From Daedaleopsis sinensis (taxonomy: Eukaryota > Basidiomycota > Agaricomycetes > Polyporales > Polyporaceae), in assembly GCA_033807695.1 (NCBI GenBank), contig CM066310.1:3038001-3102000 (forward strand): a stretch of DNA of 64,000 nt. The letters run 5' to 3'. Numbering within the stretch: position 1 is the first letter of the stretch; each line of letters opens with the position of its first letter. The notes under the pieces are model-generated. The model saw only the letters and a program-made list of their open reading frames with translations. It did no database searches and was not told where the DNA came from. Positions 1 through 64,000 of this stretch are shown here, one piece after another. Position numbers and translations under genes: made by a program.

Positions 1-453
1 AACATGGGGCCAAACGAGGTCGCCGTGACCGGTGCTGGCGAGGGGAGGTTGGGACTGGGACGTTCATTGTCCGTCCGCACACACAAGTCCCGTTGCAAGT
101 AGTGCGGGCACGGCCCACGGCGTCTTCCGACGCCGCCTATGGTAATGTTCCGGCGGGGACCGGACATACTTAGATCAGCCGTGGCCTCTCCTGGTTAACA
201 GGGACTCAGGGTCGAGTCAGAACGTCTCGCATGGAAGCGGTAAGAGTTGACAGGCGCATAACTAGCCCTGGCCGAGGGACCCAGGAGAAGGCAAGGCCGT
301 CTTCCAGGTTCTCCTCCACTTCAGTGGCACGGTTCGGTTTACGAGCTACCGCAGCATCCACGATTCGCTCGTTGCCGTTGGAAGTATAAGTTCAAGTTAG
401 TGCGCCGCGATAGCCATTCGCAAAGTCCACCATCCCCGCGACCGACTCCAACC
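1..453. other. Upstream flank of the first ATPase gene
   Basis: I see no convincing coding exon in this stretch. It should contain the promoter of the ATPase gene that starts at 454. By analogy with the three complete pairs further right, a divergent coiled-coil partner gene would be expected to begin about 0.3-0.5 kb upstream, which places it at or beyond the left edge of the window; I cannot see its start here. Confidence 0.4.
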
Positions 454-2977
454 ATGGCCCAACTTCCACCGACCTCCGCCCGCAAGCTCGTCTTGAGCAT
501 CGATGTCGGGACGACTTTCTCAGGGATGTCGTACGCGATCATGAGCAAGGGCGACAACCCGGACATCAAGACTGTAACACGGTCAGTAGATGTGGTCGAC
601 TCCGACACTTCCCCGCTGATGATTCTCCTAGATACCCAGGGCAGGAGGACCGCGCGGGCGACTACCGCATCCCCACCATCATCTACTACCGCAAGGACGG
701 CAGCGTCCATTCGGTCGGTGCACAGGCGGCGTCAGAGGATCTCGAAATGGAGCCCGACTTCAAAGACCTCGTTCTTTCTAATTGGTAAGTTGCCCTCGCC
801 AGCGTCCGCGTTCGCTATTTACATGCCCGCATCGCGCCACGTAAGGTTCAAGCTCCATCTCCGACCCCAACACCTCGACTCGGACGACATGAAGCGGCAG
901 AAGATCCCACCGCTCCCTGCCGGCAAGACCGTCATCCAAGTCTTCGCCGACTTCTTGAAGTACATGTTCTCCTGCGCGCGGACGTATATCTCGGAGAACC
1001 ACGCCAACGGCGAGGCGCTGTGGCTGGAGGTTCAGGACGAGGTCGAGTTCGTACTGCCCACCCTAACGGATGGGAGGGGCTGCAACAGAGCAAGATGCGC
1101 TCGGCTGCGATCCTCGCCGGGCTTGTACCAGACACCGACGCCGGCCGCGCGCGTGTACGTTTCGTGAGTGAGGGCGAGGCGAGCCTTCACTTTTGTGTTC
1201 AGAGCGGCCTGATCGCCGACTCGATCAAGGTGCGCACATACGTCGTTCGAGGTGACGATGTGTCTGATTCTCAACTCACGTGCTCTCTCCTGCAGGCTGG
1301 CGAGAAGATCATGGTCGTGGATGCCGGGGGAGGTACTGTCGACATCAGCACGTACTTCTTCAAAAAGGCCGAGCCGCTTGTCGTCGAAGAGCTCGCTGCC
1401 CCCGACTGTAAGTGTGACTTCCTCATGTTGGCCGAAGATGTTGGTTCATGTCTTGCATGATCACAGGCGTCATGCAAGGGTCAGCGATGGTCAACGCGCG
1501 CGCGGAAGTGTTCTTCAAGGGTACGTCCATTATATGCCTTTCTCTCTCTCAGTCATGCTGACGTTTGTGTGCAGATCGTCTAAAGAAGACCAAGTACGGC
1601 CGCGATGAGTCGGTCAAGAGTCTGATGAAAGAGTTCGAGAGGCAAGTCAAGCCGCTCTTCAAGCCCGACACCAAGCGCGTCTTCGTCGACACTCGGCTGG
1701 GTGGAAACGACCCTGCGGTGAACGTTAAGAACGGGCGACTCACGCTGACATCGTGCGTTTTAATCTACCGTGTCCTTCGGTGCAGAAGAGAAGCATCTGA
1801 CATGTGTCGTCGCATCACGTTGCAGGGAGGAGATGACTACGTTGTTCAAACCGTCGCTCGACGGGATAGTCAACTCCATCCGAAAGCAGTTCCAGAGCAC
1901 CCCAGAGACAGTCTCGGTCAGTGTAGCTGTCTACAGACTCGTATCACAAAGCTGATGTGGTGCGTCACCCAGACCGTCTTCTTGGTCGGCGGCTTCTCTG
2001 CCAATGCATGGCTCTACGCGAGCCTTAAGGAAGCTCTTGACAAGATGGGCCTCAGGCTCTACCGTCCGGACGCTCATATGTATGCCGTCGCCGCTCACTT
2101 TGCGCCTTCGCCTGCTGAGCTGACATCCCTCGTACTGCAGGAGCAAAGCGGTCGCGTCCGGCGCCGTGTCGTTCTACTTCGACCAGTTCGTCTCTTCGCG
2201 CGTGGTCAAGGCCACGTACGGCACCTCCGTCGCTGTGCCACTGGACCCTGAAGAACGGGACCACCTCGCACGCTTGCGGGCGGGCAAGTGCGCGCTGGGC
2301 CCGCTTGGGTTCATGTCGGACGCAGGGTGGTCGGCGATCGTTAAGAAGGTCGGTGGTGCATATCCAGTTCTCCACCAGGCGCATTTTGATCTTGCTTTGC
2401 ACCGCTCTGGGATTGCAGGGCACGCGCGTGCGTGACGGCGAGGAGTTCGTCCGGACGTTCGTCATCTCGAGTGGCTCGGCTGCCGGCGCCATGGAGGTCA
2501 CGAAGGAGATCGCGGTCTACACCGGGGAGAAGAAGGAGCCTGTGTGGACGGACGTCGAGCCGGGTGAGCTTCCCCCGCACTCACGCCTCTGCTATGTTCC
2601 TGAATTTTCTCATGCTGTGTTGCCTATAGAGAAGTTCAAGCGTCTGTGCGTCGTCCATGGCGACATCACGAAGGTGACCCCGATTGTCGAGCCCGGCATC
2701 ATGGGCATGCCCGTGTATCTCAAGCAAATTTCGGTCATCCTGCGCTATGGACCCGAGATCGAAGCCCAGATCAGCTGGCAGGAGGACGTGAGTAGCTGTG
2801 TAACCTGCTTCTAGTTGTGTGTTATAGATGTGCTAACGATCGATGACCGTCCTTAAGGGCAAAGAACAACGGTAAGCCACTAGGGCTATGTTACTTTGAG
2901 CCGTGCTCTGATACATTTCCTGATACAGCGGACCCGCTCAAATCGTCTACGATGATGTTTCTAGCAGCTCCAAATAG
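454..2977 (+). CDS. HSPA12-like Hsp70-family ATPase, with an apparent frameshift
   Basis: Member of the actin-like ATPase (Hsp70/HSPA12-like) superfamily. Seen: phosphate-1 loop IDVGTTFSGMSYAI near residue 17, phosphate-2 loop VVDAGGGTVDIS, adenosine-site segment FLVGGFSANAWL, then the family's C-terminal half (SKAVASGAVSFYFDQF, VSSRVVKATYG). About twelve exons joined by short GT-AG introns; the last exon, after 'GKEQR', gives GPAQIVYDDVSSSSK and stops at 2975-2977. The start ATG is at 454, placed by alignment with the paralogues at 21572, 26436 and 34876. Oddity: at about 1054-1058 the reading shifts by one base. The other copies read FVLSHPNGW there, while this one reads FVL then needs a -1 shift to continue as HPNGWEGLQQSKM. 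All other exons are in frame, so this is either a young pseudogene or a one-base sequence error in a CCC run. No coiled-coil partner is visible to its left within the window. Confidence 0.8.
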
Positions 2978-3288
2978 TCCATATGCTTCTTGTTGAACGT
3001 TTACTATGAGGTGGTGCTTGAGGTCTCCGGAAGTTGACTGTGATCGTTGTCTTGTATTTGGCTCGGCATCCACTACGTCTGCGCTATATGTTATCGAGTC
3101 TTGTCTAGAGTCTAATAGTGTACTATAAGCCATCATGCATCATTTCTCAGTTGTCAATAACTCGAACCGACCCTGCCAGAACCCCAGTGTGTTTCGTGAC
3201 TGCGGGTAGTTGACCTTTTGGCAGTGAGCGTCTGAATTCCTATATATGGAGTGAGCGTCTATACTGCCAAATTGAACCATGACGTTGC

Positions 3289-3297
3289 CATTTGCTG
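3289..3297. repeat. Left target-site duplication (CATTTGCTG)
   Basis: The 9-base word CATTTGCTG lies directly outside the left inverted repeat, and the identical word in the same orientation lies directly outside the right one (19180-19188). A direct repeat abutting inverted repeats is the footprint of transposon insertion. The duplication is 8 or 9 bp depending on whether the last G is element sequence; 8 bp is the size I recall for KDZ/Zisupton elements. Confidence 0.7.
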
Positions 3298-3350
3298 AGA
3301 ACATAGGAACTACGGTGCAAAGTCCGGCGGACGTCCGGCGGTCCCGGACG
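3298..3350 (+). repeat. Left terminal inverted repeat
   Basis: Reads AGAACATAGGAACTACGG then TGCAAAGTCCGGCGGAC and a GC-rich run ending CCCGGACG. Over the first ~34 bases about 28 match the reverse complement of 19145-19179; the stretch TGCAAAGTCCG is identical in both ends. Confidence 0.72.
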
Positions 3351-3479
3351 CGCGCTTCGTCGGAATAGACGCCGGCCACGGGCGCGTGTGGGCACGATAG
3401 ACGCCGGTTGCTACTTATCAATGATGTCTATTGCAGTTGTTGCTGGTCGTTAGTATCAAGGACTTGGTATGTAACCAAG

Positions 3480-4680
3480 TCATTGATACTTCATTCGCAC
3501 TGTAACGCTCCGAACTTTTTCATTATCAAACCGAAAGTTCCTTCATACATCCTTCGGAAGTATGAGGCATCCGGCTTCAATGATGTGCAGGAACGTGATT
3601 CGGTACATGATTCGGACCGACTTTCGCTACGTTGCTTCATCAAGTCGCGCCGCCGCGCCGAATTTATTCCGACAGGCTCGGGACCGTTCCGAGTATCCTT
3701 GTCCGGCCTTGCTAAATAATCATGGGTGCTTCCTACTACTAATTGGTGTTCCGGCTCCATGGGTTAACACCTTGGCCAAATGTTCTGCGCGGGTGTGGAA
3801 ATATCCACCGTCTGTTTGCCATCCACTAAGGTCACCGGGTCAGCCTAGGTGCTTGAACTGACAGTGAGGTATTATGGAATAGCCAAGGACACTGTTTCGA
3901 CGATTCTGACCATTCGGAACGCTTTACGCAAATGAACTTTCACTACTTGCTGAACATCGGGGCCGCTCCGAGTATTTCTGAACCATCGCGTAGTATGTAT
4001 CGGAATGACGAAGACCTCTGTGAGCCCTCGAGTATCTTTTATGTAGCCGCTCCGATGTTTTACAGTGTACCCTGGTTAGTATCGGAATGCTACGACCCTT
4101 TTCCACCTTTATAGTCGTTCTTCCGGAACAACTCCCCCGGACTAGGTCAAATGTATCTGATGTGTTCCGTCATAACACTGCCTCCGTCCGCAACGACATG
4201 GGCAAGCGCTCCGGAAATATTCCGCGAACCTCAGCGCCGTTTGCACTGCTTTGGCACACACACTAGCCATGTGCTCATTTAAATTGACGGCTGCACTCCG
4301 GCCTCTTTATGTTTTGCGCAACGACAGTTCCGACATATTATTGTTGTTTCCGTCATGGCTGCGAGTATTCTGCTCATTGAGGTATTAACACTCGGAACTG
4401 CTCCGCGCATGCTGTTCTAAAATCATAGATATTCAGAAACATTCCGGACCACTCCCGAGTGGTTATGTTCGGTGGTGCCTCTGAAATTATGCGGAACTAA
4501 CCGCACAACATCGGCCAGCCGTGAATTATTTACTTACGCACTGGTCAGGAAGTGTACCCAAGGCCGGCGTCACATTCCTCCATACTTGGGGGGCCGGGCG
4601 TCTGTAAATTGCCCTTCATCAACATCAACTCACGGTCATCATCTCACGTCTCCTCTCTCCACTACTTACTGTAGCCCTGG
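3480..4680. repeat. Left subterminal repeat zone, no gene
   Basis: Non-coding stretch with roughly twenty scattered short motifs of the form GCTCCG, GTTCCG, ATTCCGG or TTCCGGAAC, for example near 3508, 3688, 3965, 4050, 4120, 4208 and 4450. Such dense short motifs inside transposon ends usually serve as transposase binding sites. I see no coding exon before 4683. Confidence 0.55.
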
Positions 4681-4682
4681 TC

Positions 4683-7019
4683 ATGTTGCTTTGGGACGCC
4701 ATTGCTTCGCGCATAGCTGCTCCGGAATTTCAAGGGTGGCTTCAATTCTCGCACATAACCAAATTCCTCGCTGTCGTTGACCGTCTTTCGCCCATTATGA
4801 CTCTCGCCTCCCCTCGAACGCAGCGTCTCCTCGCACCTGTCCTCCCTTCGGTTGTGCGAACTGCGCTTTCCGAAGCGATCAATCTTCCCTTGGCCCATAT
4901 CGACCTCATCTGGTCAGCACTCGGGGAAACGGCTTTGGCGGCCAACAGTTGCGATGTGGTGGTGCAAGAGGCCTCCATTGACGAGGTTCTCAGTGTCATT
5001 GCCCGGCAGAGCGAGATCGGTATGTGCCTCACCAGGTCTTCTTGTCGCCTCGCTGCTCTCAGCGTGGCCGATGTTAATTCGCACACAGGATGCGAGGTCC
5101 TAGTGCCCCCAGTTAGTACCTGCCGAAATGTTGGTTGCAAGCAGCACGGCAAGCCGCTGGGTGGTAACCGCAAGTCGTACTCTGTACACATGTACACGCT
5201 TCGCCGCGGGGTTCTACCCGCGCAAGTGTATACTCTATATTGCCGCGGTGAGCAGCCTCCTTGTGTTGCGCGTGTAACTAGATCGGAGGGCCGACTGCTT
5301 CTCCAGAATGTCGTACCACCTACCGCCCCAATTATTTTGTTATCAACGCCGACTCTCCTCACGCCATCCGGGAGTACTATGAAGGGCTACCTGAGTGGTT
5401 GGAGGTCTCTGAACATTCTTATGTGGATCGCGAGTTTATGAATCTCGTCCGAGCGCAAATGGCGTTCTCTCAGTGCGTGCCAAAAAACCGCCTCACGCGC
5501 CTCTGTTGCTCACTCCCCGTTGTTAATTGCAGTTCGTCCGGAGAGACCATCTCGCGCGTATACAATGCCGGGCTCACGCGCCATTCGACTCCGCATCCTA
5601 TAACCCCCGACGATGTATGGAACGCCTTCTATCTACATGCGCTCTTGCTGGACGCCCAGAGGCGGGGAGAACAAATGTTCATTCCCCATCAGGGCGAGCA
5701 TTCGGAGCGCTTCACCGCCGCACTCTGGGTACGCAACCTCCGGATGGCTGGAACCGGGCAACCTCAGTGGGCACACGCTTGCGATGATTGTCAGAAGATC
5801 ATTGCCTCGGAACGCCCGGTCGAACCACGACGTAAGTGTCTGGCCAGAGTCACCCCCGTTAATGTACTCCCTTGCGCCGTCGACTTACGTTTGCACATTG
5901 GTATAGGTCGGCTTACAGCTTGTGTCATGGATGGCGTAACTCTCGGGCATCCTCGGTGTGCGATGGATCATTGCCTCGCGCGACTGGACTCGCCTCGTGA
6001 TCGTTTCTGCGCTTCGCACCGCGCGCAAGAGCAGATATGCGCCATTGTGGGCTGCGAACGACCCTGCGTGCCCCATGGACGAACCTGTGATGTTCCCGCA
6101 CATCGCGACCTCGAGTTGTCCAAGCGCACACACGGCAACGCCATGAAGCGACTGAAGCGTCGCCACCAGTCTCATCAGAGTACTGGTCACGGACGTGGCC
6201 GCGCCCCTCCTGTCCCCGACTTAGATGTGTTGGACGACCCGGAGATAGCCCCAACTTTGGACGACGACGTTTCGGGTCAGGCCACGGAGTCGCAGGTTCC
6301 GGCGGGAACTACGGAGGCCGAGCCTACAGAGGCGCACGTTCCGGAGGAGGGGGATCGTTCTGTACCGCCGCCCAAGATGAAGTCGAGACTCACTCGACGT
6401 TGGACACACAACGAACAACTCGTCGTTCGCTGCTGCGGTACAGTAATTGCGAGGGCGAGCTTCTATGAGGCCGAGTCTCCTTCTAATTGCCTCGTGAGTC
6501 ATCCACCATATCGAATGCTGCGTTGTTGTAGTTTCCTTATTCAAGTTCACTCATTCATTGTCGGTCCTGTAGGCACTGCTGCGTCGCGTTTTCCCCCTAC
6601 TTTTTCCCGGGGCCCAACCTTCGTTCTGTTTCTTCGACAGCAATTGTTTGCTCCTCAAACACATGCTAGCCGTCGACGACCACAGCTTCCCTCGCACAGG
6701 CTTCCCAGTCGACGTCTTCCACGCCACAGTCAAACACAAAGATTCCGATGCCTTCTGCGCCATGAACTGCAATCCTGCCACTTTCCCAGAACTTATCGAC
6801 GGTGATAAGTGGGTCTTCAACTCCTCTGCATGCGAGCAGATCAATGTGTGGTTCGGGAAGTTTCAGTCTATCGTGCGTGAAATGTCAGAGGTCCATTACA
6901 ACTTTTACTTGGACGAGATGATTTTGATCTACAACGAATGGAGACAGTCGGTGCTCGCTCGTGAGGGCAAGAAGCCGCACTTGGTTCCTGTCGAGGAGTT
7001 GCAGATACCTCATGTATAG
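4683..7019 (+). CDS. CxC5/CxC6 cysteine-cluster protein, candidate KDZ-type transposase
   Basis: About seven exons, all in frame. Order: an N-terminal helical region; a CxC5-like cysteine pair set (TCRNVGCKQHG ... LYCRECRTTYRPNYF); a middle segment ending HACDDC; a CxC6-like cluster (ARLDSPRDRFCASHR, ICAIVGCERPC, RTCDVPAHRDLELSKR) followed by a basic K/R stretch and an acidic linker; and a C-terminal catalytic-looking block. Candidate acidic residues of a split DDE/RNase H-like core are D in VMDGVTLGHPRC, D in CFFDSNCLLLKHML and E in NSSACEQINVWFGKF, with the CxC6 cluster inserted between the first and second. CxC5 and CxC6 are known as domains associated with KDZ transposases in mushrooms; that this protein is itself the transposase is my inference. 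The stop is at 7017-7019. Confidence 0.75.
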
Positions 7020-7271
7020 ATCTTGGTTGCTGATGTACTACTGGAACGTTGTTGCATGTCTGATAGGACTTTGTTCACACTCTCACAATGCACACTTATA
7101 CTATCACCTCTCACTCGCGCCCCAGCCAGTTGTGCTTTCTGCTCAGTCCATACATTTAATTCCGGCCTGCCGCCCGTGGCGGAAGATCACAAAGTCGGTA
7201 GTATGTAGTCCTACTCTCCGCTACAACCTCCCCCTTGCGCAGGCCGGGCTGTCCTCTCACCCAGGCCGAAG

Positions 7272-8296
7272 CTACCCCGTTCTCGCGATAACACTTAGAC
7301 TCGCGATTTCGAATACTACTTCACTGAGTGCGTTGCGCACTACTCGAAGCTGACCCAGCGCTGTATCTCCACATTTTATCTGCGTCAATGAGATACGTCG
7401 AGGGCTCTGTAACTCGTCCGGAAATATGTTCGTGGTGTCGAAACATTCCAGGTCCTGAATGGTGTATAATGTGTGTGAGACAAATCCACTCGGTGGAGGA
7501 TTAACGCGAGCGGGCATTCGTACCCCGTCATGTTCATCGTAACTTCTTCGCATCTCCAAACGATCGGGGATTGGTTCTGCCGGGGGATTGGTCAGTAGTA
7601 TCCTTCGATTATATATTTCACACCGCTTACGAGATCGCCCAAAGAACTTGGTGATGTTTCGAATCATCTTCAGGTCACGCTCTTGCATGGCGGCGCCAGC
7701 GACGTAGAATTCGGGGAAATGGTCTATCGCTGCGATGTACTGCTTCTGAACGACCTTGAAAACGACGGCGACAGTCACGGGGACACGGCTGTACACGAGC
7801 GTATACAGATCCCATTGGCATTGCTTCCAGGGCAGTCGGCTTAATGCGATGGGTGCGTTCGTGAGGTAGGGAGGTGTCAAAAGACACTTCACCCTGCTGC
7901 ATGCTGAGATTAGTGGCGGCGGACGACGAATTCGGCCAGCTTTGAGGTGCTGTACTAGCCGGGGACATGACTTACCATTGAGTGTCGGGTGTGAGCTCTA
8001 TGCCGAGCAAATATTCCGCGTGGGCACTCGCCTCGGGAACCTGCGCCTCTGCCGACACCATGCGACCCCCATTGGCAGCGGCGCGGTCGCGCGTGATTCT
8101 CGCGGCCTGCGCAATGGCTTCGGAAAAAAGCAAGTCTGTTGGTGGGGATGGCCGGGTCATTGTGTGGCCTTTGTCGCATGCAAGTGATAGGTAAACACTC
8201 ACCGAGTGGTCGTTGAGCGCCCCTCGAGGGCCGTTCTATTTGTGTGGCGCCGGGGACTTGCTCGGCGGCGGCCGAGTTGTTGCTTTCATCGGGCAT
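7272..8296 (-). CDS. Transposon cargo protein A, unknown function
   Basis: Three exons: a short Met exon (MPDESNNSAAAEQVPGATQ..., 8296 to about 8204), a second exon (LLFSEAIAQAARITRDRA ... ELTPDTQW) and a long third exon (VKCLLTPPYLTNAPIALS ... SVIARTG) ending at 7272. Both introns have GT and AG ends of 65-80 nt. The product is about 310 residues with no transmembrane segment and no motif I recognise; the third exon is mixed alpha/beta in composition (QCQWDLYTLVYSRVPVTVAV). A TATATATA run lies about 115 bp upstream on this strand. It lies tail to tail with the CxC5/CxC6 gene. Confidence 0.55.
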
Positions 8297-8410
8297 AGGA
8301 ATGCTAGGATATTGCCCAGTAGACCTGCGGTGTATACGGAGATAGATGGACTCGCACAGAGGTGCTACAGAGACAGTACCAGGTGCGACGGTTAGAGCGT
8401 AAGGACAATG

Positions 8411-8418
8411 TATATATA
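8411..8418 (-). promoter_or_regulatory. TATA-like box upstream of cargo gene A
   Basis: An alternating TATATATA run about 115 bp before the proposed start of the gene at 7272-8296. It is the only TATA-like sequence in this intergenic stretch. Confidence 0.35.
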
Positions 8419-8582
8419 CCTATCTCCAGCCATCAGTGGCTGTTCGCGCGACCACGCGCCCAAATCTGTGCAACACAGTGGCAGCGGTCATTCTCTCGCC
8501 GGCGCAGGGTTCAGGGGGTAAGAAAGTCGTCTTGAAATGAGATCACATAGTTGACGCTACTACTGCTCGATTACAAATCGTA

Positions 8583-11500
8583 CTACTTTTTGGGAACGAA
8601 TATGTTGAAGTTCTTGATCTTCGCAGGAACCCACTGTCTGTTGAGCGGCCCGACCGAGGTCTCTGCGGTGCCCGCCTGTGCTCCAACGATCTGCCCGGAC
8701 GTCGTCGACGGCGCTGCGCGCGCTCTACTTGTGGACGCCGCTGCGGTGGTCTTGATGCGCGCTCGAGGCCTTGGAACAGGCGGTTGCGGACTTGGGGAGT
8801 CTGCAGGGGTCGCGGTCGATGCGAGTGTAGTGGCCAACGATGTATCTGTGGCAGGCTTCGTCCGTCTCCGACGTTTGGAAGCACCTTCAATGATAGCGCG
8901 ATGGCGGCGCAGAGTCGACGAATCACTTGAGTGTTCGGAGAGTGAGCCGCCGTCGCGCCTGTGCAGGTCTCGAGATCGCGAACGCTCGCGCACCACAGAA
9001 GAAGAGCGGCTGATGGTCGTTGGTTTGCGTTTCCCTGTCGTGGACCCAAGTCCAATCCCGCAATGAGGTTAGATTGGTCATTAGCGTTAAACACCCCATC
9101 GCGCACCTCCAAGTGTTGAAGTCGCTGTTGGACGCTCGAATTTACCGGGGGACGGGATGCCGCACGGGGGCTCAAGGACCACGCGAGTTGCGCGCGCGCG
9201 GACGGATGTCGAGTTTGGCCGCGCCGGGTTTGGCTTAGAGGTCAGGACCGGTGCGGGCTCGCCGTCCTCCTCGGAACCCGAGGGCTCATCCTCGGCTTCA
9301 TCCGCCTCCGCGTCCTCGTCCTCGTCTTCATCCGCCTCCGCGTCCTCGTCCTCGTCTGCATCACCCTCCGCGTCTTCGTCCTCGTCTGCATCACCCTCCG
9401 CGTCCTCGTCCTCGTCTTCATCACCCTCCGTGTCCTCGGCCTCGTCTTCATCCCCCTCAGCGTCCGCGTCCTCGTCTTCATCCGCCTGAGCGTCCGCGTC
9501 CTCGTCTTCATCCGCCTCAGCGTCCGCGTCCTTGTCTTCATCAGAGTCCGCGCCCTCGTCCTCCTGATCATCTTCGAGAAAGAGCGCCATACCGTCCTCA
9601 CCCGCGATCGCATCTGAGGGACCGAGTCCCAGCGCGTCATCTTGCTCGTCTTCGCTCGTGGCCACGCCCGATTGCCTCTCGCCCTGTTCGCGCGCCACGG
9701 TAGGCGCGCTTCCGGACTGGGCGAGTGCGCGCCGAATTTGCGTGACTTTGGCCACAGGAGCTCCGGCCTTGCGCGACGCCTGGAGGGCAACATGTTTTTG
9801 AAGCGACCGCGAACGCTGAGACGGCGATGCTGCCTCAACAGTCCCCCCCCCAGTGTCATGGTCCAATTCGTCGGCGGGGACGGTACGGCGCGAGGCCCCA
9901 GAGGGCGAGGGTGAGTGCACGCGACGCCTTTTCTTACGTGAAGCAGCAGTTTGCGGGTCCCCCAAAATGGCCGCAATTTGAGCTCGCAATTTATACGCAC
10001 CCAACACCTCGTTCTTGGCGATGAGCGTCTTGATCAGTTTGGCGACTCGTGGGTCGCCCTTCTGGATGGCCTTATGACAGTACGTCACGTCGCTCATCCA
10101 ATCCTTGCTGCGCGATAGGAACTTCCCAACGACTCCTGCATGCACAAAGCGGCCCACCGCGGCCGGTCCAGCTTCTGGGGATGCTCGGCCCAACGCCAGC
10201 ATGTCGCCCACAGTGTTGATCCATCGGATGAGGCGTTCAGCAGGTTGTGCGGACCATTTGACAGCGTCCTTGATCTCCTGTACCTCTTCGGATTTGCTGA
10301 ACCTACCCCCCTGAGTTTCTCCAAGCCATTTGAGTAACGCAGCGTCTTTGGCCTCGAGCGTGTACTTCATGCGAGGGGCTTTAGCCTTCGGGGCCTGGCG
10401 ACCGCGGCGTTGGCCTGCACGTGGGGGAGGTTGTTCCTCTTCTTCCTCATCCTCCTCTGTCTCGCTGCGCTCGTTCTTGGATGCTGTCGAAGTGGGAATC
10501 TGCGAAGACGCGTCATGAGATCATAAATCGAATGCGAACGTGGCCTCCGATCTAATGCGCACCCGCTCCACAATGTACGTCAAACAGAATTTTGCTGCGC
10601 GCAACGGGCCAGACGTCTTCGTCGGATCTAAGATTTCAAGCTCGAGGTCAAAGTCTTCGCGAAAATAATGTATTTCCCCATCTTGGTCGACCGACGCAAT
10701 CCGCCGGGTATATCGTGAACCATTGGCGGCCATTGGGATACCAATGTACACCAGCTCTGTGCGCGAAAGTCAATCGTTATAGCACTGGCGCGTCGTACAT
10801 ACGTACCGTCCATCCCTGCCACATCTTCCCAAAGACGCCGCACCATGTAATGCTCTCCCACGAGGAATCGTTGAGTCCGGACGCCGTAATCCACGGGGAC
10901 GTCATACAGAATGTCGACTGTGGCCCCGCCGGCGGGTCCATGTTCTCCGTGACGCAAGTCCGCTCCAAGCGCAGCAACCGTGACTCGAGATTCCAAAATC
11001 TCGACGCCTGGCCAGGCGCGATGGCACCACGGTTCGCGGTTCGGGCACAACTCGAACCGCAGCCCAGGTTCCTGCAGCGGTCGGCGAATGTCAGCCCCCC
11101 CGCCCGCTCAGATGAGCACAATCTCACCTCTGCGTCTGCCGCCTGAGATAATACATCTCTGTACGTCGTAAGTCCACTCCGACGGTTCACGGTGAGGTCG
11201 CCAGGAGGTGAGAAAATATGATCTTCTGCCCAAGGTGAAGGGGTTGTAGGGCGCGACTCGTATTCATAGTCAGAGTCGATCTACGAGCGATTCAGCTTTC
11301 TAGCATGTCTGGCAGATGGGAACAGCACACTCACAAACCCGGCTATCTCAAGTACGTCACCCAGGGCGTACTCCGATTGCCCAGTCGGAATAGGTATCGG
11401 AAGGAACTCCTCGGTCAAAGCCACCTCAGCGAATGGATCTACCAAGTCGGCGCGATCCGCGATTCGCGCAGATCGTCGTAATGGTGGATCCGCCTCGGTG

Positions 11501-13789
11501 TCTGGTGGTTGACACTCCTCCCCGCCCTCCACGTCCATCGGGCAAGCATTGTGCCCGTGCCTGGGGACTCTTCCCCCATCTGGCAGCACCCCACCAGGCT
11601 GCGCAGTGAAAGCGTCCGCGCTGGTTGCCACCGCAGGATCTTCTTTGCTCGAGCGGGTGCGGGCTGCCGGCTCGGACCCGGCTGGAACTACATCACCGCC
11701 CAAAGATGCAGCTGAAGTGCTTGGAGTCCGACCCGGCGGAGCAATGAGATGAGATTGCGCACCGGATTGTAATGTCGCAGGCGCAGTGGCGGGGCTAGAA
11801 GACGTCGACGCAGTCGTGACGTCTGCCGACAGCTGCACGCCGAGGCCGCCTGGCACAGGGGGAACCCCTACAGCGCTTGCAACCCCAGGAGAGTAGTCTA
11901 GGATGGTGCGGGCTCGCGGGACGCCAACGCGCTTCGATGGCGTAGTAGGAGTGGCCGAACGCGAAGGGGGCCCACCAATCGGGCTGCGATCACATCACGG
12001 GTCAGAAAGTAGGCATAAGAATCCGCATGCAGACGTACTGTGTCACCACTCGTATGTTAGGACGCCTTGGTTGAGGAAGCGTCATGGGTGCGGGCGCCGG
12101 AGTCAAAGAAATTTCCGCCGAATGAGATTGTGAGACTACGCCTAACAAGCTAGCGAGCTTGTTCACGAAACAGAGCATCAACTGGGTGTACTTGGAAGCG
12201 AAGTAGATAGACCACATACGGTAATAGCTCTCTCTCTTGGTAACTCGGACTCATGAAGCGTCGGCAAGCTGTGTGCCCTGCGCAGATTGACTTCGAAGAG
12301 GGGGAGAGCAGCAGCGGGCACTGACAGACAACGCACGCGCCGGCGATCATTCGAAACAGCTAGCTGATTGGCCGAGCCGTTCACAACGCCGGCTAGAGGA
12401 CCAGCGGTGACGACGGACTCGAATGAAGCAGGGGGTGCGTGAATAATGTCAGCGGGTGCAGGCGACGTCTGCGCGCAGTCCACCTGGACGAAGGCCGCCT
12501 CGAGTGGTGCCAGGTCGCATGTCTCCGGTTCCAAAGGATAGAGGTCACGAGTTACTGTTGCAGAATTTTGCGAAAGCGAAGGGCCCGAAGGTTCCCGAGG
12601 GTCGAATGCAGGCGGCAGGATGACTGCTTGACAAACGACAGGTGCCGCTTCGTCCACTGCCCGGTCAATATCGCCGGGGGGTTGATCTCGATTGGAGGGA
12701 GACAGCGGCACCACCGCAGGAGCCGCACACGCATCAACCGAGGCCCAGCCTTCGACATGTGGGGGGAGTGACTGATTCGAGGAAACGTCGGGGGACGCGG
12801 CGACCCCCGTGTCCCAGCTCAACGGAGAATCGGGCATCTCCTCGCGGACGTCAGAGAAATCAGAGTCGTTGGGCAAGCGGCGATGCGTCGTGGACTGAGT
12901 GTTCGTGTCCTCTTCGACGGCCAAGGGCGGCGTGGAAGGCACCTGTGTAATGAGTCGGCCAAACCGACCATATTGGTGAGCGGTATGCGCACGCCAGAAC
13001 CGTGACGTACCTGAGAATGCAAGGCTTCTATCCCGGACGACGTCCGTGTGGGAGACCCGTGGCTCTCGCTTGTGTGTAACGCGTGCGCCGTGGCCATGCT
13101 CGGAGCAGCATAGATCGCCGAGCCTTTGGCGTCCGCAACTGCGGCGGACGCCGGAGTCTCACCCTGCTCCTTCAGCTCTGATGCGTCGTGATGTCCTCCC
13201 TGTGTGAAAATGAGCATCAGAATGGCGGCGACACACACCGTCATGAAGTCTTTACCATTGAATGCACAGGGATCTTGACAGCCCCGGATGTGACCCATTT
13301 GGCCACATAGTCGTCCACCTTCCATTCGATTTTGGCCAACCCTCGGGCGGGCATGGGTACTGCGGGCTCCTCCAGCCTAGACCATTCACGCACGCGTCCC
13401 CAATCCACACGGAACGCGCAGACAGCGTCGAACAGTTCTTTGGGCTCCAAGAAGTTAGCCCGCCGACCGATAGAGTTCTTGTTGTGTAAGTCCTTGACGA
13501 AAACCTAACCCCTGGAGGTCAGCACGGGGCCCAGAATATCTGATCACGATGAGTGAAATTGCAAAGGACGCGCACTCGCAAATCTCTCAAAGACAGGGAA
13601 TATCTGCGCGACTCATCAGTATAAGCATCATGGCGTACACATTTCATACCAGTCCACTCACACATCGCTTTCACGTAGGTTTAAACGGCCATCACGCGGA
13701 GATGATAACTCGTGCGCAGCGGGGATGTCGACCGCCGTCGTGGTGAAATCGTCCATATCGCTTGGGGATGGAGGAGATGGGGCAGGCAT
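8583..13789 (-). CDS. Large transposon cargo protein B with acidic repeat tail
   Basis: I read this as one gene of about ten exons, roughly 1,450 residues, starting MPAPSPPSPSDMDDF at 13789. Then come a globular N-terminal exon (EPKELFDAVCAFRVDWGRV, IEWKVDDYVAKWVTSG), a long Ser/Pro/Ala-rich linker (13.2-11.3 kb), a second globular block (WCHRAWPGVEILESRVTVAA, RRIASVDQDGEIHYF), a helical region (KYTLEAKDAALLKWLGETQG, DWMSDVTYCHKAIQKGD), an acidic repeat of DEDEDAEAD-type units (about 9290-9545) and a basic tail ending FNIFVPKK at 8583. The join at about 10.51-10.57 kb is inferred: without a phase-0 intron beginning GTGCGC after YIVER, the upstream part stops at TGA (10521) and this would be two genes. 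I do not recognise any family. Confidence 0.55.
9290..9545 (-). repeat. Acidic-repeat coding microsatellite-like tract
   Basis: About 250 bases of near-tandem 18-36 nt units made of GAG/GAC/GAT/GCG codons, encoding repeated Asp-Glu-Asp-Ala blocks in the large cargo protein. On the opposite strand it gives the serine- and proline-rich shadow readings, which I discount. Confidence 0.75.
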
Positions 13790-14446
13790 ACGCAAACTAG
13801 AGGTGAAACCACACGACCTGTGGAATAAGTCGCAAGATGGCGCGTGGTCAAGCCAGACAGTGCGAGCAGGTGATAGCTGAAGGCGGTAGCAAGAGATGAA
13901 GCCTAGCACTGGCAGGGGCGTGAAGTGACAAGACGGAATTTGGGCTCCGGGCCCCGAAAGTGCGATCCTAGGCACCGCACGACAAGAAGCAGGCACACTG
14001 GCGATATCACGATGTGTGCGCGACAACCTATGACCAATTGTGCAATGAAACCCCAACTGCCACAACAGACACTTGAACCAGTACGCCATGCGCAGCATAC
14101 TGAGATATGAAGCCGTCCACAAATCGTATACTGAATGCTTGTCAATACAGAGACAAGCATTCATCCGATCCCGCACTAGCTCGACGCCCATGGAACCTCA
14201 GGAAGGTGAAGGTGAAACGATTGTGAGAGCACTGCGTGTACGGCGCCAATGTTATCTTTCGTTTTCGGCAAACTCCGATCTAAGCATTTGAGACGTCTCG
14301 GGTCCCCATCATGCAGCATGTTGCGAGAGCTACGATGGAAAACGCCGCCTCAGCAGCCAGATGATCACGATATATCAGATACCCCCCAGAGATATAAAAG
14401 TCTCTGCGATGGGCTCAGATGGAGTATCACCTCTCTTGCGCACACA
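13790..14446. other. Divergent promoter region inside the transposon
   Basis: Lies between the start of the large minus-strand cargo gene (13789) and the plus-strand small cargo gene (14447). Open stretches here lack codon character typical of the neighbours and I find no supported exon. A TATA box for the plus-strand gene sits at its right end. Confidence 0.45.
14393..14399 (+). promoter_or_regulatory. TATA box of the small cargo gene
   Basis: TATAAAA about 48 bp before the ATG at 14447, a normal spacing for a basidiomycete core promoter with a short leader. Confidence 0.5.
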
Positions 14447-15152
14447 ATGTCGAACGCCAACCCCGCAGCACCTACCGACCCTACCGCCTTCACCCCGTCC
14501 ACCAGTACAGAAACCCCGGCTGATGCCCCATCGCCTGCGGAGCGCCAACCCTTCTGGTATGATGGTCCCGACGACGGTGACAACATCCAGCCGACTATCT
14601 GGATCGGTTTCGCGCCGCCGCAGCCCGAGCATCTCGAGTTGCGCCTGATCGGCACGAACCGGTATCATGTGGGGCGCGTCGTGGTAGGCACGGTAAGCAT
14701 CTGACGGCACCAGTGTCGAAATATCATTGGACTGAAACCACACGACCTACCCGTCCATCCAGCTGTTATTGCCGATGACCCTGGAGGGTGTGCACCGCGA
14801 CGACTTTGGGGGTCGTTGGACGAGCCGCTTGCATGCGGCTGTCACCAACGACGACTATGTCTGGCCTCGCCTGACGGCGAGACAGCGCCATCTCATGCGC
14901 GATTTGATCGCGTTTTTCCGCGCGTTCACCGCAGGACCCTGGGGGAGGGCACCTGCGTCAAGCTGGGACGCATTGTACGCGCAACTGACGCAAGGGGTCC
15001 CGCATGGCGAGATCATGCGCGCAGAGGAACATCTGGAGCAAGTCGTCGCCTGGGCCCGGGCGAGCTACCCCGTGAGTGGACTGGTTCATCCATCATGCCC
15101 GTCCACCGTCATTAATCTATATCAACGATAGGGAGTGTTTAGCCCCGTGTAG
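14447..15152 (+). CDS. Small transposon cargo protein D, unknown function
   Basis: Three exons, about 200 residues. Exon 1 begins MSNANPAAPTDPTAFTPSTS, a low-complexity Pro/Thr/Ala head, then FWYDGPDDGDNIQPTIWIGF and LRLIGTNRYHVGRVVVG; exon 2 starts LLPMTLEGVHRDDFGGRW and continues VWPRLTARQRHLMRDLIAFF; the last exon adds only GVFSPV before TAG at 15150-15152. Introns are GT-AG of about 65 nt. The start is supported by a TATA box 48 bp upstream. It is one of only two plus-strand genes in the element. I recognise no motif; predicted soluble, mostly helical in the second half. Confidence 0.6.
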
Positions 15153-15830
15153 CCAGTTGGCCGTGGCGCCGTCTGACGGAGACGGATGCATGTGGGAGGA
15201 CCGGGTGGAACTGCAGTGTAGATAGAGGCGTAGATGTGAAGCACAGTCATCCCGCGGGCCCCTTGCTCGTGTATTCGATTATCCTTTGCTATCGGCATGC
15301 CACATCATCACATCATCGGGCCGATTGCCAAGTATTCGTACGCCGAGGGGAGAGGATATCGCGCCTCACCATCCTGCACCTGCGGGACGAACATGGCGAA
15401 CTGAGCAGTGAATGCGACACGTTGTGACATCATAACCACTAGTTCACGCGCGTATCTCGATCTAGGAAATATCACAGCCACTGACGCACATACACGAGCG
15501 CCTGAAACGTGGCCACCCCCGCCCAGGAGGAGTGCACGGCTGATGCAGCAGCGCACTAGTCACCGATCATCGCACTACAATCAGCATGAGACCGTAGAAC
15601 CCGACGGCCGACGGCGCCGATTAAGCCTAGGGTCATGATGCCATTTTTTGGGGCTGACGCGGCCTGACTGGTAACCAGTATCACGACAGGCCGGGACGAC
15701 AATCGTTATGGAGGCCCTCAGTCTCACGCGCCACGGACTTCGAGGTGCACGAGCTAATTCGCATAGACGAAGTTCTCCAACCCCCATTAGCATTAGTTCG
15801 ATAGCATTGCGCTAATTGTAACATGACTGG
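15153..15830. other. Intergenic stretch in the transposon
   Basis: Between the convergent genes ending at 15152 (+) and 15831 (-). I see no exon, repeat or structured element here. Confidence 0.4.
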
Positions 15831-16703
15831 CTACTTGTACTTAGCACGGAACTGAGCCCATTCGCCGCGAGCTGTTCGACCATAAGACTTCCACCGTTCA
15901 ATCTCCCCGGGAACCGCCTGAGCGCGACGATAGAGGTTAACATTGTCACTGAACGTCTGTTTTTTATGAGTGTGACCAGGAAACGCGTGCTCGAAAGCGG
16001 TTTGCGCGTTCATCCTCGCGTCTCGGTTGCGCTGCCACGCCTCGAAACCCTCCGCCATGTCGATGAAGTAGCGCCATGGCCATCCGCCCTTGGAAGGGCC
16101 GGGAACGGGCCCCGATGCCTGCGAGCTTGTCGAGACTTCAAGGCCAGAAGCGCATGGTGGGGCGTGCGTGGAGAACTCTGAAGTCGAACAGTGCAGGAGC
16201 GGGAAGGGATCCTCTTCGAAGCTCGACGATGACCGCGTAGAGTGATGCTCAGACGACCCCGAGGCCGAGTCGCCGGGGTCCGTCAACGAGAACGGGATGG
16301 GTTGACCAGGCGAAGAGTCGTTAAGGGAATCGAGGTCAGGGAACAACGCCGGAAGAGTGTCGCTGCGGCGCAGAGCGTAATGCGGGTGTGTGTCGAAATC
16401 ATCCAACGGGTCGAAGTCGTCTACGGCCGCGCGTCCTGGGGAATCCCCAGCCGCGCTGAAATCCTCTGATCCGGAGGCGTCCCATGATAACCGAAGAGAC
16501 GATGGGGTGTGCGGACGAGAGGCATTGGACGATGGTGGACGTGAAGGGGAAGACCATTCGCTCGAGCGAGGAGAGTCCGGAGCGAGGCGATCGCTGGCAC
16601 TGTGTCCACTGCCCGGGGAAGACGAACGGCGAGAGGGAGAGAGATCCTCGAGGGGGTCAGGGAAGCGGCTGCGACTGCGAGGGTGGCGAGGAGTGTGTGC
16701 CAT
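15831..16703 (-). CDS. Transposon cargo protein F, Ser/Pro-rich with conserved-looking C-terminus
   Basis: A single uninterrupted reading frame from ATG at 16703 (MAHTPRHPRSRSRFPDPLED) to the stop at 15831, about 290 residues. Two thirds are serine-, proline- and aspartate-rich and likely disordered (RPHTPSSLRLSWDASGSEDF, DDFDPLDDFDTHPHYALRR). The last 90 residues look globular and helical: KGGWPWRYFIDMAEGFEAWQ, FEHAFPGHTHKKQTF, EIERWKSYGRTARGEWAQF. It follows the zinc-binding cargo gene on the same strand with an end-to-start overlap, and could be its last exon if a different splice were used; the obvious acceptor just upstream gives the wrong phase for a fusion. No family recognised. Confidence 0.55.
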   Translation of the reverse strand: MAHTPRHPRSRSRFPDPLEDLSPSRRSSSPGSGHSASDRLAPDSPRSSEWSSPSRPPSSNASRPHTPSSLRLSWDASGSEDFSAAGDSPGRAAVDDFDPLDDFDTHPHYALRRSDTLPALFPDLDSLNDSSPGQPIPFSLTDPGDSASGSSEHHSTRSSSSFEEDPFPLLHCSTSEFSTHAPPCASGLEVSTSSQASGPVPGPSKGGWPWRYFIDMAEGFEAWQRNRDARMNAQTAFEHAFPGHTHKKQTFSDNVNLYRRAQAVPGEIERWKSYGRTARGEWAQFRAKYK

Positions 16704-18179
16704 CAAGGCGCTGACAGGACAGATTAGCAACGGCCATGCGATGAGATGTGAGGACGCGAAGGGCATGGGGAATGACATACGGAGAGACCACCGTGGAGGG
16801 ATATGATGAACCTAGCAGCAGTTCACCGTTGGCGTCACGTTTTTTACCTCGGGGAGGAACGCCCGGAGTGCGAGTGACGCCAAATGTTCGGTAGACGAGC
16901 TCGCCACAGAGGTCTACGTTGCGACGAGAGGTTTGAGGGCCGCCTTCAAACCAAGTGAACGTGGACCAATCGAAGTAGCCGTAGTAAGCGTCCGCAAGTT
17001 GGAACCGGTCGACGAGATGGGGAGCGTCGTGCGGACGAAACCATGGGTACATGGGCGCAACGACGTTGATGTTGATAGGCTCGTTATCATCCTAAGAAAT
17101 GATGAGGATGGTCCACACCAATACGCGATGGAACAGAGCACATACCTTGTCATACCACATGACAGTCACCGACTTCTTGTACTCGACGACACACTCCTTA
17201 GCGGCCTGATTGTGTTGCACGCGCTGCCGATCTTGCAGGTCGTTATTGGTCAACAGGTCTTCGTAGAGAGGCGAAATCGACACGGAGTACGTAGACAAAT
17301 GAGGAATACCTTCGACTGCGGCAGCGCGGCGGGCACGAGGGGTACGGTGTGGAGTGGAAGGAGGAGGCAGATGCCGAGCGCGCGCCGACGCGGTCGGGCG
17401 TGCGACGAAATTCGCTGAGGGGGGAGGGGCAACGGCTGGACCTGCCGGAGTGGTTGGACCCGCAGGAGGAGGCCGACGAGGAGGGAGCGCATCCCCAGCG
17501 CGCGGAGCAGGGGGCGGAGCCTCGCCGGCCGCGGGAGGCGCTGGAGGTGGCGGCGGCAGCGGAGGCGGCGGTGGCGGGGGGCCATGAGCGGGCCCAGTCG
17601 CTGCATGAGCGTCACGTTCTGGCTGTTTTTGAGCAGGTCGACGGCGTCGGCGACGCCCTGCAAAGAGAGGCCATGGTCATCGCAGGTCACGCAATATACA
17701 TGCGGCTAGCTTACCAGTACGTGGTTTCCCGACCGCTTGACGATGAGCGAGAAGAGAGCAACTGCGCAAATGGGGCAGCAGAACATGGCAGTCGGCGCAG
17801 CAGACCTCACAAAGCCCAAATAGACACGCGCAATTCATCACACTTTCGTGACCAACAGGGGCGCACAAGCGACCGGGGCATGCGGACTGCGCTTTGCGAC
17901 CTCGGGGGATGTCTTCGCACCATTCGAAGTAGTCGCAAGGCGCAAGTGAAGGAGTGACGTTGTTGACACACTGCGGCAAGCGCGAGATGGGGGGTATACA
18001 TTGAAGAATCGAGAGATATAAAATTGACCAACTTGACGTACCACTTCGTACCACCACCCCTCATGCTCAGCGTAGTTCTCGCCTTTGCAGAGGATCGGCG
18101 CGGTTACCTTGTAGACGTGACAAACGGGACAGGCTTTGAGATGAGCAAGGGGATCGACGGCAGCAGGAACCAGCGCCAT
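16699..18179 (-). CDS. Transposon cargo protein E, GRF-like zinc-binding N-terminus
   Basis: Starts at 18179, MALVPAAVDPLAHLKACPVC, with a TATA box 42 bp upstream. The N-terminal ~90 residues carry a Cys pattern like a GRF zinc finger: ACPVCHVYK, ILCKGENYAEHEGWWYEVC, PCDYFEWCEDI, then a second Cys set (ACPGRLCAP, MNCACLFGLCE). After two short introns comes a polyproline stretch (about 17.35-17.6 kb) followed by a well-formed block (STYSVSISPLYEDLLTNND, ECVVEYKKSVTVMWYDK) and a last exon with MYPWFRPHDAPHLVDRF, DAYYGYFDWSTFTWFEGG and LCGELVYRTFGVTRTP. About 400 residues. The exact end is uncertain: reading through the last candidate intron extends the frame to 16657. GRF fingers bind nucleic acid; a DNA- or RNA-binding role in the element is an inference. 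Confidence 0.55.
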
Positions 18180-18220
18180 GGGGGCAAAGGAGGATGCGGG
18201 CACGACGGGGCACGAGAGAC

Positions 18221-18227
18221 TTATATA
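18221..18227 (-). promoter_or_regulatory. TATA box of cargo gene E
   Basis: On the minus strand reads TATATAA, about 42 bp before the ATG at 18179. Confidence 0.5.
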
Positions 18228-18639
18228 GGGCCGGATGCCGGGCCAATGCCCACACTGCAGTCTCTAGTCAGAAAGCGGGTAAATGGGCGGTGCGCGATCG
18301 GTCTCTCAAATGAGAGCGGCTGGTTTTAGAATGAGGGCGGGGACTTACAAGTCTGGTGAGCGACTTTGCAGACGAACGGCGAGGACTGTGTGTGTCATGG
18401 TGGTTGAGGATGTGGAGGAGATCCAAACCTTGAGCGTTCGGCGCGATTGCGAATGTGCTCCGCGGGGAGGTAGTTCACCTTGTGCGGCGCGACAGGTAGT
18501 TCAATACGATGGGCTGGACGTACATGCATAACTTTGCGCGTGATTCACAAAATACATTACTCCTGTAATGCGATATGGTCAAGGTGTACTTATAGACATA
18601 AAGTGACAAAGCTTACTATGGAGTGTGATGATTGAGGCC

Positions 18640-19080
18640 TGCCAGGCCAGCCCTCCATGCAGTGTGATTCGTAGGAGAGGTGACTGGGGTTGACGAGCGT
18701 AAGTCGAACGTTCCGAAGATACCCGGGAGCTACATTGTAAGCAAGAAATCCTCGGAGCGTCTCCGATGATTTCGAGCGGCACTCAATGAAAGGGCGGAGC
18801 GGTTAAGAGTAAAAATCTTGGCTCACATTTGGAGACGGAACGGTGGCGAGTAATATAGGAGTTCGTTACGACGCGCGGCGCGGTTAAGATAATTGAGGGA
18901 ATGGCGGAACGCATATCGCTCCGCAATTCTTCTAAAATCCCGGAGTGGAACGCGTGACGTAGGCGTAGGGCCCAAGTGGAAATGGATAGATTGATAGTGG
19001 GCGGAAGGTAACAAAAGTTGACGGAACGGGTGCGAATGAGGCGGTCGAGGTATATAAAGTGCGCGGAATGAGAGGAAAAT
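18640..19080. repeat. Right subterminal repeat zone, no gene
   Basis: Contains repeated CGGAGC, CGGAACG and CGGAACGG motifs (for example near 18745, 18794, 18836, 18905, 18944 and 19021), the reverse complement of the motif set on the left side. A TATATAAA run sits at 19051-19058 with no gene I can tie to it. Confidence 0.5.
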
Positions 19081-19125
19081 ATGACGAAACAGCCTGGTCG
19101 TCACGTGAGGGAGAGAATACGTCAA

Positions 19126-19179
19126 CGTCCGGCGTCCGGCGGGGTCCGGCGGACTTTGCATCATAGTGCCAACGTTCTG
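19126..19179 (-). repeat. Right terminal inverted repeat
   Basis: Read inward from 19179: CAGAACGTTGGCACTATG, then ATGCAAAGTCCGCCGGAC and a GC-rich run ending GCCGGACG. Pairs with 3298-3350. Confidence 0.72.
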
Positions 19180-19188
19180 CATTTGCTG
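19180..19188. repeat. Right target-site duplication (CATTTGCTG)
   Basis: Same 9 bases and same orientation as 3289-3297, directly outside the right inverted repeat. Confidence 0.7.
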
Positions 19189-19202
19189 GCAATTTGCATG
19201 AG

Positions 19203-19247
19203 TCCTCAGGCCAACCTCAGGCCTCAGGCCTCAGGCCTCAGTACTCA
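19203..19247. repeat. Short CCTCAGG tandem repeat
   Basis: About six partly tandem copies of CCTCAGG/CCTCAGT just outside the transposon. The rest of 19189-19641 has no supported exon and should be the 3' flank of the coiled-coil gene. Confidence 0.6.
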
Positions 19248-19641
19248 GTGCTTCCACATGTCGTGTTACTGTCGTCTGTGCTTGTGATATGCTAGGTGAA
19301 TCGTGGTCCCCTATCTGACTCACTGCTTGCTGGGCTACTAGTAGTACTCTCTGGCTCCGAGTTCGCGACGGAAGACCCCGGAAGGTCCGAAACTTCACAT
19401 TCCGAGCAAGTCATACTGGATCCTCTCCAGCAGTTATACCTCCCTCAGAATTAAGTCAAAGTCCGACGATTCATGAATGTCTTCCGGGCCGACAAGCCTG
19501 CCGACGCAGACGGAACACTGACATCAAACTGACATGTTGCAAGCGGCAGCGTCAAGGCAGCGTTTGTCGGAATGCACTCGGTAAGTATTGTCGTCACTAT
19601 AGAAAGAGCCGTACCGTGACTACACATTAATCTCGTCCTTA

Positions 19642-21092
19642 TCAGACCATATTCGTGCCATCGTGCAGGACATTGTAGAGAACCATATCTAAGACGACTT
19701 TGGGCTTAATCAGAACGGTTGAGCGGACACCCTCAGGCGTCGCTTCCTCCTTCGTCAAGCCAACTTGTGTTGTGCAAACAACGTGGCCAGCTTCAACGGG
19801 CGCACCGCGCCTTGGGTCGGCCCACTCGTCCTCCATAGCTTCAGCATCGAACGCAACGCTCGGATCGGCCTTTTCGAGAACCATGTCGCACGACACGACG
19901 CCTTCTCCAGCAATGCGCTGAAACTCGAGGGCGATGTTGACGATGTTGACAAGAGCGGCACCGAATCCGTCCCGGACGGCTCGCCCGATAGTCACACTCT
20001 GTCCGACTACTCCACCTGCGAGGAGTATGTCTGTGATCTCCTGTCGAAGCGATCGTGCATGTCTCTGGACCTCCTTTGACCTGTCATCTACGAGAACACC
20101 AACGTGGGACCGGCTGAGGACTCTCCATCTTGCAGCGACGGACTGACGCTCTGAGATATTTGCCAAGAATATGATCAGCGTCGCACGCTGTACTACCCAG
20201 AGTACGTACCTCGTTTACGTATCCGCTCGTAGATCTCGTTCAATAGCTCATCCGCTCTGCCCTGACGGTCCCACGTGGTTGCCAACCACCCCACGTATGC
20301 GGTCATGCATGCCTGAAGCGCCGTCGTCACGAGCAAGGAGTCCTGCGTGTGGTCGACGGAGTAGAGGGAGGAGATAAAGGACGGGTCTAGGTATCCTCGG
20401 CTTTTAAGCCGTTGCTGGGCTTCTTTGGCCGCGCCGCTCTCCGTGTGGCGGTCGAAGCGGAACTGCGGGGAATCGGCGATCCTGTTCGCCGTCTGGAAGA
20501 TCTCCGAGTTGAGGTGCCGGACGACGTTCTGCACCTCGGTGGCAGAGACGTTGTCGACCTTCGTGAGGAACACCTGGGCCTCCTTCAGCTCCGCGGTCCG
20601 CGTCTCGAGGAGCTCCATCGTCTTGCGCTGCTCGCTCTCCATGCGTGCGTTCGCCCGGCGCAGCTCCGCGATCCCCGACCCGCTCCCCGCGCCGTCGCGC
20701 TTGGCCTGTTCCAGCTCCTCCTTCAGACGCGCGACTTCCATGGAGGTGGTGTGCTCGTGATGCGGGGAATAAGCTCGCTCATTCCTCATCGTCTCCAACA
20801 TCTTCCTTGCCTGTTCGACATCTGCTTCCCTCTCCTGCAGACTCTCCTCCAGTAGTTGACCTTGACGAGTCAGAGCCTCGATCGCCTTCCTTTGCCTGGC
20901 GAGCTCCTGGTCCTTGGCCTTCAGTGCGGCGCAGAACGCTGGAATGTCGCGCTCGTCGACCGATTCCAGCCTTCGGCGGCTCCCGCGGTGGCTGCTCCTG
21001 GTTTTCGCCACTGCGTCATAGGTTCTGGACATGCAGAGATTTGGGATGCTGACGACGTAGTGGAAAAAAGCTAAGATGGGTGCGGGAATCAT
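19642..21092 (-). CDS. Coiled-coil partner protein, copy 1 (pairs with ATPase at 21572)
   Basis: Two exons. Exon 1 starts at ATG 21092 (MIPAPILAFFHYVVSIPNLC, a hydrophobic N-terminus) and is followed by a long heptad-rich coiled coil (KDQELARQRKAIEALTRQG to MESEQRKTMELLETRTAELK), then the shared segment FLTKVDNVSATEVQNVVRHL. After a phase-1 intron, exon 2 begins RQSVAARWRVLSRSHVGV and contains GVVSCDMVLEKADPSVAF and STVLIKPKVVLDMVLYNVL. About 460 residues. It has the same layout and intron position as the genes at 24665, 29396 and 35332. I do not recognise the family. The hydrophobic start could anchor it to a membrane. Divergent from the ATPase gene with 479 bp between the two ATGs. Confidence 0.8.
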
Positions 21093-21571
21093 CGTCCAGC
21101 AATGGAGGGAGCGGTGGTCAAGCGGTCGATGGTCACCGGGGTAGTCATGCTCGTGCTCATGCTCCGCAAGGCTACAGCAGCATCGGTGCGTGGATACACG
21201 TAGGATGCGGAGAGTTTGGGTATGACGAACAGATGGTAGCGGCGTGGAAGTCATCTCCGGGGACTTCCTGCCAGTGACATTTGAAGGGTGGGCGATATTA
21301 CGCTCTTCCTGCCGCGTTTACAGTGGCCGGTTCCCTCGTGCATTGTGTCGAACACAAATGAGAGGCACAGGTGCAGATCTCGTGTCATTGGTGTGTTGGA
21401 GCATAGACTTCTGACCCCTGTTCGTTTACCGCAGCACTGCCTAGGCTTCCTGCGCGGAGGGCAAGATAATGGCCTGCGTTCTCGCCTGATCATAAATCTG
21501 CCCTCTGTGCAAAGTTCACCCTCCGCTTCGACTCACGGTGCACTATTTCGGGCCCTCTCTTCAGATTAATC
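21093..21571. promoter_or_regulatory. Shared divergent promoter, pair 1
   Basis: 479 bp between two divergent ATGs (coiled-coil gene to the left, ATPase gene to the right). No canonical TATA box stands out; I see no convincing heat-shock element array. Confidence 0.6.
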
Positions 21572-24083
21572 ATGGCCCCGCTCAAAGCTTACGCTGGACT
21601 ATCTCGCAAACTCGTCCTTGGCATCGATGTTGGTACAACTTATTCTGGTGTCTCCTACTCTATCCTCGATCCCAGCGAAGTACCCAAAATCCTTGGGGTG
21701 ACTCGGTGCGTGTCCGAAATACGCGACGAGTCGTACCACTGACAGACCTGAGAAGATGGCCCGGTCAAGAGAAAGCCGGTGACACGAAGATTCCTTCCAT
21801 TCTGTACTATCGCCCGGACGGGACGGTGCACTCCGCCGGTGCTGAGGCCGCCATTCCCGGTATCGAACTGGAGGCCGAAGATGAGGATCTCTTTCTGGTA
21901 CAATGGTACGTTCGCACCCTACGACGAGCTCCATAGATTGTCGTTGACGATGTATCGTGCTGCAGGTTCAAGCTCCACCTGCGTCCCCAGCATCTCGACT
22001 CTGAAGAGGTCAATAGACGCGATCTCCCACCCCTACCTCCCGGGAAGACCGTGAAGCAGGTCTTCGCCGACTTCCTCCAATATTTATACGAGTGTGTGCG
22101 CAGACACATCTCAGACGCGCACGCGAACGGGGAGAGCCTGTGGAGCTCCCTCAAGGACAACATCGACTTCGTCCTCTCCCATCCAAACGGCTGGGAAGGC
22201 GCACAACAGAGCCAAATGCGCGAAGCCGCTGTCATGGCCGGACTCGTACCAGATACTGACGCGGCACTCACGAGAATACAGTTCGTAACAGAAGGAGAGG
22301 CTAGCTTGCACTTCTGCATACAGAGCGGGTTGACATCGGAGTCAGTAGAGGTAGGTGTGAGAGCACCCGGGCCCATTTGACAGTCTCGATTCACGCTCAT
22401 GATACATTCGCTTCGCGTGATAGACGGGGAAGAGCGTCATGATCATCGACGCTGGCGGAGGGACGGTCGATATCAGCAGCTACGCATTCGTGTCAACTAC
22501 TCCGCTGGTAGTCGAGGAAATCGCTGCGGCAGAATGTGAGCGTTTTCATCTCTTGTACATGCGGCCGAGGTTGCTGATATTCGGTCAGGTGTGATGCAAG
22601 GCTCGACAAGGGTCAATGTCAGGGCGGAGAAATTCCTGAATGGTGAGCAATGATTTCGGTTGCTTCATTTCTACTGACGACGTCTGACGATCGTTACCTC
22701 TTTATTAAACAGAGCGGTTGAAGAACTCAGCCTATGGAAACGACGAGGACATCAAGACCATGGTTGAGTACTTCGACAAGACCACCAAGCCGTTTTTCAA
22801 AGATGCGAACGAGACCACCTATATCAAATTCGGCTCTATGGGATGTAACGATCCGAAGGTGAAGATACGAAGAGGGCAGCTCCTCTTGACAGGGTATCGT
22901 CTTTCTTCCTGATCTGATACGGCATTGTGACAGCTCTTTCAATAGGCAGGAAATGGTGTCGTTCTTCCAACCTTCTCTGGATGGCATTGTCGCAGCTGTC
23001 CAACGTCAACGTCAGGCCGCGTCTCGCCCAGTCTCGGTAACGTATTTAATGACCCTGTCGGATCGTGACCGTTAATCCTGCTACATTACAGACCGTGTAC
23101 TTTGTCGGTGGATTTGCAGCTAGTCCATGGCTGCATGCAAACCTTCAGAGTATCATGGGTTCTCTAGGTCTGACACTTTGTCGGCCCGATACACAAACGT
23201 AAGCGTGGTTCGTTTTCATGAGTACTATCACTGTTGATCGCTCGTACAGCAACAAAGCTGTCTCGGAAGGCGCGGTGTCTTTCTATCTAGACCACTTCGT
23301 ATCCGCGCGGGTAATGAGGAGCACGTACGGTGTCACCTGTAACGTCGACTTCGACAAGTCAAACCCCGAGCACGTGGCTCGCGCCCGGGCGAGAGTCGTC
23401 CGACCATCAGGTCGGGTGGTTCTGCCGAACGCGTTTTCGTCGATTCTTACGAAGGTGCGCCAATATTCCGTGAACAGATCTTGGTAACACTACTTACGTG
23501 GATTTGTAGGGAACGCAAGTCCAAGAGAAGCAAGAGAAGTCCCGAAGCTACTTCAGGGAAGCACGCGAGCCTAGGATGCTCAACCGCATCGCGACGATGG
23601 TGATCGCTTACAAGGGCAACATCTCGGAGCCGCACTGGCAAGACATGGACCCAGGTACATTGAACATTGGGGCTGCATGTGAGCATAAGGCCCGATCGCT
23701 CACGGATTTCGTATCTCAGACTATTTCGTCCCTTTGTGCACTATCCATGCGGATACGTCTGCGGTCAAACGGACCCCGAGGGATGGACCAGACGGACAGT
23801 TCTTCGTGCAGGTGTACGACATTGTTCTGATATGCGGGTTGACAGAGCTAAAGGCGCAAATTAGCTGGACGGATAACGTGAGTAGATCTCGCTTCTACAT
23901 TGCTCGATCCACGCAAATTGACAGACATCGACGATCTCGTATCTCTTCATCAATGGCAGGGAGAAGAGAAAAGGTCTGTACGCTCGAATGTACACGAGAT
24001 GATGCGCAGACACTAATTTAGTTGACAGAGGTCCAGCAACTGTTGTATATGATGATGATCCAGAAGAACATCGCTGCCAGTAA
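21572..24083 (+). CDS. HSPA12-like Hsp70-family ATPase, copy 2
   Basis: Intact multi-exon gene of about 600 residues starting MAPLKAYAGLSRKLVLGIDV. ATPase signatures: DVGTTYSGVSYSI, IIDAGGGTVDISSYAF, YFVGGFAASPWLH. Further family landmarks are DFVLSHPNGWEG, TRVNVRAEKFL, RPDTQTNKAVSEGAVSFYLD and the C-terminal exon RGPATVVYDDDPEEHRCQ. Introns fall at the same places as in the other three copies. HSPA12-type proteins keep the Hsp70 nucleotide-binding fold but diverge in the substrate half, so a classical chaperone role cannot be assumed. Shares a promoter with the coiled-coil gene at 19642-21092. Confidence 0.87.
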
Positions 24084-24664
24084 TATTTACTAGCAGCAGT
24101 TGTCGTTGCATTCAACCATTGGTACTTGCGCTCCTAACATAATCTCTCAATACATCGTCGTCATCCATCCCCATATTCATATTACGGCAAGCAGCGATAT
24201 GCTCGTTGAAGTCGTGAACGTCGTTCACTATCTTCGTGCATGCCCGATTGTTTGAAAGCATTGCATACAGCATGTTCATTGCCACCAGTCCCCGCGTACG
24301 CTCGATACATGGTTGGACAAGTGCTCTTCAGGACTAGCTGGAGTCGCTGCAAGTCATTCGAAAGCGACCATCAAAGATACCCAGGGGTTGCGCCTGCGCC
24401 ACCTGTGTAGGTCCGTGATTAGTAGCCATAGCGAGGTTGTGGCCACTTCACATGCGCCGACGTTGTGAATACTTGCCTCTACACTTCGCGAGATTCACTT
24501 CAAGAGTCCTGAGGCAAGGCCAAGTCAAGATACGCCACCGATGAGATCTCTGACTCGAGTAGATAGCCGGCGCACTAGTAGCAATTATCGTTTCTCAAGT
24601 TAGTTCTTCCAGCAAATGATGTGGTATAACGTCACTCACATTTATCGACAACCCACTTGCTAAA
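24084..24664. other. Intergenic stretch between convergent 3' ends
   Basis: Between the stop of the ATPase at 24083 and the stop of the next coiled-coil gene at 24665. No exon, RNA gene or repeat supported. Confidence 0.45.
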
Positions 24665-26120
24665 TTATTCTCGTAGCTCCTCAAGCATGGTGTTGACCAC
24701 GACGATCGGTTCCCGCAACATCACTGTCTTCAGCCTTCCTCCGACGTCCTTGAGATTCTCCTCTCCGAATCCAGAATGTAGCACCTCCACCCTTCTCAGT
24801 CCCATCTGTATCGTGCCGATAACTGATGCGTCCTTAGCGACAGGTCTTCCGATCTCTTCCAACTTCATGAGGGATGGGTCAAACGGCCTTCCTGGCGGTA
24901 CCGCCTCTACGTGGAAGTCTCGCGAAAGTACGCGTCTGTGGGTGACTTCGCAGAATCGGCGAGCGAGTTGCGCGATCTCCTGGAACTCGGCATGTGCCAC
25001 TTCCTGTAACTCAGCTTTGACAGCGAGAGGTTGCCACGAGTCGGAGACTCCGCAGAGTGTCAGGATCATTGCGCTACGATCTAGAAGATCGTGCTCTGCG
25101 GCGGCTAGGGCCTGAGATGCATCATGGTTTACTGCGCAGCACGCTTGGATGTAGGTGTGAGATAGAGCTCGCCATTTTCCCGACACAGAGCGAGGTTCTA
25201 GAGAAGCTCAACGTTCAGTATAACATACCGTTCAGAGAGGTTGGTGTATGCGTACCGTTCGCCATCATGTGCTCATATCCACTTCGGAGCAGGTTCTGCT
25301 CGGACTCCGGATGGCCTTTGACTCTCCACATCTCACACCAGCTCGTTGCGAAAGCTACTATGAGCGATTGCAAAGACGTTTGGACGAGAGCGCCTTGGTG
25401 AACTTCCTTGTAGTCACCTGGAGATCGGAGACCGTTCAGCAGGTCGCGACCAAGGACCCTGGAAGACTCGAGGAGGGTGATGACTTGGTCTTTCATCTGC
25501 AGGCTATACTCCGCACTGCCGATACGCGATTGGAAATGGTCCGTGATTCTTGCCGACACTGAGTGGATGTTGACATTCAAAGTCTCGATGATGCGTATAA
25601 CCTCAGTATCTGTGATGTCGTCCACACTGGACAGATAAGTCTGCGCTTGGCGGAGCTCTGTAGTCCTTGTCTTGAGAAGTTCCTTCGTCGTTTGATGATT
25701 CTGCTGGGAGACTGATAGGGCCTGCTGAAGCTCATGAACTCGCGCCGTGGTGCGTTCCTGTACTTGGACCAGTGTTTTCCTTGTGCGGTCGTGCTGCTGG
25801 TGGAGTCTTCGCACCTTCTGACGGTTGGTCTGTTTTTCTACGCACAGCGTTTGCTCCAGCCAGTTGGCATACGCCCTGGACTCTCTCTCGCGCTGTCGCG
25901 TCCAATAAAGCTCTTTTTCCTTCTCGTGCAACTGGTTTCGGATGAAAGTCATCTCCTCTTGCAGTCTCCTGGAATGATTTGAAAGGTTGATGGTGGGTAT
26001 GTGGCTTTGTTCTCTCCGTCGAGGCTCCCTGGCTGGCTCCTGCGACAAGGAAGCTTGTTCGACAGTTGTTTCGCTAGTGGTGAAGAAAAGGGAGAGTACT
26101 CTGCGGGGCACGAAGTTCAT
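24665..26120 (-). CDS. Coiled-coil partner protein, copy 2 (pairs with ATPase at 26436)
   Basis: Two exons, about 460 residues, start at 26120 (MNFVPRRVLSLFFTTSETTV). Long coiled coil (EEMTFIRNQLHEKEKELYW, VRRLHQQHDRTRKTLVQVQE, NHQTTKELLKTRTTELRQAQ) leading into the shared segment YLSSVDDITDTEVIRIIETL. Exon 2 opens EPRSVSGKWRALSHTYIQ and ends TVLLREPIVVVNTMLEELRE. The phase-1 intron (after MMANG) is at the same place as in the other copies. The N-terminus is more basic and less clearly hydrophobic than in copies 1 and 3. Function unknown. Confidence 0.8.
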
Positions 26121-26435
26121 AGTAGTACTCAGTGAGTCTACTGGCTCAAACGTTGGAGGCAGCCGTAGACAGGTGGAGACTCGGATAGAGCTTAGCTTGG
26201 GGATCCTAGTGCTTCAACATGGACAAGTTGTCGGTCGGTTGTGCGTTTATTATGGTGTATTTGCTCACGGTCACTGGCAGTGGAAGACGACCCTGAGTCC
26301 TAGTATTAGCTAGCAAGATCTCAGGGCTGCAATGTTTGCCAAACAACTTCGAGTCATATATAACGCTAGATAGGACCAGATTCATTGGAACCTACACACA
26401 TTAATATTGCTGTCGCCCCCTTTTCTACCCTCGTT
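26121..26435. promoter_or_regulatory. Shared divergent promoter, pair 2
   Basis: 315 bp between the two ATGs, the shortest of the three. A TATATAA box at 26357-26363 faces the ATPase gene, 73 bp before its ATG. Confidence 0.65.
26357..26363 (+). promoter_or_regulatory. TATA box of ATPase copy 3
   Basis: TATATAA at a normal distance (73 bp) from the ATG at 26436. Confidence 0.55.
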
Positions 26436-28987
26436 ATGCCTGTTTTCCAGCCCTACAGAGGGGTGATTCGCACACTGGTTCTCGGATTCGATGTGGGCAC
26501 GACATATTCTGGGGTCTCGTATGCTATTCTTGATCCAGGGGAGATACCTAGCATTCATGGGGTTACGCGGTGAATACTGTCATGATTCTGCTCTTCAAGG
26601 CTAGCGAGGCTTCAACGATTGCTCATTGTCTCCCTCCTCAGCTTTCCGGGTCAAGAAAACGCTGCGGGCGACTCCAAGATACCGTCAATAATCTACTACC
26701 GACCAGACGGGACTGTGCATTCAATTGGTGCAGAAACAACACGTCCCGGCATTGAGCTTGAAGTGGAGGATGAGCATCTGATACTTGTTGAATGGTAAGT
26801 ACGTCTCACTCGTTTACTGTTGAGATGACATAAGAACAGCAATGATAGGTTCAAATTCCACCTCTTCCCTAACCGGATGAGCTCAGAGCACCTGAAGCAA
26901 CGGGACCTGCCTCCCCTACCCTCTGGAAAAACCGTACTCGATGTCTTTTCTGACTTCCTCCGATATCTGCTCTCTTGTTCACGTCGCTTCATATGTGAAA
27001 CACACGTCAATGGCGATGCGTTGTGGGTATCCATGGAGGACAGAATTGACTTTGTCTTATCCCATCCCAACGGATGGGAAGGACTACAACAAGAGAAGAT
27101 GCGCCAGGTAGCAGTGATGGCCGGACTCGTTCCAAACAATGTTGTCGGACATAAGCGCGTACATTTTGTCACGGAAGGAGAAGCTAGTCTGAGTTTCTGC
27201 ATTCAAAGCGGATTGACGAGCGAGACTCTGCGGGTAGGTCTTGGTTTGAAGTGGCGACCATCACTAACTTATAACCCTTCATATACAGGATGGTAAAAGT
27301 GTCATGATCGTCGATGCAGGTGGAGGAACCATAGACGTCAGTAGCTACGTTTATTTGTCGACCTCTCCAGTATCTGTGGAAGAGGCCACGGTTTCGGACT
27401 GTGAGTGATGCTATTTAATCTCAACTTCTCACAAGCACTCATCCGTGTCTCGTTCATTGACAGGTATCCTGCAAGGGTCTACTTTTGTAACTCGTCGGGC
27501 GGAGCAATTGCTGAGAGGTCTGTTAATTTGCAAGCCTCAAACCTGACCACTACCCGACGTTGATCATATTATCTCAGTCCGCCTTCACCATTCGCAATAC
27601 AACAACGAAGACGATATCAGATACATGCTGAAGTACTTTGACTCACACGCAAAGCCGGTTTTCAAGGACGACAAAGAGGTGTCGTACATCAAGTTCGGAG
27701 CAATGAATTGCAACGATTACGCTGCCAACATCCGTCGCGGACAACTTGTGTTAACAGGGTGTGTAAAGCGGTCTTTCTTGATTTGAATACATCTCATCAC
27801 CTTTCGTCAGATCCGAGATGGCGTCTTTCTTCAAGCCTTCTGTAGACGCAATTGTCAGTATAGTGAAGAAGCAGCGCGCTGGCGCTTCTCACAAGGGAAA
27901 AGTATCTGTGCGTATCTGAGTCACCATGAAATGGTGGTTCGACTAATTGACATGCATGAGTCAGACTATCTTCCTCGTCGGTGGATATGCTGCAAGCCCT
28001 TGGCTTTACACCTCTTTGAAGTCCAAGTTGAACAAACTTGGGTTCACTCTGTACCGCCCTGATTCTCACACGTAAGCAATTCAGCGAAGCCTGAGAGACA
28101 GCGGGTGTCCTGTTGACTGATGTCACAACAGGAATAAGGCCGTTGCAAATGGAGCGGTGGCCTACTACATCGAACATTTTGTATCTGTCCGGATTGCGAA
28201 AGTTACATACGGTATTGAGATCGTAGTCGACTACGACCCCATGAATCCGGAGCACTATGCGCGGCGTCACCAAAGATATGCTCGGCCAAGTGGCCGTGTC
28301 GTTCTCCCGAACGGTTTCTCCACAATCCTGAAAGTGGTGAGAATTCAGTATTTTAATGACTCTTCATATCAATTTTCTACGGAAGCTGATCATCACGCGT
28401 ACTAAATCTACAACAGGGAACCAGTGTAAGGGTGAACGAGGAAATATCTCAACCGTACACCCAAGAGGCGCGTGAATCTCGGATGCTCAATCATATTAGC
28501 TCCGAGATACTCTGCTACAGAGGCCGTATACCGGGCTATAATCCGAGATGGATCGACGTAGACCCAGGTGAGATTCCGATATCTTACAGCACCTCACTCA
28601 ACTCATAAATTGTTGAACACAGAGCTATATACTCCGTTGTGTACGATTCAGGCAGATACGTCACAAGTTTACAGGCGGGCCAAGCATGGACCAAATGGCA
28701 TCTACTATGTTCAGGAGTTCAAGATAGTCCTGTTTTATGGCATGACTGAGCTTCGCGCACAGCTCAGCTGGATAGAGAAAGTAAGTCACTATAGCAGTGA
28801 TTGATATGATATATGATCATGGCCGTAGTAACGTACTGGATATTGTCACAGGGCGTTGAGAAGCGGTGCGGATCTAATGGTGTAGCGGCCGACGTGTTCA
28901 TAATGCTTACGCCTGGTTCTTTCGCTGCTTTACAGTGGACCTGCTAGGATTGTTTACGACAACGACCTTGACATTTCCCGAGTGTAA
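26436..28987 (+). CDS. HSPA12-like Hsp70-family ATPase, copy 3
   Basis: Intact multi-exon gene. The start MPVFQPYRGVIRTLVLGFDV at 26436 is chosen because copy 4 begins MPSLQPYKGTVRKLVLGIDV at the same place. ATPase signatures: DVGTTYSGVSYAI, IVDAGGGTIDVSSYVYL, FLVGGYAASPWLYTSL. Shared landmarks: DFVLSHPNGWEGLQQEKM, SHTNKAVANGAVAYYIEHF, KVTYGIEIVVDY, and the tail exon RGPARIVYDNDLDISRV ending at 28987. It resembles copy 4 more than copies 1 and 2 in the N-terminal exon and tail. Two residues differ in the second phosphate loop (Ile for Val). Paired with the coiled-coil gene at 24665-26120. Confidence 0.87.
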
Positions 28988-29395
28988 TCGGATTTTCAAC
29001 AAGAACTCAAGCCGTTCAGTCAAAGGAGACCTGATCAAGCAAGCGTTCAACGTTAAGTGGCAGCGTCTTCGTTGGTTTTGCGGATCTACCAGCATGAGCC
29101 GAGATTTTCTTTCATTTCCTGGCCAGGGGTATAGTATGTCAGGGAACTCGAACGTGTACAAGGTAGGTAAACCGCTCTGTCTTATCATGCTGTAACCCTC
29201 ACAGCGTTTCCAATCCGGCAGTCTCAAAGGTTCGGGCTGCCTGCCAATAGATATAGATCGTACCAAGCTTGTAGAATCCGAGGATCAAGTCAATCATGAG
29301 CAACCTCGAGCAGTACACATAGGGTCATCGTAGCATAAGCATTAAACAGTACACGGTGAGGTACAGTACATGCGGTCAGAAGTCCTATAGTCCGA
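28988..29395. other. Intergenic stretch between convergent 3' ends
   Basis: No supported gene. An 87-codon plus-strand frame from 28935 overlaps the last exon of the ATPase in another frame and is treated as chance. Confidence 0.4.
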
Positions 29396-30786
29396 TCATG
29401 TGGACGGCCCAGCCGTCGACGGGCTAGCATCCTCCTCGTCGACAAGTCCGAGCTCGTACACGATCGTGTCAAGTACGACCTTCGGTCTCAGCAACATCGT
29501 CGTCACCACCCCATCCTCCCCCGCTTCCCCTCCCTCATCCACGTCCACTTTCCGCGAACGACGGAGGCCGAGATCAGCCGTCGAGAGGACGCGTGGAATG
29601 ATCCCCGGAGGGCCCGGAGAGGCGATCTCGCCGTTGTAGATGTCCTCCATCTGCTCCGCGTCGTAGACCTCGTCGATGCGCACGACGAGCACCTCGTAGT
29701 CGCAGCTGACGACCTCCTCCCCGATCATCCGCTGCAGGTCGAGCGCGGTGCGGACGATGGTTTCGAGGTGCTGGAAGTACTCCGCGTGCACCTCGTCTGC
29801 GGTCACCGCCCCGCCCGCGACGGCAAGCAGGTCCGCGATGCGCTCGGCGAGCTGGTGCGCGAAGCCCGCGGCGAGGTCGCGGCCGTTATACAGGCGCTGC
29901 TTCGAGTACTTGCGTGCATGCGCGCGCCATTGCGCGCACGCGAGCTGGGACTCTAGAAGCACCGTGGCGGTGAGTATGGCATGCATGCTCGTCAGATGAC
30001 GGAGCCAAGACGCGTACCTGAGCGACGCATCTGCTTGTACACCCCTGTGAACACGGACTTGCTCTGGTGCTGGAAGTCCCACGCGGACGCGATCTCCGCG
30101 GCGAAGCCGACCATGTCGGCCTTGAGCGCGATGTCGATGAGGATGGGGTCGTCCTGGTGGTGGATGGACTCGAGCAGCTCGGCCATGACGGGCCCGACGG
30201 CCTCGCGCGCGCGTTCGAAAGCGTGCGTGACCCGCTCTGGATCGGGCGACTCCGCGACACGGAAGGCGTTCGTCACTTGGGACGCAACCTCGGAGATCTC
30301 GAAGTTCAAAGTCCGGACCATGTGCAAGACGACATCATCGACCGACCCAATCGTCGATCGCACGTCCGGAGCAGGCTCCGCGGGCAGGTTAGCTGCGTCA
30401 CTCGCCTCCCGCGATCCGTGCTCGAGGGTGAGACGCGTCTGTAGATCGCGAATCTGCTCGCGGCGGGCCGCCAGCTCCTCGTCCTTCTCCTGCAGGGCCA
30501 CGTCCTTCTTCTTCAGCTCGCGCCGTGCCAGGCCCTCCATCCGCCACCAGAACTCGGCCTCTTCCCGCCTCTTCTCTGTCGCGTTCGACGCGCTGTTCTG
30601 CACCGCCACCACTTGCTCCAGTAACCTCTCGCGTTCCGCCCTCGCGTCGTCCACTGACTCCTTGAGCTGCGCGTTCTGCTTGCGCATCCGGTGCGCGATC
30701 ACGCCGGCGTAGCCAATCGTTGTGATGACGAGCGCGAGCTTGCACGCGACCGCCGCGAAGGAGACGAAGGAGCGCGAGGGAGACAT
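29396..30786 (-). CDS. Coiled-coil partner protein, copy 3 (orphan, no adjacent ATPase)
   Basis: Two exons, about 460 residues, start at 30786 (MSPSRSFVSFAAVACKLALV), with a clear single transmembrane segment LALVITTIGYAGVIAH followed by basic residues, then a coiled coil (KQNAQLKESVDDARAERERL, ELKKKDVALQEKDEELAARR) and the shared segment (SVDDVVLHMVRTLNFEISEV). Exon 2 opens ESQLACAQWRAHARKYSKQ and includes GEEVVSCDYEVLVVRIDEV and TTMLLRPKVVLDTIVYELG; the tail is Ser/Pro-rich. The same phase-1 intron is present. An upstream in-frame ATG at 30915 would add a proline-rich leader. GC is higher than in copies 1 and 2. Unlike the others it has no divergent ATPase gene upstream. Confidence 0.78.
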
Positions 30787-32346
30787 AGTCGCGATGGAAT
30801 GATGAGGGATCGGAGGTTGTGGCGCGTTCAGTGTGGAGGATGTTCCATTAGAGATGCCAGAAGGGAGGGAGAGGGATGGACCGTGCTGCGGCTCAGACAT
30901 ATGGTGGGCGGACACGCGTCCTCCGCCCCGTCTGCAGTGCCTCCGTCAAAATAGCGCGCGGGGCGGCGTGCATGCCGCCTGTTGATGGGCACGGAGACCG
31001 AAGACGCACGCACCGCTCGGCCTACGACGAGCTGGAGCTCGCGACGGCAGCGTTTGGGAGCGGAAAGAGCGGGCACGACGCGGATGCCGGTTGATGGATT
31101 GGAAGAGGCCGTGGTCCAAAGGTGCCTTCTAGAGGCAGGATCCTGTGTGAGATTCCGTTTTAGCGTTGAGAATGGCACGGACATGCGCACCCCTTAAGTT
31201 ACGACGCCCTAGATGATGTCTCAGCCCATGAGGTGTGGGCGCGGGTCAAGCGAGCACCTCCACGCTCTTCAGTGCTCGTGCCCGTCGGAACGGTCAACCG
31301 GTATCCGTTGAGCCTAAGCATAGAGTACACGCGGCTGCAGCGTGGTGCACTGGCGCTGTGGGAGCACTGTCTGAAAAGACATCTAATGCGTACAGAAGGT
31401 CTCGGTAGTGTCAACCGTGTGCGTTACGATGGCATATCGAGGGTAACAGTCTGCGGAAGAGTAAGAAGTTGATACAAATCAATTCGACGACTGATCATAT
31501 GGGCGCCCGAGTCCCAGTTGAACACAATACGTACTCGACTATTGGTATCTCGTATGTCTTCCTGTATCACATCTTGATCGAAAGAATGCGTGTACCTATG
31601 TGTAGCAAGCTGCAAGCTGCTAAACTTGAATTGTCGGACGCGAAGTCTTCAACGGACGGCGGCCGCCAGCTTCAACCGAGGCACCGGAACTTCAGTATAC
31701 CAGGCTGCGTCACGGACGGCGATAAGTGGCTCACTCACCTGTACATAGTCCGACTTGGAGAGCTGAGGAGTCGACCCGACAAGGGTGTCGAAAGCCGAGG
31801 CTGGTGACCGGCGGCGTCCGAGCAAGTGGTACTATTTGTCGTTGTTTGGACTCGGTACTTACTGCGCAGCGGTGAATTGAGGCTGGGTGGACCAGGCCTC
31901 TATCCTACACTTGCTTCCAACCTGGACCAGCTCGTACGGCAGGAGAACCGACGCTCTAGCCGTAGAGACTCACAACGCCTCAGCTCTCAGAGTCTAGCCT
32001 TGTGACTCATGGGCCGAACCTCCAAACGAAGGACAGCATTTGGGAGAATGTGTAGATCTAGACCGACCCAGCGGACGGCGTTCACCTGAAGACTTCTGGG
32101 CACCCCACTGAATCACGGGCACCCAAATGGATGTTCGCGAGAGATCATGGTCTAGACAACGATCAGTGTATTTTCTTCAGAATGCCGCTCAACACCATAT
32201 GCAGACACACGCCATGTTGCGAATGATAGATAGTCTGGACGACGGTCTGTATTGTGAGCATTCCCCACGTGCAAGCATATGAACCCATTCAGTTGCGAAG
32301 AGAATCGCAGGAGCGACGGGCGTGGAGATGCTCAGAGCAGTCGCCG
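30787..32346. other. 1.56 kb gene-free stretch where a partner ATPase would be expected
   Basis: By analogy with the other pairs an ATPase gene should start at about 31.1-31.3 kb on the plus strand. I find none of its signatures (DVGTTYSG, DAGGGTVD, SHPNGWEG) in any frame, nor any other supported exon. Confidence 0.55.
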
Positions 32347-34876
32347 TTACTGAGAGACCTCGAGGTCATCGTCATAAACGATCTTCGCCGGTCCACTGCG
32401 AAAGGTTGGTCAAAACGGCGACCCTACCATGATACGAGTAACGCTACTCACCGCTTCTCCACTCCCTGTACCGTCGGCGATAGTTTGAGCGACATGAACA
32501 GCGTGATCATATCACACACTCACGTTCTGGACCCAACTTAGCTGAGCCTGGAGCTCCGTCATGCCGCAAAGCAAGATGATCTTGAACTCTTGGATGTAGT
32601 AGAGGCCCTGAGCGCCGCTATGAACTTGATACGACACTTTCGACGTGTCGGCGGACACGGTGCACAGTGGCGTGAACAATTCTTCAAAGCATCGTTTTAT
32701 CAGGCAGCGAAGGGTTATCTGACGTCCAGAGCATGATACGTACCCGTGTCAGCATCGAACCAATGCGGGTCGGACTGGCTTCCTCGATAGCATAACACGT
32801 CTTGGATGATGTTGCGGAGCGTCTTGGGGTCTCGAGCCTCGATGGTATACAGTTGCGAGATCTCCTCGTTCTCACGCACGCGGGTCCCCTATGGCGGCAA
32901 TGATCATTAACTGGATCAGCGAGCGGAAGCGGCCATGAACAAGCCGACAGCTGACCTTTTTCAATATGGAGGAGTAGCCGCCTTTAATCATGTTGCGTCC
33001 CGACGGGCGAACGAACAGAGTCCCGCGGCGCAGGTAGTGCTCGGGGTCGTTCGCCTTGTAGTCCACGACAACCTCAATACCATACGTCATCTTCATGACG
33101 CGCGCGGAGACGAAGTGCTCGAGGTAGTGGCAGACTGCGCCGTGCGCAACTGCTTTATTCCTGTGCCGCAACCACAAATTGTGAGCTTCGACACGGCGAG
33201 CGACTCTGTAACACGGAGAGGCACTCACGAGTGCGAATCCGGACGGCAGAGGTTCAGGCCGAGTTGGCCGAGCTTGTTCTTGAGGTTGCCGTAGAGCCAC
33301 GGGTTGGCCGCGAAGCCGCCAACCAGGAAGACAGTCTACAATCGCCAAGGTTACTCGACGTGAGGACGAAGAAGCAAGGGAGACAAGAACGACGATTGAC
33401 GTACCATATTGACTTGAGAGCGGATCACGGCCTGGCGCTGCTTCTGCACGACGCTGACAATCGCATCGAGCGACGGCTGGAAGAACGCTGCCATCTCGGA
33501 CCTGGGGGAACAGTCAGCCGGACGGGGCACGATATGTGCATGCTGCAGCGGACATACCCCGATAGCACGAGCTGCCCGCGTTTGATCTTCACCGCAGCGT
33601 CGTTGCAGCTCATCGCCCCAAATCTGATGTACGAGGGCTCCTTCTCGTCCTTGAATACCGGTTTAGTCGCTTGATTGAAGTATTCTAACATAGTCTTTAC
33701 GTCCTCATCGTTCCCGTACGCCGAGTTCGCGAGGCGCGCTGACATGAAATAGTCTCAATAAGTGTACGACGAAGATGTCGCAAACAAAGGCGGCTAACCT
33801 TTCAGAAACTGCTCGGCACGCACGTTCACTCGAGTCGAGCCCTGTAGGATACCTACAAGGGCAGCTAAGCTACAGAACTCGAGTATGATAGATGGGCGAG
33901 AGAACTTACAATCCGGAGAGGTAACTTCTTCGACCGAGACAGGGGCCGTAGATAGGAACGTGTAGCTACTGACGTCGACCGTCCCACCTCCAGCGTCAAC
34001 TATCATCACACTCTGTCCGTTCTAGCGTGAGGATCAGCATCATACCCGACGTGGTCGTCAGAAGCGAAAGACGCACCCGGATAGTTTCAGTCGTCAACCC
34101 GCCCTGGATGCAAAAGTTCAAGCTCGCCTCGCCCTCGGTGACAAAGTGAACCTTGTCGTGGCCGAGACAAGTGTCCGAAACGAGCCCGCCTTTGACGGCA
34201 GCTTGGCGCATTCTGCCCTGCTGGAGACCCTCCCAGCCGTTCGGATGAGAAAGCACGAACTCGATCCTGTCTTGGAGGGAGTCCCAGAGACTGTCACCAT
34301 TGGCATGTGTCTCGCGTATGTAAGTCTTCGCGCAGGCAAAGAGGTACCTCAGAAAGTCCGCGAAGACGTCGACGATGTCCTTGCCAGACGGGAGCGGTGG
34401 AAGGTCGCGCCGCTTGAGTTCGTTAGAGTCGAGTCGCTCGGGACGGAGGTGCAGTTTGAACCTTGAGAGGAGAGCGGTGTTGTCAGACACCAGTAGGACG
34501 TATCGGGATGTAATCCAAAGTCAACGTACCACTCTACGAAGATCAACTCATGGTCCTCAGCTTCGAACTCCATACCAGGAGCGGCAGCCTCGGCTCCGGC
34601 AGAGTGGACTGTGCCGTCTGGACGATAGTATAAGATGGAGGGGATTTTTGAATCTCCCGCGTGGGCCTCTTGCCCCGGAAATCTGAATGACCGAGCGAGT
34701 CAGTTACTGGCAGAGGGCGACCGCACATGCGGACTCTCGTACCTCGTCACCCCATGGATTTTCGGGGGCTCCCCGGGGTCGAGGATCGCATAGGCGATAC
34801 CGGAGTACGTGGTACCGACGTCGATGCCCAGAACGAGCTTGCGAACGGTACCTTTGTATGGTTGCAAGGACGGCAT
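32347..34876 (-). CDS. HSPA12-like Hsp70-family ATPase, copy 4
   Basis: Intact multi-exon gene in reversed orientation, start MPSLQPYKGTVRKLVLGIDV at 34876. ATPase signatures: DVGTTYSGIAYAILD, IVDAGGGTVDVSSYTFL, VFLVGGFAANPWLYGNL. Landmarks: EFVLSHPNGWEGLQQGRM, GSTRVNVRAEQFLK, NKAVAHGAVCHYLEHF, MKMTYGIEVVVDY, and the tail exon RGPAKIVYDDDLEVSQ ending at 32347. Intron positions match copies 1-3. Divergent from the coiled-coil gene at 35332, so the pair is an inverted copy of the module. Codon usage is GC-richer than copy 3, similar to its partner. Confidence 0.87.
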
Positions 34877-35331
34877 AGTGGATGATGATGAGGTGCAGAA
34901 ATTGAGAGGGATAGGCTGAGTCCTCGGACTTTGCGTCCGGCCGGCTTTTCAGGACGTGACCGCCGCTCCCACACCTCCGTGCTGCGGCAAGGGCGGTCAA
35001 GCACCATGGAAGCCCGTTAACGGTCGGCATTTTTCACATCCGTGCCTTATGTTAGACAGTCCGTGGCCCAAGGTGGGCAAATGAAGGTCGGTACGAACGC
35101 TTTGAGTGCGCCACCAGTGGCCCACCACTCGACGTTCGTTCCGAAAGGCTTAGTCTTCCCTTGTGGCACCTCCGGTCTTCGTCACATTCGAGTAAAGTGG
35201 ATCTGTGTGCGGTAGATAGTGCGCCCCGTCTGGGAGCGTGAGAGCGTACCATCCCCAGAAGATGAACGTTCATTTGCACTCTTTCCCCCGCCTCCTCTAC
35301 AAGTCTCGTCTGCGCTGGGATCCCGGCTGGC
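34877..35331. promoter_or_regulatory. Shared divergent promoter, pair 3
   Basis: 455 bp between the ATGs of the ATPase (leftward) and the coiled-coil gene (rightward). No TATA box stands out on either strand. Confidence 0.6.
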
Positions 35332-36833
35332 ATGTTTCGTCTCTTCCTCGAACTCCTCCGCGTCATGCACCGATTATATGCAATGAGCAAGTTTCCCCTC
35401 AGCACTGGCACTCACCGGCGCAGTCGCGTAGACCAAGGGAAAGACACCGACTCGCTGCGTCGTGCTCGTGGGGATACCGAGCTGGTGCGGGCCCCGTGCT
35501 CGGCATGCGACAGCGCGAAGACAAAAATCGAGGCTCTCGAGGACGCGCTGAGAGACAAAGAGGCGGAGCTTGAGGAGCACAAGAAGAGGGAGGTGGACGC
35601 GAGTAAGGGGGCCGCCGCGCTCAAGCTACAGGCTGAACAAGACCACGCGACGATGGACAAATACAAAGCGGCGTACGTCAAGCTCAAGAAGGAGGCGGAA
35701 GACGTGCAGGGTCGCTTGTCCGCGGCGGGAGTCCGCGTCAGCCGTTCTGAGAGCCAGGTAGCAGACCTCGAACGCGCGCTCGTCGGCGCACAGCAGGAAC
35801 GGCGGAGCATGGGCACCATGCTCGAGACTAGGACGTCCGAGCTTCGCGACGCGCAGGCCTACCTCACGAAGGTCAGCGACGTGACTGACCGCGACGTGCT
35901 CGGTATCGTGGAGAGCATCAACTCCCGGATCTACCAGACCGCCGCGACGATCGCCGACGTGTTTCAATCGCGCTGCCACTCGGGGCAGGATGCCAGGCTC
36001 GTGGAGGATGCGGGGAAGCGGCTCGAGCGCGCGGGCCTCTTGAGCTCCGGCCTTGTACATGCCCTGCGCAACACGGACCATCGCGAGGATGACGTTCTTG
36101 TCCAGGTCGCGATCCAAGGAGTCATGGTAGCCTATACGCGATGGCTCTGTGGGACATGGGACTTCAAGGTCGATTCGCAAGGCGTCTTGAAGGAGGTCCA
36201 CCAGCAGATCAGAGAGAACGGTTCGTGTGCACGTCTTCATCTGCGCCTTGCGGGCCCTTACGCGTCCCGACAGAACCTCAGTCGGTGTCCGGCAGGTGGA
36301 GAGCTCTAGCGCGTACCCACGTCAAGCGCTTCGCCCCCGCAGCACAAGGATTAGAGGCGATAGCGCGAGACGGATTGGCGGAGCACGTCGTCGATGTCCT
36401 CCTCACCTGCGGGGTCCCGATGATGCGCCAGCATCTCCTGGCTGACGTGAGACGCACCTTCGACGATGCGTTCCACGAGATTGCGCACCTCGCGCTCGAC
36501 TTCCAGCGCGCCACGGGCGAGGAGATCGTCTCTCGAGACCTCTTCGTCGTGTTTGGGAGGAGCGGCAAGGCGTTCGATCCCGAACGGATGACGGACCAGT
36601 GGGCTGACCCTAAAAAGTCTCATCGCCGGAGCAGGGTGGAGCCTCTTTCTGTTCTGTGCTCGACGCAGCTGGGGCTCGTGCGGGAGGAGACGACGAGCCA
36701 CGCGGACGCTGCGAAGGAGACGCGCTGGGAGCACTCGGCGACGGTGTTGCTCAAGCCGCAGGTCGTTTTGACGACGATGCTAGAGGAGCTGTGGAACGAG
36801 CAGGTCCATATGGATGGCATCGTCCGTACCTGA
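35332..36833 (+). CDS. Coiled-coil partner protein, copy 4 (pairs with ATPase at 34876)
   Basis: Two exons, about 470 residues, start at 35332 (MFRLFLELLRVMHRLYAMSK, amphipathic or hydrophobic). Coiled coil (SAKTKIEALEDALRDKEAEL, ATMDKYKAAYVKLKKEAEDV, RSMGTMLETRTSELRDAQAY), shared segment LTKVSDVTDRDVLGIVESIN, then RWLCGTWDFKVDSQGVLKEV. Phase-1 intron after QIRENG; exon 2 begins EPQSVSGRWRALARTHVKRF and includes ATGEEIVSRDLFVVFGRSGK and ATVLLKPQVVLTTMLEELWN. It aligns end to end by eye with the other three. A second ATG at 35392 (MSKF) is an alternative start that would remove the hydrophobic leader. Function unknown. Confidence 0.8.
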
Positions 36834-38978
36834 GGACGACAAGTTGTGGTACGTGGGCTGTCCAGTCCTATGGGGGGTCGAGGCATTGATAACAAGGTGT
36901 CGCAGGCTTGTCCGAATTCTTGTTTTCTTGTAACGCCAATAACGTATGACGTGCGGCTGAAAGGTCGGTGCGGCTGGAAAAGTCGGTGCGGCTGGAAAAG
37001 TTGGTGCGGCTGGAGCAGAGGGCTCGTCAAGTGGTGCAGTTGGTGGTGTACTCGTTCGTAACAAAGTTCATACCCCTCAAATTCGTCCTCGACGATCATT
37101 GCCTGAAAAGAGTGGCATGTTCGAGTCGGCGCGTACCTTCCTTACTAGAGTCGGTCTCAAGCCAAAAGAATGGTGGGTATAATATCTTGACGTAGCTATA
37201 TGCACTACAATATCACAGCGTAGCGGAGAGCCAGCTCCCGTCCCTACTGAAGTGAGTGCGGGACATGAGGAGCGGTATGCCTGCGGGCGCACCTTAGATC
37301 TGTACCACCACCTGTGCCCTCGGTAACCGTCGTCCTAAAGCCAACACTCTCCACCTAGCTTTCTGAGTTGCCTCTGAGCGCGAGAATACCTTCTTCTTCC
37401 CGTTCGAGATCTTTTGAAGAGGTCACCAAGGTCCAAGAGCCGACTGCGTGAGAGGACAATTATATCGTATTTTTCGGGCCTCGAGCTTCATAGCGTCCGA
37501 AGATCGAGTAGCGAGCCTATATCCGACATGGCGTGAGTGGAATATTGAATACGAGCAGCCAGCATAGAGAGAGGGGAATTGTGGAGAGAGTCAAGAGAGG
37601 ATGATGTGCCAGTGCGACCTGCAGGCCGCTACTATCGGCGCCTGACGCTGGAGCCATTAGGGTTAGGGTAAGGGGGTGCCGTGGTGGATAATTCCAAAAT
37701 TCCCCTTGTCTCCCCTAGGCAGACGATGAGGACCTATTGAACGTGGGGAGGGACGGTCCTTCAACAAATTCCCCTGCAAGTGAACTCTGGCAGCGTATCT
37801 ATGACCTCAAATATGAGCTGATTTCAGTGGTATATTCATGAGTAGATTGACCGATTAGGATGGGAGAGAGGTATAAAATGAGTAGGTATCTGTGGGTGCG
37901 ACTCGGAGTAACTTCAACAAGTACTAGTACTTACTAAACTTGTTGACCGTGATGTTTCTGCCTAAGACTAGTCCTATCGCTAATAAGATAGAGATACGCA
38001 CGAGATATAGAGGAGAGCTCTGCGTCATAGCAATGAATGAAAAGGTCTTACTGTTCGTCCATCACATTATGGCTGAAGGTCTCGGACCTGCGCATCTCAA
38101 CTTGAATCGTTCCACCCGGCGCATGGGTCCCCGCAGATCCCCACCTCAGACAGAACGACCACATACTCCAGTGAGGCGACAGATTCGAGCATCCAAGCGA
38201 CAACCACGTTTCGGTCCATCCTGTCAAAGTATCTATCCCGCAAGGGGGGTGGGCATCGGCGGGGGTAGCGACGGCGGGCCCGGGGCAAGGGGCGCGGTTG
38301 CCGTAGTCGGACGATGCATATGCTAGCCAGCGCGGTGTCGGTCTATGCAACCATTGTGAGCAAGCACGCGCGCGATCTCGTCACGGCAACTTGAAGGACG
38401 GCCGACTCCGGTGTCCTTAACGATGTATCTAGGGTATCTCACGGAATGTCCGCATCAACCTAGACAACGTAGGGCTGGAGGTATGTTCTGTCGTCAATCG
38501 ATGTAGGGAGAATCTGAGAGGTAATTGTCTTACCCTAGGAAGAACCTGAGGCGCGATAGTAGTGGTCGCTGGCAAGAGCAAATTTCATGCGGACGTTGAA
38601 TGGCATCCCGTGTAAACAGATCAGCATTGGCGCCAACTCGAGATAATAAGTATTCCAACGTGTGCGTACATCGTCCTCGGACGTACCTTGCAATTCACTT
38701 GTTTAACTGAGCAAGGGCAACATGTCGAACACCTTAGTGCCCGGTTCTACCATGACAATTACTTGAACTTATCGCATTCATATCTATGTTGTACTGTGCT
38801 CAGTTCAGAGGACGCTGTAAGGCAAGCCCACCCATCTACAGACAGGTTGCACTGTAGCCAACAGGCCGCCTCGGTCACCCGACCCGACGTGAGCAAGCAT
38901 TTGCAAACGGCTGTAAAGGACTAGTAAGTACTAGTAGAAGCAAGGAAACAATATACGCTGCTCACGACCACAGTACAA
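36834..38978. other. 2.1 kb gene-poor stretch
   Basis: No convincing gene. It holds an 18-bp tandem repeat (36950-37016), a TTAGGGTTAGGG dimer (37657-37668) and a small palindrome near 37915-37948. Short frames near 37940-38326 have no paralogue or splice support and I leave them out. Confidence 0.5.
36950..37016 (+). repeat. 18-bp tandem repeat, about 3.5 copies
   Basis: Units of GTGCGGCTGGAAAAGTCG with small changes, just downstream of the coiled-coil gene stop. Confidence 0.8.
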
Positions 38979-40805
38979 TCAAATAGAGAACCCATACAAG
39001 CCACCGAAAAACTTGCTGTTCCGCTGCGAGATGCTGTAAACGGCCAATCCATCTTCCGTGAGGTAAAACTCGGCAGCATAGATAGGGCTGTCGACCACCA
39101 GCTCTCGGTACAAGAGGCGACAGGGGAGCGTCGTGCACACATCCGACGGAGTCGTCGTGGAGCCTACACCCACTCTGTCCACGAGGCAGATCTTGTCGCT
39201 GGCGAGAGGCGGCTCGGAGTGGCCTCGGGTGATTCGACCGGAGAGCGCAGCATAGGGATGCACATCGAGGATATACGTACGGAGAATGAGTTGGCCCTTG
39301 GCCTCCGCTTTTGTGTCGTAGACGATCGCACATCTAGAGCCAAAAGTAGAGATCCAGTCGGGGCGATGCTTCCCTGAGAATCGAACTAAGCGACTGCCAC
39401 GGGGACCCCATTCGTCCCAAGGCAAGATGCGCCCGGGAGGTCCGTCCTCGGATGCCGCACAAACTGTTGGCAGCAGTGTTCCAAGCGGCACGAGCAGCAA
39501 GAAGCACTCGGAAGCCTGGGTCTGTGTGGAGGATTGGGCGTAGTGTATGGCGACAATCGTGTTGACAGGATTGTGGGAGAATGGGAGTCGCTGGTCGGTT
39601 CTGTTCGGGGGGAGATTGACCTGCACGATCGGCCCTCCGCTAGACAAGCTGGCTCCAGAGAGTGCGACGCCGGCAAGCTTAGGCGGGAGCTCGAAGAGAC
39701 GTAAATAATTGTCGAGGTCAGACTGCGTGGCGTCATCACCGCGTTCTGCCTGGCTGTCGATGGAGTAGACACGGAATTGGCTGCGTTCTGGTAGAAATAT
39801 GAGGAGATGTGACGCGTCAAGCAGGGTAAACTGCCTCCCCTGGGAGATAGTGGACGACTCGCACTGCTGCATGAGAGGTAAGACAGATGAAGGAGGTGCA
39901 GTCGGAAACCGACGCTTACCCATAGCAGTAGACCGGTCTTCCAGTTCCACACTTGCAATTTGAATGTGTTCTGTCGTACTTTCCATCCAACCAAGTCTCC
40001 GCATACCACAACGGACTCTTCGGCTCTTATGGTTACTGAACTGGGTCGCACGTGGATAGTCGGTTGGAGTGCGCAGGGATGTGGTCCTGGACGGTTGAAA
40101 GAGAAGAAACGGAGCTCGTCAAACGCAGGTCTGTGGATGAACATGTACTATAAGCAGCCGCCTATAATGCATAGCGGACTCAGAGTACATACAGGACGAG
40201 AGATCTCCTGACTGCGATCAAGAGGTCCTGTTCAACGTTCACAGCACCAGTTCGAAAGGATGCAAAAAAGCCGGGGATCTGGTCCTGCTTCAGATCACGC
40301 CGCTCTTCGTTGTACCCTCGGAGCAAAGATCCAGGCCGAAACCAACGGTAGTCCTCCCGAGTTGGGGAGAACGCGAACCCACCGTTGCAATTCTCCCAAG
40401 TACGTTGATGACTGGAGTCGCCGAAGGACGTGCTCGGGAAGAGGGCCATGGGAGATTCTATCCACGCCTTCTGATAGGCCCTCAGTTTCTCCAGACGTTC
40501 AACAGTGGGATGGTCGCCATTCGGGAGCGTTGGACCGTCGACCATGCCGGCAATATCCAGCTCTAGCTTGTACTGCACCGCGGGCGTTGCGACAGCTTCT
40601 GATAGAGATCTGCAGACCTGTTCGGAGAGAATCAAGTAACATTAATTGTAAGCTGGCAGTCAGTGATTGCTACTCAGTCGAGGAGCATTCACACCTTCTC
40701 GCATGCCTTGATAGTCGCTCCATCTGATCTAAGCAAGATCTGCACCTGCAGTTCTGGGGTGATAGTGCTCAAGGTGGGCCGTAGTTGTCGTGGCGAGTCA
40801 GCCAT
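38979..40805 (-). CDS. F-box protein of the basidiomycete 'LPPELQ' type
   Basis: Starts at 40805, MADSPRQLRPTLSTITPELQ; the first exon holds an F-box-like motif (ITPELQVQILLRSDGATIKA, then after an intron VCRSLSEAVATPAVQYKLEL). Downstream exons contain NWKTGLLLW and other pieces (FVVVCGDLVGW-like, DASHLLIFLPERSQFRVYSI, DEWGPRGSRLVRF, FLTEDGLAVYSISQRN) of the beta-propeller-like C-terminal region these proteins share. It ends GLYGFSI at 38979. F-box proteins recruit substrates to SCF ubiquitin ligases; this large mushroom family mostly lacks assigned targets. Four to five exons with the usual short introns; the gene looks intact. Confidence 0.78.
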
Positions 40806-41552
40806 GCTAGATGAATTCAAGAGACTCGAGAGCGATCTTTAGCTACTAGTCGGGTACCAGTGGTAGTGGTTGGGATCCGGATACAAGCGTCGTCGCTGCT
40901 GCGTACGAGTGCGGCGTTTTGCGCCGAGATATCCGACAGTCGGAGATTCAGTCGGAGCTGCGACCTGTGACACGGTTTTGATTCTCAATACATTCTCCGA
41001 TTCTCTCCGATCAACATGAAAATTGCTGAGCGCTCACCAGCGCTCAACGCAGTGACAAACACCTCTTGCCAGTGAGCCTCGAGTCGAGAGTTTCAGATTC
41101 ATTGTGTATCCAACCATCTACAGCGCCTCTTTGGATTTCTAGGCTCTGGAGTGACCTACTCGTTCTTCCGCTATCAAAGGAAAGTCTGTTTGTCACTGGT
41201 ACGTGGTCTATTCGAACCAGTTCAAATGTCGCGCCCCCGGGCCGGGAATCTTCGATCTAATGGCAAGGCGATGGGCGTCGAGATAGAGCATCGCGAAGCT
41301 GCTAATAGCTCTGGAATGAGCGTAGCTACCATATGATTGAATGATTCAGAGGCTCGTGTCGTATGCCACCCACCATCACGCACACTAGCACACACGACGG
41401 GCGGCCTCGTACCTGCAGTTCCGGCTCATCAACAGCGCTGAAGTCGGAGCCTTCTAATACACATGTGCACCGTCCCATCTCTCTCTCTCTCTTTACGCTC
41501 GCTGACCCGACTTTCCAGCTTCCCCCATTCAGCCCGCCTAGTACCTACTATC

Positions 41553-43529
41553 ATGCGGACGTTCTCATTTGCCGTCGGGCTGCTCTCGATCCTCGTTGGT
41601 GGGCATTACGCTAGATCATACTGGAACCTCCATAATCTCCTCCAGACGTCCAATGACGAGACCGAACGATGGAGCTGCCGCCCGTTTCTCCCAAACCTCT
41701 TCTCCGAAATACCTCCTCCAGCACATGCCGTTCACGACGCTGCCGATGCCCTAGACCGACACCTCACCGCCCGCTTCGCGAAGGGAGACATAGACAGCTT
41801 GTCAATTGCTGTTGTTACCTCAACTGGGGTCCTGTACGAGAACAACTTTGGAGTGATGAGGGCGAACGAAACGAACTCCCCACCCACTCACAGCCACTCG
41901 ATATATCGCATCGCATCGGTCGGGAAGCTCTTCCCGGTCCTCGAAGGTTTCGTGCTGGCGCAGAAAGGACTCATCTCCTGGTGCGCTTACTGCTTGCCAA
42001 TGGCTATTCCACACGCACTCACTTATACGCCGTTACATGGCAGGGACGATCCGATTAACAAGTACATCAAGAATTTCAAGTACGTGTCCGATGGTCTCGA
42101 CAAAGACGCAAAGTATGCAACACACGAGCAACCCCCAATTACCCTCCGACAGCTCGCATCGCACATGTCCGGTTTGGGCAGGGACTGGCCCCCTGGGACC
42201 GTGGCCGGTTGGCCGCACGATCTGAGGGGCATGGGTCCTCCGCCCACCAATGGTCTCCCATTTCCATCATACGAAGCGCTGTTCGCGTCCATAGCAGAGC
42301 GACATCTGACATCTCCCCCCGCGGCATATCCCGCGTACTCTAACGCTGGTGTTGCCCTTCTCTCCTACGCTCTCGCCGCTGCCAGCAGTGCATCGACCGG
42401 CGATGCGTCGAAGATCAGTTATGCTGACCTCCTCAAGCGCGACATATTCGATCCCATGGGAATGAATGGCACCTGCTTCCTGGCTACCGAGGCGAACAAG
42501 CACCTAATCGTGGTACCATCACTAGGCCCTGAGGTTGCTGTGAGTCACAGCTATGACCGTATTCCTTGACGCGCTCATGAACTCGCCTTACAGGACCAGG
42601 ACTTCCTCGACGCAATGAACCCCGCCGGTGGTCAGTTCTCGTCGTTATCCGATATGATAATAGCCACGCAGACGTTCCTTAATCCGAAGCATCCCAAGAG
42701 CCAGATCACCGCATACTCCATGCGCAACTGGCTTCAGTCCGTGCACACGTTCGACGAAGATGACTGGACGGAGATGGGCTTCATGTGGGAGATCGTCAAG
42801 GCCCGCGATTCGCACGGGCGGCTTCGCAAGATATACTGGAAACGTACGTCCTTATATGCCCGATCACGAAGTCGTCCCATCTGACATGCTCTTCGTAACG
42901 CCGGCTTGATGCAATAGTAGGCGAAATGGTCGGCTTTCACACCGCGCTCGCCATCCATCCAGGGACAGGCTACGGCGTCGTCGTTCTGATGACCGGACAC
43001 TACGCTGACTCGGCTAAGATTGCGTACGATATATTTGACATCTTCCAACCATCCATCGACAAGGCACTCGCAGGCCTCGCTACACAGCTCTATGTGGGCG
43101 AGTGGCGCGACGTCGACAAGGCGGCCAAGGAGGTATCGACCGCTCAAATCGTCATCGACAAGGGGACCCTTTACGTAGAACAGCTCACCCTGGCCGGCGT
43201 TGATGCGCTCAAGAATTTCGGGGCCTCTGGGCGGCTCGCATTGCGTTCCAGCGAGCGGCGGGACGAGTTCCGGTACGTGAGGACTTCTCTACCGGTGAAG
43301 CGCGCAGATTGATATGGCACCTTCTTACAGGCTTGATACGGGAATTCCTGGATACAACGGCGTCAAGCATATGGGTTGCTATCCGTATTGGAACGGCCAG
43401 GACTTGTGGGGCGTAAGGAATAACGCCGCAGTGAACGCGCTTTACTTCTCTGGGTCGCTGGAGGATAGGCGCCTTCATATTCCGTCCCTCTCCTTGGTCC
43501 TAAAACGCGTGTCTGCTGTACGAGGATAA
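41553..43529 (+). CDS. Beta-lactamase/transpeptidase-like serine hydrolase, membrane-anchored or secreted
   Basis: Starts at 41553 with a hydrophobic leader (MRTFSFAVGLLSILVGGHYA). Serine beta-lactamase-like fold: SxxK motif in YRIASVGKLFPVLEG, the YxN motif in AYPAYSNAGVALLSYALA, and the class-typical DDPINKYI, ITLRQLASHMSGLGRDW and FDPMGMNGTCF. Four introns of 55-70 nt; exons continue with FLDAMNPAGGQFSSLSDMI, GFHTALAIHPGTGYGVVVL and a C-terminal domain ending RVSAVRG at 43529. About 590 residues, the length of fungal members that act on esters, amides or peptides rather than antibiotics; the substrate is unknown. An in-frame ATG at 41463 would only add low-complexity sequence before the signal. 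Confidence 0.85.
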
Positions 43530-43958
43530 GTGAGCGAGCACTGGCAGCTATATATACGTAGCTCGTGCACAATCTTCATAATGTTGTGACTCTGCCAGTA
43601 CGCCAACATGTCGGTCGTCGCGGGCCGAGATGCCGACGTTAGTAAGCGCGCATGCAACGTCACGGCGTCCTGTCTCTTTTCTCCGTGAACTCATATCGAC
43701 CTAGCCCGTCCTTGTCTTGAAACTTCTGGTGCTGGTAAACAACACTACCACTGCTACAAAGAGTTCTGACCACACCCGGGCCCACTACGTAGCAAGTCCG
43801 TCGACGCAACAACATTGGCAACTACCTGACTCTGACGGACTCGGACTTTGGGGTAAGCAACCCGACAGTCCTTGATAGTGATAATATTAATATCACTGAC
43901 AGTGATACTTTCACGGACGGCGACAGTGTTCAACTTTCAATTTCCGACATCTCACGCG

Positions 43959-45395
43959 ATGCTCCGTACTCCGCCTATTCTCCACCTTGATGTCCTCAGA
44001 ACTGTCCTGGAGCATGCAGAGAGGGATACCCAGCTGACGCTTATGCGAACATGCCATGCGCTCTACCACGACGGCGCGAAGCACATTCTCTCCGTACCTG
44101 CATGGATCGATCGGTGGTACGAGGATGGGATTGCCTCGTTCCTTGAATTCATGCGCGCCGAGGATGGTCGGCGACGGCCCCTTCTCATCGGTCTCATCAT
44201 TGGATCAGGCGAGATTCGCCGTCAACTAGCAGAAAATCTGGCCGAAGGCATCCGACAGTGGTCCAACATTGAATATCTTGAGCTCAGAAGCATCGATTAC
44301 TTCCTTTCCTCCCATCAAGACCTCACGATTGCCTTGTCTACTCTTCGGAACGTCAAGCATCTCGAAATCACGCACGCTGAAAAGCGCTGCTGCAGGCTCC
44401 TAGAACGCGTGGAATGGCGGCTCGTGACTGCACAGCTTTCCTTCACCGTAGAGGACATGGACGATATGTTGTCTTCTCGGATGCACCCCGCGGTCCTACT
44501 AAAGCCCTCCCGTACATCGCTTGTCGAGCTGCGCTGCGAATTCTGGGAACCCGACGAGTGGGTTCCTGGTCTCCCTGTATACCCATACGTGCGCGAGCTC
44601 GCGATGAGTGGGATATGGTATCCGGCGACACGCGAGTGGGTCGAGCACTATCCCAACCTCCGCAACCTCAGCGTCTTCGCAACACCGACCGACTGCCTCT
44701 TGATAGACGATTTCCAACGCGCAGAGTTTAAAGGAATCCACGAGAGGAACAGGAACGCTCTCCTCGGCCGATGTTGGGACAAGCTTGACGAGGTTTCTGC
44801 CACCTGGACCGAGCTATACCTTCTCGGGCTCACCTGTCGCGTCCGTCACCTCCGAACTGGCGGCCCGAGCTGGTCCTTGGCGTATCTTGCTGAAGCCCTG
44901 GAGTATACTCAACCTGTTTGTCTCGACATCGACATGCACAGACGCGATGTGAGCTCGTACCATTCTCGCCTGGCAGAAGCGGCTGCGTTTCTTCAAGACG
45001 TCGAAGAGCTCCAAATCAAACTATCTTTCTATAGCGGCGACAATGAACGCGACATCGCGTCTGAGGTGGTGAGTGCTAGCCGATGTTACGACTATACAGG
45101 TTTTGATCCACCCATATTTCTGCAGAAGCTGGCCATGGTCATGTTGGGGGTATTCGTCAAGCTGCGCGTGTTCGTTCTCCACATCGATTGCAGAGTCATG
45201 AACATCGTCCCCTTCAAGGGGCCTGCGCCTCCGACTCGAGCGGAGAAATCGCTCCAAGAGCTGGACCGCCGGGCTTTGTTTCAGACTGTCACAGAACATG
45301 CGCCCACATTATCCGTGTTGAAACTCGAAATGCATGGAGTCCGAGGAGTGGAATGGGTCTCAGAGGAGTTCAACCGGAAAATCGTGAAGGCGTAG
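43959..45395 (+). CDS. F-box/leucine-rich-repeat-like protein, intronless
   Basis: Single exon, 478 residues, start MLRTPPILHLDVLRTVLEHA at 43959. The N-terminal motif (ILHLDVLRTVLEHAERDTQL, LMRTCHALYHDGAKHIL) matches the short F-box-like head of many mushroom proteins, and the body shows LRR-like blocks (NIEYLELRSIDYFLSSHQDL, LSTLRNVKHLEITH, RNLSVFATP). It ends EEFNRKIVKA. A decayed second copy lies at 62.9-63.96 kb in inverted orientation, with the esterase start next to it, as here. An earlier in-frame ATG at 43872 is less likely because the added residues are hydrophobic and lack a counterpart. Confidence 0.78.
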   Translation: MLRTPPILHLDVLRTVLEHAERDTQLTLMRTCHALYHDGAKHILSVPAWIDRWYEDGIASFLEFMRAEDGRRRPLLIGLIIGSGEIRRQLAENLAEGIRQWSNIEYLELRSIDYFLSSHQDLTIALSTLRNVKHLEITHAEKRCCRLLERVEWRLVTAQLSFTVEDMDDMLSSRMHPAVLLKPSRTSLVELRCEFWEPDEWVPGLPVYPYVRELAMSGIWYPATREWVEHYPNLRNLSVFATPTDCLLIDDFQRAEFKGIHERNRNALLGRCWDKLDEVSATWTELYLLGLTCRVRHLRTGGPSWSLAYLAEALEYTQPVCLDIDMHRRDVSSYHSRLAEAAAFLQDVEELQIKLSFYSGDNERDIASEVVSASRCYDYTGFDPPIFLQKLAMVMLGVFVKLRVFVLHIDCRVMNIVPFKGPAPPTRAEKSLQELDRRALFQTVTEHAPTLSVLKLEMHGVRGVEWVSEEFNRKIVKA

Positions 45396-45785
45396 GCAAG
45401 GTACTGGTTATGAGTGAGTTCCCCATCACTAGCATTTTGACTCGGAGTCGGTTATTTCAAACTCACCTCATCTCAGTAGCGATGTGAAAGTATCCACGCA
45501 TCCTACTGTATCCCACTGTATTCAACAACCCATCGTTCGCCGCCTCGTAGTCCTTGGAGTGGCACAAGCATCGACCTAGGCTCCCACCTTGTCGATTATC
45601 GCTGTTTAGGACTCGATAAGAGAGCTTGGCGTGTGCGCGTACTAGTGTCACTTCTGATGATTAACCCTGTCAGCGCTGGTGATCCCTTTTTGTGGTCGAT
45701 GCGCAGCGATTCTTTCACTGCTGACCAATCAGATTTCCGATACGCTCACGATTTACGATCGCTCCTTTGCTCACTACCCACGAAG

Positions 45786-47167
45786 ATGGAGCTCGATCCC
45801 GAACTGGCGACAGCATTGCATGCCTCGGGTCTGCTCGCAGAGCCCCAAGCCCCTCCTGATGGCTCGTCCTTGGCAGAGCACGCCCGAAACCAGGCCAAAG
45901 CAGTTGTATCGCCACTCGGACAGTTCTACAAAGAACAGCTTGCATCCGGTGCGCTGCTTTTCGATTATACGGTCTCTTGACGCGTGCTGAACTCCGTCTG
46001 CAGCAGGCCCTGAGTGTGTCGTGACGGATAAGCGGATTCCTGTAGACAATGGAAGTATCGTCGTGCGTGTGATACGCCCTTCTGCGAAAGATACGGCAAA
46101 CCCTGTGCTCGTCTGGTTTCACGGAGGAGGTATGTCGTTCTGCCACCTCACAGGACGCGCCTCCGCGACAATCATTTCTCTTTGTTGCAGGATTCTTGCT
46201 GGGGGACCTCGATATGGACGACTACCATCTTCGCACTCTCAGCATCGAACTTCAACTTGCCATTGTCAATGTGGAATACAGGTTCGGGTTCGGTGCTTTC
46301 TGCACGTCGTCTCAGACTCTCATCGGACAACCACCATGTCTAGACTCGCCCCCGAGTACCGGTTCCCCGTCCAGTTCAATGACTGCTACGCTGCGGTGAA
46401 ATGGGTGGGATGTTCCGCCTCTCGGAGACATCATACCCACTGATTCTCTATAACTCGTAGGTCGCAGACAACACTGCTGAAGTAGGTGTCTCCCTTGCCA
46501 AGGGGTTTCTCGTCGGCGGGGACTCTGTTGGCGCGAACGTCGCAGCCGCAGTCGCACTGCAAGCACGAGACGACACGTTCTTCAAGGGCAGGCAATTGAC
46601 AGGGCAGTACCTCCGCGAGCCTGCCGTCATCCACCCGCACGCCTACCCAGAACGGTACCGGTCCGAGCTGCGCTCTTTTGACGAGAGCGTCGATGTGCCG
46701 CTGCTGAACAGTCAGCGTTTTCTCGATAGCTTAAGTGAGTTCCTATCCTCACCATCAAGCCATGACATTGATGTCTCGGGCTCGGGCTCCCTCGTCTCCA
46801 TCTACCATCTACAGCAAACGTCGGCGCTCCGCCCACGGATCTACGGATCTCCCCCCTCCTAGCGTCCGAGCACGCCGGACTTCCCCCTGCGTTCATCCAG
46901 GTCATGCACCACGATCCGCTGCGGGATGACGGGATACTGTACGAGAAGGTGCTGCGTGAGGCTGGGGTTCCCACCAGGCTCATAAGGTGACTATTGTTGC
47001 GACTAGTACTCTCGTGCTGTTCCTCATCGCGTACGATCTGTAGGAACCCTGGGACGCTCCACGGCTTTTACTACACGTTCCCTGCGGTTGCTGCCGCCCG
47101 CAAAGTGGATCGCGATGCACGGGCTGGACTTAGGTGGCTACTGGACTCGGGTGCTGTGGGCGAATAA
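45786..47167 (+). CDS. HSL-family alpha/beta hydrolase (esterase/lipase), copy 1
   Basis: Six or seven exons, start MELDPELATALHASGLLAEP at 45786. Hormone-sensitive-lipase family: oxyanion motif VLVWFHGGG, nucleophile elbow LVGGDSVGANVAAAV, acid in MHHDPLRDDGILYE, histidine in GTLHGFYYTF; between them DLDMDDYHLRTLSIELQLAI and LAPEYRFPVQFNDCYAAVKW. Ends LLDSGAVGE at 47167. No signal peptide, so probably cytosolic. Such enzymes cleave short-chain carboxyl esters; the natural substrate is unknown. Paralogue of 54271-55641, with the same intron positions, and a relic lies just downstream. Confidence 0.85.
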
Positions 47168-47204
47168 ACGCAACGCGATGTTCTCATAGTGGAGCCTTGC
47201 CAAT

Positions 47205-47460
47205 ACACGGTGAAGGATCACCTGGTCCCGTCAGGGCGAGATCACTGTGCGCTCCCTCATTCCTAGCAGTGATGGTGACAGCATGAGAAACCCTATGCTC
47301 GTTTGGTTCCATAGTGGAGGTGAGCTATAAGACCGTGTGTTGTACGTCACAAACGAGACTGACTTGACTTGTCTGTTGAGGCTGGACCATTAGGCGGCCT
47401 CGAACTGGACCGTGCGCATTTGCGGGATATGTGGAGGCCAACATTCCTCCAGTGTTCGTG
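47205..47460 (+). pseudogene. Relic of a third HSL-family hydrolase
   Basis: Recognisable pieces: KDHLVPSG, then shifted by one frame GEITVRSLIPSSDGDSMRNP and MLVWFHSGG followed by a GTGAGC donor, then GGLELDRAHLRDMW. These match the exon 2 end and exon 3 start of the hydrolases at 45786 and 54271. No continuation is seen. Confidence 0.6.
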
Positions 47461-47757
47461 AGCTGATGGTTATACGTGTGCGTGTCGCAGAAATCGTGCG
47501 GGGCCCACTACGTGCTCCCGACGATGATGCATGCCCCCGTGAGGATCCTCCTCGATGCGCGGGAAGGACTGTGATTGCTGAGCTTGTCCACGGCAGCCTG
47601 AACGAAGCTTTGGGGTCAGTGGCCATCACTTCGACTGCTCGTGCACGTGCAACCTGTCGTCCTGTTTCGAACGAGGAGAGAGCGTGATCCAACGAATCCA
47701 TAGCACCCTCGTACATATACATACACTCGAATGCGAGCCACAAGGCTCAGACCGTCA

Positions 47758-50035
47758 TCATGTCACCGTACCTCTCCCTTTAAGGGATGGCAACACGGGG
47801 GGCTTGCGATCGTCGTACTCGTCCCCCCCAGAGCCCATCGCAGTGCCGGACTCGGCGAAGGAGGTCACGTTGGTCGGTGTCGCGAAGCTGAGGTGCGTGT
47901 CCATCGGGAACTGCACAGGCGACGCGTCAGCGTCAGCTCGGAGCTCGGAGGCAGATGCAGTACTAGTGACGTACGCGAGGGTCGTTCCAAGAATCGACGG
48001 TATGCGTATGCAGCGGCCGTCCGCTGGCCCCTTCGACAATGCTCAGCTCGAACCCCTCGAGCATCCTGTTCGAGAGTGCTCTCCGGGAGTTCAGCCTGGT
48101 ATCAATCGGTCAGCGTGCGGCGCGGCGGCTGGGGACCCATTTCGGGGGGTACTTACACAGCCAGGACGGAGTTGGCGTAGAGCTTGGTGCCGACTATGCT
48201 GATACCGATGTATATGAAGTTGCCCGGGAGGATGACAGCCTGCGATGAGGATGAGGGTGAGCGCAGAGCTGTGTACGGCAGAAGGCACGACTTACGAAGA
48301 TGAAGACGAGCAGACCGAACACACTCGTCAAGAGTCCTGTGGGCTCCCCGTGAGAACGGGCACAGGCTGTGGGATGGGAAGCCATACCAGTGTTGATCGT
48401 ATAGAGAACCAGCACTTCGATGGTCGAGTCCGTTCTGTGCGCGTACCGGCCGTCGTGAGATACGTCAGCAAATGCTGAGTCGCTGACGCTGAGCGTATGT
48501 ATGGCGTACCGCTGAAATCCCGTCCGGCTCCGAATAAGGACCGCGATGAGCGTGGTGGTCAACAGGATGTCCACGATCACTGCGCTGCCAAATACCACAG
48601 ACACCATCCACTGATCCCAGTCCATGATGTGACTAGTAGTTCGCTAATGTCAGAAGCTGCTGCACTCACGCTAACGTGCTTGAAGTCCGCGAGACTTCGG
48701 ATGAAGCTAGGAAAGTACGTGAGCGAAGGTGTTAAGGGAGATGGGGAAGACACGAGTGTGTGTTCAAAGAGCTTACCCTTCAATGGTAGCAGCTAATTGG
48801 AGCGCTGTCAGCTCAGTCCATATTTACGAAGGGACGGGTTGACTCACAGATAGTGAACGCTGTAGCGGATACAGTGTCATCGTGAGAAGGCTCAACAGCT
48901 TGCTACACCCCACCGCCATGCTCACCTAGTGCTATAAGCATGAACAGCTCCTGCATTGATGTAGCCGTTAACCAGACGTTTTAGGTTCGACGTGACTCGC
49001 ACCGCGACTCACAGCGATCCAGACAAGGTGACGGTAGCCTGGTCCGACTGTCCGAGTTGGGTAAGCTCCCATCCAGTCTCTTTATGCGGCGGAAAGCGTA
49101 CCCATCCATACACGATGAGCGTAGAAGCTGGTGCGGCCATACGAGGTGAGCAGACAGTCATGACAAAGGATTAGGAGGCTCAGCGCTCACCCTTGACATA
49201 CGAGAACAGTGATTCCCTGCGCAGGGCATGAGAGACGATCGACTCAGGGAGAGGACTGCACTTACAGTGACGGGTGTTATGAGCTAATGGAAACTACAGG
49301 TCAAAGGACGTTGTACCAGTTGAGATCGTTGGTACTCACCCGTGTAGACCTATCATATGCGACAGTAACGGTAGGTGAGTTTAGAGCCGTCGTCACAGGC
49401 GGACTACCAGACCCACCAGTGTCCAACCGCAAGTGTCTCGGGGTGGAAGTAGTTGGAGACAAGACGATAGTAGCTACAAAGTGTGTCGGTCAAGCTCGCG
49501 ACAACAATCGCGAGGAAGACCCTTGAAGGCAGACTCACCATGCAACTATGGCGAGAATCGTGTGGAACGTCTCGAGAGTCCTGATACATTGTCAGCACAC
49601 TGGCGATCGTCGATGTCAGGAGGGACGGCCTACTGACCAGATGGCCACAACCTAGAGAAACGTTTAGCAATCGACAAGTCTAGCAAACAACTCGAACGGG
49701 AACGAGGACGAGGACGCACCAGCCATTTCATAGGCCGCCCGTCTCGCGGGTACAGGCGGAAGTATCTGTACGTCTGGTGGCACGTCAGCCCGTACAGCCT
49801 GTAATTCGCGCGATCAGCTTCTCCGTGTAGCAGCGGCATGCCTCGCGAGGCGGTTGAACACGATCACGTACATCAGCCCGAACGCCATGCCCAAGAACAA
49901 CGCGCCGAAGGTGTTGTCCAGCGCCGGAAGCGCTCCCGGCGCTGCGGCGCGGGCCGCGGCGGGTCCCTCTGAGACCAATGAGCTCGCGCGCGCCGTGGCG
50001 AGCACAACATCGACGAGCTCGCGGGGGAGGCGCAT
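47758..50035 (-). CDS. DUF6534-type seven-transmembrane protein
   Basis: About nine short exons. Start MRLPRELVDVVLATARASSL at 50035, then LDNTFGALFLGMAFGLMYVI, LYGLTCHQTYRYFRLYPRDG, LETFHTILAIVAW, LVSNYFHPETLAVGH, WMVSVVFGSAVIVDILLTTT, IEVLVLYTINTG, LLTSVFGLLVFIF and GNFIYIGISIVGTKLYANSV. These are the landmarks of the mushroom DUF6534 membrane family (first TM 'LDNTFGALL', 'YTINTGLLTS', 'FIYIGI'). A Ser/Thr/Gly-rich cytoplasmic tail ends at 47758. Some middle exon joins are not resolved by eye. The function of the family is unknown; the unusually long Ala-rich N-terminus precedes the first TM. Confidence 0.7.
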
Positions 50036-50135
50036 CTTGTGGGCGGTCGCGGTGGTCGCTGGTCAACGGGGCTCCGTCCGAGGGAGCAGGGGTTTCGCAA
50101 ATCTTCAGTCACCAGGTACCGGGGCGGGTTGCTGG

Positions 50136-50467
50136 TAAATATCGGTGATGGCAGCTCTAAGTAGGGATTACGTCACGGACAAGGTGGCCGCTGCAGCGCA
50201 GAGCGTTAACCTAGAGCAACTCGGTCGTCTGCAGTACGGAGTCAGTACTCAATCGGGGCCCGTGCGCGAGAACATCCACTCGCGGCGGAGAGTGCTAAAC
50301 CAGACTCAGAGGGAGGGTATTCATCGTAGGTTCGGAGCAAGCCCTTGCTCTGGCGCTTGCTCCGCAGAGAAGGTCGCGCGGTTCGCGAAATATTCGTTCG
50401 GAGAAGGCGGCTTGTTCCGAACCTATTACGTAGATCAGAGCGAAGCGGAGTTCTTAGTCTCTGAGAC

Positions 50468-50503
<36 letters not shown>

Positions 50504-50685
50504 GCGCGGCGGAATATATGTATAGTAGTAAGTAGGGGCCTCGAGATATCGGAACGAGCACCTCCTAGATCTGTAGTGAGTTGTTGCCTCGCGTTTGACC
50601 TGGTGACATGTCATTTTATGGCCTACGTACTGCACGGCACAAGCGATGACTGACACGAGGGATGTAGAGGGCGCACACCACCGTC
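50136..50685. other. Intergenic stretch
   Basis: Non-coding except for simple repeats; includes the ATC microsatellite. Frames through the repeat are artefacts. Confidence 0.45.
50465..50502 (+). repeat. (CAT)n microsatellite, about 12 units
   Basis: Uninterrupted CAT/ATC triplets; on the minus strand it gives a run of methionine codons that is only a shadow. Confidence 0.9.
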
Positions 50686-51387
50686 CTATACCCTTGCGGG
50701 CTTGGGGTTTCGAGCGACGAACAGCGCGACGACCCCCACGACCCGCACCTCGAACTCTCCAAACCGCTCCGCAAGGGCGGCCCTCAGACCCTCCTCCGCG
50801 TCCGCCGCATTCCCGAAGATGCCCTTCTTGTTGTAGATGCCCATGAGACGCGTGCCGAGCCAGTTGTGCGAAACGCCCCGTCCGAGGATGGTCGATCCGT
50901 ACACGACGCCCCCGGGGGCGAGCGCAGGCACGACGCTTGCGAAGACTTCGGCCGCTTTTTGAGGGAGACTCCCAGGGAGGCAGTGGAATAGGTAGAAGAG
51001 TGCGACAGAGTCGTACCTGCCGCGCATGTCCTCGGGAAGAGGGTTGAAGACGTTGTGCACGAGAGTGTCGATTTCGCCCTTGTACCCGGCCTTGAGGAGC
51101 CGCTGCTTGGAGAAGAGGAGCGTGGCGGGGTTGAGGTCGACGAGGGTGACGAGCTTCGTCTTGGCGAGGGCGGGCACGGACGCGGAGGGATAGTAGCCTG
51201 TTCCGACGCCGATCTCGAGATGGGCGGACTCCCCGAGGTGTTTCTGGTAGAACGGGAGCTGGACAGTGGCCGTCCGGCAGCGCCATGCGAAGGCGTTGGA
51301 GACGGCGAGGACGACGAAGTCGTAGAAGTGAAGAGCTAGGGAGGTATAGACCGAGGCGGAGGCCTCGATTTGTGTTGTGTGGGACAT
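50686..51387 (-). CDS. SAM-dependent methyltransferase, class I
   Basis: Intronless, 233 residues, start MSHTTQIEASASVYTSLALH at 51387. Rossmann-fold methyltransferase: motif I HLEIGVGTGYYPSASV, acidic motif II LVTLVDLNPATLLFS, motif III/IV region GRYDSVALFYLFHCLPGSLP, post-motif VPALAPGGVVYGSTILG. It ends ARNPKPARV at 50686. The size and the HCLPG motif resemble small fungal secondary-metabolism or phospholipid-type methyltransferases, but the substrate cannot be told. An in-frame ATG at 51435 is less likely: its extra residues do not resemble the family start. Confidence 0.82.
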   Translation of the reverse strand: MSHTTQIEASASVYTSLALHFYDFVVLAVSNAFAWRCRTATVQLPFYQKHLGESAHLEIGVGTGYYPSASVPALAKTKLVTLVDLNPATLLFSKQRLLKAGYKGEIDTLVHNVFNPLPEDMRGRYDSVALFYLFHCLPGSLPQKAAEVFASVVPALAPGGVVYGSTILGRGVSHNWLGTRLMGIYNKKGIFGNAADAEEGLRAALAERFGEFEVRVVGVVALFVARNPKPARV

Positions 51388-51648
51388 GGTGAGTACGTGG
51401 ACCGGGATATTTTGATGGGACTGACATGTAGTCACTATTAGAGCAATCTGATCTGTTTGCCCGGGACTCCGACTCCGAGGTGGAGGAGGATCGACGCGCC
51501 CGCGCGTCTAAACAGAATCAGTGACTCTCACTGCCGACTCTCCAGCGGATCCGGTCTCACCATATGTATACTGCGCGACTCGGATGCTCCGACGGCCTTG
51601 GTCTGATCATACTTACTAGCTGTCAGCGTGATATATGCCATCTGAGTA

Positions 51649-52790
51649 TTACGCTTGACGTCGTCTGCTAGTAGTAGTAGGGACGAGCCCCGTAATGTAC
51701 CTAAATGCGCGTGCGCAGGCATCCCATCGATGCACGAACCATCGCATCACAGCGAGCACCTGCCGTGCCCTCCGCGCAGTCGGACGGCAGCGGCAGACCC
51801 CACTGCAGCCTCGCTCTTTCCCGATCAGCCACTGCACATACCATGTGCATATCCTGGGAGGTGGTGGGCCAGTGTTCGGACCATACATAAACTGCAAGAT
51901 TATATCAGTATGGTCCAATCCCCGATGTTGATAAGCTCCGTACCGCTAGGAACCGCCGAAGAGTTTCTCCCATGCACAATACGTCCCATGCGTACGGGTC
52001 GAGCCGCGGGATCCGGTATCTTGCGCTGAGGGCCGTGCCGCCCAGGTCTACGGCTGACTGCTGACCGGGGCCCAGCGGGAGACGGCGGGAAAGACCAAAG
52101 TCGATGATGTATATCTTGCCGAGCTCAAGCTGCGGGTGATACTTGACCGCCATCTCGCGGGCTACGACGGTGTTTTCGGAGACGAAATCCTAGTACACAA
52201 AATACATCAACCAGGATGTCGCTGAAGAGTGCATATTCGACAGAGCTCTTACCATGTGAGCGATGTGATGCTTATGCAGAAATTCGATGCCCTGCGCGCA
52301 GCTGAGATGAGAAGACGTTGACGTAGTTGATACCGATGAGTGCCGTACCTCGACGATCTGGTAGAAATCATCCATAGTATCACATAGCCGCCAGGACATG
52401 CGAGCCATGTACGTCGTATCACCGGCTGGCATGATTAAGAACGGTCGGTCGCCTTGTATAATGTCGACGCCGGGAAGTGTGTGGTTTGGAGAAGAGATGT
52501 CGCTTTTGCGTAGATACTCGTAGATCTCGACTTCACGGGAGTCAGGCCGAACGATCTTCACTGCCCACGGAGCGCTATCTAGTCGTGGTTGAGTGCGCCA
52601 AACGCAAAGCTGGAGCGCGATATTCAGTACCAGTCAGTGGTGAGCTTGGATTTAAGGTTAGCCTGGATGGATGACAAACGGGTTTCAGGAGGTGCGGGAG
52701 ATCACCGATCCCTCTGCTTCGTATTGCTGGATGTTGAAGTATCCATGCAGGTGCATGCAAGTCATAAGGGTTTTCCGCACTATCCATGGA
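51649..52790 (-). CDS. Protein-kinase-like protein with non-canonical HRD motif
   Basis: Several exons. From the N-terminus: a probable glycine-rich start (HGYFNIQQYEAEGS, 52.76 kb), then APWAVKIVRPDSREVEIYEY with the lysine of VK as the likely ATP-binding Lys, FLIMPAGDTTYMARMSWRLC, GIEFLHKHHIAHMDFVSENT in which HRD is replaced by HMD, and KIYIIDFGLSRRLPL with an intact DFG. The last exon (LQFMYGPNTGPPPPRICTW, YVQWLIGKERGCSGVCRCRP) is a C-terminal tail this mushroom family shares. HMD keeps the catalytic Asp, so activity is possible. The exact first exon and start are unresolved. Confidence 0.65.
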
Positions 52791-53319
52791 TGATCGTGGC
52801 AGGATCAGAAGTGGAAAACCATGGGAAAACCGCTCAACAACGGAGCACGATTACGTAGCTGGACGCTTCTCCGCTTAGTCATCCACTGGCTTGTCCTAGC
52901 AGGTCTCCTCCGAGGAGTTGGCACTAGTCAGGCCTCACTGGGCCTCAGGCTTCTCTATCGGGCCGTTCCTACTTGGCCATATATGTTGAATATATGCTAT
53001 CATGGTCGAACTCCAACGAGGGATCAGTTCGCTATCGATCGACGATCGCGTATAATACAGGCCAGACTCCGAGTCGAGTGTTCCCCCTCCCCATCTCCGA
53101 GTCCCGAGTTACTCATTGCCATCCCCCCGCACTGCGTTGGCTATTGCTATCTAGGCTGCGCAAGATTCACACTCCGTATTCGCTTTTGCTGTGCTCTTTG
53201 AGTCGGACAGCATTGGTAGATCGGTGAGTTCCTGAATATCTGATATTCTGCTAGAACGGTGTACTTACTAGACCAGTCACAACCATTTGGTGACTCTGTA
53301 ACTCGCCACAACAACCATC

Positions 53320-53748
53320 ATGGCCCTTCCAGTGCAGACCGTGCATTACCGATGCCCTCCTCCCGTTGTTGAGGCCGTCAAACGGCTGGAAGAAGCATTT
53401 CCGACTCTTGACGAGAACGTCTTCCTGCACAACAACGTAATGCCAGGTGGACACGTCCTCTCGCACAACGGTGCTCATGTTGACTTCACGAAGACCCACG
53501 CGTCGTACCTCGGCGACTTTCCATCATATCTCGGATACGAGATTATCCTCCGCGCATCTGCCCTTGGATACACCGAATCATTGACTATTTACGTCTACGA
53601 CCCCTCCCCCGTCAACGGCAAGGTCAATCGAGAGGCAGTGAAGAGAGCCCTGTGGCATCTCATCGCGCAGGACTCCTACGTGGCGTTGGTGAGCATACGC
53701 ATCACCAAGGATGCGGCTGGCCAGATCAGTTTTGTGTTCCAAAACTAG
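53320..53748 (+). CDS. Small conserved-looking protein, unknown function
   Basis: Single exon, 142 residues: MALPVQTVHYRCPPPVVEAV, RRLEEAFP-like segment, LHNNVMPGGHVLSHNGAHVD, FPSYLGYEIILRASALGYTE, ending AGQISFVFQN. Mixed alpha/beta, no signal or TM. I do not recognise the family. Codon use is regular and the ATG context (ATCATGG) is good. Confidence 0.65.
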   Translation: MALPVQTVHYRCPPPVVEAVKRLEEAFPTLDENVFLHNNVMPGGHVLSHNGAHVDFTKTHASYLGDFPSYLGYEIILRASALGYTESLTIYVYDPSPVNGKVNREAVKRALWHLIAQDSYVALVSIRITKDAAGQISFVFQN

Positions 53749-53892
53749 TCTGTGATGTACATCCGAGTCGGTGCCACTACCAGTGCGTAATTACTCCCTT
53801 GCATGGCAGCAATTCAGCTAATGATCACCCTCTACACTTTCGCCATACGCATGTATGGGATCCACAAGATCCCGGAGGAGTGCTTATGCAGG

Positions 53893-54175
53893 GGCTATGT
53901 AAAATGTAGTGATCTAAAGCGTCCGTTGTATATACAAGAACATGCGCGAGTCCCGGGATGTATCAACTACAGCAGCGGGACGAGTGTACATAGATCATCG
54001 AGAGACAGAACGGGAAGCAAGAGCATGGACAGAGACAACGTCACAAGAGAGGGGGCCAGAACCTGTGTACCTTAATACGATGAAATTGAGGAAAATAAAG
54101 TGCAACACCTCCAACGTCTCTCCTCATCCCACGCGGCGTCAGCGTCAACGCGCAGCTCACTGCGCGAACGGTCTT
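53893..54175. repeat. Degenerate copy of the TMEM184-like gene's 3' end
   Basis: Closely resembles 56101-56385 in the same orientation (for example AAAGCGTCCGT, AGCTACAGCA/CTACAGCAGCG, AGACAACG, CGCAGCTCACTGCGCG). The match covers the 3' flank and the last codons (Ala-Gln-stop) of the gene at 56369. The second esterase gene lies between the two copies. Confidence 0.65.
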
Positions 54176-54270
54176 CATGTAGACCAAAGTTGTCATGCTG
54201 TACCAGCGTGATATCATACACTAGCGAACGCACTAGAAGGATAAGAGCTCTGTCAAGCGGGTGGACTTGG

Positions 54271-55641
54271 TCACGACTTCTTCTGCAGGCTCAACAGCCA
54301 TTTCAGGCCCTCTCGCTCGTCCTGGGCGATCTTAGCAGTGACCGCGATGCCCGGGAACGAGTAGTGGAACCAGTGCGGACATCCGGGATATCTAACGACC
54401 TCTTCGAGTGAGCCCGAGCTCCTCGCAATGCGAGTGCACGTACCTGACAAGCTTCGTTGTACACCCAGACTCGCGCAAGACACGCTCGTACAGGATGCCT
54501 TCGTCCCGCAGCGGGTCACACTCCATCACTTGAATGAAGGCGGGAGGGAGCCCGGAGTGGCTCGCAGCAAGGAGAGGCGACATGAATTCGCCCGCGGGCG
54601 GGGCGTTGTAAAACTCTGACCCAACAAGACGATAGTCAGCCTCACGATCACGGACAAGGAGACAGAAACCCCGGGAACAGTGGGCCGTACGCACTTGAGA
54701 ACAAGAGAACTTTGTCTTCGTCTAGGAACGGAGGGTACTTGCACTCCTTCATCGAGTGCAGCACGGCTTTGTACGCGTCAGGAACTGCCGCTCCTGGATG
54801 GACAAGGGGAGGCTCCCGAAGGTACTGCCCCGTGAGCGGGCGTGCGGCGAAGAAGGGGTCGTCCCGTGCACGAATAGCGAGTGCGGCAGACAAGTTTCCA
54901 CCTGCCGAGTCCCCGCCGAGGATGAAGCCCTTGTCGAGAGATAGCTTCAGTCCTGCAGCGTGCTCGACTACCTGAGAACCTGTTAGACTTGTTGCTGTCG
55001 AGCATAGAGATAGTACCCACCCATTTCATGGCCGCATAGCAGTCGTTGTGGGCTGTGGGGTACTGGTGCTCCGGGGCAAGTCTATGCGGAAGTGAGTCAA
55101 CATGATGGGGAGAATGATAAGTTCCGTGAAGGTAAAAAGTAAAGCGTACCTGTAGTCGACGTTTACGATAGCCAACTGTAGTTCAACGCTGATCGACCGT
55201 AGGTGGGCGTCGTCCATCTCTAGGTTTCCAACCGAGAAACCTTGAGCGAAACATCAGCGTTTATGATAATATCAAGGAAGTCGCCTGCGCACCTCCGCTA
55301 TGGAACCAGACGAGGACCGGAAACGTTGCGTTCTCATCCGTCGTGACAGGGCGAATCACGCGCACGCCAATCTTTTCGTCCTGTACAGGTACGGACTTGT
55401 CGTGCACGACATACTGCGAAGCTAGTGACGCTGTTCAGGACTCCCATGATGTTAATAATGGCGCGCGAGTGATACCTGGTGGCAGTCGCTGTTCGAAGTG
55501 CCTCTTGAAGAACCCAAAAGAGATGCTTGCCCGCTGTCGCGCATACTCGGGCAGCGGGACTCCTGCCGGCGGCGGGGGTATAGGCTTCGAGTATACCGGG
55601 TGAACTAGTAGCTCAGCGGCGAGCTCCGGATCCAGACCCAT
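54271..55641 (-). CDS. HSL-family alpha/beta hydrolase (esterase/lipase), copy 2
   Basis: Start MGLDPELAAELLVHPVYSKP at 55641; exons continue QYVVHDKSVPVQDEKIGV, VLVWFHSGG (Ser in place of the first Gly of HGGG), NLEMDDAHLRSISVELQLAI, LAPEHQYPTAHNDCYAAMKW, ILGGDSAGGNLSAALAIRAR, EFYNAPPAGEFMSPLLAASH, MECDPLRDEGILYERV and CPHWFHYSFPGIAVTA, ending LLSLQKKS at 54271. The nucleophile (GDSAGG), acid (CDPLRDEG) and histidine (HWFHYSF) are all present. Same intron positions as copy 1. Changed oxyanion motif (HSGG) could affect substrate choice. Probably cytosolic. Confidence 0.82.
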
Positions 55642-56368
55642 GCTCGCAGCGACCTAGCAGTAGTAACGTCGGGTGCCGATGTGGAGGTGAGAGCTGTTAT
55701 TGATGCGACGGTGGTGGAGAAATAGAGAGGATCCTAGGCCTCCTGGGTCCTGAGCTATATAGGCTATAACGCAAGAGTATACTACTTAGCATTTGATCTG
55801 GCCACGGGTCATATGTCAGCTTACCATCGTAAACTTGAAGCGTCGTTGAGAGATCAAAGATGAAGTCCTGGACTGACTAAGTCACAGCGCAAGGAGGAGG
55901 AGAGGGAAGAAAGTTGATCAGCAGATTGTCAGCATGTTTGCCAGTGTTCTGTCGTACTGTCCGCTGTACCCGCCCGGATATGGCAGATATTCGGCTATGA
56001 CAGATCGGTGTGACCCCTATGCCGAGCCAAACGGACTATGGCCATATACTGTCCGGTCATCTCCTCGCATGCGACATCGAGGACGACATGACCGAAGAAT
56101 GTAAGGGCTATGGGTAGTGTGTGGTCTATAAAGATCCAAAGCGTCCGTAAATACAAGAACTGCGCGGGTCTCGAGATGTAACAGCTACAGCAACAGAGCG
56201 AGTGAGTATACGTAGATCGAGAGAAGCAGAAGCGGGAACGGAGACAACGGCACGAAAGAGGGAGGGCTAGAACAGACAAACAATACGAGGAAACTGAAGA
56301 GAATAAACTATCGCAACGCCTCCAACACCTCTCGACTCGACCTCATGGCTTCAGTGTTATTGCGCAGC
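55642..56368. other. Intergenic stretch
   Basis: Contains the repeat copy at 56101-56385; otherwise no supported feature. Confidence 0.45.
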
Positions 56369-59300
56369 TCATTGCGCGATGCCCGTGGAGTAGTACCTCG
56401 TGTCGCTGTCCGCGCTCGGCCTCCCCCCGTACCCCTGCCCGTTCCCCTTCGCCTGCGGTCCCTGGCCTTGGCCCTGGTACGGGTACTGGTTCTGGAACGC
56501 GTGCGTGCTGACGTTCCCGGACGACTGCGCGCCGCCGTCGTACGAGTACGGAGCTAGCCGGACGTGTTCATCGTAGCTCTGCCGCGGGGGCCGTACAGCG
56601 GACAGGGACATGGACTCACCCATGCCGTCGACCGCCCCGGGTGCGAACCCGGACCCCGCGCGTGCGGACGCCCCGGACCCCGTTCGCCGCGCATTCGGGC
56701 GAGGGGTGAGCCCGAACGCCTGCCCGAAGTCCATTTTGGTGTGGTTCCCGGCGCTGTCGATGACGGGGATGCGGGGGCCGCGCGTCCCGGGCTTGCCGCG
56801 CAGGTAGTCGATGAAGAAATGGACGGAACCCAAGATCTCGTGTGCGAAATCGGCTGGCGGGGAGGGCGTCGTCGTCAGAGAGGTAATAGTAGAAGCCGGG
56901 ACAGAAAGACGCGACGTACAGTAGTTGATGCTGTCCCACAACGCCTTCCAGCCGCTTCGCTTTGGCGCGCCTGCGACCTTGTACTCCTTCCACGAGTAGG
57001 CGTACATCATGAACGCCGAGAACCCGACCATCTGGTATACAAAGCGTTAGCCGCATATTCGGGTGCCGACGATGAGCAGGTGCCTTGCCTCGATACAGAT
57101 TGCAAGTGCGTTGAGACCGTCGGCAATGTTGGTCTCCGTCCAGTACTGGGTCGCGTGGATCACTCTGCCCTCCAGTGCGCTGAACTGCGGTCGCGGCCGA
57201 CTCAGCCTGAGAAGCAGTCTCACAGAACAGAAGGTCATACCACGAAGGACTGATAGAACGTGAACATGACGATCAGTTTGATGGACATGAACTTGGACAG
57301 CGGCTTCCGTCCTTTCAGCTCCTCCTTCGTTAGCCCATAGAAGATGAAGAGGCCGTACAGTGCGATCCTTCGTGCAGTCGTCAGCATTTGCGGCAGGCGA
57401 GGGGGCTGATCGACCTACGAGATGCTAACAAAGTCAATCACACTTAGGTATGCGTGTGCAGTCTTGAAGCTGAAGGGCCCGGACTCGCACAGGATCCCGT
57501 AGTGTTGGCAGACGATCCCTGCTATTGACAAGGCTATGCACAACGATGAGTTCGGTTGAGCGTGTTAGTCCTACACTAAAATCATACCTGGACGCAGGAT
57601 GACGTATTGCAGGACCGCCCACTGTTCCGTATGAACGTGTGATTAGCAGTCGCTTATCAACGGGCCATTCCTGCCTACCTTCACTGTGTACATGAAATAT
57701 GCCTGTCGAGCCGATTAGAACGTTTCTAACATGGCACTGACAAGGACGCACTTTCGTGGGCCGGTACCTCCAACAACAGAACTGTAGCCAGATGATGTGA
57801 GTCTATGCACGTAAACCTAGAGAGCGGACGGAATACGCACGGGTAGGGGTAGACTTGACTTCTCCTTGCGCAGGATTGCATTACCGACGTCGTGCTCGAC
57901 GGCAGTCGAGGCTACATATTCTATCAGGAGCAGTCTGCAAGGGGAGACATCAGCGACGAATGCAACCATAGCGTCATATGGTACGCACAGGAAGGCACTG
58001 AGGGTCACAGACTGGGATTGAACACGTCAGTAACGGAGCAACGGATGAACACCGGCGAGGAAGCTTCGAAGCGAAGGAGAGTCAACACGACAGGGCTCGC
58101 ATGCCATGATTCAATCCACTGCACGAGCCATGAGTTTATAGCTCATTGGAGAGCTGTGCTTTCCAAAGCCCATCGCTCGGCCGGGCGGTTATGCAGAGTG
58201 ATGCGAGACGCGGGTGACAGGTCCCCGTCCCCCGTTTGTACGCATTCAAAATGTCGTACACGGCCGGTCAGGTATGTCTGGCAAGGCAACTGGAGCGGAA
58301 CACCTAACCGTCTCGTGAATTTCGCATGACGGGGAAGTGGTTGTCACGAATGGCACTATGCTCTCGCTCCACTTGCCCCCGCGATCTACGCTTCCAGCAG
58401 GCGTGACGTCCAGACCGCAGCCCAGGTCAACCATTGTGCGAGTCTGCCTCAGCAACCGCGCGAGCGGGACAGTTTGTTATGGTCCGACTATACGTGCGAC
58501 AAAGACTGCAACTGCGCCGCCGCACCGTGAGTGAGCCTGACTATGCGGGAGCGCAGCTGGCAGGGTTGCGTATACATCCACATTCCCGGACCGTGCGTCA
58601 TGCCTCTCGCAGCGCGCCTCGGCAGCTATGTATTCACTGGAGGGAGATCTCTCCGACCAAAGGGTGTCCTGAGTAATGTAAGGCCCGTCCGATTCGGTCG
58701 ATGGGAACTTCAATGATGCACTTAACTGCGCGCGACAACCGCCCGCCCGTCCATACGAAACGACGGTTATGGAATATCTCGTCTCATGCTCGTTACCTTA
58801 TTGAGACGCACCGTAACCGGCTGGGTACGAGACTACGAATCTCACCAGACGGTTATGGTACGTCTCTTCCTCGCTCTCCTGTCTCAGCCCGATAGTCTCA
58901 TAACCAGACGGTATATAGGGAGGGTTCTCTGTTTGGGAGGCGGAGATCAAAAAACCTAAACAGAGAACCGTCCTATAACGTCTGGTGAACTTCGTATAGA
59001 CGGGTGGGGGTATCGCTCGAGGAGCACTATGACGCAAGCGCTCTAAGAGGATACCCCCACCCTCCATACGAATTTCACCAGACGTATAGGAACTGTCCTC
59101 TTCATGCGGTTTTCGCACTCCGGCGTCCCTTACGGACAGTTCCTATACGTCTGGTTACGAGACTATCAACCCGCGTCAAGATTCAACAGCCCCCTTGACG
59201 CTCGCTCGCGGCAAATGCGGACTTGTGAACCTAAATCCTCCCTTGGCCGTTGGTGGACTCATCACTCCGAATCATCGTGACAAGACCATGACAGTAGGTT

Positions 59301-59880
59301 TAGATGCTCACCTCGTATGCTGGCAGTCGAGGAGTAAGTTACGCAAAGGAGATGAAAGGACGGGACGCGCACCGGTCTCGATGAGTTCATAGTCGGTGTA
59401 GCTCCGGAAGAAGCGGTAGGAGAAGAAGGAGATTATGGCGTATACGGCGGGCATGTACAATATTCGGAGTCTGCGGAGATGTGGCAAGTTCGAGCCGCCG
59501 AACGGGAGAAGAGATAGACCGAAAGTACGTACATTTGTCGCTGTTCCGCCGGATTCGTATAGCTCCTGCACGGATCTGAGAGATGGGTGGCGTTTGCTGG
59601 CATGCCTGAAACTCACCGACAGTGCAGCGTGACGTTGATTGCGGTGAGGATGAGAGTCTACCGCGCAGCTGGCGTTAGCCTCGCTGTTCACGCGTTCACG
59701 TCCCCAGCTGTCACAACAGCCGCCACATACCACAAGTGCGCATGCGCCCGCTATCACCCAGCCTATTCGGTGTGGATCCCAGTTGAGGCCATTCTCGTCC
59801 CAGAACGCTGACTGGTCAAAAACCTGCTTGTTATCGCTCGGACATAGGGTGTTGTTTGTGCTTGGAGAGTCGTCGGACAT
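56369..59880 (-). CDS. TMEM184/OST-alpha family seven-TM protein
   Basis: Start at 59880 (MSDDSPSTNNTLCPSDNKQV). Exons spell the family in order: HRIGWVIAGACALV, LILTAINVTLHCR, SYTNPAEQRQM, RILYMPAVYAIISFFSYRFF, DYELIET, AYE (microexon), SVTLSAFL, LLLIEYVASTAVEHDVGNAI, AYFMYTVKWAVLQYVILRP, GIVCQHYGILCESGPFSFK, LSKFMSIKLIVMFTFYQSF, SALEGRVIHATQYWTETNIA, MVGFSAFMMYAYSWKEYKVA, and a Gly/Gln-rich tail ending STGIAQ at 56369. TMEM184 proteins resemble the organic solute transporter alpha chain; fungal members are vacuolar or plasma-membrane proteins of uncertain cargo. One intron (58012-59311) is about 1.3 kb, far larger than the others. Confidence 0.85.
58012..59311 (-). other. 1.3 kb intron with a foldback insertion
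   Basis: Bounded by GTGAGC after the microexon and an ATCCCAG acceptor before TCTGTGACC. Typical introns here are 50-70 nt, so most of it is inserted DNA. It holds the hairpin array at 58904-59154; I find no coding exon in it. Confidence 0.65.
58904..59154. repeat. Chain of three long hairpins with shared CCAGACG ends
   Basis: Hairpin 1, 58904-58985, arms of about 28-31 bp (GGTTCTCTGTTT pairs with AAACAGAGAACC). Hairpin 2, 58981-59082, arms of about 33 bp (GGTGGGGGTATC pairs with GATACCCCCACC). Hairpin 3, 59078-59154, a perfect 21-bp stem (59078-59098 with 59134-59154). Neighbouring hairpins share their CCAGA/TCTGG ends. A weaker related arm pair lies just upstream (about 58816-58912). Confidence 0.82.
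59312..59319 (-). other. 8-nt microexon of the TMEM184-like gene
   Basis: On the minus strand the exon is CATACGAG, preceded by an acceptor (GACTGCCAG) and followed by a donor (GTGAGC). Spliced between the exon ending GAGACCG and the exon starting TCTGTGACC it restores ...IET-AYE-SVTLSAF, the family's usual 'IETVYEAVTLSAF' region. Without it the frame is lost. Confidence 0.68.
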
Positions 59881-59935
59881 GTTCGCCGCGTCAGGGGTCG
59901 TCGCAGGTCGTCCCGGTCAAAGCCAGCACAGATTA

Positions 59936-59967
59936 TGAGAAAGAGAAAGAGAAAGAGAAAGAGAGAG
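59936..59967 (+). repeat. (GAAAGA)n microsatellite
   Basis: About five GAGAAA-type units upstream of the TMEM184-like gene start. Confidence 0.85.
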
Positions 59968-60828
59968 TGGCGGGTTTCCTGAAGCCGGGGGTTGTATGAA
60001 CGCGGAGCTGGAGTGAGTAGCGTCGAGGTGAGGTCACAATATGCGGCAGGCTGTACGTAGGCGCCCAATGTGTCTCTTGGGCGCTCCGAAAGCGTTGCCG
60101 AGTTACTACTACTACTTGACTACCACCTTGTTTTCTTTTCCTCCTCTCCAACCCCTCTGGGTCTCCTTCGTGAACTTTTTATCTTACATCTGACAAGTCG
60201 TCCAGACGATCTATCTGTCCGTATTGTTTGGTGACAATTCAACCTGCTTCGGTACACCTGCTGCCGTTCTCTGCGACTGCGGACCGTGTCGGACACTGGC
60301 CGCTTCTTGGTCAGTCTATAATTGTCCTCCTCCTCCTCCTCCTTCCAGCGTGGCTACTCACACCGCCAGAAGGGGGAAATATCTGGTACTGGCATAGCTT
60401 GAGGCAGTGAAGTGTGATACACACCCGGTGCAGCGCGTTGTGTCAGGGGTCAGAATCAGGCATCCTCAGAAAATTGTGGCATATCCTCAGGCTTTGAAGA
60501 GTGTGTCGTACCAAAATCCCTGCATGCTACAGCGACATAGAGACCGAGCTGACTGAATCCAATCATATGCCTATAGTGTCCACAGTCACGACCATCTGAT
60601 TCCGCGCAACACATCATACCGGGTCAAACAAAAGTCGGATCTATACGTGAACATGCACCTTGATCCTCTTGGGGACGAACAGCTCGCAAGAGGCCTCCCC
60701 TAGCCTCGTGCATTTTGGCCGTTTGCGCGGTTGCCACGCGCTGTTGGGTTAGACGACGGTACGAAAGTCCCCATCATGGGCACGAAATGGCCTGGGATGC
60801 CCGATGGAGTCTAGGCAGCCCAGTCAGC
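59968..60828. other. Intergenic stretch
   Basis: No supported gene. A short run of pyrimidine triplets (CTCCTC) lies near 60327-60345. Confidence 0.4.
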
Positions 60829-61506
60829 TCAACCCTGCACCTGGGGCGTAACGGGCAGCTGCTCGTGCCCTCTATAATCACGAACGGACGAGACACTCAC
60901 CCCTGTTTGTTGCCCAGAATTCTGGCGAGGCATCGACGACGCATGCGGGGCATTCCCACCCCCACGTCCCCTACCGCTGAAGTTCCCGTTCCCGTTCCCA
61001 CCTCCACCCCCACCTCTGGGCCCTGCGTTCTGGTGGCTTTTTGGAGCGTGGTGCTGGCCCTGTCCATTCCCAGCGGTGCGCCCGCCACCGTTATGGTTAT
61101 TGTTCCCACCGCCCCCACCCCCACCCCCGTTTCCTTGCGAGCGCTGCGGACCCCCTCCGCTCCTGGTCTGCAAACATTCCAGCACTCAGGCTCGCAAGCC
61201 CACGCAGACTCGGACTACGGGCGCACACACCTGTCCCTGCGGCTTGGGCCTCGCGCCTTGTCCCTGCCCGCCCCGATTGCTATTGCCAGCGTTGGCGTTG
61301 GGGGTGGGACCACCGCCAGCTCCGAGGCCGAGGCCATTCCCGCCGAGGACGCTCGCAACCGAGTCGGAGTTGAGGTTCAGGGTCAGTGTGACTGTTGTTG
61401 TCGTCGACGACGAGACGGCTGGCGCTGCGCCCGTGTTATTCCCGGCGCGCGGCTGCGGCTTCGCCTTCGTTTTAGCGGGTTGGGGCTTCACGGTCCTCGT
61501 CGACAT
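60829..61506 (-). CDS. Gly/Asn-rich low-complexity protein with RGG-like motifs
   Basis: Start MSTRTVKPQPAKTKAKPQPR at 61506, a basic head, then SSSTTTTVTLTLNLNSDSVA, NANAGNSNRGGQGQGARP; after an intron (donor GTGTGT at about 61230, acceptor TTTGCAG near 61167) a glycine-rich block (GNGGGGGGGGNNNHNGGGRT, NFSGRGRGGGNAPHASS, QQTG) and a final intron before VQG and stop. About 200 residues. RGG and GN-rich composition is common in RNA-binding, phase-separating proteins, but no folded RNA-binding domain is visible. The opposite strand's proline/alanine-rich frame (60715-61710) is the shadow. Confidence 0.55.
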
Positions 61507-62240
61507 CGTCTGGCTGGGAATTTCGTTGGCTCCGACGCCTCTCGCAGGGAAGAACGACTGGTGAGCACTTACCAGTGGTGGTACGCGGGAGAGGGGATGG
61601 TGGACGGGCGTTTGGACGATGCATGGACGACTCTGGGTCGACTGCCGCAGCATCTCAGCGTCACGAGCCCGCGTGACACTTGCGGCCTCTATCGCAGGGA
61701 AGCTGATTGAACGCTGTCGCTATCCGATGCTAGGCTCTACGGTCTACCCTTGGCGCAACGCTCGTGCTCAAGACCAGGCACGAAGGAGGTTGGATGATAC
61801 TATGCGTTCGCAAAGCTGTCGGGACAACGCCGGCAAAGAGCTCTTGTCCGAACGCAATTCGATCTCAACCTGACCAACCTAACCATCCTAGAGCGGCTCT
61901 GGCGAATTCCATCTGCCGTTCGATCACAGCTACGACTAGAAAGGGCATGCAGCCCGGGACGGCTTCCCGATTCTCTTCGGATGATCCTGAATGGCTACTA
62001 GCTGCAGTGCTCTCACGCGGAGCTCCATCGACTATCACATCTTGAACACTCCGAGACGCCTGGCTTTTCACTTTGCTGACTCCTCCCGTTCCCGTCTCTG
62101 CTTGCGGTCGACGCACCACCCACCACATATCGGGGCTAGCGACATGTGGTGGTCGACGACTCTTGTACTAATCCAGTACTGCGCGGTGGTATGGACACGG
62201 TGCCCACTGAAAGGTGGCGTGCTTAAGTGGAGTCACCTGA
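61507..62240. other. Intergenic stretch before a broken block
   Basis: No supported exon. Short frames here have no paralogue or splice support. Confidence 0.4.
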
Positions 62241-62254
62241 GCCCCCGATGATCC

Positions 62255-62625
62255 CGAAGTTGTGAGTATGTCGTGCACGACAAGTCTGTACCTGTACTGG
62301 ACGGAGATATTGGGGTACGCGTGATTCTGCCTGTCACTATGGATGAGAGCGCAACGTTCCCCGTCCTCGTCTGGTTCCATGGCGGAGGTACGCAGGCGGG
62401 TTCCTTGAAAGCTGACGTTTCTTTCGTGGAAGGTTTCATGATTGGAGATCTCGAGATGGACGACTTCCACCTTCGGGCGATCAGTGCTGAGCTGCAGTTC
62501 GCTATCGTAAGCGTCGACTACATGTACGTCTTACATTCGCGAATTTATCATCCTCCTTCATCCGACACTTCTGTCATAGACTTGCCCCGGAGCACTACTT
62601 CCCCATGGCCCATGACGAGGAGCTT
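62255..62625 (+). pseudogene. Fragment of an HSL-family hydrolase (exons 2-4)
   Basis: Plus-strand pieces HDKSVPVLDGDIGVRVILPV, FPVLVWFHGGG, then a normal intron, MIGDLEMDDFHLRAISAELQ, and LAPEHYFPMAHDE. Closest to the copy at 54271-55641 (HDKSVPV, LEMDDxHLR, LAPEH). The frame then runs straight into sequence that is the reverse complement of the first exon of the other hydrolase, so the gene is truncated by a rearrangement. Confidence 0.68.
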
Positions 62626-62700
62626 GGGGCTCTGCGACTAGACCTGAGGCATGCAATGCCGTCGCCAGTTCCATCTTCGTGGTACGTAGTAAGCCAAGGA
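62625..62700 (-). pseudogene. First-exon fragment of the other HSL hydrolase
   Basis: On the minus strand: ATG, then ELATALHASGLVAEPQAP, as in the gene at 45786, with four codons (LDPE) missing. It is preceded by the same upstream sequence as at 45690-45785, so it belongs to an inverted duplicate of the 44-46 kb block. Confidence 0.65.
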
Positions 62701-62881
62701 GCGATTGTAAATCTTGAACGAGAATCGGAGGTCTGATTGGTTAGCACTGAAAGAATCGCTGTGCATATAGGGATCGCCAGTGCTGACAAGGTTAGTCGTC
62801 ATGCATCACCATTTGGCATTGGTACTCAAGTACTCACACGCGAAGCTCTCTCTTTAACAGGCCGTAAACAGCAGAATTTGC

Positions 62882-63960
62882 CTACGCGTCCATGGTTCTC
62901 CCATTGAACTCCTCTCGAACCCATCCCATATCTCGGACTCCATGCATTTCGTTTGCGAAGACGGATATTGTGGGCGCATTTTCGGTGGCGGTCCGGAACA
63001 GACTACGAGGGTACAGCTCTTGAAGCGATCGCTCCGCTCGAGTCAAAGGCGCATGGATTGTCATGCGTGTGCAATCGACGTTGAGAGCGAACGTGCGCAG
63101 CTTGACGAACGCCCCCACATGGTCATGGTCTGCTTCTGCAGAAATACATGCGTCGATCAAAACCTGTATAGTCGTAACATCGGCTAGCACTCACCACCTT
63201 AGACCCGATATCGCGTTCACTGTCGTCGCCATAGAAAGATAGTTTGATTCGGAGCTCTTCAACGTCTTGAAGAAACGCAGCCGCTTCTGCCAGGCGAGAA
63301 AGGCACCAGCTCACATCCCATCCGCCTATCATGATCTCGAGACAGGCAGGTCGAGTATACTCCAGGGCGGGAGCAATATACGCGAAGGACCAGATCAGAC
63401 CGTAAGCTTTGAGGTGACGGACGTGACAGGTGAGTCCGAGAACGTATGGCCCGGCCCAATGTACAAATACGACGTCAAGCTTGTCCCAACATCGGCCGAG
63501 GAGAGCGTTCCTGTTCCCCTCGTAGATTTCGCGGAACTCTGCGCGTCGGGAATCTTGGATATCGCTGCTGCCTTCCGGCACGGCTGCGAGACGGACGTTG
63601 AGGTTGCAGAGGTTGGGATAGGTCTCGACCCACTGGAGTGTCGCCGGATACCTTATCCCGCTCATCAAGAGTTTGCGCACGTTCGGATACTACACAGGGA
63701 GACCGGGAACGAACTCGTCCGGTTCCCACTCCTCGCAGTACAGCTCGACAAGCGATGTACGGGAACGCTTTAGTAGGGCCGCGGGGTGCATCAGGGTAAA
63801 CATGTCGTTTACTAGAATGTTCCAACTCTCGTAGTCCGGGTCCTCCACGTCCGAGTCCTCTAAGTCCTCTACGGCGTAGGATAGATCTGCACGCACGTCT
63901 TATAAGGGTCTTCCAAGAGGTCCATCGCCTTGTATGAGTCGTGTTGTACATCGACACGTG
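62882..63960 (-). pseudogene. Decayed, inverted copy of the F-box/LRR-like gene
   Basis: Homologous by eye to 43959-45395 (shared: NRNALLGRCWDKLD, RLAEAAAFLQDVEELRIKLS, VVSASRCYDYTGFD, FVKLRTFALNVDC, AERSLQELYPRSLF, EEFNGRT). Lesions: an in-frame TAG after EFVPGLPV near 63690, and a net +1 frameshift after YDYTGFD near 63130; the reading at the far right edge is also shifted. Truncated by the window end. Confidence 0.78.
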
Positions 63961-64000
63961 CGATGCGTGGGGCCTCCGCCGCCTCAGATAGAGTCGCCTC

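What the first reader, a model, noticed from the sequence alone, without database searches (positions are those of the whole stretch)
19642..36833. Amplified two-gene module: HSPA12-like ATPase plus a coiled-coil protein, divergently paired
Three complete pairs (19642-21092 with 21572-24083; 24665-26120 with 26436-28987; 32347-34876 with 35332-36833) share the same design: two head-to-head genes with 315-479 bp between ATGs. Two further single genes (454-2977 and 29396-30786) fit as half-pairs. Expanded Hsp70/HSPA12-like families in mushrooms are known in general, but I know of no description of a linked coiled-coil partner. Conserved pairing through duplication and inversion argues that the two products work together, perhaps as an ATP-driven complex in which the coiled-coil protein is adaptor or target. 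A role in stress, self-recognition or defence is speculation only.
Basis: partly seen in the sequence, partly recalled or inferred. Interest (0 to 1): 0.88.

Follow-up and report, generated by a model that had tools for sequence, protein, structure and literature searches.

The report
Paired lidless Hsp70 and coiled-coil genes
A bracket fungus repeatedly carries, head to head, a gene for a stripped-down Hsp70-type ATPase and a gene for an undescribed coiled-coil protein, and the two appear to have been copied and kept together, which suggests an unrecognised two-part protein machine.

Summary
The window comes from a polypore (best hits Daedaleopsis). Three divergent pairs in it are intact. The lone ATPase gene at 454-2977 (apparently frameshifted) is a fourth pair: its partner starts at window base 5 and runs off the edge. 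Two more tight pairs lie elsewhere, one on another contig; start codons are 306-480 bp apart in all six. A seventh is split by 6.3 kb. The other two of nine ATPase loci found look broken; three of ten coiled-coil loci are solo, including 29396-30786. In other species 28 of 55 named coiled-coil proteins share a contig length with a listed ATPase; of 10 with serial gene numbers that could be checked, 7 have an ATPase at the next number. Trees of 17 pairs largely agree (r=0.76; 0 of 20,000 free shuffles). The ATPase is predicted to be an Hsp70 with ATP site and beta substrate domain but no helical lid. The partner family showed no common Pfam family and no convincing solved fold. Best reading: a dedicated lidless-Hsp70/cofactor pair, working like Ssz1-Zuo1 but without a J-domain. 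Against: 79 of 120 listed ATPase relatives have no listed partner on their contig. Contact, expression and role are untested.

The parts
454..2977 (+). h0: lidless Hsp70-like ATPase gene, with one apparent frameshift near 1050
1..5 (-). cc0: start-codon end of h0's coiled-coil partner (likely start MFDIFKIF...); the gene continues outside the window, to about L058:1073
19642..21092 (-). cc1: coiled-coil partner gene, exons 21092-20210 and 20150-19642
21572..24083 (+). h1: lidless Hsp70-like ATPase gene, 13 exons, 596 aa
24665..26120 (-). cc2: coiled-coil partner gene, exons 26120-25256 and 25197-24665
26436..28987 (+). h2: lidless Hsp70-like ATPase gene, 13 exons, 599 aa
29396..30786 (-). cc3: solo coiled-coil gene with a hydrophobic N-terminal stretch; no ATPase match found beside it
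32347..34876 (-). h3: lidless Hsp70-like ATPase gene, 13 exons, 597 aa
35332..36833 (+). cc4: coiled-coil partner gene, exons 35332-36220 and 36274-36833, 482 aa (model combined from two calls)
21093..21571 (.). shared upstream region of the h1/cc1 pair
26121..26435 (.). shared upstream region of the h2/cc2 pair
34877..35331 (.). shared upstream region of the h3/cc4 pair

Best explanation
The two genes encode the two parts of one machine: an ATP-driven, lidless Hsp70 (nucleotide-binding domain plus SBD-beta, no SBD-alpha lid) and its own coiled-coil cofactor. Shown: pairing, co-duplication, an ATP site with the expected residues, and the predicted folds. Inferred: the partner dimerises through its long helix, holds the ATPase through its conserved C-terminal domain (peak motif QSV-GRWRA), and in a part of the family is tied to a membrane by a hydrophobic N-terminus; it either regulates the nucleotide cycle or, as Zuo1 does for Ssz1, stabilises the unlidded substrate domain. 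Each pair keeps its own cofactor, so copies can specialise on different clients while the ATPase stays more conserved. The shared upstream region would keep the two in balance.
Against: No contact, co-expression or co-purification data. This genome's six pairs alone give r=0.45 (1,246 of 20,000 shuffles, not significant). 79 of 120 listed ATPase relatives have no listed partner on a same-length contig, so the ATPase may act without it, or the fast-changing partner was missed. Of 55 named partners, 4 are in species whose listed ATPases lie on other contigs and 23 in species with none listed. Three of ten partner loci here are solo. The partner shows no known Hsp70-cofactor domain: no J-domain, GrpE, BAG or Fes1 model among the Pfam hits of 10 proteins at E up to 1. 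No heat-shock element in the four of six shared upstream regions scanned. The hydrophobic N-terminus is not universal: 22 of 47 long relatives.
Confidence: 0.5

Rival explanations
1. Self-recognition or cell-death module: the partner is a membrane-acting effector and the ATPase its controller or antidote, kept adjacent so that matching alleles are inherited together.
For: Tight head-to-head linkage, amplification, broken extra copies, and a partner that differs more than the ATPase in 136 of 136 comparisons (median ratio 1.6); hydrophobic N-terminus in part of the family. Clustered NLR/effector and protease/gasdermin gene pairs are reported in fungal cell-death systems (PMC9815663, one passage).
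Against: No NACHT, death-fold or pore-forming Pfam domain among the listed hits of the partner; amyloid motifs were not searched. The closest comparison (h3/cc4 against Daedaleopsis) shows a modest speed difference: 10.6% against 16.4%. Solo partner genes exist. No population data.
Confidence: 0.15
2. Hitchhiking: the two genes were neighbours by accident once, and segmental duplication plus a shared promoter kept them so; the products need not interact.
For: Agreeing trees are expected from co-duplication alone; divergent neighbours in compact fungal genomes often stay together (general knowledge). Most listed ATPases lack a listed partner on their contig.
Against: Flanking genes are not shared between pairs, yet these two are kept across contigs, orientations and genera; among the nine ATPase loci found, the two unpaired ones are both broken, although one paired copy, h0, is apparently frameshifted too.
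Confidence: 0.25
3. The partner is a substrate or a membrane tether of the ATPase rather than a cofactor.
For: Long coiled coil and, in part of the family, a hydrophobic N-terminus; SBD-beta predicted in the ATPase.
Against: The partner's most conserved part is its C-terminal domain, not the anchor or coil, which suggests a folded binding or regulatory surface.
Confidence: 0.1

Closest known systems
Ssz1-Zuo1 (ribosome-associated complex, RAC)
   Same: Lidless non-canonical Hsp70 working with a dedicated partner in fungi; the partner completes the SBD-beta (PMC7083937, passages).
   Different: No J-domain found in the partner here; the ATPase keeps the expected ATP-site residues while Ssz1 binds but cannot hydrolyse ATP (same passages); here the genes are paired and amplified.
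HSPA12A/HSPA12B
   Same: Some NCBI records of relatives are named heat shock 70 kDa protein 12A or 12B (P0059, P0109); divergent Hsp70s.
   Different: I know of no linked partner for HSPA12 (recall); a 2008 survey found HSPA12 homologues only in vertebrates among its genomes (PMC2266713, passages). No direct sequence comparison with animal HSPA12 was made.
DnaK-GrpE
   Same: Hsp70 with a cofactor that has a long helix, helical bundle and beta domain in that order (GrpE layout recalled).
Fungal paired cell-death genes (NLR/effector, protease/gasdermin)
   Same: Clustered two-gene modules in fungi (PMC9815663, one passage).
   Different: None of their Pfam domains was among the listed hits here.

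Membership tests
Hsp70 superfamily | Hsp70-type nucleotide-binding fold | tested here: met
Hsp70 superfamily | phosphate 1, phosphate 2 and adenosine motif residues | tested here: met
   59 or 60 of 60 relatives at each of 13 sites, and 8 of the 9 loci modelled here; site mapping to Hsp70 is mine
Canonical Hsp70 | score above the PF00012 cut-off | tested here: not met
   h3: 10.2 bits against 20.6 (on a model with one retained intron); one relative, P0057, bears a precomputed PF00012 label
Canonical Hsp70 | SBD-alpha helical lid | tested here: not met
   model ends after the beta domain; 0-9 residues follow residue 590 in 60 of 60
Canonical Hsp70 | SBD-beta | tested here: met
   predicted beta domain 425-590; full-length alignment to ATP-bound BiP and DnaK
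HSPA12 | closest similarity to animal HSPA12A/B | not tested
   label only from names of relatives P0059 and P0109
RAC (Ssz1-Zuo1) | J-domain in the partner | tested here: not met
   no DnaJ model among the Pfam hits of 10 partner proteins at E up to 1
RAC (Ssz1-Zuo1) | stable heterodimer | not testable with these tools
   no complex prediction or binding data
GrpE nucleotide exchange factor | GrpE profile or fold | tested here: inconclusive

The most novel reading that the evidence does not exclude
A previously undescribed two-component system of mushroom-forming fungi in which a lidless Hsp70 controls a fast-changing, sometimes membrane-anchored coiled-coil partner, with each gene pair acting as its own matched lock and key, possibly for nonself recognition or membrane remodelling.
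Probability: 0.15. Interest if true: 0.85.

Novelty: new variant of a known kind. Interest (0 to 1): 0.62.

Why it matters
It would give a first partner, and so a handle on mechanism, for a large group of divergent fungal Hsp70s whose role I do not know to be established, and it defines a coiled-coil protein family of Agaricomycetes for which I found no common Pfam family. It also offers a natural series of matched ATPase/cofactor pairs in which partner specificity can be tested directly by swapping.

Tried and rejected
Heat-shock elements: none (at most one mismatch) in the four of six shared upstream regions scanned, and no 10-mer common to three of the four. Shared flanking genes: between loci, only a 25-residue match between L057 and L059; 155 open stretches from the window flanks gave no non-self match to the window or the loci held. 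Flanks held are short (0.4-4 kb). Relatives of the partner in viral and prokaryotic contigs, and of the ATPase in viral contigs: none confirmed, each scan starting from two short motifs. Fusions or extra domains in long relatives: none convincing. Fold of the partner: no Foldseek match below E 0.001 (best 2.7e-3, probability 0.23); the best VIA rows are mostly long helices, so the fold is unplaced, not shown to be new. PADLOC and NCBIfam hits of the partner look like generic coiled coils. PF00012 hits on contig 10 did not match the ATPase profile (best E 1.8). Pairing outside Polyporales could not be tested: only the best 120 of 2,216 ATPase hits are listed.

Full report
What is there. The window is contig 11, 3,038,001-3,102,000, of a 51.6-Mb genome in 24 contigs. 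The closest relatives of its proteins are from polypores: Daedaleopsis nitida matches h3 at 89% identity over its length and cc4 at 81% over 60% of it, a partial record. I call the ATPase genes h0-h3 and the coiled-coil genes cc0-cc4. The gene at 454-2977 (h0) has an apparent frameshift near 1050.

The pairs. Genome searches and profile checks of the fetched loci found nine ATPase loci and ten coiled-coil loci. Six pairs are tight and divergent: h1/cc1, h2/cc2, h3/cc4, h0 with cc0 just off the left edge, one on contig 11 at 2.968 Mb, and one on contig 4. ATG-to-ATG distances are 480, 316, 456, 449, 306 and 464 bp (the start codons of the last three partners are my choice among candidates). A seventh, on contig 8, has the same orientation with about 6.3 kb of other sequence between. 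The other two ATPase loci look broken: L059 has a gap of about 1.3 kb within the gene, L063 is a fragment; no partner was found in the 6-8.5 kb held around them. Three coiled-coil loci are solo: cc3 in the window, one on contig 3 and one on contig 8. These searches score only the best candidates, so counts are lower bounds. Uniform placement would give 0.003 tight pairs. No other gene was found shared by the flanks examined, which are short (0.4-4 kb), so the unit appears to be two genes.

Other species. A protein search with cc4 gave 12 relatives; each of the 12 lies on a contig whose length equals that of a contig carrying a listed relative of h3, one of them only 7,374 bp long. A profile search gave 95 relatives of the conserved domain, these 12 included, from Polyporales, Boletales, Agaricales and other Agaricomycetes (orders from my knowledge of the genera). 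Sharing a contig is not adjacency. Serial gene numbers could be checked for 10 partners in species with a listed ATPase: 7 have one at the next number (five in Ganoderma sinense, two in G. adspersum); GSI_03390, V8D89_000820 and FIBRA_06817 do not among those listed (FIBRA ATPases are 8 and 18 numbers away). In G. sinense 03370-03373 alternate, so the assignment there is mine. From the other side, 41 of 120 listed ATPases share a contig length with a listed partner and 79 do not (one of the 79, P0122, has no contig given).

Co-duplication. For 17 pairs (6 here, 5 G. sinense, 2 G. adspersum, 2 Daedaleopsis, 1 Polyporus, 1 Fomes) distances in the two families correlate at r=0.76; 0 of 20,000 free shuffles and 15 of 20,000 within-species shuffles reach it. 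One Daedaleopsis pair was taken because its members are the best hits of h3 and cc4, which favours agreement; the other and the Fomes pair were matched by near record numbers. Leaving these three out gives r=0.82, 0 of 20,000; Ganoderma alone 0.92, 7 of 20,000; non-Ganoderma 0.68, 21 of 20,000; this genome alone 0.45, 1,246 of 20,000, not significant. The trees share their main groups but differ in the placing of the Fomes and Polyporus pairs and within Ganoderma, and some partner-tree nodes have low support. The partner differs more than the ATPase in 136 of 136 comparisons, median ratio 1.6.

The ATPase. For h3 Pfam HSP70 is below its cut-off, but the predicted structure of the Daedaleopsis relative (pLDDT 89) matches ATP-bound DnaK and BiP along its whole length. 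Residues 425-590 form a beta domain like SBD-beta; nothing resembling the helical lid follows (0-9 residues after residue 590 in 60 of 60 relatives). The ATP-site residues are kept (the mapping of K98 and E205 to the catalytic Lys and Glu of Hsp70 is mine).

The partner. No Pfam family matched more than 3 of 56 relatives at E 0.01, and the ones shown are coiled-coil-like or scattered (25 of 31 families shown). Among 95 relatives, three carry differing precomputed labels (PF27881, PF24161, PF10473); PF27881 did not appear in my own scan of P0011. The model of the Earliella relative (pLDDT 85; residues 1-54 mostly under 50) has a 114-residue helix, a helical domain and a beta domain with a final helix. 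The coil is variable; the C-terminal domain is conserved, most strongly at QSV-GRWRA. No solved fold matches convincingly. Mean hydropathy over residues 1-20 exceeds 0.3 in 22 of 47 relatives of 420 aa or more (mean of all 47: 0.05), and in the eight starts from this genome that I examined, one of them an alternative start; five relatives (P0152, P0157, P0166, P0168, P0179) exceed 1.6 over 19 residues, a usual mark of a membrane span (the threshold is recalled).

Reading. The simplest account of linkage kept across dispersal, inversion and speciation, with largely matching trees and no other shared neighbour found, is that the two products work together. Given a lidless Hsp70 and a largely helical partner, I favour an ATPase-cofactor complex that works like Ssz1-Zuo1, where the partner completes the unlidded substrate domain (PMC7083937, passages). 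It is not a member of that system, since no J-domain was found. I put 0.5 on this, 0.25 on linkage without contact, 0.15 on a recognition or cell-death pair, 0.1 on substrate or tether.

Literature. Ten paper searches ran and one failed. Seven bear on fungal HSPA12/Hsp70 families or partners, one on RAC, one on fungal incompatibility, one on HSPA12A structure. None of the papers listed was evidently about this pair; listings were partial (20 of 793; 8 of 28; 12 of 3,447; 10 of 36). I saw listings only, apart from passages of PMC7083937, PMC2266713 and PMC9815663. Subscription papers and preprints were not covered.

Noticed in passing
window 5282-6802 (+): Open frame with CxC6/CxC5 cysteine clusters associated with KDZ transposases (PF18721 E 1.9e-23).
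   Followed up: no
window 41442-42566 (+): Beta-lactamase-fold match (PF00144 E 3.1e-22), possibly a fungal serine hydrolase.
   Followed up: no
window about 37655: Short interior telomere-like TTAGGGTTAGGG, not far after small GGTGCGGCTGG repeats near 36960-37020.
   Followed up: no
L065:4793-7266: Open frames, some on the minus strand with ATPase-like stretches (my reading), lie between the contig 8 coiled-coil gene and its ATPase, as if inserted into a pair.
   Followed up: partly
L059:2646-6532 and L063: Broken ATPase copies: by eye L059 resembles the 2.968-Mb pair's ATPase and L063 the contig 8 ATPase.
   Followed up: partly
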